From contig NZ_CP017241.1 in the NCBI RefSeq assembly GCF_001908375.1, positions 2,359,001-2,423,000 of the forward strand: a stretch of 64,000 nt of DNA, read 5' to 3'. A model generated the notes under the pieces. The model was given only the letters and a program-made list of their open reading frames with translations, ran no database searches and was not told the origin of the DNA. Source of the stretch: Rhizobium etli 8C-3 (lineage in GTDB: Bacteria > Pseudomonadota > Alphaproteobacteria > Rhizobiales > Rhizobiaceae). The translations under genes were made by a program, and so were the position numbers. Positions 1 to 64,000 of the stretch are shown one piece after another. Position 1 is the stretch's first letter; each line of letters starts with the position of its first letter.

Positions 1-13
1 AATAGCCCTGCAA

Positions 14-286
14 CTAGCGAAACGGCTCCGTGCGCCGGGTCGATTTTCTATAGTGAATCCATAAGGCGGCTATGCAGCCAAGCATGGCAAAGCCATACCA
101 ACCGAACATCAGGCCCAGCACCCATTGTTCCTGGCTATTGCGAAGACCAAAACCAGTGGCGATCAAAACAACATGAGCAATAAGAAGTCCAAGCGCCACG
201 AAGATCACGAACACAACCCCTGTTAGTGAGATCGTTGTACGAAAAACAACCGAGACTTCCAAGATGTGGCGGCCTTCTGATTGCAA
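14..286 (-). CDS. Small two-helix membrane protein, unknown function
   Basis: This 90-residue product has two hydrophobic segments, at about residues 20-45 and 56-76, the second followed by a basic tail (HYRKSTRR). I do not recognise a family. The first codon is TTG, with a GGAG-like sequence about 11 bases upstream; GTG codons further in are alternatives. It lies outside the intact transposon, in what appears to be the decayed cargo of an older element. The membrane prediction is firmer than the start or the reality of the gene. Confidence 0.4.
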   Translation of the reverse strand: MQSEGRHILEVSVVFRTTISLTGVVFVIFVALGLLIAHVVLIATGFGLRNSQEQWVLGLMFGWYGFAMLGCIAALWIHYRKSTRRTEPFR

Positions 287-381
287 GCTGGTAAATCTCC
301 AGTTACAGAATTTGCTCCAGATGATCGGTTAAGGAGAGCGCCTAAGATGGACGTGAACTCTTTCGTTGCACAGGAGACGTA

Positions 382-720
382 ATGCCGGTCGGTTTCGCGG
401 AAGGACTCTCATTCGACCACACCAGGACGAACTGGACCGGCGACGGCCCTCGTCCGCTCTCCTGGACTATGTGGTATCCGGCCGTCGATAGCGCCAATGA
501 AACGCTTGCGACTGAACATCCGATTTTCCGGCTGCATCCCATCGCTCCGGATGCCGCGCTGAAGAATGCCGGGAAGCCTCATCCTCTCGTCCTGCTGTCG
601 CACGGCAGTAGCGGCGTCACCTTCGGCCTTGTTATCAATCGCTTGCGAAGCGCTCGACAGCACGTCCTCTTGTGGTGTCACATCCGGCATCCCGATCATC
701 GGTCAGTTCGATCTTGAGAT
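382..720 (+). pseudogene. Frameshifted alpha/beta-hydrolase fragment
   Basis: The first 70 codons resemble the N-terminus of dienelactone-hydrolase or PAF-acetylhydrolase-like enzymes: a WYPA strand followed by HPLVLLSHGSSG, the usual oxyanion-loop strand. After about position 630 the frame is lost. In another frame the continuation reads LAKRSTARPLVVSHPAS, which resembles the next helix and strand of such enzymes (LAxxLARRGYVVAxVxHP). No catalytic serine, aspartate or histidine part remains. I infer a frameshifted and truncated hydrolase gene. Confidence 0.5.
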
Positions 721-846
721 TTTCCGAAGCGCTATCTGCAGTTGTAAAATGAAAGTTCGATTACTACTCACATTAGGTAAATAGGAAAAGAACGCCGAAA
801 CGTTAGAATGCCGCCCGTAAAATCCGGTCACGGATTTGGGGGGACC

Positions 847-1329
847 ATGCGAGATCGTCTGAAAATGGTTGGACCCGCCATCGCGGCTTCAGGTCGATGC
901 GTTGGGATTGGCGTTTTAGGTGCTGTTTTAACCTTTTCCCAAGCCAGCGCAGAACCGCAATCAAACGGTTCTATGCTCACAGCCAAACTGAGATTGCTTT
1001 GCGGCCAGTCGGATGTCGTCTGGAACTATGTTGTAACGATAATGGGTGAAAGAGAAGCAATCCTGAACAACAGCAATCAGGGCAAACAAGGTGAAACAAT
1101 CCGCCACTTCGTGCTTTATCGCGATAACAGCTGGGTCCTGATTTACGATTTCTTTCGGCGGGGACGTCCAAGCAGAGAAGATCAAGCCTGCATCGTCGCC
1201 AGCGGTTCCCAAGAAACAGCCTACGAGGCCGTCGGGCTATTGGTTGTCGAGCTTCCAAATGAGTGGATGGGTGAGCGTCTGAAGGACGTTCCTCCTCCGG
1301 AGCTTGATGGAACACCAGTAACCTACTAG
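847..1329 (+). CDS. Exported protein of unknown function
   Basis: The start at 847 is chosen because GGGGGG stands five bases before the ATG; an in-frame start at 808 has nothing comparable. The product is about 160 residues. It begins with a basic stretch and a hydrophobic core (GIGVLGAVLTF) ending at a QASA cleavage-type site, so export by Sec is likely. The mature part (TAKLRLLCGQSDVVWNY onward) matches no family I can name. It is a passenger of the older, left-hand element. Confidence 0.55.
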   Translation: MRDRLKMVGPAIAASGRCVGIGVLGAVLTFSQASAEPQSNGSMLTAKLRLLCGQSDVVWNYVVTIMGEREAILNNSNQGKQGETIRHFVLYRDNSWVLIYDFFRRGRPSREDQACIVASGSQETAYEAVGLLVVELPNEWMGERLKDVPPPELDGTPVTY

Positions 1330-1361
1330 CGCCATCAGCGCTGTGAGCCGGAGGTGCTTAC

Positions 1362-1547
1362 ATGAGACGCTTAATCGAAGCCGCCTTAATTCTATTCATC
1401 CTGACGCCGCACGGGTTTGCCGAGGGCGTCCGGCCCAAATTTCCGCCAGACGAGAGGTTAAACGTTCCGTCGCTTACCCTTACGGACGAGCAGTTTCTGC
1501 GGGGCGATACGGCGAACGGGATTGCTGTGACCCTAACGGGAGTGTGA
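1362..1547 (+). pseudogene. 5' fragment of an exported dienelactone-hydrolase-like gene
   Basis: A GGAGGT ribosome site precedes the ATG. The 61 codons give a signal peptide ending at FAEG, then KFPPDERLNVPSLTLTDEQF and a VTLTG strand. This layout is typical of the start of rhizobial secreted dienelactone-hydrolase-family proteins. The frame stops where the first core strand should follow, so the whole catalytic domain is missing. The preserved translation signals suggest recent truncation. Confidence 0.5.
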
Positions 1548-1984
1548 TTGTGAACAGGCCCTTCGCCTCGATCCATTGAGTCGGCAGCCTGACCCATTCC
1601 GGAAATCGAAAGGTTATGGAGCTGGAACTCCCCTCTCCTGCGCGAGCGCGTAGAACTCTTCGTGGGTCAGCATGCTGGTTCCCTCCTTTGATGGCGCTGA
1701 ATAGCAACGAGAGCCATCGTCATTGCGCAAACGCTAATGGATGGCTTTCAGTCATTATACAGTTCTTACGCAGAGTTGCTCTCAACGGTCGAGCAGAAAG
1801 AGTGGCGGGGTTTGAGGACGCCCACCGTGCTTCGTTGACCGTCTGCTTTTACTGGTTCGGCTGCATATCCCCGAGAACCTTGTGGAGTGTATTGCAAGTC
1901 TCCATCTGATAGAGGTTTTTATTGCATTACCGACGATCGCCTCAAACAACTTTTCACAATTAAATCAGTTCGATATGGTCTGAT
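1548..1984. other. Decayed sequence with a 19-codon remnant
   Basis: I see no full gene here. On the minus strand, 1673-1614 reads ATG plus 18 more codons (MLTHEEFYALAQERGVPAP) and then TAA. An AAAGGAGGG ribosome site stands directly upstream. It looks like the truncated start of a lost gene whose translation signal survived. The rest shows no coding pattern in any frame. Confidence 0.3.
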
Positions 1985-2075
1985 AGCTATTTCGCTTTGA
2001 TTGAATCCGTTTCGCTGTGGCTGAATCTGCTTCGCTATAGGCCAGTGTTTGCTTCGCTCTAATGTGAGTTCATCA
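1985..2075 (+). repeat. Right end of an older, diverged Tn7-like element
   Basis: Four related sites about 19-23 bp apart lie at 1985-2002, 2003-2021, 2023-2041 and 2046-2064. Their core reads GAATCYGYTTCGCTRTRG. They are followed by the terminus GTGAGTTCATCA at 2064-2075. Number, spacing and core match the right end at 63391-63481, but with differences such as TTCGCT for ATCRCT and CTAATG for CTAAAG. The orientation is the same as the intact element, so this end belongs to a neighbour that extends leftward out of the window. Confidence 0.8.
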
Positions 2076-2079
2076 ACAA
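2075..2079. repeat. Left target-site duplication AACAA
   Basis: The five bases AACAA directly before the terminus at 2080 are repeated exactly after the terminus at 63481. Five-base duplications are the hallmark of Tn7-type insertion. The first A is also the last base of the older element's right terminus, so the insertion fell on the very edge of that element. Confidence 0.85.
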
Positions 2080-2188
2080 TGAGGAACTCACTTTAGAGCG
2101 ATTCACCCAAGCGCGTGATCTATCACAATATGCTGCCTCTATGGCGATTCTATTCCGTCGCCACCCTTAGCTGTAAAGGCGATCGGCC
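2080..2188. repeat. Left end with three TnsB-type binding sites
   Basis: After the terminus, three sites share the core T-A-x-x-GCGAT: 2091-2108, 2136-2156 and 2171-2188. Their spacing is irregular (about 45 and 35 bp), in contrast to the tight tandem array at the right end. Tn7 shows the same asymmetry, with three spaced sites on one end and four packed sites on the other. The tniQ stop lies 25 bp inside the last site. Confidence 0.75.
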
Positions 2189-2212
2189 GGCTGGGACCAG
2201 TGCAAACACTCA

Positions 2213-4033
2213 TCACACACACCTCTTAATGATCGATCGGAAAGCGTTGCTTACGTCCGAGCGTCGCCAGATGGCACGCTTGTTCGCGTCATCGAATACT
2301 GGGTTGATGCCAGCATCAAGAAGGTGTTCCCGGAGTTGCGTTTTGGAAACGATATGCCCCTCTAATTGAAGCCTGATCCGAGCCGAAAGGCCGCTCTCGT
2401 AACATGATGCAAACTGTCCGAGTATTGCCCTCGTATACGGTGGCTTCAAGATTTCCATCTTCTTTATATGCGTTATCTGACCTGGCCACAGTCGAAGATA
2501 GACAGGCGCTTCCCTGGCCAGAATTGGTAGCGAATAGGCTTCGTCGAGGGACGCCTCAGCGAGAGCGAGAACACGCTGGAGGGCGTCCAAGTCTCGAATA
2601 TGAATAGTCTCCAAAACAGACCTCCGCGTCTCGCGCGAAACCCAATATTCGATATCGCCGTCAAGCAACGCCCTGACGACATTGGCCCACGGATCGCCGC
2701 CTCGCGTATATAGCGCTGTCACCGCCTGAGGCAGGCGGACAGATTCCGCAGGAGGCAGGCCACCGCATCGCTGTCGTACGATCCGAGCGAGGAACGAAGC
2801 AGCAACTTCGGGAAATGTTAGGAGACCATCCAGCTGGCAAAGCTCGGCAGGGAAGATTCTATTGTCCGTCATGTCGAGCAATGAGGGGACGGCGATACCG
2901 AACGACCTGCAAAAGCCCGTGACGTCGTGATTTGCGCGGAACAGCGCCAGCAGCATCTCTAGCGGAGTGCTTTCACTAGCAACCTCTCGGAAGCGTCTCA
3001 GTGCAAGGTATTCATCGACATTAAGGGTCGTCGGCTTGTAGCCTGCGGTGAAAGCTTGACTACCGATTACCCTGACCCGGGTCCCGCGTTCGATAGCGCG
3101 CATCTTCTCCCGGAGACGGTTCGGGACCCGAACATAGTAGAATAAGTACTTCAAAGGATGGTTTAAGAGGTTCCTTTCGCCGCCTGGATCGTGCGCAACG
3201 AGGTCGGAGAATGTCTCGGGCCAGCCCTCGATGACCTCCGCGGCACTCGCTAATACCGGTGCGGTGACTTCCCAGGTCTGTTTCGTGTCTACCCTGCAGG
3301 CAATCGATCGAGCCACTGCACAAATAAAATCGAACATTGTTCCGTCGTCGATATCCTCGAAATCAGCATGCAAGCTCGTCCTGACCTTCCGGCGTTTTTC
3401 CTCTTTCGTCGGATCGATCAGGCTTGTCGCAAGGTCCAGATGTCTCCAATAGCGCTCGTCGACGAGCTGCTGCGGATATTGGCGAAGGTCAACGGCGATG
3501 AGCTCCCCGTTTTCGGAGATTTTGCAACAGTTGTCACAACACCAAACGTCTCCCATAAACCTCATCCCGAACCTCTTATCGCAGACGGGGCACTTCTCCA
3601 GAAGAAACTCTTTGGTCTCTGGATCGAACTCCAACGCCCGCACCTGCCAAAGCGCACGCAAGTGAGGCGACTTCCGAAGAGCGAGCGGCGACACTCGACG
3701 ATATCGAGTTAGAGCCCCGCATCGGAGCGATGTCTCGAAAAACGGAAGGCATCTCCGACCGGTTGATGGTCGGCTCCACGATAGCGCCTGTAGCTCGCCA
3801 AGCCCTCCCTCGTCCCCAACGAGGGACGCGAGGGCCTCGGCGGTGATGCCTAGCCCGCTGAGTGTACCCGGTGCCATTGGAATGCCTTGGTTCTCGACTC
3901 CAAGTAACTCAAGCGATTTCCGCAGATGAAAGCCATTTTCGCAACCCGCGCGAAGCAAAAACCCTTCAAGCGACTCTCCTGCCCGCGGGCGCGTTGCCCT
4001 TGGGTATCGTCCTTTCGCGATATTAATTGTCAT
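2213..4033 (-). CDS. tniQ: TniQ/TnsD-family target-selection protein
   Basis: TniQ/TnsD proteins bind target DNA and recruit TnsC to it. The product is about 606 residues. A zinc-ribbon with two CxxC-type pairs (CPVCDKR and CCDNC) sits at about residues 148-169, where this family carries its zinc finger. The N-terminus (ESLEGFLLRAGCENGF) is the usual TniQ opening. The long C-terminal part may be the DNA-reading region, as in TnsD, though that is inference. ATG at 4033 is preferred because it overlaps the tnsC stop and has AAGGA upstream; an in-frame start at 4051 is possible. This gene lies closest to the transposon end and reads toward it. Confidence 0.85.
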   Translation of the reverse strand: MTINIAKGRYPRATRPRAGESLEGFLLRAGCENGFHLRKSLELLGVENQGIPMAPGTLSGLGITAEALASLVGDEGGLGELQALSWSRPSTGRRCLPFFETSLRCGALTRYRRVSPLALRKSPHLRALWQVRALEFDPETKEFLLEKCPVCDKRFGMRFMGDVWCCDNCCKISENGELIAVDLRQYPQQLVDERYWRHLDLATSLIDPTKEEKRRKVRTSLHADFEDIDDGTMFDFICAVARSIACRVDTKQTWEVTAPVLASAAEVIEGWPETFSDLVAHDPGGERNLLNHPLKYLFYYVRVPNRLREKMRAIERGTRVRVIGSQAFTAGYKPTTLNVDEYLALRRFREVASESTPLEMLLALFRANHDVTGFCRSFGIAVPSLLDMTDNRIFPAELCQLDGLLTFPEVAASFLARIVRQRCGGLPPAESVRLPQAVTALYTRGGDPWANVVRALLDGDIEYWVSRETRRSVLETIHIRDLDALQRVLALAEASLDEAYSLPILAREAPVYLRLWPGQITHIKKMEILKPPYTRAILGQFASCYESGLSARIRLQLEGHIVSKTQLREHLLDAGINPVFDDANKRAIWRRSDVSNAFRSIIKRCV

Positions 4034-5090
4034 TGGCGACGTCCTTCGCATATTCTTCGGGAGATGGAATGAAGGTCGGCCCCGTTCTGAAGGGGTTGTA
4101 AGAACACAGTTTGATTTCTTGCGAATAGTCCTCTACGGCGGTTGCGAGATGTTCTCGGGTGAGCTGCGCATGGCCACTCTCAGCCATATTTTCCAGCGCA
4201 TTCCGGACGATGATTGCAACAACGCCCAGACGTCCTTTCGAAGCGATGTTCAAACAGAGCGGGACATCCCCTTCGACGAGTATTCTTGGCCTTTCCGGCA
4301 AAATGCGATGCTCCACAATTTTCAAGCTGAGCCGGCCGCAAAAGTCCTCGAAGTCCTTTCGACCTTTTCGGTCGCCATAATGCAAAGGTCTAAAATCTAT
4401 CGGCTTGTGAGAACGGGTAGCTATCTGGTGTTCGAAAACGACTTTCTCGGCATGTTGCGTGCCGACGAAGACTATGGGCCATCGTTTTACCCAGCCCTTG
4501 AAGGTGTTCTGGACTTCGGTCGCGTCGTCTGTTCTCGACACCGGACCGGTGTTGGCGGGCGTCTTCAGGTGCTGGATTTCGTCGATGAAAATGATCTGGT
4601 AACCACGTTCAGAGAGAGCCTTTTCCACACGGTACCGCCTTTGCCTATAGGTTCCGCTGTAAGGTTCCGGATCACCTAGCGCTACCAGGAAATCCGACAT
4701 GAGACTGCTCATCGTCGTGCCGCCTGTCAGCTCCACATGCAGCGCGATGGTCTGCAATTTGGCCAACTCGCGTCTCGGAAGCTTTGCGGTCTTTTCTAGC
4801 CAGGCTTTTTCGTCGGCTGTCTTAGCCGTTAGCGCTTTCGCGGCCAGCCATTCATCGACGAGGAATTTGTCAATGTACCATTCGACGGTGGTTGTTTTTC
4901 CCGACTGCGATCCGGCGAACATCTTGACCGCGGTCTGCCCTGCGTACGGGGCCGCAATCATGCGCTGACGCAACTTCTTGAATACAGCGACAGCAGCCTC
5001 CTGTTGCGGGTGCTTGATCCGCATCTCGCTAAACTCGGCATAAATCTCATCCGGGCTCATCATTCTATGGGGTAGCAAGACTGCCTCCAT
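4023..5090 (-). CDS. tnsC: TnsC/TniB-family AAA+ transposition regulator
   Basis: TnsC-type ATPases connect the TniQ-marked target to the TnsAB transposase. The P-loop GSQSGKTT lies at about residues 60-67 and the Walker B IIFIDEIQHL ends near residue 175, both as in TniB/TnsC. FVGTQHAEKV later in the protein fits sensor 1. At about 355 residues the length suits the TniB type. ATG at 5090 is used; a TTG at 5099 overlaps the tnsB stop as TTGA and could be the coupled start instead. The end overlaps tniQ by 11 bases, which indicates one transcript. Confidence 0.87.
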   Translation of the reverse strand: MEAVLLPHRMMSPDEIYAEFSEMRIKHPQQEAAVAVFKKLRQRMIAAPYAGQTAVKMFAGSQSGKTTTVEWYIDKFLVDEWLAAKALTAKTADEKAWLEKTAKLPRRELAKLQTIALHVELTGGTTMSSLMSDFLVALGDPEPYSGTYRQRRYRVEKALSERGYQIIFIDEIQHLKTPANTGPVSRTDDATEVQNTFKGWVKRWPIVFVGTQHAEKVVFEHQIATRSHKPIDFRPLHYGDRKGRKDFEDFCGRLSLKIVEHRILPERPRILVEGDVPLCLNIASKGRLGVVAIIVRNALENMAESGHAQLTREHLATAVEDYSQEIKLCSYNPFRTGPTFIPSPEEYAKDVANDN

Positions 5091-5095
5091 CTTTC

Positions 5096-7375
5096 TCAAT
5101 CGAGATCGTCAGCGAGCGCATCCAGAAAGCTGTCTGGGCTCTCAATGATGGGCAACATCCACTGACTGGAGCTTTGAAGGTCTGGTATCGAGGGTGGTGG
5201 GACGGCCGGCGGCGCGGCTAGGTTGCGCAGTTTCTTCACCTGTTTGTTTATTTCACGCGTCTCCCGAGCCTTCTGCGCGCCGCGAGGCTGATCTTTGTGA
5301 AGAATTTGTGGGGCCTTCCGAACCATCGCAGGCATTTCCTGCGGGACATCGTAAGAAGCGGTACCCTGAACGGTGGGCTCGATGCTGCCGATCTCAATGT
5401 GGTCGCCTTCAACGAGGTTCCAGATAACAAGCTCGTCTTGGCGAGCTGCTTTTTTGGCCGCCCTTTTTGCTTGACGGATCGCCCTCTCGGCGCGATCCAT
5501 GGCCCGCGCGTTGTCGATGAGTTTGTAATACTCATATTTCGCGAGGATAAGCTCTTCTTCATCAACGAAATGCTTATCCAGTCGGCGATCGCTGGCTTTG
5601 ATCAAGTCAGCCTCTGCGTAACTCAGGCCTTCGGCAAACCTGGGCTTCGAGTTTGGCAATCTGACGAAACGCTTCCTTACGTGGTCGACAATCACGATGT
5701 GCGAACAATCCCATTTGTAGATGATGGCCTCAACCTTGACCTTGCCGCGGCCGGAGCGCCCCTCCTTTGGCACTGTTGCAATCAGAAAATCTTCCGTTAC
5801 GTCCGGATGATGAAAAACGTGGTTCTCATAGACCACGCCGTTCCTGTCGATCCGCAGTCGCGCGCGGGTGCCGCAGATAATGTCCACGAGATCGAGCCGT
5901 TTGGAGACAGACCGACCTACCATAGGATCATTGATCTTCGACCACATTCGAACCGGAACAGCTTCAAGCGTGCGATTGCGACTCAAGTGGTGGACGTTGA
6001 CGATCCAGTGCCACATCACACCCTCGGCAAATCTGAGGGCCCAATCTGCTTTTTCCTCAGGCTTGAGCCGACGCGCCGCGAGCACGTGGGGCTTATAAGG
6101 TATTCCCCCGGGCGCTTTGTGCCAGATGCCTTTGTTGTATGTATTGAATCCGCTCTCGACGATGGCTTTCGCCTGCGGCGTCGCTTTTGGCGCAGCATCC
6201 ATATCGATGCCAGCATCGCCTAAGAGGGCCCGCATTGAAACGCCGATATTCTCAACGCCGTTGTCGAACAGCATTTTTTTCGGTTGCCCGTATCCGTCGG
6301 TCGCCCCTTTCTTGACCCCAAAGCGCTCGATAAGAAAAAGCTTTGGCCGCAGCATTTGCTTGATCGCCAATTGCACGGTGAGCGTGGATGGCTTTTCGAA
6401 AGTCAGAATTGCGGCGAGAAGTATCCGAGAATAGACATCCACTATGGATACAAGATAGGGCCGCTTGCGGTCTTCGACGTTCCCGTCTTCATCATAGATC
6501 GGTATCCATTCATCTATCTGCGTCTGATCGACCTGCACGAGTTGTAGTGGGAATTCAGCGGTCGCACCGCTGGCTCTAGCTCCATACCGCTGCAGCGCCT
6601 TTATAGGGTCGCGACGGGCGAGGCGCTCCCGAGTTTCCTGGTCGCGGATATAGTTTTCGACTGCCGTACGTTTTGGATATTTGAGCCCTTCTTCGCCTCG
6701 TGCGCGCCGAGCCCTGTCCTCTTCGATAGCTTGCCCAAGGAAAAGGAATACCGCCTCCTGTAACTCAGGAGGCTTTGGATTGCCTTCTTGGTAAAAATGC
6801 TCGACAGCCTCGTCTAGCTTTGGCTTTACCCAAGGGTCCTTCCATACCCTTTTGCTGTGAGCTCCTTGCTTGCTGATTAGGTCGGCAAGATCACGTTCGT
6901 GCGGAACACTTCGCTTCAGAGCACGAGCCAATCCCGACGCTGATGGCCTCCGAAAATGGCCGGCTCGGCAAGCCGTGGAGTACGTTTTCTCAATGAACTC
7001 TTCGAGGCCGTCCGTGGACTTCGAAACTTTGCCGTTCTCGTCAAACTTTCGAGCGTAGTACCTGTACATCAGCGCTTCCGCGACCTTTTCCTGGGCGCTC
7101 TCGATCCTTTTCCTTGTCTCGAGTGGTGTGTCCGGAAGAGTCGCGTCCATCAACGCGTGTATATCGATGCGATCAACCCAGTTTGACGACAACTGCTGGA
7201 CAGCAGCGTTTTCCTTGATCCATTTCCCGAACTGGGCCTCCTCGATCCGTTCCGGCATTCCGGTAGATTCATCAAGAAAGATGAGGGACCCGCCTGCGAG
7301 TTTTTTTACAAGGGTGTAGTCCCTTGTACGGTTATCGGTCGTGACGCGATAACAATCGCCTCTAGTGAATCCCAT
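5096..7375 (-). CDS. tnsB: TnsB-family DDE transposase
   Basis: TnsB binds the end repeats and joins the 3' ends to the target. An rve-type core is clear: QLVQVDQTQIDEW (Asp near residue 283), KMLFDNGVEN (Asp near 371) and AKAIVESGFN (Glu near 407), giving the DDE triad with family-like spacing. About 270 residues before the core would hold the DNA-binding domains, and a Mu-transposase-type C-terminal barrel and basic tail follow. The 759-residue length is normal. ATG at 7375 is preferred because GTAGGTG stands upstream; a GTG at 7384 follows the tnsA stop directly. Confidence 0.9.
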   Translation of the reverse strand: MGFTRGDCYRVTTDNRTRDYTLVKKLAGGSLIFLDESTGMPERIEEAQFGKWIKENAAVQQLSSNWVDRIDIHALMDATLPDTPLETRKRIESAQEKVAEALMYRYYARKFDENGKVSKSTDGLEEFIEKTYSTACRAGHFRRPSASGLARALKRSVPHERDLADLISKQGAHSKRVWKDPWVKPKLDEAVEHFYQEGNPKPPELQEAVFLFLGQAIEEDRARRARGEEGLKYPKRTAVENYIRDQETRERLARRDPIKALQRYGARASGATAEFPLQLVQVDQTQIDEWIPIYDEDGNVEDRKRPYLVSIVDVYSRILLAAILTFEKPSTLTVQLAIKQMLRPKLFLIERFGVKKGATDGYGQPKKMLFDNGVENIGVSMRALLGDAGIDMDAAPKATPQAKAIVESGFNTYNKGIWHKAPGGIPYKPHVLAARRLKPEEKADWALRFAEGVMWHWIVNVHHLSRNRTLEAVPVRMWSKINDPMVGRSVSKRLDLVDIICGTRARLRIDRNGVVYENHVFHHPDVTEDFLIATVPKEGRSGRGKVKVEAIIYKWDCSHIVIVDHVRKRFVRLPNSKPRFAEGLSYAEADLIKASDRRLDKHFVDEEELILAKYEYYKLIDNARAMDRAERAIRQAKRAAKKAARQDELVIWNLVEGDHIEIGSIEPTVQGTASYDVPQEMPAMVRKAPQILHKDQPRGAQKARETREINKQVKKLRNLAAPPAVPPPSIPDLQSSSQWMLPIIESPDSFLDALADDLD

Positions 7376-7384
7376 GGCTTGCAC

Positions 7385-8281
7385 CTACGACGTTACGCGA
7401 ACTTGCATTGTGTTATATCGCGGCAAGCGGACTACGGACTGCGGTGTCACATTGTCAGTTAGGTTGATTTCCACAATCCGACGAACGTGAAGCGCTCTCA
7501 GCTTACCCCAACCGACCGCGCCACCGCCGAGAGCCTCCACGACATCCGCTGCAATCTTCTCGCCTCCTTCCAGCACTCTCTGAGCAGACCAGACGTCAAG
7601 TTGGTTCACCGCCGTGTGTCTCCAGGAGACGACGCTGGAGGCAACGCGCAGGTGTCCCGGGAAAATGTCTTCGACCCGCTGGATGATGAGGAAAGATATT
7701 CCCAGCTTTCGGTAGATCGTCTCGGCCAATTCCAGCTTTTTCTTGTACCTCAGGTCATGCTGTCGGCTATCCCGGTCATCCTTGATTTCGATGATAAGCG
7801 TCTTCAGGTCGGCGTCGGGCTCGTCATTGGAAGGCGCAAGCGCTGCCGACGAAAATGGAACCCCATTCAAGAGGTCTGCCAAGAAGGACGGATGAACTTT
7901 CAGCTCGAGGTCAGGGAAGTACTTCAAGGGAGCGCGTTGCTCCCGAATGAAGATTTCCAGTCGATGAGGCTGCGCGAGCAGAGACACAACACGTGGGGAG
8001 GCCTCAGCGAGGACGAGCGCGGGCTGTTCCCCCTTTCGGGATTCCCAAGGCATCTGAGCGAAATCACCCTTCACCGATATGAAAAAGCCGGTGTATTTCG
8101 TCTGTCGGCCATTCACGATACGTCTTACCGGGCCGCCATCTTTTGACTTTAGCAGCCTGGCAATCGGACGACTGACGCCGAGAGCTTTTGCCACTTTCCG
8201 AACCGCAGCCGCGGCCCGTTTGGCCAAAGGTTTGAGAAAGCCGAATAGGCGAGCTTTTTCATTGGTCATTGCGATTGACAT
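7385..8281 (-). CDS. tnsA: TnsA-family endonuclease subunit
   Basis: TnsA cuts the 5' strands at the transposon ends and makes movement cut-and-paste. A restriction-enzyme-like active site is readable: MPWESRKGE (Glu near residue 80), YFPDLELKV (Asp near 124) and LIIEIKDD (E-x-K near 165-167). The C-terminal part is probably the winged-helix domain that contacts TnsC. The length is 298 residues. AGGAGTAGGATTCA precedes the ATG. It is the first gene of the tnsA-tnsB-tnsC-tniQ operon. The basic N-terminal extension (RAAAAVRKVAKALGVSRP) is longer than in Tn7 TnsA. Confidence 0.87.
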   Translation of the reverse strand: MSIAMTNEKARLFGFLKPLAKRAAAAVRKVAKALGVSRPIARLLKSKDGGPVRRIVNGRQTKYTGFFISVKGDFAQMPWESRKGEQPALVLAEASPRVVSLLAQPHRLEIFIREQRAPLKYFPDLELKVHPSFLADLLNGVPFSSAALAPSNDEPDADLKTLIIEIKDDRDSRQHDLRYKKKLELAETIYRKLGISFLIIQRVEDIFPGHLRVASSVVSWRHTAVNQLDVWSAQRVLEGGEKIAADVVEALGGGAVGWGKLRALHVRRIVEINLTDNVTPQSVVRLPRYNTMQVRVTS

Positions 8282-8736
8282 TGAATCCTACTCCTCTGCG
8301 CCTTAGGCGCGCCGATAGGTTCCCGTCCCCGACCGAGATCGCAGACAGAATTCGCAAAACTTTTAGACACACTGATGCAATGCGCTGGATGCGCCTGAGA
8401 GAACGTGCTAATGATTCGGATGTCTCCGATCATCAAGAGTGTTCGGGTCGGCACAAAGGGCGGCCGCATCGCTAGTGCGAGCCGCCCGCGCCCTTCAAAA
8501 TCTCACACGCCTCCCACCTGCACCGCCCACGCGATAACCTCGCAGCGCAAAGGCTGCATTGTTTATCAAAACTCGGCAGTGCAAGGAGTAGTAACGTCTG
8601 TCAGCTAGTGCGACTTCGTGATAGTCATCAAGGCCCTCCTCATCAAGTGTTGATTGTGCGGGAGAGTCGCTAGCTCTTTACCGCGAGTCGGCAGGAAAGA
8701 GCCTATGCATCAAGACGGATTGAATCAACAGGGTCC
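8282..8736. promoter_or_regulatory. Divergent intergenic region between tnsA and an HTH gene
   Basis: No convincing gene lies in these 455 bases. The promoter of the tns operon must lie here or just inside tnsA, and that of the rightward gene at 8737 as well. A GC-rich hairpin pairs GGGCGGC (8458-8464) with GCCGCCC (8481-8487), with further pairing of CGCA and TGCG inside it. It lacks a T-run, so it is not a typical terminator. I could not fix clear -35/-10 boxes by eye. Confidence 0.4.
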
Positions 8737-9249
8737 ATGAAGAAAATGGTTGATGGTCCAGCGAACTATAAAAGCGAATTTGAAACGAGCCCCGGGCTGT
8801 CCGAAGCGTACAGGCTCGTTGTACAGGAAGTTGATCAGCTTCGTGAGGCTCAGAAGGACATCCGCAAGAAGCTCGAGAAGGCCGAAGCAGCTCGGGACCT
8901 GCTGCGGCAACTTCTGTCAGCAAAGAGCTCGGTCTCGATAGAGCAGAGTCCGTCGGGTCAGACGGTGAGTTTGAAGAAGATAAAGCCGAAGCGTCACCGA
9001 TCAGGTAGCCAAACCGCGGAGGTGATTTCTCGTGCGAAAGAAATTCTTCGAGCAGAGGAGCGCCCACTCGATCGAGGTGTATTGCTTGAGGCGATTGAAA
9101 GGACAGGCTTCAAAATCACAGCGAACAATCCCGCTAGGTTCATAGGGAGGACGCTCTGGGAGAGCCCCGAATTCATTCACATCCCGGGAGAGGGCTACTG
9201 GCTGAAGGGGATGGACCTGCCTAAGAAAAATGATGAGGTCCATAATTAG
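8737..9249 (+). CDS. Coiled-coil protein with C-terminal HARE-HTH-like domain
   Basis: The product has 170 residues. Residues about 20-65 form a charged coiled coil (QLREAQKDIRKKLEKAEAA). A linker of basic residues follows, then at about 90-158 a winged-helix-like domain: AKEILRAEERPLDRGVLLEAI, then ARFIGRTLWESPEF and GEGYWL. This pattern matches the HARE-HTH (HB1/ASXL) domain, which usually reads DNA. It is divergent from the tns operon and the nearest gene to it, so a role as transposition or cargo regulator is a reasonable guess, not shown. ATG at 8746 is an alternative start. Confidence 0.6.
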   Translation: MKKMVDGPANYKSEFETSPGLSEAYRLVVQEVDQLREAQKDIRKKLEKAEAARDLLRQLLSAKSSVSIEQSPSGQTVSLKKIKPKRHRSGSQTAEVISRAKEILRAEERPLDRGVLLEAIERTGFKITANNPARFIGRTLWESPEFIHIPGEGYWLKGMDLPKKNDEVHN

Positions 9250-9741
9250 GTCCAGAACTGAGGTCTTCCAGTTCTTTTGACGGTGTGCGGTCCACCCAGA
9301 ATGCATTCCCCCTAAAGCTGGACACCGCGCTGGGAACAGAAGAAAACAGCAACAGGTCTGATCTAAGCCCACTGGGAGGTTGCAGGTTCATTGATGTCTA
9401 CGAATACTTTGAGGTCGGCCATTTAACGACGCGTGCTGTTTCGGGAAATGCAAGATACCAATGCTGCCCAGTGCGCCGCTAGTCCCTTCTCTCCTTTTTT
9501 AGCTGAGTAACGAGGTCTACCGACAGGTTCATCAACCTGGATCGCGCCTCCGCCCGATTAGTTCACATCTTCGCAATCAGATGCCGATTTCCGAATGAAT
9601 CTTCGGCGTAAAACGGCCGCCGACTGGGCGGTTATAGTGGCAAGCCCGAGCATGGGTCAGGCCGTCGTTTCTATTTTTCTTATATCAAGAATATAAACTT
9701 GCGCCGGAAGCCTCGAAGGGGCATTGGCAGGAACGGTTGCG
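9250..9741. other. Non-coding stretch between two hypothetical genes
   Basis: No frame shows a convincing gene. Two small symmetries are present: CAGGTT (9524-9529) with AACCTG (9534-9539), and TTATAT (9680-9685) with ATATAA (9691-9696). The second is AT-rich and could be an operator or part of a promoter. Both are short enough to be chance. Confidence 0.3.
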
Positions 9742-10671
9742 TCAACCTCTTTTCGGGGTGAAGCCTCCGATCCCAATCGAAAACTTCGCGCCTGCGTCCC
9801 GCAAAATGTTCACCAGTTCGAGCGATGCCTGATGCGCACGTAGCGCTTCATCACGACTGCAGGGCTCATCGCCATATCGGATTCCCGGTTTGCATTGGAT
9901 TGCTGCCACCTGAGCGCACGCGTCGAAAGCAAGACCAGAATTCAAAAGGGTTTGGCAAAGCTCCGCCAGACCATGGGTAAACTTGAACTTGATACCGACA
10001 AGGTCGATAGCCGCTTTTAATACTTTCTCCGCAGCCTGAAGGGAGGCCCATTTGGACTCCCCGAAGCGTCCGCTTCGCGCCATCAAATTGCTGACCGCCA
10101 TCTCGACATCACCGCGTGCGATCGAAATCAAACCGTGCTTGGTACTCTCCAGCGTAAATGCGGCCGGCAACGCTATTTTAAATGCTTTGTCGATCGCGAC
10201 TAGCGCGGCATCCGATAGCCTCGCTGCTTTTGCGGCGGTCAATTCATCGACGAGTTGGGTAATATTGCAGGTGACGGGGCCCCGCCCCAAACCGGGATTT
10301 TCTAACCATTCGCGCGTGAGCACGAAATTCACCCGACCGAAGATTCGTGGAACCTGCAAGACGTACAGATCGCCATCAAGCAGGACTACGGTCTTCCCCG
10401 GGCAGGGATTTGTCTTGAGCCTTTCGCCGTAATTACCCTTATACCATTGGTCGATTGCCTCTCCGATCGCCACATTTTCCTGCAGTTCTGGCGGCAAACG
10501 TGCCCGAGGCGCGGCGATCGGAATGCTGATTCCGTATTTCATCGAAATCTCGCGGAGGGCCAGCATGGGTCGCGCTGGGATGTCTACTGCCTCATCTATC
10601 AGCTTGGAGTCAATCTCGGCCATCATTGCCTCGAATGCTGGCCCCTGTTCGGGTGGTCGTTCCTGTCCCAT
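9742..10671 (-). CDS. Hypothetical protein with C-terminal HEPN-like domain
   Basis: The N-terminal half (about residues 1-165) matches nothing I know. The C-terminal part, from about residue 185, looks helical and HEPN-like: GDVEMAVSNLMARSGRFGES, then WASLQAAEKVLKAAI, a FTHGLAEL segment, and a closing helix AHQASLELVNILRDAG. The Rx4-6H ribonuclease motif of toxic HEPN proteins is not evident, so it may be a binding domain only. CGGAG precedes the ATG. The gene stands alone. HEPN proteins are frequent in defence islands, and the context agrees with that, but the function is open. Confidence 0.5.
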   Translation of the reverse strand: MGQERPPEQGPAFEAMMAEIDSKLIDEAVDIPARPMLALREISMKYGISIPIAAPRARLPPELQENVAIGEAIDQWYKGNYGERLKTNPCPGKTVVLLDGDLYVLQVPRIFGRVNFVLTREWLENPGLGRGPVTCNITQLVDELTAAKAARLSDAALVAIDKAFKIALPAAFTLESTKHGLISIARGDVEMAVSNLMARSGRFGESKWASLQAAEKVLKAAIDLVGIKFKFTHGLAELCQTLLNSGLAFDACAQVAAIQCKPGIRYGDEPCSRDEALRAHQASLELVNILRDAGAKFSIGIGGFTPKRG

Positions 10672-10938
10672 GAATACTCCGGTTGTGCCGCCGATAACGG
10701 GAATCTGAAGCTAGTTAGTGGATGACCGAGATACAAGAAACACGAGCAACTACGCTCGCCGAAATTGTGAAAAATCCGTGGGTCCTTCTAAAAAGTGCCG
10801 CTGTGAAAAGCAGAATATGGCATATGGATAGTCTCATTCGTTTCCCGATGGCCCGGCGTCTTTGATTGTACTGGTTTGCTGAGTTCCAGCGTCGATCTCG
10901 GACGACCTCGCCGCCAAACGAATCTTCTGGAGGACTAC

Positions 10939-11229
10939 GTGATCAAGCAGCCCATCGAGTTCCACTTGCTAAGGCCATGGAATGGCGAACTCTTTCAAAG
11001 GGAACGGTGGGGTTTCATAAACTTCCTCGTCGGCCCCAATGGTAGCGGGAAGTCCAGATTTGCCAACCAGTTGAAAGAGGTCCTTCCCGGCGCTCGGCTT
11101 CTGGGGACCGACCGGCTTCAAGGCACCGGCATCAACGTCCTTAAGGACCTGTGGGGCGACAACACCGCAGGCGGATACCAAAAGGGAAACTTCAGCTACA
11201 TCAAGCAGGCCGGTCTCAATTACGGATCG
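10939..11229 (+). pseudogene. 5' fragment of a zeta-toxin/AAA-type P-loop protein
   Basis: GTG at 10939 has TGGAGG five bases upstream. The first 97 codons give a P-loop, NFLVGPNGSGKSRFANQL, and then a run that stops resembling protein after NYGSGL at about 11229. Everything downstream of the first third of an ATPase or kinase is missing. At that point the sequence changes into a fragment on the other strand. The start signals are intact, so a short peptide may still be made. Confidence 0.5.
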
Positions 11230-11421
11230 GGGCTTCGTCGAGGATGCCGAGGTTACAAGGAGGATCAAGCCCCCGCGACACGCCTTGGCAATTTCGAACG
11301 TCTTCTCGCAAAGAGCCTTTCCGATGCCCTGCCCTCTGGCTGAAGCGTCTAAGAATGTGGCGATGTCGGTCCAACCCTCGGGCAAGTCATGGTACCGCTC
11401 CAGCGCCTGGAAGCCGAGAAG
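11230..11421 (-). pseudogene. Internal fragment of a GNAT acetyltransferase
   Basis: Read on the minus strand from about 11421, the segment gives a strand-turn (DLPEGWTDIATFLD) followed by ARGQGIGKALCEKTFEIAKA, the acetyl-CoA-binding RGxGIGxxL motif and helix of GNAT enzymes. It breaks off after about 64 codons. Both neighbours are unrelated gene pieces on the plus strand, and no start or stop of a GNAT gene fits the borders. Confidence 0.5.
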
Positions 11422-11807
11422 CCGACGAACTGGTGGCATCGATCCGAAGGGACCTAGACGCCAAGAAACCGCACGCAACTCTCGACCGGCTTCACACATA
11501 CTGCATGAAGCGGTTTGCCTCCCTCGTCCGGAAGCATGGCGGCGGAGAGTGCGGACATGACGATCCCCTGCATTCCAGGGTGGGCCGCTACGTCAAGCAC
11601 TTTGGCGCGCAACGCAACCTCTTGCAGATGTTGGAGCGGATCATCAAGAGCTCGATTAGTGTCTTCGAAGCTATGAACGACATCCGCAATAACAAGTCCC
11701 TCGCGCACGACAATCCCGAACTGATCGATCACGATGAAGCTCGCTTCATCTTCGACAGCATCACTGCGATTCTTCGATCGGTAGATGGGCGGCGGTTCGA
11801 GGATTAG
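11422..11807 (+). pseudogene. 3' fragment of an abortive-infection (Abi-C) gene
   Basis: From about 11422 the frame reads READELVASIRRDLDAKKP and ends at 11807. It carries the Abi-C signature: a helix with LLQMLERIIKSSI, then FEAMNDIRNNKSLAHDN and a final EARFIFDSITAILRS helix. Full proteins of this family have a further N-terminal half, which is absent here; the frame runs back without resemblance into the GNAT piece. I read it as a truncated defence gene. Confidence 0.55.
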
Positions 11808-11864
11808 CCCTGTCGTAGGGCTAAGATACGCCAAGCAGCCTTCGTGCAGTGTTCAGAGGGCGGC

Positions 11865-12137
11865 TCACTTCTGTTGAATATTGAATTGCTCAGGAGAAAC
11901 GTTGGCATCCCGCTTCTGCGCGTCATCGAAAGCTCCCCAAGCGGTATAAGCACCGTCCCAAATTTTGTCGTTGCACCACATGATGTCTCCTCCGACCGGA
12001 GATGCCAAAATTTTGCGCTTCCGAAGCTCATCTGCGATGCGCGTTGCTTCGGTGTCACCCACGAAGCTGAAGCGACCCCAACCACGTTCTTTCATGTCTT
12101 TTACGAAAGCCGCGAACTCATGTCCCTTAAAGTTCAT
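11865..12137 (-). CDS. Small hypothetical protein, 90 aa
   Basis: AAGGAG stands seven bases before the ATG at 12137, which makes translation likely. The product is soluble with mixed charge (MNFKGHEFAAFVKDMKERGW at the start). I do not recognise the family. It lies alone between the Abi fragment and the sce7726-type gene, and reads toward the Abi fragment. Confidence 0.5.
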   Translation of the reverse strand: MNFKGHEFAAFVKDMKERGWGRFSFVGDTEATRIADELRKRKILASPVGGDIMWCNDKIWDGAYTAWGAFDDAQKRDANVSPEQFNIQQK

Positions 12138-12397
12138 CTGATGCTCCTTTTTGATTGCGGCGTTCCTAAGCTGCCACGGTTAACCACCACTTAATGGCAA
12201 CAAAACCGAGAGTACCGACACGCATCCAACGGCGTGGCACTTTTGGCAGGTACCGTTCCGTTAATCGAACTCTGTCATCTTCGATACACTTCGTGATTTC
12301 CATATTCCCGAACCGTTTTCTAAGACCACGGATCGAGGAGCCGAAGTTTGAAATACGCGGTCAACTTGCAGACGATGCCGTGAAAACGGGAAAGAAC

Positions 12398-13042
12398 ATG
12401 AAGCAGCGCCTCCTAGTCACCACTGACGACGCCATGATGCGGCAGGCCGTGCGAACCCGGCTCGCCCTCGCGCATGCAGGTGAGGATGCTGTGATCGTCG
12501 ATGAATTGAAAGTTTCCCGGGGAAGCTGCCGAATGGACGTCGCGGTTATCAATGGCCGCATTGAAGGTTACGAGATCAAGAGCGACAAGGACACCCTGGA
12601 AAGACTTTCGAGACAGGCTGAGATGTTCGGTCTCGTGGCTGATCGTATGACGCTCGTGGTCGGCCACAAACACCTGGAGAAGGCCCGCACGATGGTGCCA
12701 GGCTGGTGGTCTATCATGACCCCCTCATCGGTCGCTTCGGACAAACTGGACCTGGTAATCGCCAGGCGCGGTCGCTTAAACAGAAAGAGGGACAAGAGAG
12801 CGTTGATCGAAGCCCTCGAGCGAGATGAGTTGATTGCGATGCTTGAGGCGCACGGAATCGACAAGGGATACCGTACCGTAAGCTACCATCAATTAGCGGA
12901 CCACGCGGCCGAGCGCCTCTCTCGCGACGAGATCGCCCTTTCCGTAAAGAAGATGCTCAAGGTCAGGGCACGTCTTGGTGCCGCTTTTGGCGACCGGGCC
13001 TTCGGGCGTAACGCGATTATCTGCTCAGAGCCATCTGCGTGA
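12398..13042 (+). CDS. sce7726-family PD-(D/E)XK-like protein
   Basis: ATG at 12398 gives about 214 residues, the usual family length. An in-frame start at 12194 adds a stretch unlike protein. The core reads VIVDELKVSRGSCRMDVAVIN, then IEGYEIKSDKDTLERLSRQ, then VVGHKHLEKA and VPGWWSI. The E...D...E-x-K arrangement (EL, MDVAV, YEIKS) is a restriction-fold nuclease signature. Its last 26 bases overlap the convergent beta-family gene. Genes of the sce7726 type often accompany beta or sce7725-type proteins, so the two probably form one module; the activity is not established. Confidence 0.72.
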   Translation: MKQRLLVTTDDAMMRQAVRTRLALAHAGEDAVIVDELKVSRGSCRMDVAVINGRIEGYEIKSDKDTLERLSRQAEMFGLVADRMTLVVGHKHLEKARTMVPGWWSIMTPSSVASDKLDLVIARRGRLNRKRDKRALIEALERDELIAMLEAHGIDKGYRTVSYHQLADHAAERLSRDEIALSVKKMLKVRARLGAAFGDRAFGRNAIICSEPSA

Positions 13043-14180
13043 TATGCTGATTGGCCCTCACTGAAAGCCAAGCAGTCGGCGTTGTGAACTTCTTGCCGTC
13101 TATGGTCAGGTCTCCCTCCGCGACGCGCTCGATGATCGACGTTCCCCAGCAGTCCGCCCTGCTTGCCCACTGATCGCTCTCCGTCGTGTCCTTGGCGGCG
13201 GCAACGTATTTTGTCTGGTCGCTATTATTTTCATAAAGACAGATATGCCAGGCATTCGAGGCGACGAGATCGACATGGGGAAACCATCCGTTCGCCGCGA
13301 CGATGCTCGACGTGCGCGGCGGTATCGACATGTAGTCGCCATACCCGACGCTAAACGTCTTCGAAATCTCGCGATGAAGTCCCAGTTCTTCGATTTCCAG
13401 TCTGCGTGGCATGTCCTTCAACGAGGTTTTTGGGAAGCTGTTCGAGAGCAGCACGGTCTCGAGCCGATCGACATCGTCGCCTAGTCCCTCGTACAGGCGT
13501 GACAGGAAATCTGTCGAGGCTGCGGAGGCTGCGCGGAAGCGACCTCTGATGTCTTCAACGTCGACGATGACAAGAAGCGAACCCGCGCTTTCTCTGATGT
13601 AACGGACGGCCTGGAAGAACGCAGCCACCTGACCGGCGTCGCCTGGCTTGATACGAAATGCGCCGCGTGTGCCTTTCCGTTTGACTATTTCTAACTGGCT
13701 CGAAATCTGTTCCGAACTCGTCGCCCTGAGCACGGGAATGAGTTGTGGCAAGTCTGAAATCATATCGACCCACCTGACAGCGCCATGAGTGGGGTCTGTC
13801 AATTCTATTATATGCCGATTGAACGCTTCTGTCTTTTTCCGATTTTTCTCGTCATTGGCCAATTCCTTTTCCGACCGGGGCCGGCCCGCTTTCTGTCCTG
13901 CGGCTGCCCTCGTGATTTCCCTTCGACGTCGGCGCTCAGTTGCTTCTTCAACCGAAGTGGTTGGTTTCGGCTCTGGATCAAAATCCACGATCGCAGGACG
14001 GCTGCCCAGGTCTTCAAGTAAGACGGTGGCAGTCTCCAAAAGTGTCTCGCCTTTCGCGTATCGCGTTAGCGTGACGATCGGGACCATCGCGTCTTTCACA
14101 TCGTCTGGGCATTTTGAGTAGGCGAATTCTTCGTGGACCCTGGTGCTCATCGCAGGGAAATATGGTCGTCCGTCGAACAT
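13017..14180 (-). CDS. Beta-family protein (phage T4 beta-like)
   Basis: The product has 387 residues. It opens with GRPYFPAMSTRVHEEFAYSK, then VPIVTLTRY, the start typical of beta-family proteins related to a phage T4 product. Strand motifs LLVIVDVEDIRG and VLLSNSFP in the middle, and the C-terminal VDLVASNAWHICLYENN region, also fit that family. Residues 75-115 are very basic and may be a linker. Its end overlaps the convergent sce7726-type gene. The biochemical role of the family is unknown to me; the pairing suggests a shared conflict function. Confidence 0.6.
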   Translation of the reverse strand: MFDGRPYFPAMSTRVHEEFAYSKCPDDVKDAMVPIVTLTRYAKGETLLETATVLLEDLGSRPAIVDFDPEPKPTTSVEEATERRRRREITRAAAGQKAGRPRSEKELANDEKNRKKTEAFNRHIIELTDPTHGAVRWVDMISDLPQLIPVLRATSSEQISSQLEIVKRKGTRGAFRIKPGDAGQVAAFFQAVRYIRESAGSLLVIVDVEDIRGRFRAASAASTDFLSRLYEGLGDDVDRLETVLLSNSFPKTSLKDMPRRLEIEELGLHREISKTFSVGYGDYMSIPPRTSSIVAANGWFPHVDLVASNAWHICLYENNSDQTKYVAAAKDTTESDQWASRADCWGTSIIERVAEGDLTIDGKKFTTPTAWLSVRANQHITQMALSR

Positions 14181-14399
14181 TTCGAATTCCGATACGGGTG
14201 GCGAGAATCATGTTCTAATGCAACCACCGCACGACATCCGGCTTCTGACAGTAAATCAAGACTCCGGTTGTATTTCGCACCCTAAAAGTTCGCGTTGTCC
14301 CCGTAATCACTCAGATCGGCTTCCTGAAAGCTTGATGACCAGTTAGACAAGATGGCATGATCGGCCGTGCCGACCACGAGCCACCACAGTGATTCACAA

Positions 14400-15233
14400 A
14401 TGGACGAATTGAAGATTCTGTTGGAAAGAAAGGTTCGGACCAGTGTTCGAGTGCATGGCATACTGGTTCCGGCCAATTCTCTGCAATCACGGCTTCACGT
14501 ATTCTGCCAGAACCTTGTAAGATACACGGGTATCGAAGCCTTCCCAGTGCAGTTGAAGGGATCGGCAACGGGACTGAACTACCGAGGCAAGAAGTTCCTT
14601 GCCTGCACAGCTCATCAGTTACGGGATGTTCGCGAGGAAGAAATCGGCGTGCTATTCCTCGATGAAAACACCTACATCAGCTCAGCGGGATATACGCGCT
14701 TCAATGCGTCGGTGCAGCAAACCGAAAGTGATGCAGTCGATTTGTGCGTGTTCGACTTCACCGAGCAGACCGAGGCAAACACCTTACTCGGAAGGCGCTT
14801 CTTCACGTTGCGTAGCGATGACGTATTGCGCGATGAGGACGAAGTCCTTGGCTACCACGCTTATGGATGTCCGTTTGGTGATCAGACCTACGATGTCCTC
14901 GACAACAACCACGTCGGTACTGTGATCAGATCAATGACATGCGAACCCGAGAAGCATATCTTCGATCAGGCGGTCGGATCGTGTCGACTTCTCTCAAAGA
15001 TGGACTTCGATCCGAACGGACTCTCCGGCGGGGCAGTGTTCGCGACCGTGTTGGAAGGCGAGGAAATCGTTCTAAAGTTCGCGGGCATAATCAATCGCGC
15101 CGGTGGCGGGATTATTCGCTTTATCAAGGCAAAGTCGGTCCAGCGCCTGCTTGATCTCTCGGTCGAAAGCCCCTCAAGGGTACGAGCCGATTATACCGAT
15201 AGAGGCAGCTTGATAGTCGGAAACTTGGGCTGA
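14400..15233 (+). CDS. Trypsin-like serine protease domain protein
   Basis: The expected catalytic triad can be read: KFLACTAHQL (His near residue 77), ESDAVDLCVFDF (Asp near 118) and DPNGLSGGAVF (Ser in GLSGG near 215). The fold is that of short trypsin-like proteases found beside signalling and defence genes. There is no signal peptide or membrane segment, so it acts in the cytoplasm. ATG at 14400 is used; GTG at 14367 would add 11 residues, and neither has a strong ribosome site. Its 3' end overlaps the next, convergent gene by 43 bases. Confidence 0.62.
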   Translation: MDELKILLERKVRTSVRVHGILVPANSLQSRLHVFCQNLVRYTGIEAFPVQLKGSATGLNYRGKKFLACTAHQLRDVREEEIGVLFLDENTYISSAGYTRFNASVQQTESDAVDLCVFDFTEQTEANTLLGRRFFTLRSDDVLRDEDEVLGYHAYGCPFGDQTYDVLDNNHVGTVIRSMTCEPEKHIFDQAVGSCRLLSKMDFDPNGLSGGAVFATVLEGEEIVLKFAGIINRAGGGIIRFIKAKSVQRLLDLSVESPSRVRADYTDRGSLIVGNLG

Positions 15234-15595
15234 ATGAGCTTGATAAGACGATCGAATGGCTTTCGCGGTAGAAACCAGCCAAGAGGCTTGGCTCCGGAGA
15301 ACAGTTCCCTGCTCCCGAGGTGAAGTTTGGTGCCGATGTATCGTGACGGCCCGCCAACGCAATGTGCATGCGGGCGAGAAGGAAACGGGTCAGCGTCAGT
15401 CTTGTGAACCTGCCAGACAAACCCGTCGACCTTGTAGTCTTTCTGGATTGATAGGCGGCCCTCGGCGTCTTGAAACGCGATCCCCTCCCCAAGATCGACA
15501 GAAACGAAACGATCGTTGTCTTCCAGAATGACCCCATCAGGCCATTCAGTGTCGTCGCTCGAGTCTAATATCCTGATGATCTTCAAACCAACCAT
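15191..15595 (-). CDS. Hypothetical partner of the ART-like protein
   Basis: The product has 134 residues. The first half is a small beta-rich region (VSVDLGEGIAFQDAEGRLSI). The second contains DADPFPSRPHAHCVGG and GTKLHLGSRELF, a PxPHAH pattern that I recall from small proteins of uncharacterised toxin-like operons. It lies 66 bases downstream of the ART-like gene on the same strand and is probably cotranscribed, so antitoxin or cofactor roles are both possible. The function is unknown. Confidence 0.5.
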   Translation of the reverse strand: MVGLKIIRILDSSDDTEWPDGVILEDNDRFVSVDLGEGIAFQDAEGRLSIQKDYKVDGFVWQVHKTDADPFPSRPHAHCVGGPSRYIGTKLHLGSRELFSGAKPLGWFLPRKPFDRLIKLIQPKFPTIKLPLSV

Positions 15596-15661
15596 GACTG
15601 TTTCCTGGATTGAAAACGCGAGCCTACACCGGCGTTAGAAATAAACGGAGGCCTCCAGTGC

Positions 15662-16243
15662 TCAATGTCGTCGTCGATCAAGCCTGAACTCCGCTGCCGG
15701 AACCTCAATACGCCACATATTTTCGGAGACGACCAGGAACTCATCTTCATTGTGATCGAGCCTGCAATAGACGTCGCTAAGACAAACCGTCGAGGCGTAA
15801 ACTGCGACTTCGCCTGGCTGTCCATCCTCCAAATGCCATTCCTTATGCCATGTGGCGTAGTAGATTGCTTTGTCGAGCGAGGTTGTCCACGACATACCCC
15901 GGGTATGCACTGGGCCAGCGCATCCGCGAAATAGCGAAATCCTTTCGGTGGAAATCCCATTGCTGACTGGTACCGAACGCTCCTGCAGCTTAGTTCGGTC
16001 ACAAGCGTCGAAGACTGCCTTTAGGTTATCAAAACCGATATGCTCGAAATGGGAAGTGTGGAGATAGGTAGACAGCCAATAGGATTCGAGCCGATCCACC
16101 TCCGCCAGCTTTGCGCAATTCCGAACGATGAAATCGGTGGATCGCTCCCTAAAGCGCCAGTGCAAATCGTCACCGACTTCAATGGCCTGCCGAAAACCCC
16201 TGGCCTCATCGGCCGATAGTCCAGTGAAATCCCAGTCCAACAT
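15662..16243 (-). CDS. ADP-ribosyltransferase-like protein
   Basis: The product has about 193 residues. The C-terminal 95 show the order of R-S-E type ADP-ribosyltransferases: ISLFRGC (Arg on the first strand), GMSWTTSLDKAIYYA (S-x-T-S and helix) and HNEDEFLVV (an E-x-E pair). The N-terminal 90 residues are helical and may bind a substrate or partner. No signal peptide is seen, so a cytoplasmic toxin or modifier is the likeliest reading. ATG at 16243 has AGG upstream; TTG at 16252 is possible. Family assignment rests on motifs alone. Confidence 0.55.
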   Translation of the reverse strand: MLDWDFTGLSADEARGFRQAIEVGDDLHWRFRERSTDFIVRNCAKLAEVDRLESYWLSTYLHTSHFEHIGFDNLKAVFDACDRTKLQERSVPVSNGISTERISLFRGCAGPVHTRGMSWTTSLDKAIYYATWHKEWHLEDGQPGEVAVYASTVCLSDVYCRLDHNEDEFLVVSENMWRIEVPAAEFRLDRRRH

Positions 16244-16399
16244 GCTCGACAACCTATGATGTCTTTTCGAAGCTCGATAGCTTGGCGCTGTAGATGGTAT
16301 GATCGGCGTGTAAACTCAGTGCCGGCTTTTTGCGTTCTGTGGCTCACCTCGTTCAAAATCTTCAGTTCCCTAGTTTGCGCAGCTCAGATTGCGCAGCGA

Positions 16400-17158
16400 T
16401 TACCTGTTCAACTGCTGTCGAAACGATTGGATCATGCCTGGAGAAACATCGCCCGCGAAACAGACCGGTGCATACCCGCCTCCGCGACTATAGGCGCTCC
16501 GCTTGCCGCACCGTCGCCCACCACGGTCGGTGTTGTACGGGCAGGCGCAAGACCCAGGATACATGGAGATTGATTCGGCAATGATCCTTTGGATCACCAT
16601 GGAATCGGAAATCTGAGGCACCGCTGGTATGACGGGGTCGGCACCCGCCCGCGTATCTGCATCATTTGACGCCCTTTGTTCACGCTGGTCAGGCTGCGGT
16701 GTACTCGGCCGCTCGTCGGAAAGCAACGCGGTCGAAATCCACCCTTCCCGCCTCGTCAGCCCATCGCGGACCTTCGACCAGTCGCCAGCGGTTTCCGTCA
16801 CCACCAGCTCTCTGCCGCTGTCATATCTGTCAAGTATGCCGTACGCCTTTCCGGGTCCGCTGCGCAAGGCGACCCTCCGGCCCGTTACGAAGCGTGTAAC
16901 GGCCGCAGCCGCGTGCGGCAGCCCCGGCGGCGCGACAGCCGTGACCGAAGGCGTGGGGGCGCTCGTCTCAGCGGTCTCCTCCGCAATAGTCTGCCTATTG
17001 TCAATGACGCCTTGGTTCGCCGCGGGAAGACGTTGCGGCTCGATGGAAGGGGCTTCAGATTTGTGAAAGAATGAGGCGATCAGCCCAATGCCGAGGATTA
17101 GGAAAACGACCGCCGGAGTTAGTTTGGTTTGCTTTCGCGAACGACGCTTACGCCGCAT
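16400..17158 (-). CDS. Anchored SH3-domain protein, last gene of the envelope operon
   Basis: The 252-residue product starts with a basic stretch (RRKRRSRKQTK) and one membrane helix at about 14-31, so the rest lies in the periplasm. A proline- and alanine-rich linker leads to a bacterial SH3 domain at about 88-147 (RRVALRSGPGKAYGILD to REGWISTALL). The C-terminus has a cysteine-bearing motif, CACPYNTDRGGRRCGKRSAY, ending in APVCF, which I have seen at the end of other secreted rhizobial proteins. Bacterial SH3 domains commonly bind peptidoglycan. It follows the OmpA-like gene by 20 bases. Confidence 0.68.
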   Translation of the reverse strand: MRRKRRSRKQTKLTPAVVFLILGIGLIASFFHKSEAPSIEPQRLPAANQGVIDNRQTIAEETAETSAPTPSVTAVAPPGLPHAAAAVTRFVTGRRVALRSGPGKAYGILDRYDSGRELVVTETAGDWSKVRDGLTRREGWISTALLSDERPSTPQPDQREQRASNDADTRAGADPVIPAVPQISDSMVIQRIIAESISMYPGSCACPYNTDRGGRRCGKRSAYSRGGGYAPVCFAGDVSPGMIQSFRQQLNR

Positions 17159-17178
17159 CTCCCGGTCCGATCACAGCG

Positions 17179-18198
17179 TTATTGCACCGCCGCCTCGCGC
17201 CGTCGGATTCTGATTTCGATGCGCCTGCGGGTTTCGACGTTGCCTGCTTGGCCAGCGGTGAGCGTGTCGCCAGGCAGGATAAGCTGCGCGGCCGACAGAG
17301 GCAGGACGGTGATCCCGGACAGCGACTTGTTCGCCCTAAGGATATTGGCGACCGAGATCGCACGGGCGAGCCCAAGCCCGGCATTGTCCGCCGGCTCGAG
17401 GGTCGTAATCGCTTTCCTGGACGACAGAACATCGATGGAATTCTTGTCGAGGTTGGAATTCAGCCGCGAGAGCGGCTGCTCATCTGTGTGGCCAATCACT
17501 TCGACGATGTCGGCACCGTAGCTCTCGAGGTTTTTCGCAATCTGGTCGGAAATCGATCCATTCAGCTGGTCTGTGAATGAGGTGGACAGCTCGGCGCTGC
17601 CGGAGCGGAAGAAATAGCCATTGGCTTCGGCCAGGCTAATGATCGGCGGCCACTCGTGCGGTTTTCCAGACGCGGTGAGCTTCGCAAGCTCCGCCTCTTG
17701 GGATTCCAACTCCTTGAGGGCGACTGTCAACCGGGACGCCAGATCGCGCTGCTGTTCGTTGAGTAGGTCGTTGTCCTTTTGTAAATCCGCCGCCCGCTGC
17801 TCTGCGGCTATGAGAGCCTCAACACGCTTGAGGATATCGGCGGCATCCTTCTGACCGAGGACCTCCTTGATGCGTTGATAAGTGTCCTTCTGCAGGACGA
17901 GTTCGCGCCAGTCTTCGTCGTACGCAGCTTGCTCCACCTCCGGCAATTTGCTGGCGAGGGCCGCGACTTCGGCCTTGAGTTCCTCAATCTGCTGATCCTG
18001 CTGATTGCTTGTTTCGGTGACAACTGACAGTTGCTTGATCGCGTCCTCGGCCCGCTGGCGTTCCTTCACGATGATCGCCGCGGTCACCAACAGTAGGCAG
18101 AAAACGACTAGAAGCAGGGATTCCGCCATCGTAAAACCGAGGATGAGCCCGCGATTGTAGCCCTTGGTCTCAATCTGGCCGGCGTTCTCCGGCGTCAT
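17179..18198 (-). CDS. MotB/ZorB-like protein with OmpA peptidoglycan-binding domain
   Basis: The product has 339 residues. One membrane helix lies at about 18-43 (LILGFTMAESLLLVVFCLLL). It carries a glutamate near residue 26, where MotB and ZorB proteins have the ion-coupling aspartate. A coiled coil spans about 50-175. The OmpA-like domain at about 185-335 has ANGYFFRSGSAEL, VEVIGHTDEQ and the closing NVETRRRIEIRIRR. The ATG at 18198 overlaps the stop of the MotA-like gene (ATGA). Together the pair has the make-up of an ion-driven stator anchored to the cell wall. Confidence 0.75.
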   Translation of the reverse strand: MTPENAGQIETKGYNRGLILGFTMAESLLLVVFCLLLVTAAIIVKERQRAEDAIKQLSVVTETSNQQDQQIEELKAEVAALASKLPEVEQAAYDEDWRELVLQKDTYQRIKEVLGQKDAADILKRVEALIAAEQRAADLQKDNDLLNEQQRDLASRLTVALKELESQEAELAKLTASGKPHEWPPIISLAEANGYFFRSGSAELSTSFTDQLNGSISDQIAKNLESYGADIVEVIGHTDEQPLSRLNSNLDKNSIDVLSSRKAITTLEPADNAGLGLARAISVANILRANKSLSGITVLPLSAAQLILPGDTLTAGQAGNVETRRRIEIRIRRREAAVQ

Positions 18199-19544
18199 CG
18201 CTGCCACCACGACTTGCGAGGCTTGTCATCCTCGGCCTCGGAAACCTGAGCGATGCCAGCATTGTCCACGACGGTGTCGTTGGCAGCCGAAGGCAACTCT
18301 CCGGAAGGGACATGAACCGACAATTGAGACAAGGTGCGTTCGATCCGCTCGCCACGGAGGCGGCTCTGTTCTTCGGCTGCCCTCGCCTCGCTATGACGTC
18401 CCGTCGATGCCTCTACGAATTCCGAAAGCTTTGCGGTGCTTGCCGCATGGGCATCGTTGGCGGCCTTGGATGCCGAAACGACTTCCTCTACAACGGATGT
18501 CAACTTGGCGACGTTCTCGGCCGACTTCGTCTGCGCAGCGGTGGCGGTGGTCACTTCGGCGGCAAGCTTTGTCAAATTTGATGCGGTCTCATTGAACGGG
18601 GCAATGCCCGCCAGAATCTTCTTGGCTGTCTCACGAGTGTCTGCCGCATTGTCGCTGATAGCCTTAGCGTGGGCATCCGCTACGGACTTCAAGGACTCCA
18701 CGGCGGGCGACACGTCAATCCTCAAGACTTCATCCGGAGAACGGGCCGCGGCGTACTTCTGGATGACATTGTCGACTGCCTCAGAAAGCTGCTTCGACTT
18801 GTTGGTCATCATGGTCGCCAAGTCCTCCATTTGGCCGGACAGCCGAATAACGTTCCTGGCGTTCGTTTCCGAAAGATGGGCCACATTCTTGTGGCTCTCC
18901 GCTAAGGTGGTCAGCAGTTGCTTTGAGGTTGTCTGAATGGATTCCACCGCCTTCGCGGACATTGCCTCGATAGCTGCCCGCACCGCTTCGCCGTTCCTTT
19001 CAGCCTGGCGAGCGATTTCCTCGAAACCTTCGGATAGCATCTGGTTGCTGGTCCGGCGGTAGGACGAGAATTCCATTGCCGAGTTGTCGAGCTCGGCCCT
19101 CACCCGCCTGGTCATCTCGGCGAGCTCGTGCCTGACCGCCTTTTCGATATCGGCAGGATCGCGGCGCATCTGATTGAAGAAGATACGAAGCGCGATCCCA
19201 GTCACCGTGGAGATGATCGCGATACCGAAGTTGCGAACGACGTCCTCGATTGAGGCTTCGCCCGTGAACTTATACAGCGAGACGCCCAGGCTCGTCAGCG
19301 TGTAGATGAAGCCCATGTAATAGAGGTTGTCGCCGGCCTGCTCGCTGTGGACACGCAGGCCAGCAAGCATGTTCACTGTCATGTACAGGAACATCATCGC
19401 GACCGGGATTGCGGTGATGAGCGCAATGTCGAAACCCCAGACTTTACCCAACCAGATGACGGCGGAACCGATCATGGTCAAGAGGACGAAGAGTACGATC
19501 GGTCCTTGGTTGCGGACCAGGCTTCTCATCGATGAGGTACTCAT
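18195..19544 (-). CDS. MotA/TolQ/ZorA-like membrane protein with long coiled-coil tail
   Basis: The product has 449 residues. Four membrane helices lie at about 14-33, 39-62, 74-91 and 104-124. The third and fourth carry small and hydroxyl residues at the expected places (GFIYTLTSLGVSL and GIAIISTVTGIAL), as in MotA/TolQ/ExbB proton-channel subunits. The remaining 320 residues form a long helical tail with heptad-like spacing, a feature of ZorA. The gene starts at a TAATG junction with the VWA-like gene and ends at an ATGA junction with the OmpA-like gene. The family call is by topology and motifs; no close homologue is claimed. Confidence 0.65.
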   Translation of the reverse strand: MSTSSMRSLVRNQGPIVLFVLLTMIGSAVIWLGKVWGFDIALITAIPVAMMFLYMTVNMLAGLRVHSEQAGDNLYYMGFIYTLTSLGVSLYKFTGEASIEDVVRNFGIAIISTVTGIALRIFFNQMRRDPADIEKAVRHELAEMTRRVRAELDNSAMEFSSYRRTSNQMLSEGFEEIARQAERNGEAVRAAIEAMSAKAVESIQTTSKQLLTTLAESHKNVAHLSETNARNVIRLSGQMEDLATMMTNKSKQLSEAVDNVIQKYAAARSPDEVLRIDVSPAVESLKSVADAHAKAISDNAADTRETAKKILAGIAPFNETASNLTKLAAEVTTATAAQTKSAENVAKLTSVVEEVVSASKAANDAHAASTAKLSEFVEASTGRHSEARAAEEQSRLRGERIERTLSQLSVHVPSGELPSAANDTVVDNAGIAQVSEAEDDKPRKSWWQR

Positions 19545-20365
19545 TACATTGTTCCTGTCAAACGCTCGATCCCCGAGAAGTTGCCGTGGTTGGAGCCGAT
19601 CCACGTCGCCCAGAATTCCGGCAGATTCCTCAAGGCAGCGGAGCTTTCCCTCTGGAAGAACAGCAGCTTGACATCCACACCATCCAACGGGGTTCTGAAT
19701 TTGTTTCGGGCAACGCTGCGTTCAAATGCCTTGATGTCCGCGCCGGATTTGTACATCGAAAAAGCTGGCGTGAACTCAATCATGTCGGAGGCGATAATCA
19801 GCCGCTTTGGCTTTCCATCGAGCTTCGCATCGGTGAAGCTTTCGATCACGATACGCTGGATGCCAGCCATGATGGGCGACTGCTTCGATGAGGTGCCATC
19901 GCCCATCTGGTCCTCGATCCTTTTAAGAGGTTGGTTGAAAGCCTTGTCCCAACGCTGCTGAATTTTCTTAGGATTTGATGTCCACGGGTCTGCGCTCTCG
20001 CCGTCACCTGGATTACATCCATGAAACGTGCGCTCGGGTTTGCCCTCGACGTCGGTGAGGAGGTAGACCTCGATCAGGCCATGCTGCTCGACGTCGGACA
20101 CGATACGCTGAAACTCTCGTTTGAGGTCGAGCTTGGTTATCTCGGAGATCGGGTCGGTGACATCGAGCAATACTGCCGTCGCCGACGTGGCACCGCTTTC
20201 CGGGCAAAGGTCTGCATCGAGCGTCGGTGCGGCCTTCGCCTTGTACCAGAGCATCGAGTAGCCGCCGACCGCGCCGGCAATGGCGATGGCGAGGGCGATG
20301 ATGCCGATGATGGGGCCGACGGAGCTGCCTCCCCGGCGGCTTCTGCGCTTACGCCGGGCTGCCAT
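19544..20365 (-). CDS. Membrane-anchored VWA-like protein
   Basis: ATG at 20365 has CGGAGA upstream and gives 273 residues. A basic N-terminus and one helix at about 16-40 anchor it with the main part outside the cytoplasm. The soluble part resembles a von Willebrand A fold: TAVLLDVTDPI near residue 66 stands at the DxSxS metal site, there degenerate as DVTDP. Later come a threonine-serine loop and RLIIASDMIEF, the usual third strand. I infer a protein-binding module in the periplasm. It overlaps the upstream gene by 17 bases. Confidence 0.62.
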   Translation of the reverse strand: MAARRKRRSRRGGSSVGPIIGIIALAIAIAGAVGGYSMLWYKAKAAPTLDADLCPESGATSATAVLLDVTDPISEITKLDLKREFQRIVSDVEQHGLIEVYLLTDVEGKPERTFHGCNPGDGESADPWTSNPKKIQQRWDKAFNQPLKRIEDQMGDGTSSKQSPIMAGIQRIVIESFTDAKLDGKPKRLIIASDMIEFTPAFSMYKSGADIKAFERSVARNKFRTPLDGVDVKLLFFQRESSAALRNLPEFWATWIGSNHGNFSGIERLTGTM

Positions 20366-21797
20366 TGATCGTCTCCGGATAGATGTGGTCGAGTTCGTGA
20401 TAAGCGGTGACTGCGTCTTCAAATGCTTTGCTGATGCGCTTCATCTGGGCGGACAAGTCGGCTTGGGCGGTCTGGATGCGTTCACTAAGGTCTTTGTCGC
20501 TCCAATCATCGGACGTGTCGATGATGACCTTGCGGCGCTCCATCTTGTACTGCGCCTTGAAATGCTTGGGTTCCTCTTCCGTGCGTGCTGCCCGGTTCTC
20601 CTCACGATAGATCGCCAGAAGCTTCCGCCCTACGCTCTCCAGCTGTGTCTGGTGTTCGCCGAACAGCTTCGTCATGCGTGTCCGCGCGTCGATGATGGCC
20701 GCGCATTCCTTGCGTCGCTTCGACAGCCCCTGGATGATCCCGTCGATCTTTTCGTTGTGGTCGTCGCGGATGTCCTTGAGCCCCTCGACGCGATGCTCCC
20801 TTTCGGCCGCGTAATCATCGCGGGCGTTGACGTAACGCTGATAAGTCCCAGCATAGCCCGGATATGGATCGGTCATGAACAAGCCGTCGAGGAGCGCGGC
20901 GATCGAGAACAACAAGCCACCCGCGAACAGCACGAAAGAATCGATATCCGCGAGGCCAAGCGGGTCAGACACCAACCGCTGTCGAACGAGCGGGCCGATG
21001 TTGTCAACGGCGGTCGCGGAGATTTCACGGTAATGCGCCATCGCAAGGTTCAGTGCGATCGCAAGAGCGATCCACAGAAGCAAGCTGATAAAGCCTATGA
21101 TCTTCAGTGTGAACGAACGCCGGTTGAGCTGGCGAATCCCGAAAAGCGCCAATAGGAACGTGCCGATGACGTTTACGAACGCGAAGCCAAAAGCATATCC
21201 GATACCGCCAACAAGACCACTGTCGTTACCCTTGGCGAGATAGATGCCGTTCACCGCCGTCTCGACGATCAGAAGCAGGGCAACGAATAGAACCTTGAGC
21301 CAGGTCTCAAGCGATCCCCGGACCCGAGCAATCCGCTTTTCCAACCCGTTCCGCTTCCTGAAGTCCTCAAGCTCCTCGTCGGTAGCCTTGAGGTCCTTCC
21401 GGCGAATGAACAGTTCGTCTCGGCCTTTGGTGACGTCAGCTTGAAAATCCTCGACACTCGAGTGGTTAGTCATCTCGATCTGGCTGAAGTGGCCGTCAAA
21501 ATCGAGGTTCCGCAGCCTGGTGGCATACGTGTTGAGCTGGTCTTCGAGAATCTGGAAAGCGGCGTCGCGCTGGCTTTCGACGCGGTCCACGATTGCGCGC
21601 TCGACCTCATCAAGCTCACGGGCATTGCGCGCCGGGATGTTGGCCTTGCCGTTCTCGGCGGCCTTCCGCTCGATCTCCATCGATTTGCCAAGCTTTTCCG
21701 GGTCCAGCGGTGGAAACGGGTCCGTCGTAATGCGGAAGTCGTGACTAGACTCCCGGAGGCTGTCGTACAATCTGGTGAGTGACTCAAACTTGGCCAT
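20349..21797 (-). CDS. Coiled-coil membrane protein of the envelope operon
   Basis: The product has about 482 residues. Residues 1-165 are mostly charged helix. Hydrophobic segments follow at about 167-190 (VLFVALLLIVETAVNGIYL), 200-222, 232-256 and 284-303. A second charged helical region (DDYAAEREHRVEGLKDIRDD) runs to about 440. The cytoplasmic face would thus carry two long coiled coils. I recognise no family. The gene starts 36 bases after the nuclease gene and overlaps the VWA-like gene, so it belongs to the same transcript. ATG at 21812 is an alternative start. Confidence 0.62.
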   Translation of the reverse strand: MAKFESLTRLYDSLRESSHDFRITTDPFPPLDPEKLGKSMEIERKAAENGKANIPARNARELDEVERAIVDRVESQRDAAFQILEDQLNTYATRLRNLDFDGHFSQIEMTNHSSVEDFQADVTKGRDELFIRRKDLKATDEELEDFRKRNGLEKRIARVRGSLETWLKVLFVALLLIVETAVNGIYLAKGNDSGLVGGIGYAFGFAFVNVIGTFLLALFGIRQLNRRSFTLKIIGFISLLLWIALAIALNLAMAHYREISATAVDNIGPLVRQRLVSDPLGLADIDSFVLFAGGLLFSIAALLDGLFMTDPYPGYAGTYQRYVNARDDYAAEREHRVEGLKDIRDDHNEKIDGIIQGLSKRRKECAAIIDARTRMTKLFGEHQTQLESVGRKLLAIYREENRAARTEEEPKHFKAQYKMERRKVIIDTSDDWSDKDLSERIQTAQADLSAQMKRISKAFEDAVTAYHELDHIYPETINGSPA

Positions 21798-21833
21798 CGT
21801 CAAAACCTGCATGCATGCTTATAGGTGATGTCA

Positions 21834-22499
21834 TCATTTGCCCCACTGGGGCGGCCGCCATCCGGCTGCGATGGCCTCGCCTTCGGTGCAGAACCATCGC
21901 TCGCCCTTGCGGGTGTCGATCTTTGTCTTCGCGTAGTCCTTCGACCACGGCGCGTGGTAGATTTTCTCTTGTTTGCTGTTGATGTTCCCCTTTATGGGGC
22001 AACTGCCCGCAGGCGCGACCGAGAGTGCATTATCCCATTTGTGGGATCGGAAATCCCACGGCGTCTGCGTGTCAGCCTGCCAGACGCCGACGTGGCCAGC
22101 ATGGGCAATCTCTTCCTCTTTGACATAGTCGACGGAATACTTCCGAAAGGCCCACGCCAAACCGGAGGCAATCATTTCACCATTGATATCGACGCCGTCG
22201 GCGAGACAGCTCGCAACCCATCGGCCGTACATGTCTTTCTCGTGATGCGTGCACGTGACATTGTGGCCGAGGACAAGACTTTCCATCTTACGGACCGCCG
22301 CCTGGCCGCAAGACCATTCGCCACCGTCCGCCGACCTGCAAACCTGCCCCGCTTCGGGTGCGTCTATGCCATGAAGACGGTAACGAACGCCGTCCAGGTC
22401 GATCGTATCACCGTCAATTACGCGCACATTTGAAGCCGCAGAAACGCCCTCCACTGTCAGAAACAGCAGGAATGCGATCGCCAAAATTCTGGAAAACAA
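21834..22499 (-). CDS. Exported staphylococcal-nuclease-like (SNase) enzyme
   Basis: The preferred start is TTG at 22499 with AGAGGGA upstream, because it begins directly at a signal peptide (LFSRILAIAFLLFL to VSA). The reading frame is open up to 22613. The SNase domain has VRVIDGDTI, YRLHGIDAPEAGQ and MYGRWVASC, so the catalytic Arg, Asp, Glu and Arg are all present. The C-terminal 60 residues (CPIKGNINSKQEKIYHAPW to WFCTEGEAIAAGWR) form a KGNI-type module often fused to such nucleases. It should cut DNA or RNA in the periplasm. It is the first gene of a six-gene operon. Confidence 0.78.
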   Translation of the reverse strand: MFSRILAIAFLLFLTVEGVSAASNVRVIDGDTIDLDGVRYRLHGIDAPEAGQVCRSADGGEWSCGQAAVRKMESLVLGHNVTCTHHEKDMYGRWVASCLADGVDINGEMIASGLAWAFRKYSVDYVKEEEIAHAGHVGVWQADTQTPWDFRSHKWDNALSVAPAGSCPIKGNINSKQEKIYHAPWSKDYAKTKIDTRKGERWFCTEGEAIAAGWRPPQWGK

Positions 22500-22959
22500 A
22501 ACAGGTCCCTCTTCGCGGAATAGGTTTATTTTAGAGGGTACGATTTTGCAACCTGAAGTCCGCCAAAAATGAAGAAATGGTAAATGCGCCGAGACGCGAG
22601 ATATGCCGAACATCTCGCAAAAATGCTGATGGGAGGGAGATGGACTTGTCCAAAGGCGAGATTTCGCAGATCAGCCCAGTTCGGTGCCGCTGTCCGCTGG
22701 CTGCTTGCCTAACGGAACGGCGTCCGGATAAGGCCCTTCGTAGGGCGAAGGGCCTCGGAGTTGCGGCAGAGAGGGTCGGCGAAATACTTGCCGAAGCCAG
22801 CCAAAAGGTCCCCTTGAGGTAGACCTTCCTTTTCGGTGCCTACATTGGCACGCGCGGCTGCCTTTACAGAGGGACAACCCTCGCAGGTGTGCACTGACGA
22901 CTTGATCTAAAAACCGGCTGGAACTACGGTCGGCCCGCCAAACTAAAGGGAAATTTTCG
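22500..22959. promoter_or_regulatory. Divergent intergenic region with a strong hairpin
   Basis: This region separates the leftward envelope operon from the rightward helicase gene and should carry promoters for both. AGGCCCTTCG (22731-22740) pairs perfectly with CGAAGGGCCT (22746-22755) around a five-base loop. No T-run follows on either strand, so it is not a standard terminator; an operator or structured leader is possible. No gene is convincing here. Confidence 0.4.
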
Positions 22960-24999
22960 ATGCCGGTAACCTTCATCCCCACCATCGGGCGGCGCGAGAA
23001 CGATGCCGTCGCGAACAACTTGGTTCGTGCAGTCCGTGCGGGAGAAGTATTTGGCCAAGCCGAGAAGATCGTTCTCTACGCGGGATGGCCACAGGTCAAA
23101 GATTACGACGGCCGCACTCATAGCTCCGATCTGACCGTGGTGGGAGAAGCGCATGGTATCAAGCTAGTCAAAATTTCGTTATCCTCCGATAAGGCGGACG
23201 TCAAACGGGATGCAATCAGCATTCTCCAAGCGGCAGCCACGACCGAATCCCTCATGGGCAAAAGCCTACAGCTGAAGAAGAAGCGCAGGCTGATTTTTGA
23301 TGTCGTTCCGATCATCTACGCTCCGAACATTGATCCGAAACAATATGACAATGAAGAAGTTGAGTTCGCCGGCAGCGAAGGCGAACTCTTTCGCCTGCTC
23401 AAGGAAGAGAGCGGTGTACTCGATGGCACCCAGATTGCCGAGGTTCAAGCTATTATTGAAGGCGCAAAGGCGCTTGGGCAGATAGTGGATGCCGAGGAAG
23501 ACGAGGAAGTGCATCCCATCGCCAGAGCATATCGCGACCTCGAAGCGGTGATTTACAATTTCGATGCAACACAGAGATCGGTTGCATTGACCGCTATTCA
23601 AGGACCCCAGCGCATTCGGGGTTTGGCCGGCACGGGTAAAACTGTCATCCTTGCGATGAAGGCAGCGCTTGCGCACATTGAAAATCCAAACGCCAAGATT
23701 CTAATTACATACTACACTCGGAGCCTCCGAGACATCATTGAACGGCTGATCACCCGGTTTCATCGGCATTTTGCCGAGGTCGATCCGAATTGGGATAATG
23801 TCCATGTTCGGCATGGCTGGGGACGGCAAAATCTGCCTGGCGTCTATCGCGATACATGTATCCGCGAAGGTGTGTCGCCGAAGTCGTACAATGAGGTTAG
23901 CAATGTCAGTGATCCGTTTGGAACTGTGTGCCGTGACTTGGTCGATAGAGGCGTCGTCGCGCCTTACTACGATGTTATTTTGGTAGATGAAGGTCAGGAC
24001 TTTCCTGACGGCTTTTATCAAATGTGCTTCTATCTGGCAAAAGGCGAGCGTGACCGGAAGCAGATTATATGGGCATATGATGAGCTGCAAAACGTCTTCG
24101 ACGTGAAGGTTCGCGAGCCCGAACAGTTGTTCGGGAAAGATACGGACGGGCAACCGCGCATCTCCCTGACGCGCAGCCTGCCAGGGGGAACGGAGACCAA
24201 TGACTTCGTTCTTCAGCGCTTTTATCGAAATCAACGTGACGTGTTGATCCTCGCGCATGCGGTAGGTTTCGGCATCTACGGTGAAATTGTCCAGATGCTT
24301 GAAAATGCCAAGCATTGGGAGGACGTGGGCTATGACGTAGTGTCAGGAACGTTCACTTCTGGAAGCGAAAACGTTGTAGAGCGTCCGCTCGTGAACAGTC
24401 CCAGTGTCCTGGAAACGCCTGCTGACGTCCCGCTTATTCGAGGGCAGGCAGCCAATTCCTTTGACGAAGAAGTTGAAGCCGCCGTGGCAGAAGTGCGCTC
24501 GTTCATTGAGAAGGGCATTCATCCACATCAAATCCTGGTGGTGAGCTTGGATGATCGCACGGCCAGGAGCTACTTCACGAAGATTGCCGACCGACTTCTA
24601 GCCTTCGGAATACCTTGCAACAACATCATCATTGATAAATACAGCGAACCGCCGTTCCGGATCGACGGCAGAGTAACATTAAGCACGGTCTACCGTGCCA
24701 AGGGAAATGAGGCCGCGGTTGTGATCGTCGTTGGTGCCGACGCGGCATCGTTGAAGGCGAGAACCGGTCGCAATAAGCTGTTTGTTGCCTTTACCCGTAC
24801 AAAGGGATGGTTGCGTGTTTTCGGTATGGCCACCAAAACCTTCTCGCAGTTGGCGGTCGAGATAAACGCGGCCGTGGCCAATAGCCCGCGACTTCGCTTC
24901 ACAATGCCAAACATGAGCCAGCTGAATACGATCCAGCGTGGTTTGGAAGAGAAGCATGCCCGTCTGGTTGAGGCCAAACGTCGAATGGAGCGTTTGAAG
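22960..24999 (+). pseudogene. SF1 (UvrD-like) helicase, 3' end cut off by IS66
   Basis: The protein carries a P-loop, RGLAGTGKTVIL, at about residues 220-231, Walker B ILVDEGQDF at about 340-348, and late helicase motifs VTLSTVYRAKGNEA and KLFVAFTRTKG. The first 200 residues may include a degenerate nuclease-like region (SDLTVVGEAHGIKLVKIS). After AAG at 24999 the IS66 left end begins. The present frame runs 12 more codons and stops at 25038. The lost 17 codons (NELNLSDEDMASLIEDE) lie at 28159-28212, so the intact protein had 697 residues. As only the tail is replaced, the product may still fold. Confidence 0.8.
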
Positions 25000-25080
25000 G
25001 TGAGCGCGACGAACAGCCCACCTTTTCTTTGTTGGTAGAGCCCGCGAGATAAGCTCCTTCATCGATAGGAGCGGAATGGA

Positions 25081-25551
25081 ATGGTTGGAGATCGCGCTGA
25101 TGCCATGCTTGAAGTCATGGATGAAGGCATGCATGAAGCCAGGCATGAGGGAAAGTATCGTCGGATCGAGGTGATCACCGGTCGGCGGCAGCGGCGGAAT
25201 TGGACTGACGAGGAGAAGGCGCAGATCCTGGCGGAAAGCGCGGAACCTGACGTGAACATCTCGGCCGTTGCCCGGCGCTGGGGCGTCAATCGCGGCTTGC
25301 TGAACGTCTGGCGTCGGGACGCTGGGCTGACCTCTCAACGAACCGCGAAGGCCTGCGCGCAGCAGGCGATGTTCGTGCCGGTGACGGTGGTTGGCGATCG
25401 AACGTCACGCCAGGAATCGCCGTCGGATGTCGCCCACGTCGCCGCCGGTCGGATTGAGATCGAGATTGCCGGGGCGCGGCTGAGCGTTATCGGCGCAGTG
25501 GCGCCCGAGTTGGCGCAGGCGGTAGTAGCGGCGTTGCGAGGGCGCCGGTGA
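25081..25551 (+). CDS. tnpA: IS66 TnpA-type accessory protein
   Basis: The product has 156 residues. An N-terminal helix-turn-helix is clear: RRNWTDEEKAQILAESA, then SAVARRWGVNRGLLNVWRRD. The rest has the valine-rich strands (FVPVTVVGD, RIEIEIAGARLSV) usual for IS66 TnpA. AGGAG stands about ten bases before the ATG. It overlaps tnpB by four bases, as in most IS66 elements. Confidence 0.9.
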   Translation: MVGDRADAMLEVMDEGMHEARHEGKYRRIEVITGRRQRRNWTDEEKAQILAESAEPDVNISAVARRWGVNRGLLNVWRRDAGLTSQRTAKACAQQAMFVPVTVVGDRTSRQESPSDVAHVAAGRIEIEIAGARLSVIGAVAPELAQAVVAALRGRR

Positions 25552-25904
25552 TCGGAGTTTCGCCAAATGGCGTGAAGATCATGGTGGCGACGCAGCCTGT
25601 CGACTTCCGGCGCGGCATGAATGGCTTGGTGGCCTTGGTGGCGTCAGCGCTTGCGGCCGATCCTTACTGCGGCGACGTGTTCGTGTTCCGCGCCAAGCGT
25701 TGCGATCGACTTCGCTGCATTTATTGGGACGGATCAGGCATGATCCTGGCGACGAAATGGTTGGAAGGCGGGAAGTTCGTTTGGCCACCGGTCCGCGATG
25801 GCGCGATGCAGATGAGTAGCCAAGAGTTCTCGCTATTGCTGGCCGGAATTGACTGGACGCGGGTCAAGCGAAACCCGGTAAAAAGGCCGACGAAAGCAGG
25901 CTGA
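25548..25904 (+). CDS. tnpB: IS66 TnpB-type accessory protein
   Basis: The 118-residue product contains the family core: VKIMVATQPVDFRRGMNGL, then DVFVFRAKRCDRLRCIYWDG and MILATKWLEGGKF. GTG at 25548 overlaps the tnpA stop. TnpB is needed for transposition in this family, though its exact role is unclear. Confidence 0.92.
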   Translation: MIGVSPNGVKIMVATQPVDFRRGMNGLVALVASALAADPYCGDVFVFRAKRCDRLRCIYWDGSGMILATKWLEGGKFVWPPVRDGAMQMSSQEFSLLLAGIDWTRVKRNPVKRPTKAG

Positions 25905-25952
25905 TCCTATTGGTTTTGCTTGAAGATTCAGGCTCATATGGTAGGGTCTGCC

Positions 25953-27527
25953 ATGCCGCTTCGACCCGATCCCTTGCCCCAGGATGCTGCGCAATTGACC
26001 CGGATCATTCTCTCGCTCGATGAAGAGAATGCCGATCTCAAAGCGCGCGTGGCCTTCCTTGAGCGCCAGCTCTTCGGGACGAAATCGGAGAAGATGACGA
26101 TCATCGATCCGACGCAGGCAATGCTCGACCTTGGCGATCTCGGCGACATTCCCGTTGCTGCCAATGACGATGTCGCGCCCGTCGCCGAGGACAAGACGCA
26201 GGCACGGCGATCGCCAGCTCGCAATATCGGCCGTTTGCCCAAACACCTTCCGCGTTATGACGAGATCATCGAACCGGAGAGCAAAGTCTGCCCCTGCTGC
26301 TCATTCGAGCTTCATTGCATCGGCACGGATGTCAGCGAGGCGCTCGACATCGTGCCCGCGGTTGTCCGGGTCAAACGGACGATCCGTCCGCGCTATGCAT
26401 GCCGGGCCTGCGAGAGCGTCATTGTGCAAGCGCCCGCGCCGGCGCGCGTGATGGATGGCGGCATGGTGACCACCGCCTTTGCCGCTCATGTCGCCGTTTC
26501 GAAGTTCGCCTGGCATCTGCCGCTCCATCGCCAAGCGCAGATGCTTGCCTCCTGCGGCGTGATCATCGATCGCGGCACCCTCGGCGCCTGGGTCACGCGG
26601 GTCGCCTGGTGGCTTGAACTTCTCTACGATGCGCTCACCGCCTTCATCCGCTCCCAGCCGAGGGTGTTCTGTGACGAGACGCCGCTTCCGCGGCTCGATC
26701 CGGGGCGCAAGCGAACCAAGGTGTGCCAGTTATGGGCCCAGGCAATCGACGACCGGCCGTGGAATGGTCCGGCGCCGCCGGCCGTTGCCTATATCTTTGC
26801 CGAAAGCCGCGGCGCTCGCGAAGTCGAGGGGCAATTGTCGTCGTTTACCGGCGTGCTTCAAGTTGATGGGTACCAAGCCTATAAAACCATGGCCAAGCGC
26901 CGGGGGAAGAGCAATGTCGCTCCCATGCGGCTGGCCTTCTGCCTTGCCCATGCCCGGCGCAAGTTCGTCGATGTCGTCAAGCTCACCGGCTCCTCGGAGG
27001 CTCTGTCGATCCTTGCCAGGATTGCCGAGATCTATCGCATCGAAGCGAGACTGCGCGGCGAAAGTGCCGATACCCGGCTCGTAGTGAGGCGCCGCGAGGC
27101 AGCTCCTGTCATGAGAGAACTGAAGGCCCAGATCACCGAATTGAGCGACGAGGTGTCGTCGAAATCGGCGCTTGGCAAGGCCGTCACCTACACGCTCAAC
27201 CACTGGAGCGGACTGGCAGCTTTCCTGGAGGATGGCCGGATCGAAGTGGACTCCAACGTGGTCGAGCGTTCGATGAAATCCGTGGCCCTGACGAGAAAGA
27301 ACTCGTTGTTTGTGGGCAGCGAGCGGGGTGGCAAGACCTTCGCGGTCCTGGCATCGCTCGTCAACACCTGTAAACTGAATGGTGTGGACCCCGAGGTCTG
27401 GCTTGCCGATGTGCTGGAACGCATCGTCGCGGGCAAAGTGAAAGCCAGCGAGATGGAAAGTCTCCTGCCGTGGAACTGGAAGGCTGAGCGCGAGGCGATG
27501 ACAGAGCAGGAGCGACGGGCGGCATGA
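25953..27527 (+). CDS. tnpC: IS66 TnpC transposase
   Basis: This is the DDE enzyme of the element, about 524 residues. It has an N-terminal leucine-zipper-like helix (LDEENADLKARVAFLERQLF), a zinc-binding CPCCSFELH region, then the catalytic part with RVFCDETPLP (Asp), LQVDGYQAYK (Asp) and the late IEVDSNVVERSMK (Glu). ATG at 25953 with TAGGG upstream is preferred to the TTG at 25920. No frame break is seen, so the element is probably active. Confidence 0.92.
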   Translation: MPLRPDPLPQDAAQLTRIILSLDEENADLKARVAFLERQLFGTKSEKMTIIDPTQAMLDLGDLGDIPVAANDDVAPVAEDKTQARRSPARNIGRLPKHLPRYDEIIEPESKVCPCCSFELHCIGTDVSEALDIVPAVVRVKRTIRPRYACRACESVIVQAPAPARVMDGGMVTTAFAAHVAVSKFAWHLPLHRQAQMLASCGVIIDRGTLGAWVTRVAWWLELLYDALTAFIRSQPRVFCDETPLPRLDPGRKRTKVCQLWAQAIDDRPWNGPAPPAVAYIFAESRGAREVEGQLSSFTGVLQVDGYQAYKTMAKRRGKSNVAPMRLAFCLAHARRKFVDVVKLTGSSEALSILARIAEIYRIEARLRGESADTRLVVRRREAAPVMRELKAQITELSDEVSSKSALGKAVTYTLNHWSGLAAFLEDGRIEVDSNVVERSMKSVALTRKNSLFVGSERGGKTFAVLASLVNTCKLNGVDPEVWLADVLERIVAGKVKASEMESLLPWNWKAEREAMTEQERRAA

Positions 27528-28090
27528 CGCACAACAGCCAGGGCATGACGACCGCACGACCGAAGCTTGATGATGAGGCGTTCGAGGCGTTTATCAGGGG
27601 ACGTCGTCCAGCATCGCCGATTTGGTCAATGAGCGGTCTCGATGGCTATCTTACGGCCCTCATCATCGGCCCAAGGTTCATCGACCCGCGTCAATGGATC
27701 CCGGAGCTGACTGGCCCGGATGCCCTGAACCTGCCGATGGAAACAACAGAACATCGGGCCGTGCAGACGATCGTTGCGGAGTATAACCGCATCTCCGCAA
27801 GCCTTGCCGAAACGCCGAAAGACCACCGGCCCAGGTTCACCAGGATCGATGACCAGACCTTTGATCCATTCGATTGGGACCTCTGCTTTCTGCTGGGAAC
27901 ACAATACGCGCCGAGGCTTTGGCAGCCCGTCCTTCGAGGTCATGCCGTCACTGGCGACATCATCGCGCCCATCCGCAAGCTCGGCGACGCAAAACACAAA
28001 GCAACCCGCCAGGATGCTGCGGACGTCGCCGAAGCACTTGTCAATATCCGAACCTACTTCATGCCGAAGCGGGCAAAGCAGAAGCTCTGA
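27524..28090 (+). CDS. UPF0149/YecA-like passenger protein of IS66
   Basis: The product has 188 residues. It starts at an ATGA overlap with tnpC. The opening LDDEAFEAFIRG, then SGLDGYLTALIIGP and PRQWIPEL, is characteristic of UPF0149 (YecA-like) proteins, which some IS66 elements of rhizobia carry as a fourth gene. The usual C-terminal SEC-C zinc motif is not seen. Its role in transposition is unknown. Confidence 0.75.
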   Translation: MTHNSQGMTTARPKLDDEAFEAFIRGRRPASPIWSMSGLDGYLTALIIGPRFIDPRQWIPELTGPDALNLPMETTEHRAVQTIVAEYNRISASLAETPKDHRPRFTRIDDQTFDPFDWDLCFLLGTQYAPRLWQPVLRGHAVTGDIIAPIRKLGDAKHKATRQDAADVAEALVNIRTYFMPKRAKQKL

Positions 28091-28158
28091 CAAAGGGTGC
28101 TGTTGCGATGCCGTCAACGCTGAAAGCCGTGGGCTGTTCGTCGCGCTCACGTTTGAAG

Positions 28159-28212
28159 AACGAGCTCAACCTGTCCGATGAGGACATGGCAAGCTTAATC
28201 GAGGATGAATAA
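28159..28212 (+). pseudogene. Detached 3' end of the SF1 helicase gene
   Basis: These 17 codons plus TAA continue the helicase frame exactly when IS66 and one copy of GTTTGAAG are removed. They encode an acidic tail (SDEDMASLIEDE). The stop forms a TAATG junction with the next gene, so the helicase and the DUF2290 gene were translationally coupled before the insertion. Confidence 0.8.
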
Positions 28213-28949
28213 TGACGCGGGATGACTTTAATGCGAGCATCCGCGCGATCCACACCTTCTTTGAGAGCGAGGATTTTCTCGAAAGTACAGTCTATTTGGT
28301 GGCATTGCCGCGATCCGAGGACTTCAATAAGATTAGCCTCACGTCGCAAGACTATAATTTCGTTTACGAGACCGGACTCTCCCTTTCGCATTACAATTTC
28401 ATATTGAAAGACCTTGCGTACTTTCAGTTCTCGCACTCATCCGAGGGCGAGTGGGCGCTGGCGTACTACCCGAATCCGCGGGTAAGTGGCTCTCCAGATG
28501 CCTTTGCTGAGTTCAATGAGCTGAAGGATGCAGTCGAGAGAGACGAGATCGACGACGAAGAGTTTTCTTCCTTAGTGTCAAGCCTTCAGGTTGGAAACTA
28601 CATTCCGCGCGTGAGGTTCGAGTATAGCGAGAGCCAATACAGACGTGTGCGACATCCTGGCGCGCATTTTCACATTGGTATGTCCGGCGAAGATCGGTGG
28701 GCCTCATCCCGCAAGCTGTCGCCTCGATCTTTTGCCATGCTTATCGCTAAGCATTACTACCCCGATCTGTGGTGGAAGAACTCGAGGTTCTCGCTGGCGG
28801 AAGAGGATCAGGAGCTGGCAAACGTTGAGACATGTTTCGATGAGAAGCTTCTCAATTCAATTCGCAGCGATGGTGTTTCTCTATCTTTCTCCGAATTTGA
28901 GCGACAGACATTCCACTTCGGGGCGCTGCAACCTACCCCAGCCGTATAG
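28212..28949 (+). CDS. DUF2290-family protein, partner of the SF1 helicase
   Basis: The 245-residue product contains the DUF2290 signature: RRVRHPGAHFHIG, then GEDRWASSRKLSP and AMLIAKHYYPDLWW. Conserved histidine, glycine, glutamate and aspartate residues suggest an enzyme or nucleic-acid-binding surface, but no activity is known to me. It was coupled to the helicase by TAATG. DUF2290 genes commonly sit beside such helicases, which points to a two-gene module, probably defensive. IS66 now separates it from its promoter, so expression may depend on the element. Confidence 0.72.
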   Translation: MTRDDFNASIRAIHTFFESEDFLESTVYLVALPRSEDFNKISLTSQDYNFVYETGLSLSHYNFILKDLAYFQFSHSSEGEWALAYYPNPRVSGSPDAFAEFNELKDAVERDEIDDEEFSSLVSSLQVGNYIPRVRFEYSESQYRRVRHPGAHFHIGMSGEDRWASSRKLSPRSFAMLIAKHYYPDLWWKNSRFSLAEEDQELANVETCFDEKLLNSIRSDGVSLSFSEFERQTFHFGALQPTPAV

Positions 28950-29117
28950 TCCGGTCGCGTGGGCAAAATTGCTGCACGGGATACCCTTACGGAAATCGGA
29001 CGCTTTTCAGTCCTCAGTCGCTATTATAGGGTCTTGCACTCTGGGTTGGGCCGCCAACGCTTACCTCGAAATCAGCGGACCTGTATGCAGGACGGCCGCG
29101 ATTGCTTCCATCATGCT

Positions 29118-29438
29118 TCAATGAACTGGCACGCATCCTGCGTAGGTACAGTCAGACTGGAGGTAGCACTCTAGTCGTGAACCATCCGGCATTACCCGAA
29201 TTTGAACCGCAGGCTTGCCACATCGCGCAACACGGCCTGCCATCGTATCGTCGCTATCTTCAGTCTCCAGAATAACAGCGTTGCTATTGACCAAAGCTTC
29301 AGCTGCGATTGAGAGCTTGGTGTATAGTTCGGTAGCCCCGGACAGCCCAGCTTCGGCTTTTGACGCTTTACTATCTTGGTTCTCGCTACGCTTTTGTCTG
29401 GTTTTCACTCCCTTAGATTTTCGCGGTTTCGTTGTCAC
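29118..29438 (-). CDS. Hypothetical protein with basic N-terminus
   Basis: GTG at 29438 has AGGAGG about six bases upstream. The product has 106 residues. The first 30 are very basic (KPRKSKGVKTRQKR); the rest includes a cysteine-bearing C-terminal strand region (AVQIRVMPDGSRLECYLQSD). I recognise no family. It follows the lipoprotein gene by nine bases and is surely cotranscribed with it. Confidence 0.55.
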   Translation of the reverse strand: MTTKPRKSKGVKTRQKRSENQDSKASKAEAGLSGATELYTKLSIAAEALVNSNAVILETEDSDDTMAGRVARCGKPAVQIRVMPDGSRLECYLQSDCTYAGCVPVH

Positions 29439-29447
29439 AGATTCCTC

Positions 29448-30293
29448 CTATCGAGATAGCGCTGTCCGGAAGCCGTTTGCCACGCCGCTCGCAATTTGAG
29501 ACGTGGCGTGAGATTGTTCAGCTATGGCAATAAGTGATTGTCCGTTTTGGGCACCGTCCAGTGGGCCAAAGGTCACGAGCAAATCATGAGTTCGGTGTCG
29601 ATTGGTCGAAAACAGGTTCCCTGCGGGATTGATGCTGGCACGCTCGAGCGTCCAGGCGAGATTGAGATTTGCAGCTGAAACAACCTCAAACGTGACCTGG
29701 TGTGAAAGCACGTTCTGCTTGCCTTCTGACGGCACTGGGGCCTGTCCCAATGCTGTGGTGTTTATGCGCGAGTTCAACACACTGCCAATTTTCAGATCGC
29801 TCACGATGAGAAGGGAGCCTAACGAGGGGTCTCGCTTGAACTCGCATCGTTCGGCCGATCGTAAGTACAAGTCACGGATCGTGTAGAAAAAGTTCATCTT
29901 TTCGATGCGGGTAGCTTCCGCAAACCCACCGATTCCACCTGCCACGGTGAAAATATTGGCCGAGCTCGTGGGAGGCGTCCAACTGACATCTGGTGCAACG
30001 TTCGTCTTTTCAGACACCGTTAAAGTTAGCGCGACCTCTGCACCCCAATTGTTGAGGAATTCTGAGGACGGAGCCGTCTTGTTCTCAATCGCCGACCTGA
30101 TATCGGCGTCGACAGTCGAGGTCACCGCGTTACGCAGTTCGCACCGAATCGCGCGCACAATGCCCTGAACCATCGCTTGGCTTTGAGCATCGGTCGCATT
30201 GTTCGGCCAGTCTCTCAGATCAGGGACGAAGGTTCCACATCCGCTCAACGAGAGAACAGAAAGATACACGAATAGATATTTTCCAAACTTCAT
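29448..30293 (-). CDS. Lipoprotein of unknown function
   Basis: The 281-residue product has a signal peptide with lipobox LSGC at about residues 16-19, so it should be attached to the outer or inner membrane. The mature part has a strand-rich region (EVALTLTVSEKTN, LLIVSDLKIGSVL, VTFEVVSAANLNL) and a polar tail with serine and glutamine. I know of no characterised homologue. It forms a two-gene unit with the downstream basic protein. Confidence 0.62.
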   Translation of the reverse strand: MKFGKYLFVYLSVLSLSGCGTFVPDLRDWPNNATDAQSQAMVQGIVRAIRCELRNAVTSTVDADIRSAIENKTAPSSEFLNNWGAEVALTLTVSEKTNVAPDVSWTPPTSSANIFTVAGGIGGFAEATRIEKMNFFYTIRDLYLRSAERCEFKRDPSLGSLLIVSDLKIGSVLNSRINTTALGQAPVPSEGKQNVLSHQVTFEVVSAANLNLAWTLERASINPAGNLFSTNRHRTHDLLVTFGPLDGAQNGQSLIAIAEQSHATSQIASGVANGFRTALSR

Positions 30294-30876
30294 TGCCCCT
30301 CGCAGCTACAGGTCAACGGCCTCAGCGACGAACGCCGATCCAATCTTGACACCTGCAAATAACTTCCCCGAGCAAAAGGCTAACATACAAATATAAATTG
30401 AAAAGTGGAGATTATAAACTTTTGCGGCGTCGTGTGCGCAAACCCTCTTTCACGACGTTTGCTTGTCAGTCGCCTGCGTTAAAGTGGCGATCGTTTACTG
30501 AGACCGCGTCCCTCTCGCGTCAAACCATTGTCAGTGCACCAGCCATAACCTGCCCTAGTTGCGTCGCCGTGCTGCTACGTCTCACCTTTTCCCTTGGTTC
30601 TTTGGACCTCGCGGGTAGCAGGGCTTGCCGTCGCAACCGCCTTGAGGACTTATGTTCAGTGCCCTGTCGATACTTCACCGGACTCACGTACTGAATAGAG
30701 CGCCGGACGGCAGTGAACTGGATGACGCGAAATTCGAGCCCGGGCGCAATCTTCGTATACGGACCCACTCGACATCTTCCTGCTCGTCGATCATTTTTCT
30801 TCACCAAGCTCATGGAATACACGACTGATGCTGGGTTTGGGTCGGGTCGACTGGCGCGCTCGCGCGAGGAGGTATC
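30294..30876. other. Largely non-coding stretch with possible transposase debris
   Basis: No intact gene is convincing. On the minus strand, around 30640-30720, one frame reads QFTAVRRSIQYVSPVKYRQG, which weakly resembles the end of an IS3-type transposase (GYxSPxxY). The run is too short to be sure. AT-rich sequence at 30370-30420 probably holds the promoter of the lipoprotein gene. Confidence 0.3.
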
Positions 30877-31320
30877 ATGCCACGAGGGAAGCAGAAGCCG
30901 CGCCGCGCATTCGCCCTGCCGGAGATCGAGGTCGGTGACTGGCATGGGGAGTTCGCTGGTCCCCCCTCAGGCAACATCGGTCAGCATATACAGCCGGGTC
31001 CGCCCATCATGGTCGTAGAGTTTACCTACTTGATCCTCGGAGCGGTGGTCATTTCGCCGATCAGCAAGTTCCAATGGCCAGCAGCGGTCTCCTTCTGGGT
31101 CCGAACGCCGTTAACACCCGAAAGAGTCGAAGCGGGCCTTATGTTTAAATCCGATGAAATTCCGTCTGTGCATGTCAGCTTCGAAGTCACGCGGCAGCAG
31201 TTCACCGAGACCTGCTGGCTATTCAGAGAGAAATTGCTAAAGGATTTTCATTTCCGAATTGGGCCCGGGACAGATGATCATTGGCCGCTGGAGAGCTGGG
31301 GAGCTAGTTTTCGGCTTTGA
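30877..31320 (+). CDS. Hypothetical protein, 147 aa
   Basis: GAGGAGG stands four bases before the ATG, so translation is likely. The product is soluble, with a strand-rich middle (PAAVSFWVRTPLTPERVEAG) and several tryptophans. I do not recognise it. It is followed, after about 110 bases, by another unassigned gene on the same strand. Confidence 0.5.
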   Translation: MPRGKQKPRRAFALPEIEVGDWHGEFAGPPSGNIGQHIQPGPPIMVVEFTYLILGAVVISPISKFQWPAAVSFWVRTPLTPERVEAGLMFKSDEIPSVHVSFEVTRQQFTETCWLFREKLLKDFHFRIGPGTDDHWPLESWGASFRL

Positions 31321-31432
31321 TTGACCGCGATGGCAGGCCTCGCCAAAGGTGTCGCCGTGAGCCCATGCCAAACCGACATACTCATGCGTTAGCGTCGTTC
31401 CCGTTCCCATTCGCCAAGTGAGAAAAAAACCA

Positions 31433-32176
31433 ATGCTTGAAGACGACCGGATATGGCATGTACGAGATTTGGTGAAGGAGCACGTTTCAAGCCCATCGCT
31501 GCGGCACATTCGGGACCCGGCTGCAATACTTTCGATCTCGCGTCGAATTCTGAAGAAAATCGATCGCGGCAACGGAATTTGGCAGAAGTGGGAGGGAGAA
31601 CGCGAGGTCCTCATAAAGTCGGCCGCCGGATGCTGGATTCCAACTGACAGCCTCAGGGACTATCTGAATCTCCTTTCCGGTCCGAAGCTCACTTCCACGG
31701 ACGTTGCGCAACGGATGAAGGCCATCGAAGAAGAACCTTATAATTCGTACCCAAACGATGACCTACGTGAGGGCTGCCTGGCGATCTTCAATGAAGAAAC
31801 GGAGCTTGGAACAGAGCTGCCGGCAATTATCGGCCGTATCGCCGATTTCGTTTTGGAGGAGGAGGAGCGTCTACGCGTTGAGCGCGAGCAGCGTTACAAG
31901 CAGGCCCGCCTTGAAGAGCAGGATGCCGCCGAAGCAAGATTGATGGCTGGCGCGGATTGTAAATGGACCCAGTTGCGAGGAGCGCCTCACGTTTATTGTC
32001 GAACGAACGGACGAACGTATCGGCTGTCGCCGACAGCCGATAAAAAATGGGAGCTTTTCCGCGTAGACAGGCCGTCTCCGGACGACAAAGGTGAATACAT
32101 CGGCCGATACAGTGGCCGTGGTGGCGCGACAAAAGTCGTCGCTGAGCTCGCATTTCAGCCGGAGTACCGGCGCTAA
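31433..32176 (+). CDS. Hypothetical protein with coiled-coil segment
   Basis: The product has about 247 residues from ATG 31433; a GTG at 31418 is in frame. Residues about 140-175 form a strongly charged helix (FVLEEEERLRVEREQRYKQA). The C-terminal 70 residues look like a small beta domain (WELFRVDRPSPDDKGEYIGR). I can assign no family or function. Both starts have weak ribosome sites. Confidence 0.5.
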   Translation: MLEDDRIWHVRDLVKEHVSSPSLRHIRDPAAILSISRRILKKIDRGNGIWQKWEGEREVLIKSAAGCWIPTDSLRDYLNLLSGPKLTSTDVAQRMKAIEEEPYNSYPNDDLREGCLAIFNEETELGTELPAIIGRIADFVLEEEERLRVEREQRYKQARLEEQDAAEARLMAGADCKWTQLRGAPHVYCRTNGRTYRLSPTADKKWELFRVDRPSPDDKGEYIGRYSGRGGATKVVAELAFQPEYRR

Positions 32177-32319
32177 GCGCGAAATTTCATTAAAGTGAAA
32201 CTTTGCTCTTCACAGCACGCAACATAGCTACTCCCTTAGGGCCCTAGAACACGCTTGCCCTGTTGCGCCTGGTTTGGGGTGTAAAAACAGGCATCGCCGT
32301 CGCGCTTCACCGCTTGCCG

Positions 32320-34008
32320 TCAAAGCAGATCGAGTTCCCAATTCTCAGCAAAAATCTTGAGCAAGCTTTCCTGGCGCTGCTTCAGCGACTTTGGTGTCCA
32401 AGTCGCTTGCGCAATAACCTGGCTCGTTAACGCGTAGGAGGAAACGTTCTTCGGCCCCGTAAAATACACGTGGCACTTCTTGCCGAATTCGTAGTTCTGC
32501 GCGGCCGAGTTCTTCTTTTTGTTAAGAGGCACGAGGTTGGCGATGCGATGCACCCATTTCTCCCTCTCGTCCTCGTCGGGCCACCACGCAGTCCATTCAC
32601 TATCGTCTTCCACGTTCTGCGGTAGGACATGCTCGATCGTCAAAACTTTTGGATCGTACGTCGCCGCACCGTCCGAAATGAAGGAATCCAGGCGTAGGAT
32701 CAGGTAATTCCTGCGACGCGGCTTGAGCTTGTAGATGTCGCCGTTGAGCGCCTCCCTGAACTTCTTCGACCATTTCCGATCGAACTGGAGCGCATCGCAT
32801 TGATCGGGTTCCATTCCCTTCTCGACGTCTTCGATGAGGGATGCGTACAGGGTTGTTCGATCGTTGACGTTATAGCGATCTACATGCATGTACGCCGCGA
32901 CACGCTCGAGGAGTTGGAAGAATCGAGCTACGCGCGCCGGCTTGTTCCTGTTGTTCTTCAGGAACAGCATCGCTGGTGGTATCCAATCCGAATTATCGAT
33001 GCGCTGCAGCCAGCGAATGTACGAATTTATGATTTCGGCGTGAGAAGTGGCGGCAACGGAAGCGTTGCGGATATCGGCAAGTGCGTCCGCAAACGGCTCG
33101 AGCACGTCATCGATGAATGCGCCGGGGTCTGGATTTTTGGGAAGCACATGCTGTCTGAATTCCTCCAGAACCGAGCGTTTTGCCTTCTCCTTCGCGTATA
33201 TCATTCGAACGAAGCTAAAGAGATCGTTGAAGCCGCTTCTTGATAGCTCGACCTCCATGTCCTCCCATTTTTGGTTATACTTCGTTCGCGTTTTTTCGTC
33301 CTTCATCTGACCAATGATATCGGCCTTGATGATATCGGTGGGCTGCAAATCCAAGCCTCGGCTGTTCATCACCGAGAACACCCGGAATGCGGATTCCTGC
33401 GTCGGCGTTGATACGGCTACGAGATAGCAGCGCGTCACCATAAAGCTTACGAAATCCTGCAATGCGTCGGGGGTAGAGAACCGCTTTTCGAGCTCCGACC
33501 GGAAACATTCGGCATTTTCGCGGATGTTGCGCTGCGCCTCGTTGTCGAGCGCTACCGGGTCCAATTCGATGAGGGCATCTATCGCAAACTTCTGCACATA
33601 CTTTTCGAAGAACGACCTATCGCGCTCTCTCAGGGCAAGTCGCGGCTTCGACGGTATTTTCTCGATCTTTTTCCCGGGTTCGACGATGTAGGATTCGATC
33701 TCGTCCCGGAGTTCGCCATCATGGGCATCGGCGATGGCACCAAGCAAAATTGTCAGGGTGGTCAGGCGCTGTTGACCGTCGATCACCTCGGCTCGAGCCT
33801 CTCCCTCTGACTTGATGAGCACGATGCTGCCGAGGAAATAGCCCTCCTCGTCTTCCTCTTCATGGAAGGCTACGAGGTCATCCAGGAGTTCCGATGCTTG
33901 ATCCACCGACCAAGCATAGGGTCTTTGATAGGACGGGATGAAGAACTCGAACTCGGAACTGAAGATTTTTGCCAGCGAATACTCGGCTCCGGTGATTTTC
34001 TTAGTCAC
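32320..34008 (-). CDS. DUF262-DUF1524 protein (GmrSD-like restriction enzyme)
   Basis: This single chain of 562 residues joins the two GmrSD halves. The N-terminal DUF262 part has FIPSYQRPYAWS, YFLGSIVLI and EVIDGQQRLTTLTIL, the ParB-like nucleotide-binding motifs. The C-terminal DUF1524 part has LTIEHVLPQNVED and RIANLVPLNKKKN, an HNH-type nuclease centre. GmrSD enzymes cut DNA with modified, often glucosylated, cytosines, as in T-even phages. GTG at 34008 has AGGAGA upstream. It is expected to act alone as a type IV restriction system; its substrate is not known. Confidence 0.8.
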   Translation of the reverse strand: MTKKITGAEYSLAKIFSSEFEFFIPSYQRPYAWSVDQASELLDDLVAFHEEEDEEGYFLGSIVLIKSEGEARAEVIDGQQRLTTLTILLGAIADAHDGELRDEIESYIVEPGKKIEKIPSKPRLALRERDRSFFEKYVQKFAIDALIELDPVALDNEAQRNIRENAECFRSELEKRFSTPDALQDFVSFMVTRCYLVAVSTPTQESAFRVFSVMNSRGLDLQPTDIIKADIIGQMKDEKTRTKYNQKWEDMEVELSRSGFNDLFSFVRMIYAKEKAKRSVLEEFRQHVLPKNPDPGAFIDDVLEPFADALADIRNASVAATSHAEIINSYIRWLQRIDNSDWIPPAMLFLKNNRNKPARVARFFQLLERVAAYMHVDRYNVNDRTTLYASLIEDVEKGMEPDQCDALQFDRKWSKKFREALNGDIYKLKPRRRNYLILRLDSFISDGAATYDPKVLTIEHVLPQNVEDDSEWTAWWPDEDEREKWVHRIANLVPLNKKKNSAAQNYEFGKKCHVYFTGPKNVSSYALTSQVIAQATWTPKSLKQRQESLLKIFAENWELDLL

Positions 34009-34097
34009 ACTATTCTCCTAGCAAGTAACTCGTGACTCGGTCGCCCGCGACGAGTAGAGCGATTCGATGAATTCCTTCAATCGTGTGTTGTAGGTCG

Positions 34098-34539
34098 ATG
34101 GATAAAATCCCTTTTGAAGAGGCGATATTGATGCGGGCCGGACGGCGACTCGATAAACCGTTTCGCTCTCGACAGATTGAGATTTGGGTCGCATCGAGGT
34201 GCGCACAACTTCTGCGAACAATACTTGGATCGGGAAATAGCCGACTTGGTGCCGAAAGGCTCCGACCTTCTGTTTGAGATCGTTCAGCAGCGCGAAAACC
34301 TCACGGCTTCAAAGCTTCGGTACATTGCATCAAAAGAACTGAAGGACCCAGAGAGCGTCGGTAAGCTCATCGACGTCATGCTCTGGAACGGCAGCCTGGG
34401 CGTCGTCGAAGGAGACGGGGCCCGTTACATCTTTGACGTCGGCTACAAACGGCAGTACCTGGCAACGCTGCTAAGGGGCGACGGAGACGTGTCATTGTCG
34501 CTTCATCCAACCCTCGTCGCAGCGTTGACGACCGGCTAA
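34098..34539 (+). pseudogene. Decayed hypothetical gene, probably frameshifted
   Basis: From 34098 one frame gives MDKIPFEEAILMRAGRRL to about 34190. From about 34195 a second frame continues as AHNFCEQYLDREIADL and runs to TAA at 34539 (LFEIVQQRENLTASKLRYIA, then FDVGYKRQYLATLL). The joined reading has the helical make-up of an ATPase C-terminus, but no catalytic motif is left. I infer one frameshift; a real 120-codon gene from 34177 cannot be excluded. Confidence 0.35.
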
Positions 34540-34553
34540 TATCGGAGGGTGAC

Positions 34554-34949
34554 GTGGCCGATCACGAGGTGATTGAGCAGGACGGCAATGCCGTCGGATG
34601 TGTTGCCTCCATCTGGCACGATGACCATCTCTTTATCGAAAAGCTCTACATCAGCCTCTCCTTCCAAGGGAGGGGAATTGGAGCCCAAGTTTTGAAAGCC
34701 AAGTCTGACCAGGCAGCACAGCGTGGACTGCCTACGAAGCTCAGTGTCCTCCTTACCACAAATCTCGCAGACCGATTCTACAGACGCGAGGGGTTCGTGC
34801 AGGAGGCGGAAACGCCGGAACGCCGACGTTTTTCCAAAGGCTGTGCCGACATCCTGATTTCGTCGCCCGAAGGCCGAGCTGATCGCGAACGCCGGGTTCC
34901 CGATGTCAATCCCGATCCGGGCGACGAGATCGTTGATCCCGAGGACTAG
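34554..34949 (+). CDS. Short GNAT-family acetyltransferase
   Basis: GTG at 34554 is preceded by GGAGG. The 131-residue product contains the acetyl-CoA-binding region: LFIEKLYISLSFQGRGIGAQ and then a LADRFYRREGF strand-helix. The usual first strand and helix of the fold are missing, so the enzyme is shorter than the typical 150-170 residues at its front, and it has an unusual charged tail of 35 residues. It may be a truncated relic with a good start signal or a minimal GNAT. Confidence 0.5.
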   Translation: MADHEVIEQDGNAVGCVASIWHDDHLFIEKLYISLSFQGRGIGAQVLKAKSDQAAQRGLPTKLSVLLTTNLADRFYRREGFVQEAETPERRRFSKGCADILISSPEGRADRERRVPDVNPDPGDEIVDPED

Positions 34950-35025
34950 CAGACTCATACCTTAGTTGACGCACGGCAGTGCATTAGTGTAGGGAGTGCA
35001 TGTACTACGGAAACCGTGGTGCCAT

Positions 35026-35071
35026 CGTCCACGCCGTGGACGGTGAATAAACTCAGAGAAGGAGCTTCTCT
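35026..35071 (+). promoter_or_regulatory. Structured leader that hides a ribosome site
   Basis: Two hairpins precede the ATG at 35073. CGTCCACG (35026-35033) pairs with CGTGGACG (35035-35042). AGAGAAG (35055-35061) pairs with CTTCTCT (35065-35071) around GAG. The second stem and loop contain the whole GAAGGAG ribosome site. Translation would need this stem to open, which fits control by a protein, an RNA or temperature. The structure is read by eye, not folded. Confidence 0.5.
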
Positions 35072-35072
35072 A

Positions 35073-35441
35073 ATGACTACTGCCTTCAACGCTTCCGCTG
35101 CCGTTGCTGCTCTTGAGAGCCACCGCACCGAACTGATTGACTACATCAACCGCACGACCGATGCATTGATTGCTAAGATCGCGGGCGCGCACCCAAGCCT
35201 TGTCGTGGGCGTTAAAATTCCGACCCTGGAACAGGCTCAGGACCCACGCAACAAGGATGGGGTGAACCTGACCGCGCGTGGCGCAGAAATCCTCTACCGC
35301 CTGTTCGATGACGGAGCCGGGTACAACCGTGCGTCCAAGGCACTTTCGATCACCCAGACTGCGGCTCGCAACCGTAAGAGCCTTTGGGAAAAACAGGGCG
35401 GGCTGAATCGCAAGCGCGAGCCGCTCGACATCGACGAGTAG
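35073..35441 (+). CDS. Small putative DNA-binding protein, well-expressed codon use
   Basis: ATG at 35073 follows GAAGGAG. The product has 122 residues. A helical N-terminus (AAVAALESHRTELIDYINRT) leads to a C-terminal region that looks like a helix-turn-helix (GYNRASKALSITQTAARNRK). Codons are strongly biased to CGC, AAC, CTC and similar, more than in the neighbours, which suggests high expression. The gene ends 92 bases before a strong terminator. I infer a small nucleoid-like or regulatory protein; no family is recognised. Confidence 0.6.
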   Translation: MTTAFNASAAVAALESHRTELIDYINRTTDALIAKIAGAHPSLVVGVKIPTLEQAQDPRNKDGVNLTARGAEILYRLFDDGAGYNRASKALSITQTAARNRKSLWEKQGGLNRKREPLDIDE

Positions 35442-35532
35442 GACCGCTAATTCGTACAATATGGAGCCACGGAGCCTCTAGGTAACCCTAAGGGCTTCAC
35501 CGTTTTCGGCAGGTGGACATTCCGAAAAACGC

Positions 35533-35563
35533 AGAAAGGGGGGGCCGGAACCTCCCCCTTTCT
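35533..35563. terminator. Bidirectional rho-independent terminator
   Basis: AGAAAGGGGG (35533-35542) pairs perfectly with CCCCCTTTCT (35554-35563) around an 11-base loop. A T-rich tail follows on the plus strand (TTCGGTT) and an A-rich one is present on the other. It sits between two convergent genes and can serve both. Confidence 0.7.
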
Positions 35564-35578
35564 TTCGGTTCCGGGACC

Positions 35579-35992
35579 TTAGAGAAGACCGATCCCGATT
35601 ATCCACTTCAGCAAGCCAGCGACTTCCACCTCCTCGCCCTTGGCGTTATTCGAAGTGGCGGAAACCATTTCGAGCTTACCGCCGATCTCATCGGCAGGGA
35701 GGGCTGCGAGCCTCCGATCGATGTCGTCGATCGGAGTTTCGAGGGAAGTCCACTGCCCACCCGCCCTGCTGCTCCAGAAGAGCAGGAGGAGCGCTTCCTC
35801 GTAGGACTTCTGTTCGTCGGCCTTCGTGAGGTCGATATTGTAGGGGCCGCAGCCCATGGGCATGGGCATCATCATCTGCGTAACGCAGCGGTCGATGTAG
35901 CGAAGCTGGGACATGTCGGCGGGTACCGCCGAGAGAAGCCCGATCAGCGTGGCGATGACCGCGATCGATCCAATGACAGCCTTGATTACCAT
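35579..35992 (-). CDS. Small exported or membrane-anchored protein
   Basis: ATG at 35992 has AAGGAG upstream; the frame is open to 36052 without a better start. The 137-residue product has a hydrophobic N-terminus at about 3-25 (KAVIGSIAVIATLIGLLSAV), then CVTQMMMPMPMGCG and a polar helical part, and ends in a hydrophobic LLKWIIGIGLL. Two cysteines could pair in the periplasm. The family is unknown to me. It converges on the small DNA-binding gene with a shared terminator. Confidence 0.55.
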   Translation of the reverse strand: MVIKAVIGSIAVIATLIGLLSAVPADMSQLRYIDRCVTQMMMPMPMGCGPYNIDLTKADEQKSYEEALLLLFWSSRAGGQWTSLETPIDDIDRRLAALPADEIGGKLEMVSATSNNAKGEEVEVAGLLKWIIGIGLL

Positions 35993-36175
35993 TGTTAGTC
36001 TCCTTGGTTTTGCTCCGACGACACCCCGTCGTCGTTTCGATGGAGACAACATACGATACCGCTAATACGCCGTAAAGTATTGATTTAATTTATCTTTTCG
36101 AAGATTTTTTATCATGGATTTTAAATCGTAGGTAATTTGTCTACTATCGACTCCGGGGATTTCAGAGGGGGTTCA

Positions 36176-36919
36176 ATGTCAGCTTCACGTCCGACCATGC
36201 CGATACGCCTCTCCACGGTGAAAGCTGACGAAGCCGCCGATCTCGTGATCAAGTTCAAGGAGTGGTTCGGTCTGGAGGAAATCCAGAGGCTGGTGCAGGA
36301 CAGCGCCAGACGAACGGAATCCTTCCTGCTTCAATACGACCACACTCCCACGCCCCAGGGCGGCATTGGAGAAGCGGAGCCGTGGGTCCAGCTGGAAGGC
36401 GTTCCGTTGCCAGAACTCGAGGAAACCGAAGATGAAGTCCGTCTGGACCTTCGGCTTTCTGGCCTCCGGCTTAAAACTTTCGCCGAAGGCGTTTGCCGTA
36501 TGATCGGCATCTTGAACGAGACCGATGCGCTACCGAAGTTCGCGAATACCTATAACGACACTTCTACGAATCTGGCCGAGTGGTTCATGCACGAGCGGCT
36601 AATGAGGGCGTATCTTCAGAACAAGGCGTCGGCACCTAGTCCCAAGCTCGGGGACCTCATGGACTTATACCTGTATGATCCCAAGTCGCAGCAGGGCGCT
36701 GTGAGAGCGAAAATCGTTCAAATGGTGTCCGTCGGACTTTGGGACGCTGATCCGCCTGTGGGTGCTCGTGATTGGAAAATCAGAGCTGGCCCGGTTGCGA
36801 CTAAGTTTCATCTGAAAGTTTTTGTTCCCGTGGTCGAGCATTTCAAGCAATATCTCAAGGGTTCCCAAAGGAGCCCAGAGGAGGAGGACGACAATGATCT
36901 TTCATCCGATATGGGATGA
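36176..36919 (+). CDS. Hypothetical protein, 247 aa
   Basis: ATG at 36176 has AGAGGGGG five bases upstream and is preferred to the start at 36137. The product is soluble and acidic in the middle (PELEETEDEVRLDLRL). The C-terminal half (LGDLMDLYLYDPKSQQGAVR, then KIVQMVSVGLWDADPP) may be a helical binding domain. I recognise no family. The next small gene overlaps its last 26 bases, so the two are coupled. An AT-rich stretch at 36060-36130 probably holds the promoter. Confidence 0.55.
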   Translation: MSASRPTMPIRLSTVKADEAADLVIKFKEWFGLEEIQRLVQDSARRTESFLLQYDHTPTPQGGIGEAEPWVQLEGVPLPELEETEDEVRLDLRLSGLRLKTFAEGVCRMIGILNETDALPKFANTYNDTSTNLAEWFMHERLMRAYLQNKASAPSPKLGDLMDLYLYDPKSQQGAVRAKIVQMVSVGLWDADPPVGARDWKIRAGPVATKFHLKVFVPVVEHFKQYLKGSQRSPEEEDDNDLSSDMG

Positions 36920-37082
36920 TCTCACCAAGATAGATCGCTATGAGCAAACCGTGGTTCGCCCGAAGCTTGAAAGAAAACGGCAGCAGCTGATCGCTCGGAT
37001 ACCAAGTCTTGCTGGCGATGAGTTGGTTGCGGCCGAAAGGGCGCTGGCCGAGGTGGAGGCCAAATTGAAAGGCTTGGCGTGA
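36894..37082 (+). CDS. Small helical protein coupled to the preceding gene
   Basis: AGGAGG precedes the ATG at 36894, which lies inside the preceding gene. The 62-residue product is almost all charged helix (YEQTVVRPKLERKRQQLIAR, then ERALAEVEAKLKGLA). Such small overlapping products are often partners of the upstream protein. It was placed at this start because the longer upstream frame reads only as the preceding gene in another phase. Confidence 0.5.
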   Translation: MIFHPIWDDLTKIDRYEQTVVRPKLERKRQQLIARIPSLAGDELVAAERALAEVEAKLKGLA

Positions 37083-37085
37083 TAC

Positions 37086-37517
37086 TCAGTCGTCCACCTG
37101 GATCATTGCGCTCTTACCGACTGGCTCGATGCCCTTTTCCACGCATGCCATCATATTTTTTCGGCAAGCTGCTCCTGCGTGAGCCCCTGCCTCTTTCTCC
37201 ATGCGATAAAATACTCGATGTCCACTGTGAGCGTCATGCTTCGGGCATCCAAAAATAAAAAGGGACTGTGTCCGCGGGAACCGAACATAAATTCTCGTGG
37301 GACGTGAGCTTCCAGAGTCCTCCCAGCTATCCCGGCTTACACTATGTTCGCCGACCCAAAAGGTGGTACCGTTGGGATTTGTCCGAAAATGACCAGACCG
37401 CTGAAATCGACTCACTGACGCTACTCCTTTCAAAACCCTGAAGGGAATCTCAACGTACTGACTTGGATGCCGCGGCTTGGCAGGGCCGTCCTTCGGCGCG
37501 CTCAGTAAATTTCGCAA
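37086..37517 (-). CDS. Hypothetical protein downstream of the PLD-like gene
   Basis: The product has 143 residues with a beta-rich middle (SGHFRTNPNGTTFWVGEH), a short pattern seen in many small rhizobial proteins, and a cysteine-bearing C-terminus (ACRKNMMACVEKG). It lies 33 bases after the PLD-like gene on the same strand and is likely cotranscribed. The start is uncertain and no function can be given. Confidence 0.4.
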   Translation of the reverse strand: MRNLLSAPKDGPAKPRHPSQYVEIPFRVLKGVASVSRFQRSGHFRTNPNGTTFWVGEHSVSRDSWEDSGSSRPTRIYVRFPRTQSLFIFGCPKHDAHSGHRVFYRMEKEAGAHAGAACRKNMMACVEKGIEPVGKSAMIQVDD

Positions 37518-37550
37518 CAGTTTCTATCGGGAGCAATCAAAGGGCCCAAA

Positions 37551-38726
37551 CTAGCCCCCTTGCTTGTCACCGAAGCGGCGTCTGCGCAAGGAGACCAGAA
37601 TGAATGCTCCGGACTCAGGTGCAGCGCGGTTGAGGGCCTTCTGATCGGTTTCCAATTGCGAACCAGACCGGGGTTCAAGCGACGTGACAAGCCTCCACGC
37701 GTCAATCTGACGACCACCGCGCGCCTCACGACGAGCAACCTCCTCCAATAGCGGTGGCTCCAACGCGTCAATCACGTCTATCTCAGAAAATACCGGGTCC
37801 CAGCCTGTCCGCTCTCGCTCAAACGCATACTCGTAGGATGGCAGCGACGTATCGACCACCTTGGCTCGCACCTGCTGCATGCCAGCAGGTGTAGATGGGC
37901 GGAATGTTGCGGAAGGCACCGGAGTGAGAGCCCAACCACCATCAATGACCCAGTCCACCGATACCTCTCGATTGCCTTGCCCGTTTTCAACTCCAATGGT
38001 CTGACATGTGTAGCGTCTGCTTGCGCTGCCGATGGCATTGATTGCGCTCATCGGATCGGCAGGCATGGTGTCGTAAAGGAACAAATGAACTTCAGTCTTG
38101 AGTGATTCAATTTCCTCGATCCCGGCAGGGATTTCGAAGTAAATCGTTTCGCCGGTCTTTGGCCAGCGCCCACCCTGAATATGTGAGAACGCGAGAATTG
38201 TGCGAACGGTCACCCAATCGGTCGGCATGCGTATCTCGGCCTTGAGGCCCTCCACATATTCCTTGAACCACCACGAAAATCCTTCCTTCATGGTGGGTGA
38301 ATAGGGCGTTGCCTGTCTCTCGGCTTCATCAACATGGCCTCGGACAGCAGCGAATTCGGGCGCGTGCACATCACCTTCGATAAGGACTGCAGCCTCTCCA
38401 TTGCTGCCGCCCAAGGCAAACGCCGTCACGTTGTGCGACCCGATGAATGCGCATGCGTGTGAGCCGGGCAACTCCATATAATAGACCTTGCTGTGCAACA
38501 TCGGATGATAGCGCACCACCGGATTCTTGGGCGTGCCAGAAGGCGCACTAAAGCCTAGATGGACGTGCAACCGATCCATTGGCACCCCCGCGGCCAAAAG
38601 ATTGTCGAGCGCTTGAAATCCAGGATATGTGGACGCGCCGATCACGAAGGTTTCAAGGCTGCCAGGATTCGCTTGTATCGGAGCACCGATCTCAGCCAAT
38701 CCGCCTGGCGTAGCAAAACCCGTCAC
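37551..38726 (-). CDS. Phospholipase D-like nuclease-family protein
   Basis: The N-terminal part carries one PLD-type site: YHPMLHSKVYYMELPG (H-x-K) followed by AFIGSHNVTAFALGG, the usual G-S-x-N turn. Enzymes with a single site work as dimers. The remaining 250 residues look like a beta-rich binding region and match nothing I know. The 391-residue frame begins at a GTG without a ribosome site, so the true start is uncertain. It stands just downstream of the type I restriction operon on the same strand, which suits a nuclease effector or repair helper, but the link is unproven. Confidence 0.6.
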   Translation of the reverse strand: MTGFATPGGLAEIGAPIQANPGSLETFVIGASTYPGFQALDNLLAAGVPMDRLHVHLGFSAPSGTPKNPVVRYHPMLHSKVYYMELPGSHACAFIGSHNVTAFALGGSNGEAAVLIEGDVHAPEFAAVRGHVDEAERQATPYSPTMKEGFSWWFKEYVEGLKAEIRMPTDWVTVRTILAFSHIQGGRWPKTGETIYFEIPAGIEEIESLKTEVHLFLYDTMPADPMSAINAIGSASRRYTCQTIGVENGQGNREVSVDWVIDGGWALTPVPSATFRPSTPAGMQQVRAKVVDTSLPSYEYAFERERTGWDPVFSEIDVIDALEPPLLEEVARREARGGRQIDAWRLVTSLEPRSGSQLETDQKALNRAAPESGAFILVSLRRRRFGDKQGG

Positions 38727-38874
38727 AATATGCGTGGCGACGGATCAGGTAAGTCGATCGCGGATAAGCGTCGCAATCTCCTGCTGCGGCCGTTGAAATA
38801 ACACGGTTGTCGTAACTGACATTCCTCGCCGGCTCCAATAGCGTTAGCGTTTCAGGCTTTAATTCGATCAACCG

Positions 38875-41800
38875 TCACATGCCTGTTCTAAGGACCGTTT
38901 CGATGCTTTGGCTCCAGGCGGCTTTGAAGGCGGGATCAGACGCGAAAAGCTTGTATAGCTCGAGTTCCTCCTTACGGCGTTTCAACATCACATCTTGCAT
39001 CATCTTCTCGAGCGCGAGTCCGCGATTGTATGGGTCGGTGTTCTCCTCGTATTTTTCGGTGAAATCGGGGTGCGCTCTGATGCCGTTCACGACATTGATG
39101 AACTTCACTCGCTGTTCTTCCGGTGTCGCGCCCCATCCCTGGAACCATCGCTCATTGAAGGTGTGAATGATATCGTCGAGCGGGTCTCGCTCCTGTTCGC
39201 CATCCCGGTAACCGCGGGGATTGGGGTTTTGCGGGTCAAGCTCCGTCGGCGTTGCGTCAAGCTCGATGTCTTGGTTCAATCGGGTTCTCTCAAGCCCGTA
39301 AGACGACAGGTCGACGGCCTCCAGAAGCTCGTCGAGCATGTCCTGGTCTGGGTCCGTAATAAGCAGTTTCGGAATCAGGAACTTCAGGAACCAGAAGAGC
39401 TTTTCCCACTCAACGACCTCGAACGGCATGATTGACGCCATCTGGCCGTAAATCTTCACAAACTGGCGCGCCTTGATCTTGAAGTCGATCTTGTCATTGT
39501 CGGCCAAATCCAGTTGGTGATTGAACCTATCAGCGGCCGCATCGATGATCGGGCTAAGCAACTGGGCATCGTCACCGGCAAAGTAGCGGGCGACAAAATC
39601 GTCTACCTCTTGCCACTCATAGACGCCCACTGTGTCGAGCGCATCCTTGATCTCATGAAGCACATTTACATCAGTCGCCGACGACAGGGTGGTCACCGTG
39701 TAGAATGGATCGAAGGCGGACTTGATATCAGCGACGTCGTTGAAGAAGTCGAGGATGAACAAGTCTTCAGTGCGCTTGCCGAGTTTCGGTGCAGAGCGGT
39801 TCAGACGCGACAGTGCCTGCACGGCCAGAACATGTTGCAGCTTCTTGTCGACATACATGGTGGTCAGCTTTGGTTGGTCGAAACCGGTCAGGTACTTGTT
39901 TGCGACCACCAGCAACCGATATCCGTCCTCATCGAATTTGTCCCTCGTATCCGACTCGGAGAAGCCATTCATATCGGCCTCGGTGTAGGTCACACCGTCG
40001 ACCTCCTTCTCGCCGGAAAACGCAATCAAGGCCTTGAATGGATAACCCCGTTCCGCCAGTAGCTTCGTCAAAGCCTTATAGTAGCGGATCGCCGACTCGA
40101 TGTTCTGGGTGACCACCATGCCCTTGGCCTTCCCGTGAAGCTTCTTGGGCGTCACAACCTGCTCGATGAAATGGTCGAGCATGATCTCAGCCTTTGTGTT
40201 GATGGTCTGTTGGCTGCGCTCCACATAAGCCCGGAGTTTTTTCTGAGCCTTCTTGGTGTCGAACAGTGGATTGTCCGCTATCGACTTCTGAATTTCGTAA
40301 TAGCTCTTGTAGGTCGTATAGTTTGCCAGGACGTTCAGAATGAAGCCTTCCTCGATCGCCTGCTTCATGCTGTAGAGGTGGAACGGCTCGAAGCTCCCGT
40401 CAGGCTGACGTTCCCCAAACTTTTCGAGCGTTGTGTTCTTTGGTGTCGCCGTGAACGCAAAATATGAGGCATTGCCGCGCATTTTGCGTGACTGCATCGC
40501 TGCTAGGATACGATCTTGCGGGTCATATTCGTCCGGGTCTGCTTCGCCCGCGCCCATTGCACGGTTCATGTTGTCATGCGCGCTGCCACTTTGCCCGCTA
40601 TGCGCTTCATCAATGATCACCGCGAAGCGCTTGTCGCTGAGGTCGGCGATCCCCTGGATGATAAAGGGGAATTTCTGGATCGTCGTGATGATGATCTTCT
40701 TGCCGTTCTCCAGCGCCGATTTCAGGTCGGCGGAACGCATGGCCGGTGCGACGATGTTCTTGACCTCGGAGAAGTCGTTAATATTGTCACGCAGCTGCTT
40801 GTCCAGAAGACGTCGATCAGTGACAACGATGACGCTGTCGAACAGCGGTTGGTCCAGTCCTTTTCCGCCCGCCACGCTGGCAGATGCCGGATAGGTATCA
40901 ATTAGCTGATACGCCGCCCAGGTGATCGAATTCGACTTTCCGGAACCCGCCGAATGCTGGATCAGATAGCTTTGTCCGATGCCATTCGTGGCAGCGTGTG
41001 ACAACAGCCGGCGAACGACGTCCAACTGATGGTAACGTGGGAAGATCATCGACTTTTTGGTCAAAGGGTCCGTCGACTTTCCTTCCAGCAGCACGAAGTG
41101 CTGGATGATGCCGGCCAAGCTTTCCTTAGTGAACACTTCTTCCCACAGATAGGCGGTCTTGTGGCCGCTGGAGTTGGGTGGATTACCCTCGCCTTCGTTA
41201 TGACCCTTGTTGAAGGGTAGGAAGAAGGTGGCCGGCCCGGCAAGCTTCGTCGTCATGAACACCTCGTCGGTGTCCACGGCCATATGCACCAATGCGCGGC
41301 CAAACTGAAGTAGGGGCTGGGTGGCATCACGGCTGTCACGATACTGCTTCTGCCCATGATAGCGGGCGGTCTGACCGGTCCACGCGTTCTTCAGCTCGAC
41401 GGTGATGAGCGGCAGTCCGTTGACGAAAAGGACCATGTCGATCTCTTCGCCTGGATTAGTTTCCGCATAGCGGACCTGTCGGGTAACACTGAAGATATTG
41501 GCGGCGAAGTTTTCATGGACTTTGGCCGCCGAGCTGGCGAGTGGGGCGGCGTACATGAGCGTGAAGGCTGCGTCATCGACGGAAAGCCCCTTCTTCAACA
41601 GATGCAGAAGCCCATTCTTCTTTACCAGCCGGTCAAAGCGTTCGAGTATCTTGCGTTGCCAATCGACGGGGCTGCGGTCTTTCAGTTTTGCCAGCTCGTT
41701 GCCTTGTGTGGCCTCCAGAAACTCCCAGAAGAGTTTTGTGTCGATCGCATACTGAGCGTCGAAATCAGAAGGTTGGCCGAACCGGAAGGAGCCCTGTTCG

Positions 41801-41898
41801 GCCGGCGCAGGTTGGCTGGCCAGGTCCTCGGTTGTCGTCCCAGCCAGATGCCGCTGGATCGCCTGTTCCAGAGCCACTTCCTTGGTGTTACTGACCAT
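38875..41898 (-). CDS. hsdR: Type I restriction enzyme, R subunit
   Basis: HsdR moves DNA and cuts it far from the recognition site. The N-terminal nuclease site is present (EEIDMVLFV with Asp near 154, and LITVELKNAW with E-x-K near 168-170). The P-loop HSAGSGKSNS is near 315-324, and the DEAH box VIIDEAHSG follows. Further helicase motifs include YFAFTATPKNTTLE and YLTGFDQPKL. The 1007-residue length is normal. It is the last gene of hsdM-hsdS-hsdR, nine bases after hsdS. Confidence 0.93.
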   Translation of the reverse strand: MVSNTKEVALEQAIQRHLAGTTTEDLASQPAPAEQGSFRFGQPSDFDAQYAIDTKLFWEFLEATQGNELAKLKDRSPVDWQRKILERFDRLVKKNGLLHLLKKGLSVDDAAFTLMYAAPLASSAAKVHENFAANIFSVTRQVRYAETNPGEEIDMVLFVNGLPLITVELKNAWTGQTARYHGQKQYRDSRDATQPLLQFGRALVHMAVDTDEVFMTTKLAGPATFFLPFNKGHNEGEGNPPNSSGHKTAYLWEEVFTKESLAGIIQHFVLLEGKSTDPLTKKSMIFPRYHQLDVVRRLLSHAATNGIGQSYLIQHSAGSGKSNSITWAAYQLIDTYPASASVAGGKGLDQPLFDSVIVVTDRRLLDKQLRDNINDFSEVKNIVAPAMRSADLKSALENGKKIIITTIQKFPFIIQGIADLSDKRFAVIIDEAHSGQSGSAHDNMNRAMGAGEADPDEYDPQDRILAAMQSRKMRGNASYFAFTATPKNTTLEKFGERQPDGSFEPFHLYSMKQAIEEGFILNVLANYTTYKSYYEIQKSIADNPLFDTKKAQKKLRAYVERSQQTINTKAEIMLDHFIEQVVTPKKLHGKAKGMVVTQNIESAIRYYKALTKLLAERGYPFKALIAFSGEKEVDGVTYTEADMNGFSESDTRDKFDEDGYRLLVVANKYLTGFDQPKLTTMYVDKKLQHVLAVQALSRLNRSAPKLGKRTEDLFILDFFNDVADIKSAFDPFYTVTTLSSATDVNVLHEIKDALDTVGVYEWQEVDDFVARYFAGDDAQLLSPIIDAAADRFNHQLDLADNDKIDFKIKARQFVKIYGQMASIMPFEVVEWEKLFWFLKFLIPKLLITDPDQDMLDELLEAVDLSSYGLERTRLNQDIELDATPTELDPQNPNPRGYRDGEQERDPLDDIIHTFNERWFQGWGATPEEQRVKFINVVNGIRAHPDFTEKYEENTDPYNRGLALEKMMQDVMLKRRKEELELYKLFASDPAFKAAWSQSIETVLRTGM

Positions 41899-41907
41899 AA
41901 TCTCCCC

Positions 41908-43200
41908 TCACCCCACCTTGATTTTGCCCGTGACCGTCGCGTCGATCAGGCTGGTTTTGTATTCCCTGAGCGTAGCAATCTGCTGTTCCTTGATTGAAAC
42001 AGCATCGCCGATTTTCTTTGAGATTTCAGCAATGTGCTGGACGATAGCAGCCTGTTCATCGCGTGGAGGGACTAGCGTCATAAGGTTTTTGAAGTCGTCC
42101 CAATACAGCCGCTTGCGGAAATCGGTGATCCCCTTGGAGCTGGAATCCATCTGGCGAATGAACGCTGGGCAGCGATAGAGCAATTCGAAGTAGTCGGCTG
42201 CCAGCACCGCGGTTGGTCTAGCAACCACATAGGCCGGGCTTACCATGCCGTGCACGGATACCGCGCCGATGCCGCCTTGCCATGCGCGCATCATGTTGTA
42301 TGCCACATCGCCTACTTTGACTTCCATGTAGGCAGTGCGGTCCTCGATCTTGATAATCGACCGGATGTTTTCTTCGTCGCTTAACTCCTCGGAGGACACG
42401 CCATTGTGGATCGACACCGACAAAACCGGCAAGTCGACATTACCCGATACCTTCATTTCACGGAAAAGGACGAAGTTTCGCTTCACTTCCCAATGTGATG
42501 GGACTTGGCCGATCCAGTCGATGCCGCTGTCCTTCATGGACGCGTTGGGGTTTAGGCCGCGGGTGACGGCCAGTTGGACCAGAATTTGCCGCCGCTCGCG
42601 CAGCAGAGCGATCTGCTCGTCCTTGATCCGCACCGCCTCGTCCACCTTGGCGCACTTTTCATCGAGAAGCGCGGCGATGGCGCGCTGCTCGACAATGGGA
42701 ACGACGGGAAGTGGAACCATTGTAAAATTGTCAAATCTTAGGGCTTGTCCGTCTCGAACAAGATTCGACGTTGCTTGCAACGCTTCGATGTACCGAGAGC
42801 TCTTAAATAGATACTTGAAAAAAGGTGAGTGAACTCGATCTCCGGGCTGAATTGCGACGTAAGCCGAGCTAACACAGCCTGTGTAATCAGAAAATTCAAG
42901 CCCGCCTTGAAAGCTTCTCATGCTCATCACGAAGTCTCCCCTTTCGACATGCTTTAGTATGTCGAAATCCAGGAATACTTGGGTGACGCGACGACTTTCT
43001 TTTTCCATGAAATGATCTTGAGGTATCACTCCATATTTTTGGGTCGCGGCAAGCTGCTGCTCCCCTTTTCTTGCGCGCGCCTTTCGATGGAAGAACATCC
43101 ATTTCGGATTCTCGACGTTCCAATGCGTAGGAATCCTTCCGATCCACGGGATACCGCTGTCTTTCACGCTGCTATGAGCAGGAAATACTATAAGAGTCAT
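41908..43200 (-). CDS. hsdS: Type I restriction enzyme, specificity subunit
   Basis: HsdS chooses the bipartite target sequence. The 430 residues show the two-fold layout of this family: each half opens with the same motif (KDSGIPWIGRIPTHW and KDSGIDWIGQVPSHW) and ends in a conserved helix (EQRAIAALLDEKCAKVDEAV and DEQAAIVQHIAEISKKIGDA). The two variable regions between them set the specificity, which cannot be read from sequence alone. The ATG overlaps the hsdM stop as ATGA. Confidence 0.92.
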   Translation of the reverse strand: MTLIVFPAHSSVKDSGIPWIGRIPTHWNVENPKWMFFHRKARARKGEQQLAATQKYGVIPQDHFMEKESRRVTQVFLDFDILKHVERGDFVMSMRSFQGGLEFSDYTGCVSSAYVAIQPGDRVHSPFFKYLFKSSRYIEALQATSNLVRDGQALRFDNFTMVPLPVVPIVEQRAIAALLDEKCAKVDEAVRIKDEQIALLRERRQILVQLAVTRGLNPNASMKDSGIDWIGQVPSHWEVKRNFVLFREMKVSGNVDLPVLSVSIHNGVSSEELSDEENIRSIIKIEDRTAYMEVKVGDVAYNMMRAWQGGIGAVSVHGMVSPAYVVARPTAVLAADYFELLYRCPAFIRQMDSSSKGITDFRKRLYWDDFKNLMTLVPPRDEQAAIVQHIAEISKKIGDAVSIKEQQIATLREYKTSLIDATVTGKIKVG

Positions 43201-45590
43201 TTCGCCGCCTCGGCCTGGGCGTCTGACCTCAAACCAAGGATGTCGGCGATCAGTCCATCGGCCTTTTGCTCCAGTGCTAGAATATCCTTCGTCACAGCCT
43301 CAAGGCTGCGTAGCGGCTTGTGGCGGTAGAAATACTTGTTGAAGCTGATCTCGTAGCCAATCTTCACCGTGTCGAGATTGATCCAGGCCTCGGACACATG
43401 CGGCTTTACCTCGGCTTTGAAATAGCGGTGGATGCTGTCCTTGAGCGGCACAGCCTCGCTGTCACGTAAATCGGTGCTGCTCTCGTAGGTGAGCCAGCTG
43501 CCATCAGGCTGGACATAAAGGCCGAAGTCGCCAAGTTCGTCGATATGACAACCAAATCGTGCTGCCAAATCCTCGAGCTCCGTCTTGGTAAGCCGCTTGA
43601 TACTGTCAATCACCTTTTCCGCATCATCGGCATACCAGCTGACGGCGTTCAGGATGGCGTTCTTCTCAGCTGCAGTCAGCTTTATCTTCCGTGCCTTCAG
43701 CACCTTGCCTACGTGTTCGCGGAAGGTGTTGAAGTCCACCGTCTCCTCGGTGCCCACAGCCTGCATAAGCTGGTGGCCGACTCCGATCAGCTGGCGTTGC
43801 CGCAGCCAGAGTCCTGTATCGACAAGCTTGGCGCGTTGCTTTGCGTTGAGCGCGATCTCCCGTTCTTCGCACCAGGATTGGATTGCCTTGGCCTGTGACT
43901 TCAGGAAACCAGGCTCATACACCTTGTCGCCATGCTCGGCCCACACATGTTCCATCGGCTCGCGCAGAGACTTGTCGAAGCGCAGCGGCTCTAGCCGTTC
44001 CGCGCTGAACTGGGCGCGACGACGGTCAGGCCGTTCGACGGTGACCTTGTGATAGCCGAAATCGGTATTGTCGAAAATCTGCACCTCGATGCCCGTCGGG
44101 TTGCCGTTCGCATCAAGTTGGCGTTCAACCGGCTGGTAGGCCGTGTAGGCGGCAATAATGTCTTCGATATGCTCCGGCGCGAACTCGCAGTTCTTGTCGC
44201 CGAGGTTCTTGCGGAGCTTGCGGTACATCAAGTTGGCGTCGATCAGCTGAACCTTGCCGCGCCGAGCCTCGGGCTTGGCGTTGGTCAAGAGCCAGATATA
44301 GGTGGTGATGCCGGTGTTGTAAAAAAGGCTGTTCGGCAACTGGATGATGGTGTCCAGCATATCGCTTTCGATGATGTAGCGGCGGATGTTGGATTCACCG
44401 CTGCCGGCATCGCCGGTGAACAGGCTGGAGCCGTTGTGGACGCTGGCAACGCGCGATCCGATGACGCTGTTTGCGATAGGCTTCATCTTGCCCACCATCT
44501 CCATCAGAAAGAGGAGCTGGCCGTCGCTGGAGCGTGGCGTTGCGTCGACGGTTTCCTTGTTGCCCCAATAATCGCTTAGTTCAACTTGAAAGCGCGGGTC
44601 GATGACGTCATTGCCATCTCTGATGTACTTGAGATCGCTCTTCCAGCTTTTGCCGTAAGGTGGATTCGAAAGCATGAAATCGAAGCGATGACCCGAGAAC
44701 TCATCTGTTGCGAGGGTGGAGCCGACCTTGATGTTCTCAGGGTTGTTTCCCTTGATCATCATATCGGATTTGCAGATGGCATAGGTCTCGTCGTTGATTT
44801 CCTTGCCATACAGATAAACGTCGCCCTTGGCCGCGATCGGCCCCTCGAGGTCCTTTATATAGTTCTGGGCTTCGGTCAGCATACCTCCGCTACCGCAGGC
44901 CGGATCATAGATTGTCATGACGGGAGGCAACTGGTCGGTGATCGGGTCGAAGATGAGGTGGGTCATTAATTGGATCACCTCGCGCGGGGTGAAGTGCTCT
45001 CCAGCTTCCTCGTTATTCTCTTCGTTGAATTTCCTGATCAATTCTTCAAAGACATAACCCATACCCAAATTCGACAGGCCAGGCATAATGTTGCCATCAG
45101 GGTCTTCGACGTTATGTGGCGTCAAATTGATATGAGGAGAGATGAACTTCTCGAGCACGTCGAGCAACACCTGCTTGTTTGCCATGTGTCGCATCTGCTC
45201 AAGCAGCTTGAAGCGGCCGATGATCTCCTTGACGTTATCACTGAAGCCGCTGAGGTATTCCTCAACATTCGCCAAGAGAATCTGCTGATTGTTCGTGGCA
45301 GTCGCGTGGAGCTGCTTCAGCGTCCATTTACTGGTGTTGTAGAAAACATATCCGGATGCCGCCGTGAGGGGAGCATCGTCCAGCTCCATGGACTTCATTT
45401 CCTCGCGCTGGAAGCGAACTTCCTCAAGAATGGCGGCTTTTGTGGGTTCAAGCAGTGTGTCGAGACGACGGAGAACGACCATCGGCAGGATGACGTCGCG
45501 ATATTTACCGCGGACGTAGACATCTCGGAGGCAGTCGTCGGCGATGGACCAGATGAAGGATACGAGCTTGTTATGGGTGGCGTGATTCAT
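43197..45590 (-). CDS. hsdM: Type I DNA N6-adenine methyltransferase subunit with C-terminal extension
   Basis: HsdM methylates adenine and protects host DNA. Motif I is TIYDPACGSGGML at about 227-239 and the catalytic motif is SNPPYGKSW at about 308-316. The N-terminal helical domain is complete. At 797 residues it is about 250 longer than the usual HsdM. The extra C-terminal part contains charged helices (FREHVGKVLKARKIKL, LTKTELEDLAARFG), and a terminal helix LEAVTKDILALEQKADGLIA. It is the first gene of the operon. Confidence 0.92.
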   Translation of the reverse strand: MNHATHNKLVSFIWSIADDCLRDVYVRGKYRDVILPMVVLRRLDTLLEPTKAAILEEVRFQREEMKSMELDDAPLTAASGYVFYNTSKWTLKQLHATATNNQQILLANVEEYLSGFSDNVKEIIGRFKLLEQMRHMANKQVLLDVLEKFISPHINLTPHNVEDPDGNIMPGLSNLGMGYVFEELIRKFNEENNEEAGEHFTPREVIQLMTHLIFDPITDQLPPVMTIYDPACGSGGMLTEAQNYIKDLEGPIAAKGDVYLYGKEINDETYAICKSDMMIKGNNPENIKVGSTLATDEFSGHRFDFMLSNPPYGKSWKSDLKYIRDGNDVIDPRFQVELSDYWGNKETVDATPRSSDGQLLFLMEMVGKMKPIANSVIGSRVASVHNGSSLFTGDAGSGESNIRRYIIESDMLDTIIQLPNSLFYNTGITTYIWLLTNAKPEARRGKVQLIDANLMYRKLRKNLGDKNCEFAPEHIEDIIAAYTAYQPVERQLDANGNPTGIEVQIFDNTDFGYHKVTVERPDRRRAQFSAERLEPLRFDKSLREPMEHVWAEHGDKVYEPGFLKSQAKAIQSWCEEREIALNAKQRAKLVDTGLWLRQRQLIGVGHQLMQAVGTEETVDFNTFREHVGKVLKARKIKLTAAEKNAILNAVSWYADDAEKVIDSIKRLTKTELEDLAARFGCHIDELGDFGLYVQPDGSWLTYESSTDLRDSEAVPLKDSIHRYFKAEVKPHVSEAWINLDTVKIGYEISFNKYFYRHKPLRSLEAVTKDILALEQKADGLIADILGLRSDAQAEAAK

Positions 45591-45682
45591 GGTATGCTTT
45601 GCATTCTCTTATGATGGCGATGCGTTTGCCTTGCAAATTTGATGATGTGATTCGTCCTGGACTCACAGTCTCGCCTGGCAAC

Positions 45683-45820
45683 CTATGGAGTAGTCAAAAA
45701 AGCCGCAATGGCCCATTGCACGTCGTGACGACGCTTGCAGTTGAGAGTTAAGATGCGTTTGCCGTCAGACTTTTTGTCTGCACCGGTTGGGTCGCCGCCA
45801 TGAGGACCGTGCTGAATCAC
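45683..45820 (-). CDS. Possible 45-codon ORF after the SF2 helicase gene
   Basis: GTG at 45820 begins 18 bases after the helicase stop and the frame reads GPHGGDPTGADKKSDGKRIL, then CKRRHDVQWAIAAFLTTP. No ribosome site is seen. The composition is protein-like, but the length and lack of a start signal make it doubtful. It might be the tail of a lost gene. Confidence 0.25.
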   Translation of the reverse strand: MIQHGPHGGDPTGADKKSDGKRILTLNCKRRHDVQWAIAAFLTTP

Positions 45821-45837
45821 GTGATCGGTCGCGGTTC

Positions 45838-48366
45838 TTACTCGGCTCCCTTGAGCGGCCCAACTTTCAGACGCTCGAAGATGGCAAGGGGCTGCCACTC
45901 GGGTGCGCTGCCAATCTCAGACGCTTTGCCATATTTTTCTAAGGGAGAGAGCTTGGACAGCATCGTTACACCGTTGATAAATGAGGCCTGCAGCGCCTTC
46001 ATCGCGTTTTGATCGGCAAAGAACATATCGATGGATGGATTACTGCTACCGGTGACCGACTTGCTCTCAGTGTAAACGAGGATGCCGGGAACATGGTAAT
46101 CTGCGTATCGCGATCTTGCCCACTCCAAATGCTGGTAAACTTGACCGACCTCCTCGGAGTTTATCGCATTGCCGCCAAGCTTATCCGTCTTCAATTCGAT
46201 AGGAATTGCGATTTTGGAATTGTGATCGATCCAGACGTTGTCCGGGCCATCGTGCTCGTCGGTGTCGGGCCTTCGGGACTCGAAACCCAAGGCCGCACCG
46301 ATGGCTCTGACCGCCTCTTCCGCCTTTTTGTGCGACGGATCACCGTAAGCAGGTTCAGTGGCTTTCATCAGCTTCATCAGCTTACGATTAGCTTCGGGCA
46401 CGGTAAGCGCGCAGAACTCGCGTAGCCCCTCCTCGATTACGGTTTTACAAGCCGGAAGCACGCCGACGTCCTTCTGTTCCTGACGTGGCAATGGGAGTTT
46501 ACCGCCCAACCTGTTTCTTGCCTCGTCAAACCAATCGAACATCGCGTCCGACCGACTGAGGATGGCGTTGGCCGCTCCGAGCCAGATTGCATACCAACCA
46601 GCGAGGCGCGGATTCTTCATCCTCACCTCATCGATAATCTCCTCGAACTGCTTGAGCGCTCCACTGTGATCCCCCTGCCAGAGCATCAGAATGAAGTTCG
46701 CTTCGCGCTTCGCTAGCTCATCGTCAAATTTCGTGTAGTCTTCACGATCGCTGATGCGCTTCTCGTCGATCGGGTTCTGGCCGATCTGCGCCTGGTAATA
46801 CCCAAGCCAGCCTTGGTCGCGCTCGATGATTTGGGTCACGATCGACTCGATCTTGCCGGGCGTCATGTCTTTCAGCTGATCGCAAAATTCTTCGGAAAGG
46901 CGTATCTGCTCCTGGAGGACTTTCGGGAAGTAAGCCTGGTTGGCAACGTTTCGTAGCCAATTTTCGGCATCACTCGAATAGATGAAGTAGATGCCATAGT
47001 CGTTCTTGCCGCGGTTGATGCGTCCGAAGAGCTGTGTGAACCGATTGGCGACCCGCGGGAAGAACGTCTGGTCCAACTTGATCCGATCGAACAGGTATCT
47101 TTCCAGCTGTGCCGAACCGACGGGCACGCCATCTACCGCCATAACGCGGCAGTCATCGTCAGGTAGATCGATGCCATCATATCTACCGAGCAACATAAAC
47201 GCCCCTGTCGAGCTCGCGCGAAACTCGTTGAGCCTTTGCGTGAACGTATCGGCGCTTTTGGGTGGCGAAGCAAAGTCATCCCATTTATCCGCCGCTCTCT
47301 CGGTTGGAGTGGCGACTAGAACCTTCACTTTTTTGCTTAGCCCCTGAAGACCCTTAACGTCGTCGCAGAATTTGTTCAAAGACGAGCCGAACAACATAAG
47401 CCGCTCACCGAGACCGGCGTCAACGTCGGGCTCGATCACCCGTGGGGATCGACCAAACGCCCGCACAATATCGCCCTTGGACTGAACCGTGGCTGAAAGG
47501 AAGACCTTGGGCACACTCTTGTCTTCAAGGGCGCGGACATGGAGTGCAGGAATAAAGGGGGGCGTGATCTCGATTACGAACTTGCTGATGGTGATCGCAC
47601 AGTACTGCAAATGACCACGCAGATAATCGAACGGCAACTGGAGGCCGATGTCGCTGTCGATGTGCGGTTCCAAAGCGGCCTGGAACTCGTGGCTGCGATT
47701 GTGGACGCCGTTAGGCGGGCAAAGCGCTACGGAGCCCGAGGAGAAGTCGGAAACAGTCGCCTCGAAATTGTAAACTTGACCGATATCGTGGAAACATTCC
47801 TTGATTATGGCCGCAATCTGAGAATAGAGCGTCTCGTTCTCCGCCTTCCTTATCGTCAGCGTAAACGCGTCGCGGACCAAACGCTCTCCGACATGGGCGT
47901 CATCGAAGATGATAGCGCCCGGCGCATTTTGGCCCCGGAATTTGTTTCTGGTGTTCAGCAGGGCCTGATAAGTCGTTATGCAAAAAGACTTAGACTGGGC
48001 AAAATTCTGGTCTGAAAATTTCGACTGGTAGAATGTGGTCGGCGTAATTCCGATACCGTGGGCTTCGCGAACTGTTTGATGGATCAAGTCAATCGTCGGG
48101 CAAACGTAAAGTACGTTCCGGATACCCTGCAAAAGATAGCTTTGGGCAATCAAAACCCCGACCAGGGTTTTTCCAGCACCGGTGTACATCGATATCAGAG
48201 TATCTTGTTTGGGATTCTTGTACCAATCATCCAAAGCTTGCGCCTGGCCCTGCCAGAGCTCCTTGATTTTTGCCTTTCCGGACGGTCGGCTCCGGAAGAT
48301 ATCCCGCGGATTAGGCGAAGCGCTCTTTGCCTTGGGTTTATCTAGGCCGCCGAAATCAAAAACCAT
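45838..48366 (-). CDS. SF2 helicase with C-terminal PD-(D/E)XK-type nuclease domain
   Basis: The product has 842 residues. Motif I is SMYTGAGKTLVG near 59-70, followed by YVCPTIDLIHQ and a DDAH box (GAIIFDDAHVG). Motif VI-type sequence lies in RFTQLFGRINRGKNDYG. At the C-terminus DNVWIDHNSKIAIPIELKTDK shows the Asp and E-x-K of a restriction-fold nuclease (about 709 and 724-726), followed by a helix and VPGILVYTES. It should unwind and cut DNA. It is upstream of hsdM on the same strand but separated by about 250 bases, so it may be an independent defence gene. Confidence 0.72.
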   Translation of the reverse strand: MVFDFGGLDKPKAKSASPNPRDIFRSRPSGKAKIKELWQGQAQALDDWYKNPKQDTLISMYTGAGKTLVGVLIAQSYLLQGIRNVLYVCPTIDLIHQTVREAHGIGITPTTFYQSKFSDQNFAQSKSFCITTYQALLNTRNKFRGQNAPGAIIFDDAHVGERLVRDAFTLTIRKAENETLYSQIAAIIKECFHDIGQVYNFEATVSDFSSGSVALCPPNGVHNRSHEFQAALEPHIDSDIGLQLPFDYLRGHLQYCAITISKFVIEITPPFIPALHVRALEDKSVPKVFLSATVQSKGDIVRAFGRSPRVIEPDVDAGLGERLMLFGSSLNKFCDDVKGLQGLSKKVKVLVATPTERAADKWDDFASPPKSADTFTQRLNEFRASSTGAFMLLGRYDGIDLPDDDCRVMAVDGVPVGSAQLERYLFDRIKLDQTFFPRVANRFTQLFGRINRGKNDYGIYFIYSSDAENWLRNVANQAYFPKVLQEQIRLSEEFCDQLKDMTPGKIESIVTQIIERDQGWLGYYQAQIGQNPIDEKRISDREDYTKFDDELAKREANFILMLWQGDHSGALKQFEEIIDEVRMKNPRLAGWYAIWLGAANAILSRSDAMFDWFDEARNRLGGKLPLPRQEQKDVGVLPACKTVIEEGLREFCALTVPEANRKLMKLMKATEPAYGDPSHKKAEEAVRAIGAALGFESRRPDTDEHDGPDNVWIDHNSKIAIPIELKTDKLGGNAINSEEVGQVYQHLEWARSRYADYHVPGILVYTESKSVTGSSNPSIDMFFADQNAMKALQASFINGVTMLSKLSPLEKYGKASEIGSAPEWQPLAIFERLKVGPLKGAE

Positions 48367-48480
48367 GTGCCACCTCCGAATTGATCGACGGAGACTAGCA
48401 ACCGCGTGATTGAAATCAAGAATGCGATCGATCGCCTGTAAGTTTTATTTTCCGGCATTGATCGCTTCAGTCGTCGTTCT

Positions 48481-48606
48481 TATGCCGATCGAGAGTGGAC
48501 CAGCGTCCGGAAGGTCAAAAATGGCCTGACGACCGACGACCTTTATGCCTTCCTGACCACCGATCCGAACGACATTGTTCGTCCGGTTCACGAGAAGACC
48601 ATGCGG
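48481..48606 (+). pseudogene. Fragment of an SRAP (SOS-response-associated peptidase) gene
   Basis: One frame reads YADREWTSVRKVKNGLTTDD followed by LYAFLTTDPNDIVRPVHEKT. This is the FxxLTTxxNxxVxPIHxKxMPVIL stretch of SRAP/HMCES proteins. It breaks off before MPVIL and has no start. The cysteine-bearing N-terminus is missing, so this is only debris. It is in a gap between the helicase gene and the secreted-protein genes. Confidence 0.45.
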
Positions 48607-49000
48607 CCCTCCTGCAGAACTGCGCCGCCGAAATGGCTCCGCACCGCAACCCGCCGCTACCGCCATAAATGCAGCAACCAAAAACTGCTGGTCGAACTCA
48701 AAATTGGATAGAACTTGGGGGCAAGGTCAGCTGCCGTGCCCAGTGAGGCTGTAAACAGGTCGCAACGGCCCAGATCATCGCCAAGGCGACGAACATAGAG
48801 CGGCTTCGTGAAAACATCGCGTATTCCCAAGGACGATTGTAATTGCCTTCACAGGAATCCGACATGCTGGCTTACACCAATTGGAGCAGACGGAAGGCTC
48901 CGACAAACATAACCCAATTGGAGCATGCGCGCTGCTACGCCTCGTCCTAGAGTTGGAACGCTTTCACGGGAAGCTTTGAGTTCAACCAATGGAGAAGAGA
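48607..49000. promoter_or_regulatory. Intergenic region with repeated TTGGAG motif
   Basis: No gene is convincing. TTGGAGCAGACG lies at 48881-48892 and TTGGAGCATGCG at 48918-48929; a weaker form, TTGGAACGCTTTC, starts at 48953. They stand 71-120 bases before the ATG at 49001. Related copies precede other exported-protein genes at 49334 and 54645. A transcription-factor site is the natural guess. Confidence 0.4.
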
Positions 49001-49249
49001 ATGGTCTCTAAGTGCGCACGATATTTCCTGCTTGGCAGTGTGGCATTGGCCGCAGTTGGAGCAAGCCAGGCGATGGCGCAGTCACAACGATATTACGATG
49101 CGGAAGCAGGGCGGTGGATTGATCCCGATCCGAACGTGCGAGCAAACGTTGACCCCCTTCCACCTGATCAGGTCCCGGATAGTTTCAAGGCCAAGGTCCA
49201 CACCGATTTCGATGGCGGTGGGGAGAAAACGCAAAAGGGCACAAGGTGA
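49001..49249 (+). CDS. Small secreted protein
   Basis: ATG at 49001 has GGAGAAG upstream and leads directly into a signal peptide: VSKCARYFLLGSVALAAVGA, with a cleavage-type AMAQ. The mature part is about 55 residues, polar and proline-rich (IDPDPNVRANVDPLPPDQVP). Its size and composition suggest a periplasmic or extracellular role. I know no homologue. It opens the secreted-protein cluster at 49-57 kb. Confidence 0.6.
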   Translation: MVSKCARYFLLGSVALAAVGASQAMAQSQRYYDAEAGRWIDPDPNVRANVDPLPPDQVPDSFKAKVHTDFDGGGEKTQKGTR

Positions 49250-49333
49250 GACTGGCGCGTCCACCCGGCGGACGAACGCTTGGCCGATAAAGTCATTTCT
49301 GGCCAGCGTTCGCGGCTGCATCGTCTACTCCAG

Positions 49334-49345
49334 TTGGAGTAAGCG
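49334..49345 (+). promoter_or_regulatory. TTGGAGTAAGCG motif copy
   Basis: This 12-base copy lies 46 bases before the ATG at 49392. It is identical to the copy at 54645-54656 and differs at a few bases from those at 48881 and 48918. Its place before exported-protein genes supports an operator role. Confidence 0.4.
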
Positions 49346-49391
49346 TTCGTCGGCGCATCGATGTAAACCCAAAGATGAACACAATGGGCCG

Positions 49392-49907
49392 ATGAAGAGA
49401 AACACGATGCTGCTTAGAAAATTGCGTCACGCCGCGTTGCTACTTTGCCTTTTCACATCACCGTCCGGGGCCGCCGCCGGCGGGTTGTTGGATTGGGTAA
49501 CGGCATTTGAAGACCTGGATTGCGGCGGCTTCGTTCATCCCCGCGGCCTATCCTATACCCAATTGGGAATTTGGAAGTACAACAAAGATTGGATGAACGT
49601 CCGGTTCGTTTACTCAAATTCCAAGAGTTCGACGAAAGAAGAATACCTTATTGGGGATAGCGCGGCCGTAACGGAGGTCACGCTCAGCACCTTTGAAGGT
49701 TATCTAAGGCGCGACCCCATCACGTACAGCGTTCGCGTGACCTGCGCTCAAGAATGTGGCAGCGGGCGCGAGGAACTCGATGGAACGGTCTATGAACCCC
49801 TGCGCGCGAAGGGCTTTACGGCATGCCAGACCGAGAGCTTGCAGGCAGCCAAGGCGGCGCTGAGGTTTTTCGCATCACGAGGTGCGAAGGTCATATATGA
49901 CGACTAA
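49392..49907 (+). CDS. Exported protein of unknown function
   Basis: The start at 49392 or 49407 leads into a signal peptide (LLRKLRHAALLLCLFTSPSG, then AAAGG). The mature part, about 140 residues, has four cysteines (DLDCGGF, VTCAQECGSG, FTACQ) which may form two disulphides, as expected for a periplasmic protein. The body is strand-rich (WMNVRFVYSNSKSS, VTEVTLSTF). No family is recognised. A TTGGAG motif precedes it. Confidence 0.55.
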   Translation: MKRNTMLLRKLRHAALLLCLFTSPSGAAAGGLLDWVTAFEDLDCGGFVHPRGLSYTQLGIWKYNKDWMNVRFVYSNSKSSTKEEYLIGDSAAVTEVTLSTFEGYLRRDPITYSVRVTCAQECGSGREELDGTVYEPLRAKGFTACQTESLQAAKAALRFFASRGAKVIYDD

Positions 49908-50583
49908 GAGCAGTCCTTGTCTCGATAGCGGCACCTCATTCTTTAAGGCGCATAAGGACCCGAACGGAAATCGTCAGCCACGCATCGAAGGCCGACCGTG
50001 GAATGGCGTGACCGACAATGACAATTATCGGTCACTGTTAACGGCGGTGCGCTATGCGCCAGAAGCCCGGGCTGTGAACTGCGCGGCAAGCCTGCTCTGG
50101 TTCTTCAATGACATAGCGCCGATGCCCGGACAGCCGCGCGCGAAACCGCCATCCAGCAACAGATATCCCAATTGCTCGAGAGAGCCATACCGCAACAAAC
50201 GCCATGTATGCCATAAAAGCGTCGGCGGCATATCCCTAAATTCTCGGGGCAAGTCGCACCGAATTGCACACTGTGGCGAGAGACTAGAACTGACCGAACA
50301 CCGACGTCGGCGAGATCGAGCTCGTAGACACCTCGCGGACATGGACAGCGGCTTTAGAATTCGTCACCGACATGATCCGACTCGCCATCAAGGACGCCGG
50401 AGATCGCGCACGTGAACTGAAGGCCGTTTTCGCTTCTGTTGAGAGCCTATTGCGACCACTTCTGCCGTGCCCAAAATGTCGGCGGTAGGTACTCATCGGT
50501 TCCCAACGAAACGGCGTTGAAGCGGTGCCCACATCGCCAGACGGATTAATCAGCGGGGACCGCAACCAGGGCAGGGCGCTCCC
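49908..50583. other. Gap with a possible gene fragment
   Basis: No complete gene is supported. On the plus strand 50300-50488 is open without a good start and reads ELVDTSRTWTAALEFVTDMI, then RARELKAVFASVESLL and PCPKCRR. This looks like the C-terminal part of a lost helical protein ending in a CxxC. Longer frames on either strand are arginine-rich shadows. Confidence 0.3.
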
Positions 50584-52083
50584 CTACCCCGTTTCGACGA
50601 CTTCCCAAAGCACATCGGCTCGTGCTTTAAGAGCGCACTCGATGAAGGTGTCGATGTCAGCATGTGAATGATATGACATCACCTGGAGTCGCCAGCGCGA
50701 TTGATTTCTAGCGACCGCAGGTGACTCGACAAGATTCACAATTGCCCCGTTTTTAATCATAAATGATGTCATTGTTCGCGCGTCGCTACAATCTCCCACC
50801 ACAACCGGCACGATGGCGCTCGGTTCGCCAAGCGTGACAAAGCCATGACGCTTCAACTGTGTCCGAAGGTAATCAATGTTATCGCGAAGTTTGAGGCGGC
50901 GGCGCTGACCTTCATCGCTCTCAACAATTCGCAATGCCTCCAATATCACGGCGGCTTGAATGGGCGTCATCGCGTTTGTGAACGTCTGGGGACCGCAGCA
51001 GGCCCGAACGGCGGTACGAAACCCGTCAAATTGGGTGGCAACGAAGCCCCCTATCGACGCGAAGGTTTTGGAAAAGGTGCCAAGTAAGACATCAACTTTC
51101 CCCACCATATCTTGAAGTTCGAGAACGCCCCTTCCAGTTGGCCCAATGCAGCCAAGATCGTGTGCGCAGTCAACCAGAAGAACGGCGTTGTATGCGGTGC
51201 AAACTGCCTGGAGTTCTTTTATGTGAGGGCTATCGCTGTCCATCGAAAACAGCGTCTCTGTTACAACCAGGATTCCCGAGGACGGTTCACTTGACCTGAT
51301 CCGTTTCAAGCGCCGCTCGACGCCCTCGTTCGACAGATGGGGAAAACGATGGATTTTTGCCCCTGAAGCTTCTGCGCCTTCCTGCAGGCAGGCGTGAGCC
51401 AGCATGTCCATAACGATATGGTCACCAGGCTGAGCCAGCATTCTTACGATGCCATATCCAGCGGTCCAGCCCGTCGGAAACAGTGTACATTCCTTGAAAC
51501 CCAGAAACTCCTCTAATTTTTTCTCCAATTGCAACGATAGATCAGAATTGCCCATCAATGCGGCCGACCCAGCGCTATGAACTCCATAGCGTGCGGCGGC
51601 ATCACTTGCCGCCTTCACCAGACGCGGATGTGACGACAGCGACAAGTAGTCTTGGCTGGCGAAATTGACGCCCGAGAAAGGAGTGCCGTCACGCAAACTC
51701 CCAGAAACAAACGGGAGGATGTTTCCGCCTGTAGACTTTTGGTATGGGTCCAAACCCAATTTTCCACGGTCGTGGAACCAGTTCCCAATGGGTGTCCAGC
51801 GCTTGATTAGGTGAGTTTCACTGGCGGCGAAGTGATCCTTTGCTGCGCCTGTTCCAAGGTCTGTGGCAGGTATGGCATCAATGGAAAAGCTAGAGTGCAT
51901 AGAACATCGCTCTAACATATAGGAAGATTGGTCGAAAACGCCATGCCACTCAAGGTATGTCTCAAGACGTTCCTTGGGTGTTTCCCGGCTTGACAAAATG
52001 ATGGCTTCGTTGAGGCTAATCTCATACATTGCCATGTAGGCTGCAATAACATCTTCATTATTTGTATGCGATTTAGTTTTCAT
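50584..52083 (-). CDS. Alpha-oxoamine synthase-family PLP enzyme
   Basis: Family members (AONS, KBL, ALAS, SPT, CqsA) condense an amino acid with an acyl-CoA. The lysine that binds PLP is in LLGTFSKTFASIGG (near residue 339). Also present are NFASQDYLSLSSHP, the substrate-entry strand ETLFSMDSDSP and VDCAHDLGCIGPTGRG with the PLP-contacting Asp and His. An extra 95 residues precede the catalytic domain. ATG at 52083 is used, GTG at 52107 is possible; neither has a strong ribosome site. It is divergent from a LuxR-type gene, so a signal-molecule or lipid product is an inference; the substrate is unknown. Confidence 0.75.
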   Translation of the reverse strand: MKTKSHTNNEDVIAAYMAMYEISLNEAIILSSRETPKERLETYLEWHGVFDQSSYMLERCSMHSSFSIDAIPATDLGTGAAKDHFAASETHLIKRWTPIGNWFHDRGKLGLDPYQKSTGGNILPFVSGSLRDGTPFSGVNFASQDYLSLSSHPRLVKAASDAAARYGVHSAGSAALMGNSDLSLQLEKKLEEFLGFKECTLFPTGWTAGYGIVRMLAQPGDHIVMDMLAHACLQEGAEASGAKIHRFPHLSNEGVERRLKRIRSSEPSSGILVVTETLFSMDSDSPHIKELQAVCTAYNAVLLVDCAHDLGCIGPTGRGVLELQDMVGKVDVLLGTFSKTFASIGGFVATQFDGFRTAVRACCGPQTFTNAMTPIQAAVILEALRIVESDEGQRRRLKLRDNIDYLRTQLKRHGFVTLGEPSAIVPVVVGDCSDARTMTSFMIKNGAIVNLVESPAVARNQSRWRLQVMSYHSHADIDTFIECALKARADVLWEVVETG

Positions 52084-52475
52084 GGTTATAATTGTTCTTA
52101 TCAGCACTTCTATACTTGAATATCACGGCCTCTTGTCGCAAACCATACTCCAATTGCGTGAGATTTTCTTTTATGTCGGAAGTCGGAACTGTTGCGGCGT
52201 TCGAAAAGACCAGACCTTGGCATTCGAAACAAAAAGTTTCACCTTTACTTCCGGGATTTCTTGTGTAGCCTGTGCTGAAGTCTCGTTTTTGTTTGTATTA
52301 CAGTTGCTTATGCTCATTCTCTTAGACCAGCCCGATCGCGATCCGAGCCAGCACACCGGAGACCACCATCCTGCGCATAGCGTCGCCGATGCGACCAACG
52401 CTTCGGGAGTCGGCATCGCACTCTCCCACAACACGGTCGCAGGTTCCCTCGACAGAATGAAGTCCGGTGGACCCG
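52084..52475. promoter_or_regulatory. Divergent promoter region, synthase and LuxR-type gene
   Basis: The first half is AT-rich for this genome (52090-52320) and probably carries the promoters of both genes. The second half is GC-rich and non-coding. I saw no clear inverted repeat of the lux-box type. No additional gene is supported. Confidence 0.35.
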
Positions 52476-53600
52476 ATGCCTATTGACCTGTGCAAGCTGG
52501 ATCAAGCACTCGACAAGTCGTTGGAAGCAGCGGTCGATCCGTCGCTGTGGCCGGAAATTCTGGATAGGCTAACCGCTGCAACTGGTTCATTCGGCGCAAA
52601 TATCATCCCGGCGAATGCGCGGTCACCTGACCTGATCATCGCCACCGAAAGCGTTGGGCCCGCCCTGGAAGACTACTTCGCCAATGGCTGGCACATCAAC
52701 GAATGGCGTCTCCGCGGCATTCCCCTCATGATGAGGGACGGAACGATGCGGGACCAGCAGTACACCACCCGCGACCAGTTCGAGCACCTGGAGTACTATC
52801 GCTTCCAGGCGGAACATGGCATCGGCCGGACGTGCATAATCGGCTTTTCGTCGCCGGAGGACCTCCTCTGTCTCACCCTGCACAGGACGCTCAACTCCGA
52901 CGTCTTCAGCGATGTGGAAGCCTCGGTATTCCAGAACGCCCGCGAGCGCCTGATGGCTTCCGCCATGATCATGCGGGGTATGTCGGCGAGCAGGATCGGC
53001 GGAATGGTCGATGCATTCCGGGCGACAGGCGTCGCGGCGATATTCTTCGACAGGTTCTGCCGCGTGACGGAGGTCACTCCCGACGCCGAGCGGCTCTTCG
53101 GTGAAGAGGTATTTATCAGCAATCGTACCATCTGCTCGCGCGTTCCCGAGATGACGGCCGCGATCCAGAAACGGATGCGCTCGGTAACGACGGAGAGATG
53201 GCTCCGGCCCGACGACTCTTCAGGCCCGCTCACAATACCCCGCGACGGCGGGCGACCTATGGTGCTGCGCATACAACGCCTGGGCGGCAATCTTCCAGAT
53301 TTCTTTGCCCACTCGGTTGGCGTTTGCCTCATCGAGGATGTCGGCCGAAAACAACGGCAAAATCAGCAACAGCTCCGTCAACTCTTCGGGCTCACAGCCA
53401 CTGAAGCGATCATCGCAACGATGATCTCTCAAGGAATGACCTTGCAAACAGTCGCCAAGGACAGATCGATTTCCTACGAAACGGCACGGACCCATCTGCG
53501 CTCTATCTTTGGTAAGACGAATACGGGACGGCAGGCGGAACTTGCGACGCTCCTGACCCGCCTGAACCTCATTGATCTTCCCGCGTCCGCGCTTTGCTGA
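52476..53600 (+). CDS. LuxR-family transcription regulator
   Basis: The product has about 374 residues. The C-terminal 60 form the LuxR helix-turn-helix: LFGLTATEAIIATMISQGM, then VAKDRSISYETARTHLRSIF and a closing GRQAELATLL. The N-terminal 300 residues may hold one or two PAS/GAF-like sensor folds (AAIFFDRFCRVTEVTPDAER is PAS-like). It lacks the acyl-homoserine-lactone pocket sequence of classical LuxR proteins. ATG at 52476 has GGTGG upstream; GTG at 52467 is possible. It is divergent from the oxoamine synthase gene and may control it. Confidence 0.78.
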   Translation: MPIDLCKLDQALDKSLEAAVDPSLWPEILDRLTAATGSFGANIIPANARSPDLIIATESVGPALEDYFANGWHINEWRLRGIPLMMRDGTMRDQQYTTRDQFEHLEYYRFQAEHGIGRTCIIGFSSPEDLLCLTLHRTLNSDVFSDVEASVFQNARERLMASAMIMRGMSASRIGGMVDAFRATGVAAIFFDRFCRVTEVTPDAERLFGEEVFISNRTICSRVPEMTAAIQKRMRSVTTERWLRPDDSSGPLTIPRDGGRPMVLRIQRLGGNLPDFFAHSVGVCLIEDVGRKQRQNQQQLRQLFGLTATEAIIATMISQGMTLQTVAKDRSISYETARTHLRSIFGKTNTGRQAELATLLTRLNLIDLPASALC

Positions 53601-53910
53601 CATCGGTGCTCGTCATTGAGCAACTCACGGCACAAAGAAGCGAACACCTCCACTCGTAAGGCGAGAAACTCCGGCAATCCCTATGCTCTCGGCTTTCCCA
53701 ATTGCTGTCGCCGTCTTCCCCAGGTCAAAGAACCACTTCGTATCTCAGCCGGCGCGAAGACCCTCCTTGTCCGAGTGCGAACATTGCGGGACCGAATCTG
53801 ACTGGAAGGGTCTGTCAAACGGTACGGTCGCCTGACGTCGGCAGCGGGAACGGCCTCGCATTTTTGGGCAGGTTTGCGGGATGCGAAATCCGTCGCGTGT
53901 GATTTGTGTG
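53601..53910. other. Gap between the LuxR-type gene and a convergent gene
   Basis: No gene is well supported. One plus-strand frame near 53770-53835 reads ECEHCGTESDWKGL and then stops, which may be the end of a lost zinc-finger protein. No clear terminator hairpin was seen. Confidence 0.25.
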
Positions 53911-54579
53911 TTACAGCCTTTGCAAGGTACCTGACAACGTCACGCCGCCTGCACTGCCGCTGTAGGAAATGGAATTCGCAGACTTCCTCGTTATCCTTAC
54001 AGAGGCAGGCCTCCCGTCCGCTGGCTGCTCGTAGGTGTAGGTGAGCACTCCGCCGCTTACAATGCCGTTCACCTGGACAACCTCTCCGCTGTTCTGTGCC
54101 GTGGATGTTCCTCTGACCTGATTCCCGTCAACCGAGAGATCGAGAACAAGTCCTGCCCTCAACAGCAGCATGCCAACGGACCCCTGCCACCGTCCTTCGA
54201 AGAACTCGGGACCGATCGCTACATCGCCGGCGTTGTCCTTGCCTGCATTGGCGTTCGCATAGGACGTGCACTTCCGGATTAGTATGCTCTTCTTCGTGAT
54301 GGGCTTCGTACCAAACAGGCTTTCTGGCTCCGAACTTCCACTGCGGATCACGGTTGTCTGAGGTGTATTGTCCAGAAAATACTCCACCTTCGAACATGCC
54401 CCTGCGGAACTCTTGACCGTGACCTCGGCCGAATAGCTCCCCTTCGAGCCTGAAATGCTGTCGATCGAGATGGTGGCGCGACATCCTCCTATCGGCTTGT
54501 CGAAATTGCAGTCCGCAGCAGCGGCGAACGAAGTGAGCGCCACATAGCAGGCAGTCACGAGAATTGGTTTGGGATACAT
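53911..54579 (-). CDS. Exported protein of unknown function
   Basis: The 222-residue product has a signal peptide (ILVTACYVALTSFAAAAD) and a mature part with three cysteine-bearing segments (DCNFDKPIGGC, AGACSKVEYF, LIRKCTSY). The C-terminal half is a strand-rich run (LVLDLSVDGNQVRGTSTAQN, then GVLTYTYEQPADGRP), like a small lipocalin- or barrel-type fold. I know no family. Its ATG lies 133 bases from that of the Sel1-repeat gene, on the other strand. Confidence 0.58.
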   Translation of the reverse strand: MYPKPILVTACYVALTSFAAAADCNFDKPIGGCRATISIDSISGSKGSYSAEVTVKSSAGACSKVEYFLDNTPQTTVIRSGSSEPESLFGTKPITKKSILIRKCTSYANANAGKDNAGDVAIGPEFFEGRWQGSVGMLLLRAGLVLDLSVDGNQVRGTSTAQNSGEVVQVNGIVSGGVLTYTYEQPADGRPASVRITRKSANSISYSGSAGGVTLSGTLQRL

Positions 54580-54644
54580 TGCGCGCTCCGATAATGTTTC
54601 ATCTCTTGCTATTTCACAGTTCGAGGGCCAGACGCCTCCCGCAT

Positions 54645-54656
54645 TTGGAGTAAGCG
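54645..54656 (+). promoter_or_regulatory. TTGGAGTAAGCG motif copy before the Sel1-repeat gene
   Basis: The 12 bases are identical to those at 49334-49345. They lie 56 bases before the ATG at 54713 and between two divergent exported-protein genes. Exact recurrence more than 5 kb apart supports a shared binding site. Confidence 0.4.
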
Positions 54657-54712
54657 TCGCGCGGACTCACGTGATACCAGCGATGATGAGTGGAGATTGC
54701 GGGGTCGCGCAC

Positions 54713-56419
54713 ATGCTAAAGAGGTTTCGACGCTGGAGACTGTTCCAGACTGGCTGGAGTTCTGTCGCCCTCGTCATTCTCGTGTCTTCGACCGCGACGG
54801 CAGCCGACAACAGAGAAACCATACAGGCTGATGTCCATGCTGGCGTACCCGAGACCGAATGTGATCGTCTTGCCGCGCACCCCGATGACAAGCAGCGTCT
54901 CCCGTCCGTCAAGGGAGTAGAGAAACCGGTTCCCGAATCAGTCACCGCCTGTCTTGCTGCGGTCGAATCCTATCCTGGCAGTCCGAGGCTCAACTATCAG
55001 GCTGGTCGGGCCTACCAAACCGTTAAAGACTATGAAAATGCGCTTGCCTACTACAGCAAGGCCAGCGAACTCGGTAGCGCCTCTGCAAAGGCGAGTCTGG
55101 GATGGATGTACGCGGCTGGCATGGGCGTTGCTGAAGATGATGTGAAAGCCTTCAAACTATTCATCGAAGCGGCCGAAGCTGGCAGCGTCGAGGGTGCCGA
55201 GAGCGCGGGCCTATGGTTCCATTATGGTTGGGGAGGCGAGAAAAACGTCGACAAAGCCATTCACTGGTACACCACCGCATCGTCATCAAGTGCATTTGTA
55301 TTCATGGGCGATATCTATAATCGTCGCTCCAGCGGCCGCGAGAACCGGGCGGTCGCGCTGAAATGGTATTGGAAGGCGTTCGAGCGGGGCAATCTGCGGG
55401 CTGCGGTGAACCTGGGCAATGCCTACGAACACGGCGACGGCGTTCCGCAAGACTATGCGGAAGCCATGAAGTTCTACGTACTTGCTGCGGCCGAGCTGGG
55501 CGACGCTGCTAATAAGATCGGGGATTTGTACTACTACGGAAAGGGTGTCGCGCAAAGCTATCCTCAAGCCAGGCTATGGTTCGAGAAAGGAGCGGAGGCC
55601 GGTCACGACGAGGCGTTGAGAAACCTCGGGTCATTGTATGAATACGGCAAGGGCGTAGAGAAGGATGCCTTCAAAGCGATCGAGTTGTACAGAAAAGCCG
55701 CTGAAAATGGATCGACGGGCGCGATGCGCGATATCGGCTATCTGTACTTAAACGGCAAAGGAGTCCCGAAGGACCTGACCGAGGCGAGCAGATGGTACAT
55801 CATGGCAGCAGAGAAAGGCGACGATAGTGCATTCAACCAGATGGGCTGGCTTCGTCAAACCTCCACCCCGCCCGATTATGCCGCGGCCATGGAGTGGTAT
55901 AAGAAGGGAGCCGAGGCAGGAAATCGGGTTGCCATGTCCAATGTCGGCTTCCTCTACGCCGAGGGCAAAGGGGTCAAGCGCAACTACAAGGAAGCTCTAG
56001 CCTGGTACAGGAAAGCTGCCGACGCAGGCGACGAGAGAGCAATGAACGAAATCGGGGTCCTTTATCACGACGAAAAGGGCGTCCGCCGGAACTACCGTGA
56101 GGCTGGCATCTGGTATGAGAAGGCGGCCGCGGCCGGTAACACCTACGCCAATCTCAATCTTGCGATCTTATTTTCGAGAGGTTGGGGCGTCAGAAAGGAC
56201 ACAGCCCTTGCTGTCGATCTCGCGGAACTGGCGGTTCAGAAGAATACTAATGCCCGGGACCAACTGAAGTCCGACTGGGAGAACTGGGAACCGGAATTCC
56301 TCAACGCCTTCCAGCAACGACTGATCGACCGCGGCTTTTACCAGGGTGTCGTCGATGGTCGGTATGGCAAAGGCACCCTTGCGGCGATAGATGCGATGCA
56401 TACGGCTGATGCTGACTAA
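54713..56419 (+). CDS. Exported Sel1-repeat protein with peptidoglycan-binding-like end
   Basis: The start at 54713 leads into a signal peptide (SSVALVILVSSTATAAD). About eleven Sel1-like repeats follow, with the usual pattern of A-x-x-x-LG-x-x-Y-x-x-G-x-GV, for example GWMYAAGMGVAEDDVKAFKL and GNAYEHGDGVPQDYAEAMKF. The C-terminal FQQRLIDRGFYQGVVDGRYG is a PG_binding_1-like motif. Such proteins serve as scaffolds in envelope signalling. Total about 568 residues. The frame is open upstream to 54569, but that part reads as promoter. Confidence 0.8.
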   Translation: MLKRFRRWRLFQTGWSSVALVILVSSTATAADNRETIQADVHAGVPETECDRLAAHPDDKQRLPSVKGVEKPVPESVTACLAAVESYPGSPRLNYQAGRAYQTVKDYENALAYYSKASELGSASAKASLGWMYAAGMGVAEDDVKAFKLFIEAAEAGSVEGAESAGLWFHYGWGGEKNVDKAIHWYTTASSSSAFVFMGDIYNRRSSGRENRAVALKWYWKAFERGNLRAAVNLGNAYEHGDGVPQDYAEAMKFYVLAAAELGDAANKIGDLYYYGKGVAQSYPQARLWFEKGAEAGHDEALRNLGSLYEYGKGVEKDAFKAIELYRKAAENGSTGAMRDIGYLYLNGKGVPKDLTEASRWYIMAAEKGDDSAFNQMGWLRQTSTPPDYAAAMEWYKKGAEAGNRVAMSNVGFLYAEGKGVKRNYKEALAWYRKAADAGDERAMNEIGVLYHDEKGVRRNYREAGIWYEKAAAAGNTYANLNLAILFSRGWGVRKDTALAVDLAELAVQKNTNARDQLKSDWENWEPEFLNAFQQRLIDRGFYQGVVDGRYGKGTLAAIDAMHTADAD

Positions 56420-56425
56420 AGATTC

Positions 56426-57226
56426 CTATTTTGTGAGACGTTCGGGCGGCACGCACAGGAGGTTGTTTCCGTCTCGCATGTCGCAGACGATAACCTTCAC
56501 GAACCATGGCCACTGCTTCGAAGTCGCCACGCTGGTCACCACTCCACCGGGGTTGATCGTCCCCGATAACCCCCAGATCGCATTCTTATTGTGAGTTGCA
56601 CATCTGGCATCCTCGCCTTTGTCGTAATAGCAAGTGAGGACCTTCAAGGGGTAGGAACATTTGTTTCTGACTGTGACCCAGTCCCAGTCAATCGTGCCCC
56701 TGTTAGGTGCCGGCTTGATCTCAGCGCACGACGAGGCACCATAAGGTGCCAGCCGATTGGGGTTGTGGTTGACGGCAACCTCCTTCTCCCCTTTACCGTC
56801 AAGAATCCGCTTTCTTGTATCACCAGCCCAATCGGGATCAGGTTCGACGTTCGCGGGATCGGTCAAATTGCCCGCATCTTGTGATTTGCCAATGTAGCCT
56901 TCTTTCTTTCGCACTGAGCGTTCTTTCTTGGGCGCGGGCCTTGCGACGTTTTTACTTTTCCTAGACGACTGCCAACGATCAAATAAATCTTCCACGCATC
57001 TATAATAACGCTCTCCGTAAAGATCATTCTCTCTGTCATCTGGACATTGGGTTTTAAAATATTCGTACTGTGCCCGCTCTTCTCTAGCTACAGCAGGGTC
57101 GCTACTATAATAAACACCTGCGATTGTTGTTTGCGGAATTACTACTACGAACGAAGATATAGATACAAAAAACGTAATTTTATAATTCAGACATGTCTTA
57201 AATCTTGAAAGAATTTTTCCATCCAT
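56426..57226 (-). CDS. Exported protein with cysteine-rich C-terminus
   Basis: ATG at 57226 gives 266 residues with an N-terminal hydrophobic stretch (KITFFVSISSFVVVIPQTT) that should direct export. A basic, lysine-rich middle (SVRKKEGYIGK) separates it from a C-terminal domain with five cysteines (SSCAEIK, RNKCSYPLKVLTCYYDKG, CATHNKN, VIVCDMRDG). Such domains with NKCxxPL are common in secreted rhizobial proteins of unknown role. It converges on the Sel1-repeat gene, six bases away. The codon usage at its start is AT-rich. Confidence 0.55.
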   Translation of the reverse strand: MDGKILSRFKTCLNYKITFFVSISSFVVVIPQTTIAGVYYSSDPAVAREERAQYEYFKTQCPDDRENDLYGERYYRCVEDLFDRWQSSRKSKNVARPAPKKERSVRKKEGYIGKSQDAGNLTDPANVEPDPDWAGDTRKRILDGKGEKEVAVNHNPNRLAPYGASSCAEIKPAPNRGTIDWDWVTVRNKCSYPLKVLTCYYDKGEDARCATHNKNAIWGLSGTINPGGVVTSVATSKQWPWFVKVIVCDMRDGNNLLCVPPERLTK

Positions 57227-57425
57227 TAGGAGACACCCTGTTCTACATATGCCGATTCTCTCGCAGACGGTCGATGCCTGCCTTTCGGAGGCTGGAACCA
57301 AAATACATCGAGGTTCAGCATAAGTAATTTATGGGGAGTATGTATCCCTCAAACGGGGGATACGATGTTTCCGCGCCGAGTTGGCCTGCGAAATACCACT
57401 CCATTTTTTGCCGAGAGGCGGGATA
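57227..57425. other. Intergenic gap
   Basis: About 200 AT-rich bases with nothing coding. A promoter for the leftward exported-protein gene is expected here. Confidence 0.3.
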
Positions 57426-57578
57426 TCACGCCCCGTTGGCACCAACAACGAGCGCCGCGACAGTCTCGTCCTGCTGCCACGATAAATAAGGAATCGCGAT
57501 GCCCGGGTAGAAGGCATTTCCGTTCACAATGCGTGTCTCAAACATTGAGACACCGAAGCACTGGTCGGGGAAGCTCAC
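57426..57578 (-). CDS. Possible small ORF after the phosphoesterase gene
   Basis: GTG at 57578 gives 50 residues (FPDQCFGVSMFETRIVNG, then PYLSWQQDETVAALVVG) that look like a real polypeptide. The frame starts 22 bases after the phosphoesterase stop on the same strand. No clear ribosome site is seen; it could be the end of a lost gene or a small coupled product. Confidence 0.35.
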   Translation of the reverse strand: MSFPDQCFGVSMFETRIVNGNAFYPGIAIPYLSWQQDETVAALVVGANGA

Positions 57579-57600
57579 GGCAGAGCGCGTCTTTTTGGCC

Positions 57601-58368
57601 CTATATTTTGATCGTGAAGGTTGGGTCGAATCCGGTTTCCTCGCCCGGATATCCTCTCGAATTCGAGACGACCCTCGTGGACCCGATGATGTAGTCATTC
57701 CGGTGGTGCACGTGGCCATGCACCCACAATGTCGGCCCTACCTCCAATATCAGGTCTTCCAAATCCGATGCATAGCAAGCGGAGAGTGGATCGTGTCGAA
57801 AACCGAGGGCGATCGCGCGTGGGGACGGAGCGTGATGCGTAACGACAACTGTCTTCAGTCGTGTACACTTGCGCAGGTCTGCCGCAATGAAATCCCGAGT
57901 TTCGATATGCTTCCGGTAAGCGTGGATCGGCTTGAATTTGCGGTACGGTGCCTTTGAGAACTTGATCTTCTTGAAGTCGTTCATCCCGCTTTCGGCGTAC
58001 GACATGCTGACACTGGGATTTCGGCCGAACAGCCGGAAATCGGTCCAAAGGGTTCCGCCGATAAACCTGACACCGCCGATCTCGACTGCGTCGTTTTCCA
58101 GGAAGTGGACGTTTGAAAAGCCAGCGGCGAATTCGCGGGAATCCCGAATGCTTTCCTCGATCGACGCTCCATAGAAGTCATGATTGCCCGCAACGAAGAT
58201 GACAGGAACTTCACTGGCGATCGTGTCGGCTAGCCATCGAAGGCTCGGAACGAGACCTTTGGTCAGAACGTCGCCCGCACAAACCAGGACGTCGATGTCG
58301 TCTGGCGGGGTCTGCAAAAAAGGTTCGCCGAACTCGAGGTGAATGTCGGAGATGATCCAGAGTTTCAT
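57601..58368 (-). CDS. Calcineurin-like metallophosphoesterase
   Basis: The 255-residue product has all the metal-binding motifs in order: ISDIHLEFG (D-x-H), VCAGDVL (G-D), VAGNHDFYG (G-N-H-D), VVVTHHAPS (H) and VHGHVHHRN (G-H-x-H). It hydrolyses a phosphodiester or phosphomonoester; the substrate is not predictable. No signal peptide is present. It is 54 bases downstream of the DUF2442 gene and may be part of that transcript. Confidence 0.82.
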   Translation of the reverse strand: MKLWIISDIHLEFGEPFLQTPPDDIDVLVCAGDVLTKGLVPSLRWLADTIASEVPVIFVAGNHDFYGASIEESIRDSREFAAGFSNVHFLENDAVEIGGVRFIGGTLWTDFRLFGRNPSVSMSYAESGMNDFKKIKFSKAPYRKFKPIHAYRKHIETRDFIAADLRKCTRLKTVVVTHHAPSPRAIALGFRHDPLSACYASDLEDLILEVGPTLWVHGHVHHRNDYIIGSTRVVSNSRGYPGEETGFDPTFTIKI

Positions 58369-58422
58369 GAATGCTGTCCTAACGCGGCAGAGGAAAAAGA
58401 GGACGCCGCCTCAAAAAGCCAA

Positions 58423-59751
58423 TCAAAGGGTCAGTAGTGGCAGTCTTGGATAGAGCCACGACATCACGGCCTTTCTCATCGAAATTGCCAGGGCATCGTG
58501 ATGAATCTCGAGAGTGGATTTCGCCTCGTTAGCGGAGAGCCAACCGTCGCTGAAACGCCACCGGCGAAAAAACAAGACATCAAGATGATGACGTCGGGAA
58601 TCCTCAAGCATGCTGCGTATCCCTTTCGACTTTTTTGGCGGAACCATTGCGGCATCGCGAGGGAAGTCGGATTTACCTTCATTCTCGACATTTGGCGTCT
58701 GCACCACCCTCGTCGTCTCCTCATTTGTTGCGGCAACAATCGTGTCTATTTGGGAGCGGATGTCCTCAGGGATGGCCGCGGCAGCGTCGAAAGCCGCCAT
58801 GATAAACCTGGCATCGCTCGTAAATTCTAGGTTCCACTCCCTCGGATTGTCCCGCCAGAGAACGGTTTCGGCGGCCTTTGTCCAACGCCCTTCCCGCAGG
58901 ACTCCGAGAGCCTCCAAAACCGAGTATGCGTCCGATGTCGCATAGGCTGGACCAACTCCGTTGGCCGCCGCGATATTGGGTTCTGACGAACCGTCACCAT
59001 GGTCCGCCTGCGACGAAGGAACGCGGCTTCTGAACGGCCGGTACTGCAACTGCGCGTTCTGTGCGGCGACATAAATGACGGCGGTCGATATGTCGTCCCA
59101 TCTTGGCGGAACATCGGGAAGTACGGGTGAAAGGCGCGGTTTAGCTCCTCCGTCGATCTCGTCCGCCTGGCCCAGCGCCGCTAGGACCGCGCACCCGACT
59201 TCGTAGGCGGTCATGTGGTAATGTTCCCAGCCCACCTCATGATTGTAGGGGATATTGTGCGAGAGATAGTCGATAACGGGGCCAGCCCAGGCATCGACTG
59301 CTGAGTTTTGCATTTTGTTATGCAGTTCCATGGCGCGCGTCGCAGATTCCGCGATGAAACTCGGGGTGCCGAAAACTCCGCTGATCAGGAGCGCGATCTC
59401 GTGGTCGACATCGAGACTCTCCCAGTGAAGGCCAGTCTCCCCAAGCACCTCGACTTCGGCAATGTCACTCTCGGATGCTTCAACCAAGCCCTGGAGAGAT
59501 CGAGCCGGTACCATGAAGGCCGAGCCGTTGGCGAACTCGACGGTAATCCGGCCAGTGCTACGGTCGTAGTGGGCACCGCTCGGAGCCGGGTGTTTCAATC
59601 GTTCTTCCGCATCACACGCGCTTTCAAGCACAATGCGGCGTCCAAGCGGCTGAAAGCCGATCTCGTCGAGACCCGACCCGAGCGACTTTTTTCGATCAGG
59701 TCCCTTCGTGTCGCGACGATAGCTCCGCCTTCCTCGGCGTTTCCTCGCCAT
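58423..59751 (-). CDS. DUF2442-containing protein of the FtsH-like operon
   Basis: The 442-residue product has a basic N-terminus. At about 60-128 lies a DUF2442-like domain: YDRSTGRITVEFANGSAFMV, then LQGLVEASESDIAEVEVL and GLHWESLDVDHEIALLISG. The remaining 300 residues, with AYEVGCAVLAALG and YVAAQNAQLQYRP, match nothing I know. The start forms TAGATG with the protease stop, so they are translated in tandem. DUF2442 is usually found as a small stand-alone protein; its fusion here to a large unknown region is uncommon. It may be a substrate adaptor or target of the protease. Confidence 0.62.
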   Translation of the reverse strand: MARKRRGRRSYRRDTKGPDRKKSLGSGLDEIGFQPLGRRIVLESACDAEERLKHPAPSGAHYDRSTGRITVEFANGSAFMVPARSLQGLVEASESDIAEVEVLGETGLHWESLDVDHEIALLISGVFGTPSFIAESATRAMELHNKMQNSAVDAWAGPVIDYLSHNIPYNHEVGWEHYHMTAYEVGCAVLAALGQADEIDGGAKPRLSPVLPDVPPRWDDISTAVIYVAAQNAQLQYRPFRSRVPSSQADHGDGSSEPNIAAANGVGPAYATSDAYSVLEALGVLREGRWTKAAETVLWRDNPREWNLEFTSDARFIMAAFDAAAAIPEDIRSQIDTIVAATNEETTRVVQTPNVENEGKSDFPRDAAMVPPKKSKGIRSMLEDSRRHHLDVLFFRRWRFSDGWLSANEAKSTLEIHHDALAISMRKAVMSWLYPRLPLLTL

Positions 59752-61695
59752 CTATGCCCCCATGCCGCGACGTGGCAGCTTCGCAAGGCTTACCCTCGGC
59801 ATTTTATGTCGTTGTACGATGTCGACGACATCATCGCCCGTCATGGTCTGCGCTTCCATCAAACGTTCGACGATGGCATCGAGAGCCGTCCGGCGGGTCT
59901 GAATTATCGACCTCGCGCGCTCGAACTCTCTCTGCAAGACGTCGTGAACATGCATCCGAAGCTCGGGATTATAAGTGCGCAACCGCTCTAGTTGCCCCGG
60001 TCGATGCCCCTCGACGACGAGCGTGTGCCCCATACCAAGACCGCCTTCGAGCATTGTCGCGAGTTCCGTTGCCCTGTTCAGGTCTGCGGTTTCAGAGCCG
60101 GAAGAGCCGTCTGCAAATGATCCGAAGATTTCCAGTTCGGCGGCTATGCCGCCAAGGCACACGGCGATCGCATTGAGATAATCGGTACTTGTCTTTGGTC
60201 GAGCGCCAGTTTGACCATACTGCACGTATCCCAATTCACCAGATTTGCCGTCTATCCTGTATCGCGAAATCTTGACCTCGGTTACCTGCCCGTAGCCGAT
60301 TTCGATTGCAACGAGGGCGTGGCCTGCCTCGTGGACAGCGAGAGCGCGAACGTATTCCTCCGTGAGCTCGGTCAGCGGCCGCAGTTGCTCGATCACATGG
60401 TTTCCCGAAAGGGCTTCCCGACGCCGCCGCGCGGCCCGCTTGGCATCCCGGACAAGTTGTTCGATATCGGCACCCGACAAACCCCCGGTCGCGATGCCGA
60501 ACTTCTCGGCTTGAGATTGATCTAGCTCGATGCCGCTATGAAATCCCAAGATTGACAGCCGGGACTGTGCGTCCGGAAGCGTAATCTCGAAGTGCCGATC
60601 CAACCGCCCGGCTCGCCGTACAGCGGGATCGAGCTGGTCTGGATAATTACAAGCTCCAACCACGACCACGCCCTGGCGACGATCGAAACCATCCATTAGT
60701 TCCAGGAATCCCGCCATCGCGCTTCGGAAATAGCCGCTGTTTCGATCCTTCTCCGTCCGATCGCCAAACGTATCAACCTCGTCAATGAATAGAATCGACG
60801 GAGCTTTCGCCTTTGCTTCGGCAAAGGAAGCACGCATTGCTTTCAAATGATTGTCGAGCGCCCCGGCCTCCTGCCATTGAGACACCGACCCGTAAATGAT
60901 TGGCACACGGCAGGTGTTAGCCAACGCGCTAGCAAACATCGTTTTTCCGACACCAGGTGGGCCGGAAAGCAAGACTCCGGCGTCGACATCGCTCCATGGA
61001 AGTACGCCCGCCTTGTAGTCGGCGAGGTCTTTTGCGAGATCGTTTCCCCAATCGAGCGCGGGTCCATAACCATGCATGTCGGCAAGCGCAGGGCCCGCCT
61101 GTTTGACGACTTCCGGTACGGCTTTGGCCGGCACGGGCCGATAACTTCTCAATCTTTCCAAGGCAAGGATGGGATGGCGACGCTCCTGGAAAGCCTTTAC
61201 CAGCCGTGGCCAAGGCTCCGAGAGAAGTAATTCGACGTCCCGGTCAGATGGTGGCAGACCGGCACGTCGAAGCGCCGCCTCTGCATGTCTTCTCGTCCGC
61301 GGGTTCAAATCTAAGACAGCGTCGGAAAACAATCTGTCGCCGTCATCGAGATTGTAGTCAGGCGGAGCAATGAAGATCGCTCTTTCATTTTTGTGAGCTA
61401 GCATCTCATCGCGAAATGACCGGTCCTTCCACTCGAAAGCACACGAAGTAAACTCCAGCAGCTGCCAAATTCCAGCAGCAAAGACCTCGGCCGCCTCCGC
61501 ATAGACCGGATAGTAGAAATCGTCCCTCGCCTGAAGGGTCACGATGAATTTGGAATTCGGTATATTCCAAGCTCGAAGCGATGCCGCGATCCCGCAGTAT
61601 GCAATGAAGACAGGTAACGTCACGGCCATGTTGCGGACTTGCGTTTCCGGCTTCCAGGGCACACGAGTTCGTTTGCCCGAACGTGTTGTCGGCAT
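59752..61695 (-). CDS. Soluble FtsH-like AAA+ metalloprotease
   Basis: ATG at 61695 follows GGGGAG and gives 647 residues. The AAA+ part has GVLLSGPPGVGKTMFA at about 241-256, ILFIDEVDTFGDR at about 301-313, and the second-region RRAGRLDRHFEI. The peptidase part has VHEAGHALVA near 454-463, the HExxH zinc site, and ETADLNRATELATM, where FtsH has its third ligand Asp. The N-terminal 230 residues lack the two membrane helices of FtsH and seem to be a substrate or sensor domain. It is between a DUF6634 gene and a DUF2442 gene. Confidence 0.8.
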   Translation of the reverse strand: MPTTRSGKRTRVPWKPETQVRNMAVTLPVFIAYCGIAASLRAWNIPNSKFIVTLQARDDFYYPVYAEAAEVFAAGIWQLLEFTSCAFEWKDRSFRDEMLAHKNERAIFIAPPDYNLDDGDRLFSDAVLDLNPRTRRHAEAALRRAGLPPSDRDVELLLSEPWPRLVKAFQERRHPILALERLRSYRPVPAKAVPEVVKQAGPALADMHGYGPALDWGNDLAKDLADYKAGVLPWSDVDAGVLLSGPPGVGKTMFASALANTCRVPIIYGSVSQWQEAGALDNHLKAMRASFAEAKAKAPSILFIDEVDTFGDRTEKDRNSGYFRSAMAGFLELMDGFDRRQGVVVVGACNYPDQLDPAVRRAGRLDRHFEITLPDAQSRLSILGFHSGIELDQSQAEKFGIATGGLSGADIEQLVRDAKRAARRRREALSGNHVIEQLRPLTELTEEYVRALAVHEAGHALVAIEIGYGQVTEVKISRYRIDGKSGELGYVQYGQTGARPKTSTDYLNAIAVCLGGIAAELEIFGSFADGSSGSETADLNRATELATMLEGGLGMGHTLVVEGHRPGQLERLRTYNPELRMHVHDVLQREFERARSIIQTRRTALDAIVERLMEAQTMTGDDVVDIVQRHKMPRVSLAKLPRRGMGA

Positions 61696-61767
61696 TGTTC
61701 TCCCCTCGAATTTCAAGGTTCCGAATGGCTCAGATTGCTCGGCGCTGAGCGCAGGAAAATTTAATCT

Positions 61768-62118
61768 TCATAGATTGCCGGCAACGCGATCGCTCCAGTA
61801 TTCAACATCGACCCGCGTGCCCAGCCGATACCAACGCGACATCGTCCGTGCGATCCCGCGCTCGGGGTCGAGATAGAAGAGTTCGCTTGACGCGACCGGT
61901 TTTCCATCCGCGACAGAAGGGTGCCCAATCGGGCGTCCTATCAGGCAAGGCACGGCTCGCTTGGCCAGCGCCCAGGTGTTGATCGCCACGTCAGGAGATA
62001 GCGCCTGAGCGCACTGATCGACGTTCTCGAGATCATCTGCAAGGCATCGAAGGCTCTCTATGAAACATGTCCGAGACATCCCAAACCATGCCTGGAAAAC
62101 CGAATCACTCGTGTGCAT
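61768..62118 (-). CDS. DUF6634-family protein, first gene of the protease operon
   Basis: ATG at 62118 has TGGAGG about eight bases upstream. The 116-residue product contains the family pattern: SLRCLADDLENV, then NTWALAKRAVPCLIGRPIGH and SSELFYLDPERGIARTMSRW. Such proteins are frequent in rhizobial accessory regions; their role is unknown. It stands about 70 bases upstream of the FtsH-like gene and faces an XRE-type gene on the other strand. Confidence 0.6.
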   Translation of the reverse strand: MHTSDSVFQAWFGMSRTCFIESLRCLADDLENVDQCAQALSPDVAINTWALAKRAVPCLIGRPIGHPSVADGKPVASSELFYLDPERGIARTMSRWYRLGTRVDVEYWSDRVAGNL

Positions 62119-62139
62119 CCCGATGCCTCCATACCTTCC

Positions 62140-62154
62140 GTACCTTTTTGGTAC
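62140..62154. promoter_or_regulatory. GTACC-N5-GGTAC palindrome
   Basis: The perfect inverted repeat GTACC/GGTAC around TTTTT lies just upstream of the DUF6634 ATG and between it and the XRE-type gene. Its size and position suit an operator for the XRE protein. No second copy was seen. Confidence 0.4.
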
Positions 62155-62305
62155 TGGCGCGTTGAGCCTCGTCAACTTTGCGACTCACCGGGAGCCGCCA
62201 GCGATGAAGTCTTCATTTACAGGTTTATTAACGATTCTCAAGTCAAAAACGACGCAATCTACGTCATATTTGACTTACATCCCCCGAGCCGCTTTCTGCA
62301 AACAC

Positions 62306-62587
62306 ATGACCACGTTGCTGACTGGTGATTTGATCCGGGCTGCGAGAGCCCTTCTTGGACTGAGTCAAATGGAGCTCGCCAGGAAAGCCGGCATCACACA
62401 AAAGGCATTGGGCGAATTCGAGCTCGGCAAAAAACCGATTACGGCTAAGGCGAACGAAAAGCTTCGTCGATTCTTCGAAGAGCGGCAGGTTCAGTTTATC
62501 GCAGCGAATGTCGAAGCCAACCACCTTGAGGGAACCGGCGTGCGATGGAAGCCACCACATCCGAACTCCGGCATCAAAACCATCTAA
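62306..62587 (+). CDS. XRE-family HTH regulator
   Basis: ATG at 62306 gives 93 residues. An XRE helix-turn-helix is clear: IRAARALLGLSQMELARKAG, then ITQKALGEFELGKKPI and a following helix. The C-terminal FEERQVQFIAANVEANHLEG ends with GTGVRWK, which is a common ending in small rhizobial XRE regulators. It is divergent from the DUF6634-FtsH-like operon and is the obvious candidate for its repressor. The longer upstream frame from 62060 overlaps the DUF6634 gene and was rejected. Confidence 0.72.
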   Translation: MTTLLTGDLIRAARALLGLSQMELARKAGITQKALGEFELGKKPITAKANEKLRRFFEERQVQFIAANVEANHLEGTGVRWKPPHPNSGIKTI

Positions 62588-62604
62588 ACCAAACCTGCCG
62601 TTGG

Positions 62605-62868
62605 ATGGTGCCACATTGCCACCAGTTTTGCGCGATCGTTGTCACCCCTCTAGCCGGCTGTTCTGGCAAGCCTGCCGCGGCTACGGTCCAGTACTTGGAG
62701 AACAATGTCACCAGCTCGCCTATCTACGAGAAGCTGAAGCACTGGTACGAAGAACAGGGCGTGGAGTTCACCGGCTGGGGCGATACGACCGGCAGGTTTT
62801 ATGGCGTCGGCGTCCACTGGGCGAGCACTAGGTCCACGAGTGGCCCCGAGCGTGAGGATGGCCGGTAG
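62605..62868 (+). CDS. Possible small lipoprotein-like ORF
   Basis: The frame from ATG 62605 reads a short N-terminus, then IVVTPLAGCSGKPAA, which looks like a lipobox (LAGC), and a polar body (NNVTSSPIYEKLKHWYEEQG, then FTGWGDTTGRFYGVG). The signal peptide before the cysteine is short and poorly hydrophobic, and the ribosome site is weak. A 50-base segment of it is repeated at 63127. It may be a decayed gene. Confidence 0.35.
   Translation: MVPHCHQFCAIVVTPLAGCSGKPAAATVQYLENNVTSSPIYEKLKHWYEEQGVEFTGWGDTTGRFYGVGVHWASTRSTSGPEREDGR
62631..62680 (+). repeat. Direct repeat, copy 1
   Basis: These 50 bases recur at 63127-63176 with three differences. Both begin CGCGATCGTTGTCACCC and end CTGCCGCGG. 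In both, one frame encodes IVVTxLAxCSGKPAA. The copies lie 446 bases apart near the right end of the transposon. Confidence 0.7.
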
Positions 62869-63390
62869 CGTTCATGAGGTGTGGTGAACTAGGCCGCTCA
62901 TCGCCAGCTTCTATCTCTGCGCAGTCAATCGATATTTCTTGGAAACGCGTCGCAAATATTTTGTTTTTTTCGCCGGATCAAAACAGGCATGTTGCCTACC
63001 CTGCTCGATGAGTACGTAGTTGATTTCTTTAGCGTCAACCGAAAAAACGCGATTCAGAAATCGCGATTAAACCTAGAACACGTATGAATTTCTTGGTTTT
63101 CGCGTCGCAAATAACTTGTCCGGACACGCGATCGTTGTCACCCGCCTAGCCCGCTGTTCTGGCAAACCTGCCGCGGAGCATGCCTCTAAGCTCAGGACCC
63201 CAGCGCCCTTGATACCTGACGCGGCCAGACCCTACGATCGCAAGTAATCTCTTTTACAGTGCGGCTCGTTTCCGGCAGTACGATCATTTCCGCTCTTTCC
63301 TGCGAGTTGTTCATCGTCGATTTGCGCTTTGCATTGGCGATAAACGATGCAATGCGGCGCGCGAGCTAAGTCACTGACAATTAACGAGTC
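62869..63390. other. Non-coding stretch before the right transposon end
   Basis: No gene is convincing. Apart from the second repeat copy (63127-63176), CGCGATT (63048-63054) pairs with AATCGCG (63059-63065). The region is partly AT-rich and may simply be spacer between the last cargo gene and the end. Confidence 0.35.
63127..63176 (+). repeat. Direct repeat, copy 2
   Basis: Second copy of the 50-base segment at 62631-62680. Here the frame stays open to a stop at about 63250 (LRTPAPLIPDAARPYDRK) but has no start, so this copy is a fragment. Confidence 0.7.
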
Positions 63391-63481
63391 AGGCTGCATC
63401 GTTTTAGGTGAATCTGCGTCGGAATGGGTGAATCTGCATCACTCTAGGCCGGGTTTGCATCGCTCTAAAGTGAGTTCGTCA
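63391..63481 (-). repeat. Right end with four TnsB-type binding sites
   Basis: Four sites lie head to tail at 63391-63409, 63410-63428, 63430-63448 and 63452-63470, each with the core TGCRTC. The terminus GTGAGTTCGTCA closes at 63481. Packed spacing of about 20 bp is typical for the right end of Tn7-like elements. It matches the four-site end at 1985-2075 in layout. Confidence 0.85.
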
Positions 63482-63486
63482 AACAA
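63482..63486. repeat. Right target-site duplication AACAA
   Basis: Exact copy of 2075-2079. Removing the element and one copy would restore the older element's right terminus followed by ACAAATGAGGCTGCG. Confidence 0.85.
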
Positions 63487-63625
63487 ATGAGGCTGCGACG
63501 GCAAACAGGGACCTCTCTGATAGGTTCAACAAATCTGATCGTATCCATAAAATCTATTCGTTTGTTTGATGGATGGCCAAGCACCATATTCATCAGCAAG
63601 AGCAAACCTCGTGAGAAAGGAAACG

Positions 63626-63826
63626 ATGATGACTTCGATCGGTTACCGGGATGGCAAGAGCTCATCCTCCGACGCGCATTTTGATGTAGCAAGCCTTGCC
63701 CGCAGGCTCGCGCATTCCTGGCACCAGTGGCAGAACGCGCGGGAAATCGAATCCATGCCTTTCGACATTCGCAAGGACATTGGTTGGCCGTCTGCGGACG
63801 ACGCGGATGAGCGCAAGGTAATGTAA
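63626..63826 (+). CDS. DUF1127-like small protein in the right flank
   Basis: ATG at 63626 (or 63629) follows GAAAGG. The 66-residue product has the short DUF1127/YjiS-like helix pair: LARRLAHSWHQWQNAREIES, then MPFDIRKDIGWPSADD. These small, arginine-rich proteins are often RNA-linked regulators of phosphate and carbon metabolism in Rhizobiales. The gene is the first one outside the transposon, 145 bases from its end. It ends just before a strong terminator. Confidence 0.72.
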   Translation: MMTSIGYRDGKSSSSDAHFDVASLARRLAHSWHQWQNAREIESMPFDIRKDIGWPSADDADERKVM

Positions 63827-63850
63827 TGAATGCGACATACCTCCTCGCTT

Positions 63851-63885
63851 GAAGGCGGCGCCAGTCCTCCGGCAGCGCCGCCTTC
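63851..63885 (+). terminator. Rho-independent terminator of the DUF1127-like gene
   Basis: GAAGGCGGCGC (63851-63861) pairs perfectly with GCGCCGCCTTC (63875-63885), followed by ATCGTTTC. The 11-bp GC-rich stem and position 25 bases after the stop codon make it a clear terminator. Confidence 0.75.
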
Positions 63886-64000
63886 ATCGTTTCAGCGCTC
63901 CGCAGATTTAACTTGAATTTTAGCGGCATATAATTTCAGGCAAGCCGGCTCAGCGACTTTTGCCGAGTGTCTTCGTCATTTGACGACGATCAAATTCCAC

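Follow-up and report, generated by a model that had tools for sequence, protein, structure and literature searches.

Described systems closest to the locus

In PMC11890865, Zorya type II is described as having a MotA-type core of approximately 100 residues with a C-terminal extension, and a ZorB protein with one transmembrane helix and a peptidoglycan-binding domain. A beta-sheet in the cytoplasmic domain of the A subunit is named as a Zorya-specific trait in PMC12505986. SNIPE, according to PMC13190303, is a single protein facing the cytoplasm and composed of DUF4041 and GIY-YIG domains; it demonstrates that phage DNA can be cleaved while being injected, by a nuclease stationed at the membrane, and Zorya and Kiwa are cited by its authors as systems active at the stage of entry.

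The locus described here was identified in a stretch of 64,000 nucleotides of Rhizobium etli 8C-3 (contig NZ_CP017241.1; the window), whose genome possesses a single copy of the system. As in Zorya type II, its A subunit is predicted to combine a MotA-type transmembrane core with a C-terminal tail, and its B subunit one transmembrane helix with an OmpA-type domain, for which peptidoglycan binding is predicted. Judged by sequence, it resembles a Zorya-like motor that is set apart by four traits: Glu in the helix of the B subunit (98 of 98 loci) where ZorB has an essential Asp, a chemically similar residue; two additional core proteins (MTM and VWA); no recognisable cytoplasmic effectors; and a nuclease predicted on the opposite, periplasmic side of the membrane from the cytoplasmic ZorE. 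The preliminary description had seen no cytoplasmic Zorya effector, and in agreement with this PADLOC returned no row for ZorC, ZorD or ZorE among the 20 window proteins scanned. Membership of a known Zorya subtype was rejected on the helix Glu, the lack of ZorC/D/E and scores below cut-off.

Like SNIPE, the system is predicted to hold a nuclease at the membrane in a position to meet entering phage DNA; unlike SNIPE, this would be a periplasmic SNase or HNH attached to a multi-protein motor, and neither DUF4041 nor GIY-YIG was found in the six window proteins at E values up to 1. The predicted A-subunit fold is likewise that of the 5:2 motors Tol-Pal, Ton and MotAB. TolR and ExbD are short B subunits without an OmpA-type domain, whereas the B subunit here is of approximately 340 aa and appears to possess one. 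To our knowledge, VWA, MTM and nuclease proteins form no part of the Tol-Pal, Ton or MotAB systems. A matching description was absent from Pfam, NCBIfam release 20.0, PADLOC 2023 and the literature searched (few preprints, no subscription papers), so that within these sources the cluster is, as had been proposed, an undescribed one.

Organisation of the locus

Six tightly coupled ORFs, all on the minus strand, were confirmed at positions 16400 to 22499 (Table 1). Reading frames overlap at TAATG between VWA and MotA, at ATGA between MotA and OmpA and by 17 bases between MTM and VWA, and gaps of approximately 20 bases occur at the two ends of the operon.

Table 1. Features of the operon, with positions counted from the first base of the window
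Feature	Position	Strand	Remarks
Exported SNase (thermonuclease) with C-terminal sunset domain	21834..22499	-	Start TTG 22499; Pfam E 1e-12
MTM, core gene 1, 487 aa	20349..21812	-	58 homologues; without known family
VWA, core gene 2, N-terminal transmembrane anchor and VWA domain	19544..20365	-	Likely start ATG 20365
MotA/TolQ/ZorA-like protein, core gene 3	18195..19544	-	Likely start ATG 19544 (ORF open from 19604)
ZorB-like OmpA protein, core gene 4	17179..18198	-	Likely start ATG 18198 (ORF from GTG 18210)
Anchored SH3 protein, accessory	16400..17158	-	SH3_3 E 2.6e-8

That all six genes are kept together, as first supposed, held only in part. The four genes MTM-VWA-MotA-OmpA were found as a conserved core, the nuclease is frequent but not universal, and the SH3 gene is rare, being found in this position nowhere but in the window and locus L001; the SH3 profile matched six other loci, but in other proteins or places. 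The six genes as one unit were therefore rejected: the real unit is the four-gene core, with the SH3 gene as an accessory. All four core genes are present in 85 of the 87 longer loci (exceptions L035 and L104), in the order MTM-VWA-MotA-OmpA and on one strand in each of the 85.

Predicted motor pair

The MotA-like protein is predicted to possess four helices followed by a long helical C-terminal tail; among 25 rows, two hydrophobic segments were counted in 19, three in five and one in one. Comparison with PADLOC gave a weak match of the window protein to ZorA1 (E 5.7e-6), covering residues 103-328 and therefore largely the tail. The MotA/TolQ fold was recovered by VIA, in which ZorA, TolQ, ExbB or flagellar stator entries made up 23 of the 50 rows listed, tied with unrelated helical bundles, the other listed rows being designed or otherwise unrelated proteins, mostly helical. 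Foldseek analysis of the model gave no match reaching E 0.001, and a profile of the MotA alignment searched against PDB sequences produced mostly coiled-coil matches, including ZorA (PDB accession no. 8qyd) at E 0.0063 over the tail. Set against the beta-sheet trait of Zorya, the model is all-helical with a tail of low confidence; the type II core is also short.

The ZorB-like OmpA protein consists of one predicted transmembrane helix with the Glu in a GxTxAE motif, a helical stretch and an OmpA-type domain; each of its 25 rows has a single hydrophobic segment. The window protein has weak matches to OmpA in Pfam (E 6.5e-4) and to ZorB1 in PADLOC (E 3e-5); PF00691 lies below cut-off in this protein and in the L148 homologue and above it in those of L160 and L159. 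The OmpA part of a Paracoccus homologue matches ZorB2 with E 1.9e-19, at 70.7 bits against a cut-off of 400 bits. A ZorA/ZorB-like pair, as had been suggested, is supported. Orientation of the OmpA protein is taken from ZorB/MotB homology, because Lys and Arg run the opposite way around its helix (2.1 before, 3.8 after) and do not favour N-in. By the same homology, one would expect a 5:2 assembly, a flow of ions past the Glu of the helix, anchoring to peptidoglycan and this orientation of the B subunit.

MTM and VWA proteins

MTM and VWA constitute two protein families that are covered by no model in Pfam or NCBIfam: neither matched a Pfam family at E up to 1, and for MTM no NCBIfam match was found and the best PDB profile reached E 0.011. 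In MTM, soluble parts of approximately 170 aa, probably helical, flank four transmembrane helices on both sides, with a predicted N-in/C-in topology; four hydrophobic segments were counted in 29 of 33 rows and three in the remaining four. A single hydrophobic segment is present in each of 25 rows of VWA, and its AlphaFold model (pLDDT 86) matches VWA and integrin I domains in both Foldseek and VIA. Lys and Arg average 5.9 before its transmembrane helix and 2.0 after it, and the protein is therefore predicted to be N-in with a periplasmic domain. Residues C54, C117, D68, D71, S193 and D194 are invariant in the 25 rows, and the two cysteines would fit a putative periplasmic disulfide.

Nucleases associated with the core

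The window SNase belongs to PF00565 by family score and catalytic residues. Residues D29, D31, R41, D46, E49 and R93 are invariant in 17 of 17 rows and correspond to D19, D21, R35, D40, E43 and R87. Its N-terminus is hydrophobic; at the cut-off used, one hydrophobic segment was counted in 11 of the 17 rows and none in six, several starts being uncertain. Two kinds of SNase occur, one with the C-terminal sunset domain seen in the window (E 3e-12) and one with Excalibur (Mesorhizobium loci L083 and L090).

A nuclease gene or fusion was identified at 29 of 48 loci deduplicated at 90% MTM identity (43 of 98 before deduplication), a count that includes two weak cases, L151 (a 78-aa piece) and L143 (low score); the other 19 have no nearby SNase or HNH match. 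The nuclease lies upstream on the same strand at 12 of the 29, downstream on the opposite strand at seven, downstream on the same strand at four and upstream on the opposite strand at three, and is fused at three (SNase at two, HNH at one). Among the 26 separate nuclease ORFs, 23 lie no more than 500 bases from the core, including two that are drawn as overlapping it and have uncertain starts; the other three are 1.2 to 2.8 kb away. Locus L184, outside the 48, possesses an SNase-like ORF behind the core on the opposite strand (profile E 2e-7), without a Pfam match at 0.001.

The background of SNase matches is 104 in 41 related genomes (mean 2.5), and 16 control regions from the same contigs (280 kb) gave no SNase match. 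If a chance rate as generous as 1% is assumed, 29 in 48 has a binomial probability of approximately 1e-45; as the loci are related, this shows an association beyond chance and no more. On a tree of the loci the arrangement changed at least 17 times over all states and at least 10 times among nuclease-bearing rows, counts that are approximate given a quick tree method and three long branches. The tree omits nine rows with short flanks, loci without a VWA or MotA match (including L155 and the loci with only MTM and VWA, namely L144-L147, L156, L157, L161 and L162), and L042 (same record as L003). Short loci (L009-L034 and L115-L132) are also off the tree, the majority having been refetched at length; L184 and L185 came later.

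At two loci, L160 (588 aa) and L148 (488 aa), one protein unites the ZorB-like helix, the OmpA domain and a C-terminal SNase; in L159 (601 aa) the OmpA protein ends in a GmrSD_C/HNH domain (E 2.3e-11). All three fusions lie directly behind MTM, VWA and MotA in the core operon. A database search with the L160 protein gave 97 matches, with PF00565 on 24 (query included) and PF07510 on 27, and one with L148 gave 1256, with PF00565 on 25 among the 120 listed; these database fusions are Pfam labels, operon context having been seen for L160, L148 and L159. A strict motif search of the fusion matches found 26 SNase and seven HNH motifs, below the Pfam-label counts. For SNase the shortfall is explained by alignment, in which all six catalytic residues are kept in 47 of 49 labelled database proteins. 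An HNH profile run over the loci then in the set matched only L159. The nuclease module is thus exchangeable between SNase and GmrSD_C/HNH. Being C-terminal to the wall-binding domain, it is expected in the periplasm, provided that the B subunit has the orientation of ZorB; these fusions in relatives lend that expectation, already voiced in the preliminary description, its footing.

Distribution and nuclease-free loci

MTM was matched in 21 of 297 genomes at the level of the order, 13 of 337 at class level and 12 of 398 at phylum level (overlapping samples), the sole match outside the class being weak (E 4.3e-4); a single-protein query of the family of one fusion carrier matched 3 of 248 genomes. 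From the genome_contigs search 80 of 104 loci were kept, all with alphaproteobacterial titles except L104, a Micrococcales MAG contig that is possibly misbinned. The core is therefore sporadic within the Alphaproteobacteria. Strong MotA-like matches (E <1e-90) occurred in 9 of 249 order genomes, all nine MTM-positive; in the other 42 MotA-positive genomes the best E was 9e-11, matching only from profile position 143 on, in the tail. Eight distant loci fetched at length contain only MTM and VWA. Carriage as phage cargo was rejected, since 50,697 phage records held no match and IMG/VR a single contig.

At 28 loci of a clade of Rhizobium tropici/rhizogenes type the core lacks a nuclease and its surroundings are conserved, with several neighbour families recurring in 25-28 of the 28. 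On Paracoccus yeei pYEE1 it is flanked by efflux and sugar-transport genes, and the locus gave no SNase or HNH match. Given these loci and the 19 of 48, a function of the core without nuclease, or a nuclease acting in trans, is possible. In a subset of nuclease-free loci whose neighbours were scanned, AbiEii was identified beside L008, and no family was assigned to neighbour ORFs of L136, L141 and L047; a different partner may occur at other nuclease-free loci.

Proposed function and alternatives

The reading held with slightly more belief than doubt is that of an ion-driven motor resembling Zorya II, which carries or recruits a periplasmic DNA nuclease against entering DNA. A MotA/ZorA-like ring and a ZorB-like axle would form the inner-membrane motor and would be joined by two new partners, MTM as a four-helix membrane scaffold with cytoplasmic helical parts and VWA as a periplasmic adaptor. 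The nuclease would be carried or recruited at the periplasmic side, beside the peptidoglycan-binding domain. The complex may respond to a local disturbance of the envelope, for example phage DNA injection or conjugative entry, whereupon the nuclease would be positioned or activated and the entering DNA cut ahead of or during its passage across the inner membrane; host DNA would be kept safe by its compartment. The four-gene core, the repeated nuclease association, the fusion to the ZorB-like protein and the SNase to GmrSD_C/HNH exchange are all read from the sequences; the sensing of a breach, an activating role of ion flow and the targeting of phages are what we infer. By analogy with SNIPE, local interception of entering DNA is the best reading.

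A housekeeping role of Tol-Pal type, in which motor and VWA maintain or remodel the envelope and an optional nuclease clears DNA trapped in the periplasm, is unlikely. It would accommodate the 19 nuclease-free deduplicated loci, the conserved surroundings of the 28 Rhizobium loci and the transport genes adjoining the core in Paracoccus yeei, but the core is patchy (21 of 297 genomes in the order, 3 of 248 in a family) and carried on plasmids, and its nuclease has changed arrangement at least ten times and been fused. Plasmid carriage (24 of 72,556 plasmid records, 11 predicted conjugative) and one copy that adjoins a VgrG gene would suit antagonism or plasmid exclusion, with the nuclease directed against DNA that passes to or from neighbouring cells, for example by conjugation, or exported as a weapon; such a role is improbable, as a nuclease joined to a wall-binding domain should stay with the cell, and no immunity gene was recognised in passing at the loci. 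Quite improbable is DNA uptake or scavenging, in which the motor would act, within the periplasm, on DNA from outside the cell, and the nuclease would degrade one strand or digest the DNA as food. Nucleases fused to a wall-binding protein are compatible with it, as are the many carriers that are soil- or plant-associated by their titles, but competence genes were not named in the annotated neighbourhoods read, and patchiness and a Zorya-type motor would fit defence better. If not defence, the locus would still encode an ion-driven machine of the envelope that is undescribed and bears a nuclease head.

Should the motor-and-nuclease reading against entering DNA be true, it would matter for self-recognition. 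Nucleases are recruited by Zorya in the cytoplasm, the compartment in which host DNA is exposed to them; a nuclease held outside the inner membrane would discriminate self from non-self by compartment alone, and the natural fusions would make this idea addressable with single proteins. More tentatively, and with doubt somewhat outweighing belief, the system may represent a new class of immunity against DNA entry, in which a Zorya-like ion motor, with VWA as its sensor or adaptor, drives a periplasmic nuclease that is anchored to the wall and has a swappable head (SNase or HNH), self DNA being spared by the side of the membrane on which it lies.

Defence genes in the neighbourhood

Defence families were compared between two sets of ORFs, chosen by length without a gene finder: 114 of the 122 that neighbour 16 core loci, and 118 of the 208 in 16 random regions on the same contigs. 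Twenty control regions had been drawn, of which two were dropped as overlapping a core locus and two, from genomes with only MTM and VWA, were unfetched. Thirty-three defence families were identified near cores, the first 25 shown including Cas10, Cas2, type II MTase, HNH and AbiEii as well as the generic mad3 and mad8, against four in the control regions (CARF6, PbeA, mad3 and mad8). In this small sample the enrichment beside the 16 cores is weak. Within the window, the defence-type genes reported around the operon are indeed present, namely TnsB, TniB, type I R-M, Orf5/HEC-06, Beta and a helicase; the operon may lie within a transposon, as had been proposed. In locus L004, a SNIPE-type gene lies beside the SNase gene.

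Genes adjoining the core and the operon

One protein cluster was found repeatedly beside the four-gene core (MTM-VWA-MotA-OmpA), adjoining it at fifteen loci, which belong for the most part to Mesorhizobium. DUF4236 is present in the cluster members of loci L158 and L036, the latter carrying both DUF4236 and SH3 in one protein. At locus L004, located on plasmid pSfreNXT3b of Sinorhizobium fredii, the SNase gene of the system adjoins a SNIPE-type gene with the domains DUF4041 and T5orf172/MUG113. The operon of R. etli 8C-3 itself is bracketed by a Beta protein family gene on one side and a UvrD-type helicase gene on the other. The C-terminal end of its SH3 protein is rich in cysteine (CACPYNTDRGGRRCGKRSAYSR) and presumably resembles a secreted-nuclease motif.

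Loci with no recognisable motor, and mobility genes

MTM-VWA pairs standing alone, with no recognisable motor (MotA/ZorA-like and ZorB-like OmpA proteins), were identified at loci L144-L147, L156, L157, L161 and L162; these would be a reduced or ancestral form. L163 is the sole contig bearing the core gene that was found in IMG/VR; it and L142 each lie on a contig of 23019 bases. Within the window, the TniB-type ATPase and TnsB-type transposase genes belong to a Tn7-like element.

Coordinates of neighbouring, defence-type and transposition genes
Feature	Location	Position	Match
TniB-type ATPase, TnsB-type transposase	Window	4023-7384	E 6.4e-5 (TniB), E 5e-14 (TnsB)
Beta protein family	Window	13017-14180	Pfam E 2.4e-32
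SH3 protein	Window	16400-17158	
UvrD-type helicase	Window	22960-25038	PADLOC Helicase E 2e-121
Orf5/HEC-06	Window	32320-34008	PADLOC, strong; N-terminus SspE-like
HsdR, HsdS, HsdM (Type I restriction-modification)	Window	38875-45590	
SNIPE-type gene	L004	13989-15464	
Cluster member	L036	6373-8049	
Cluster member	L039	6413-8080	
Cluster member	L041	17242-18969	
Cluster member	L083	6452-7651
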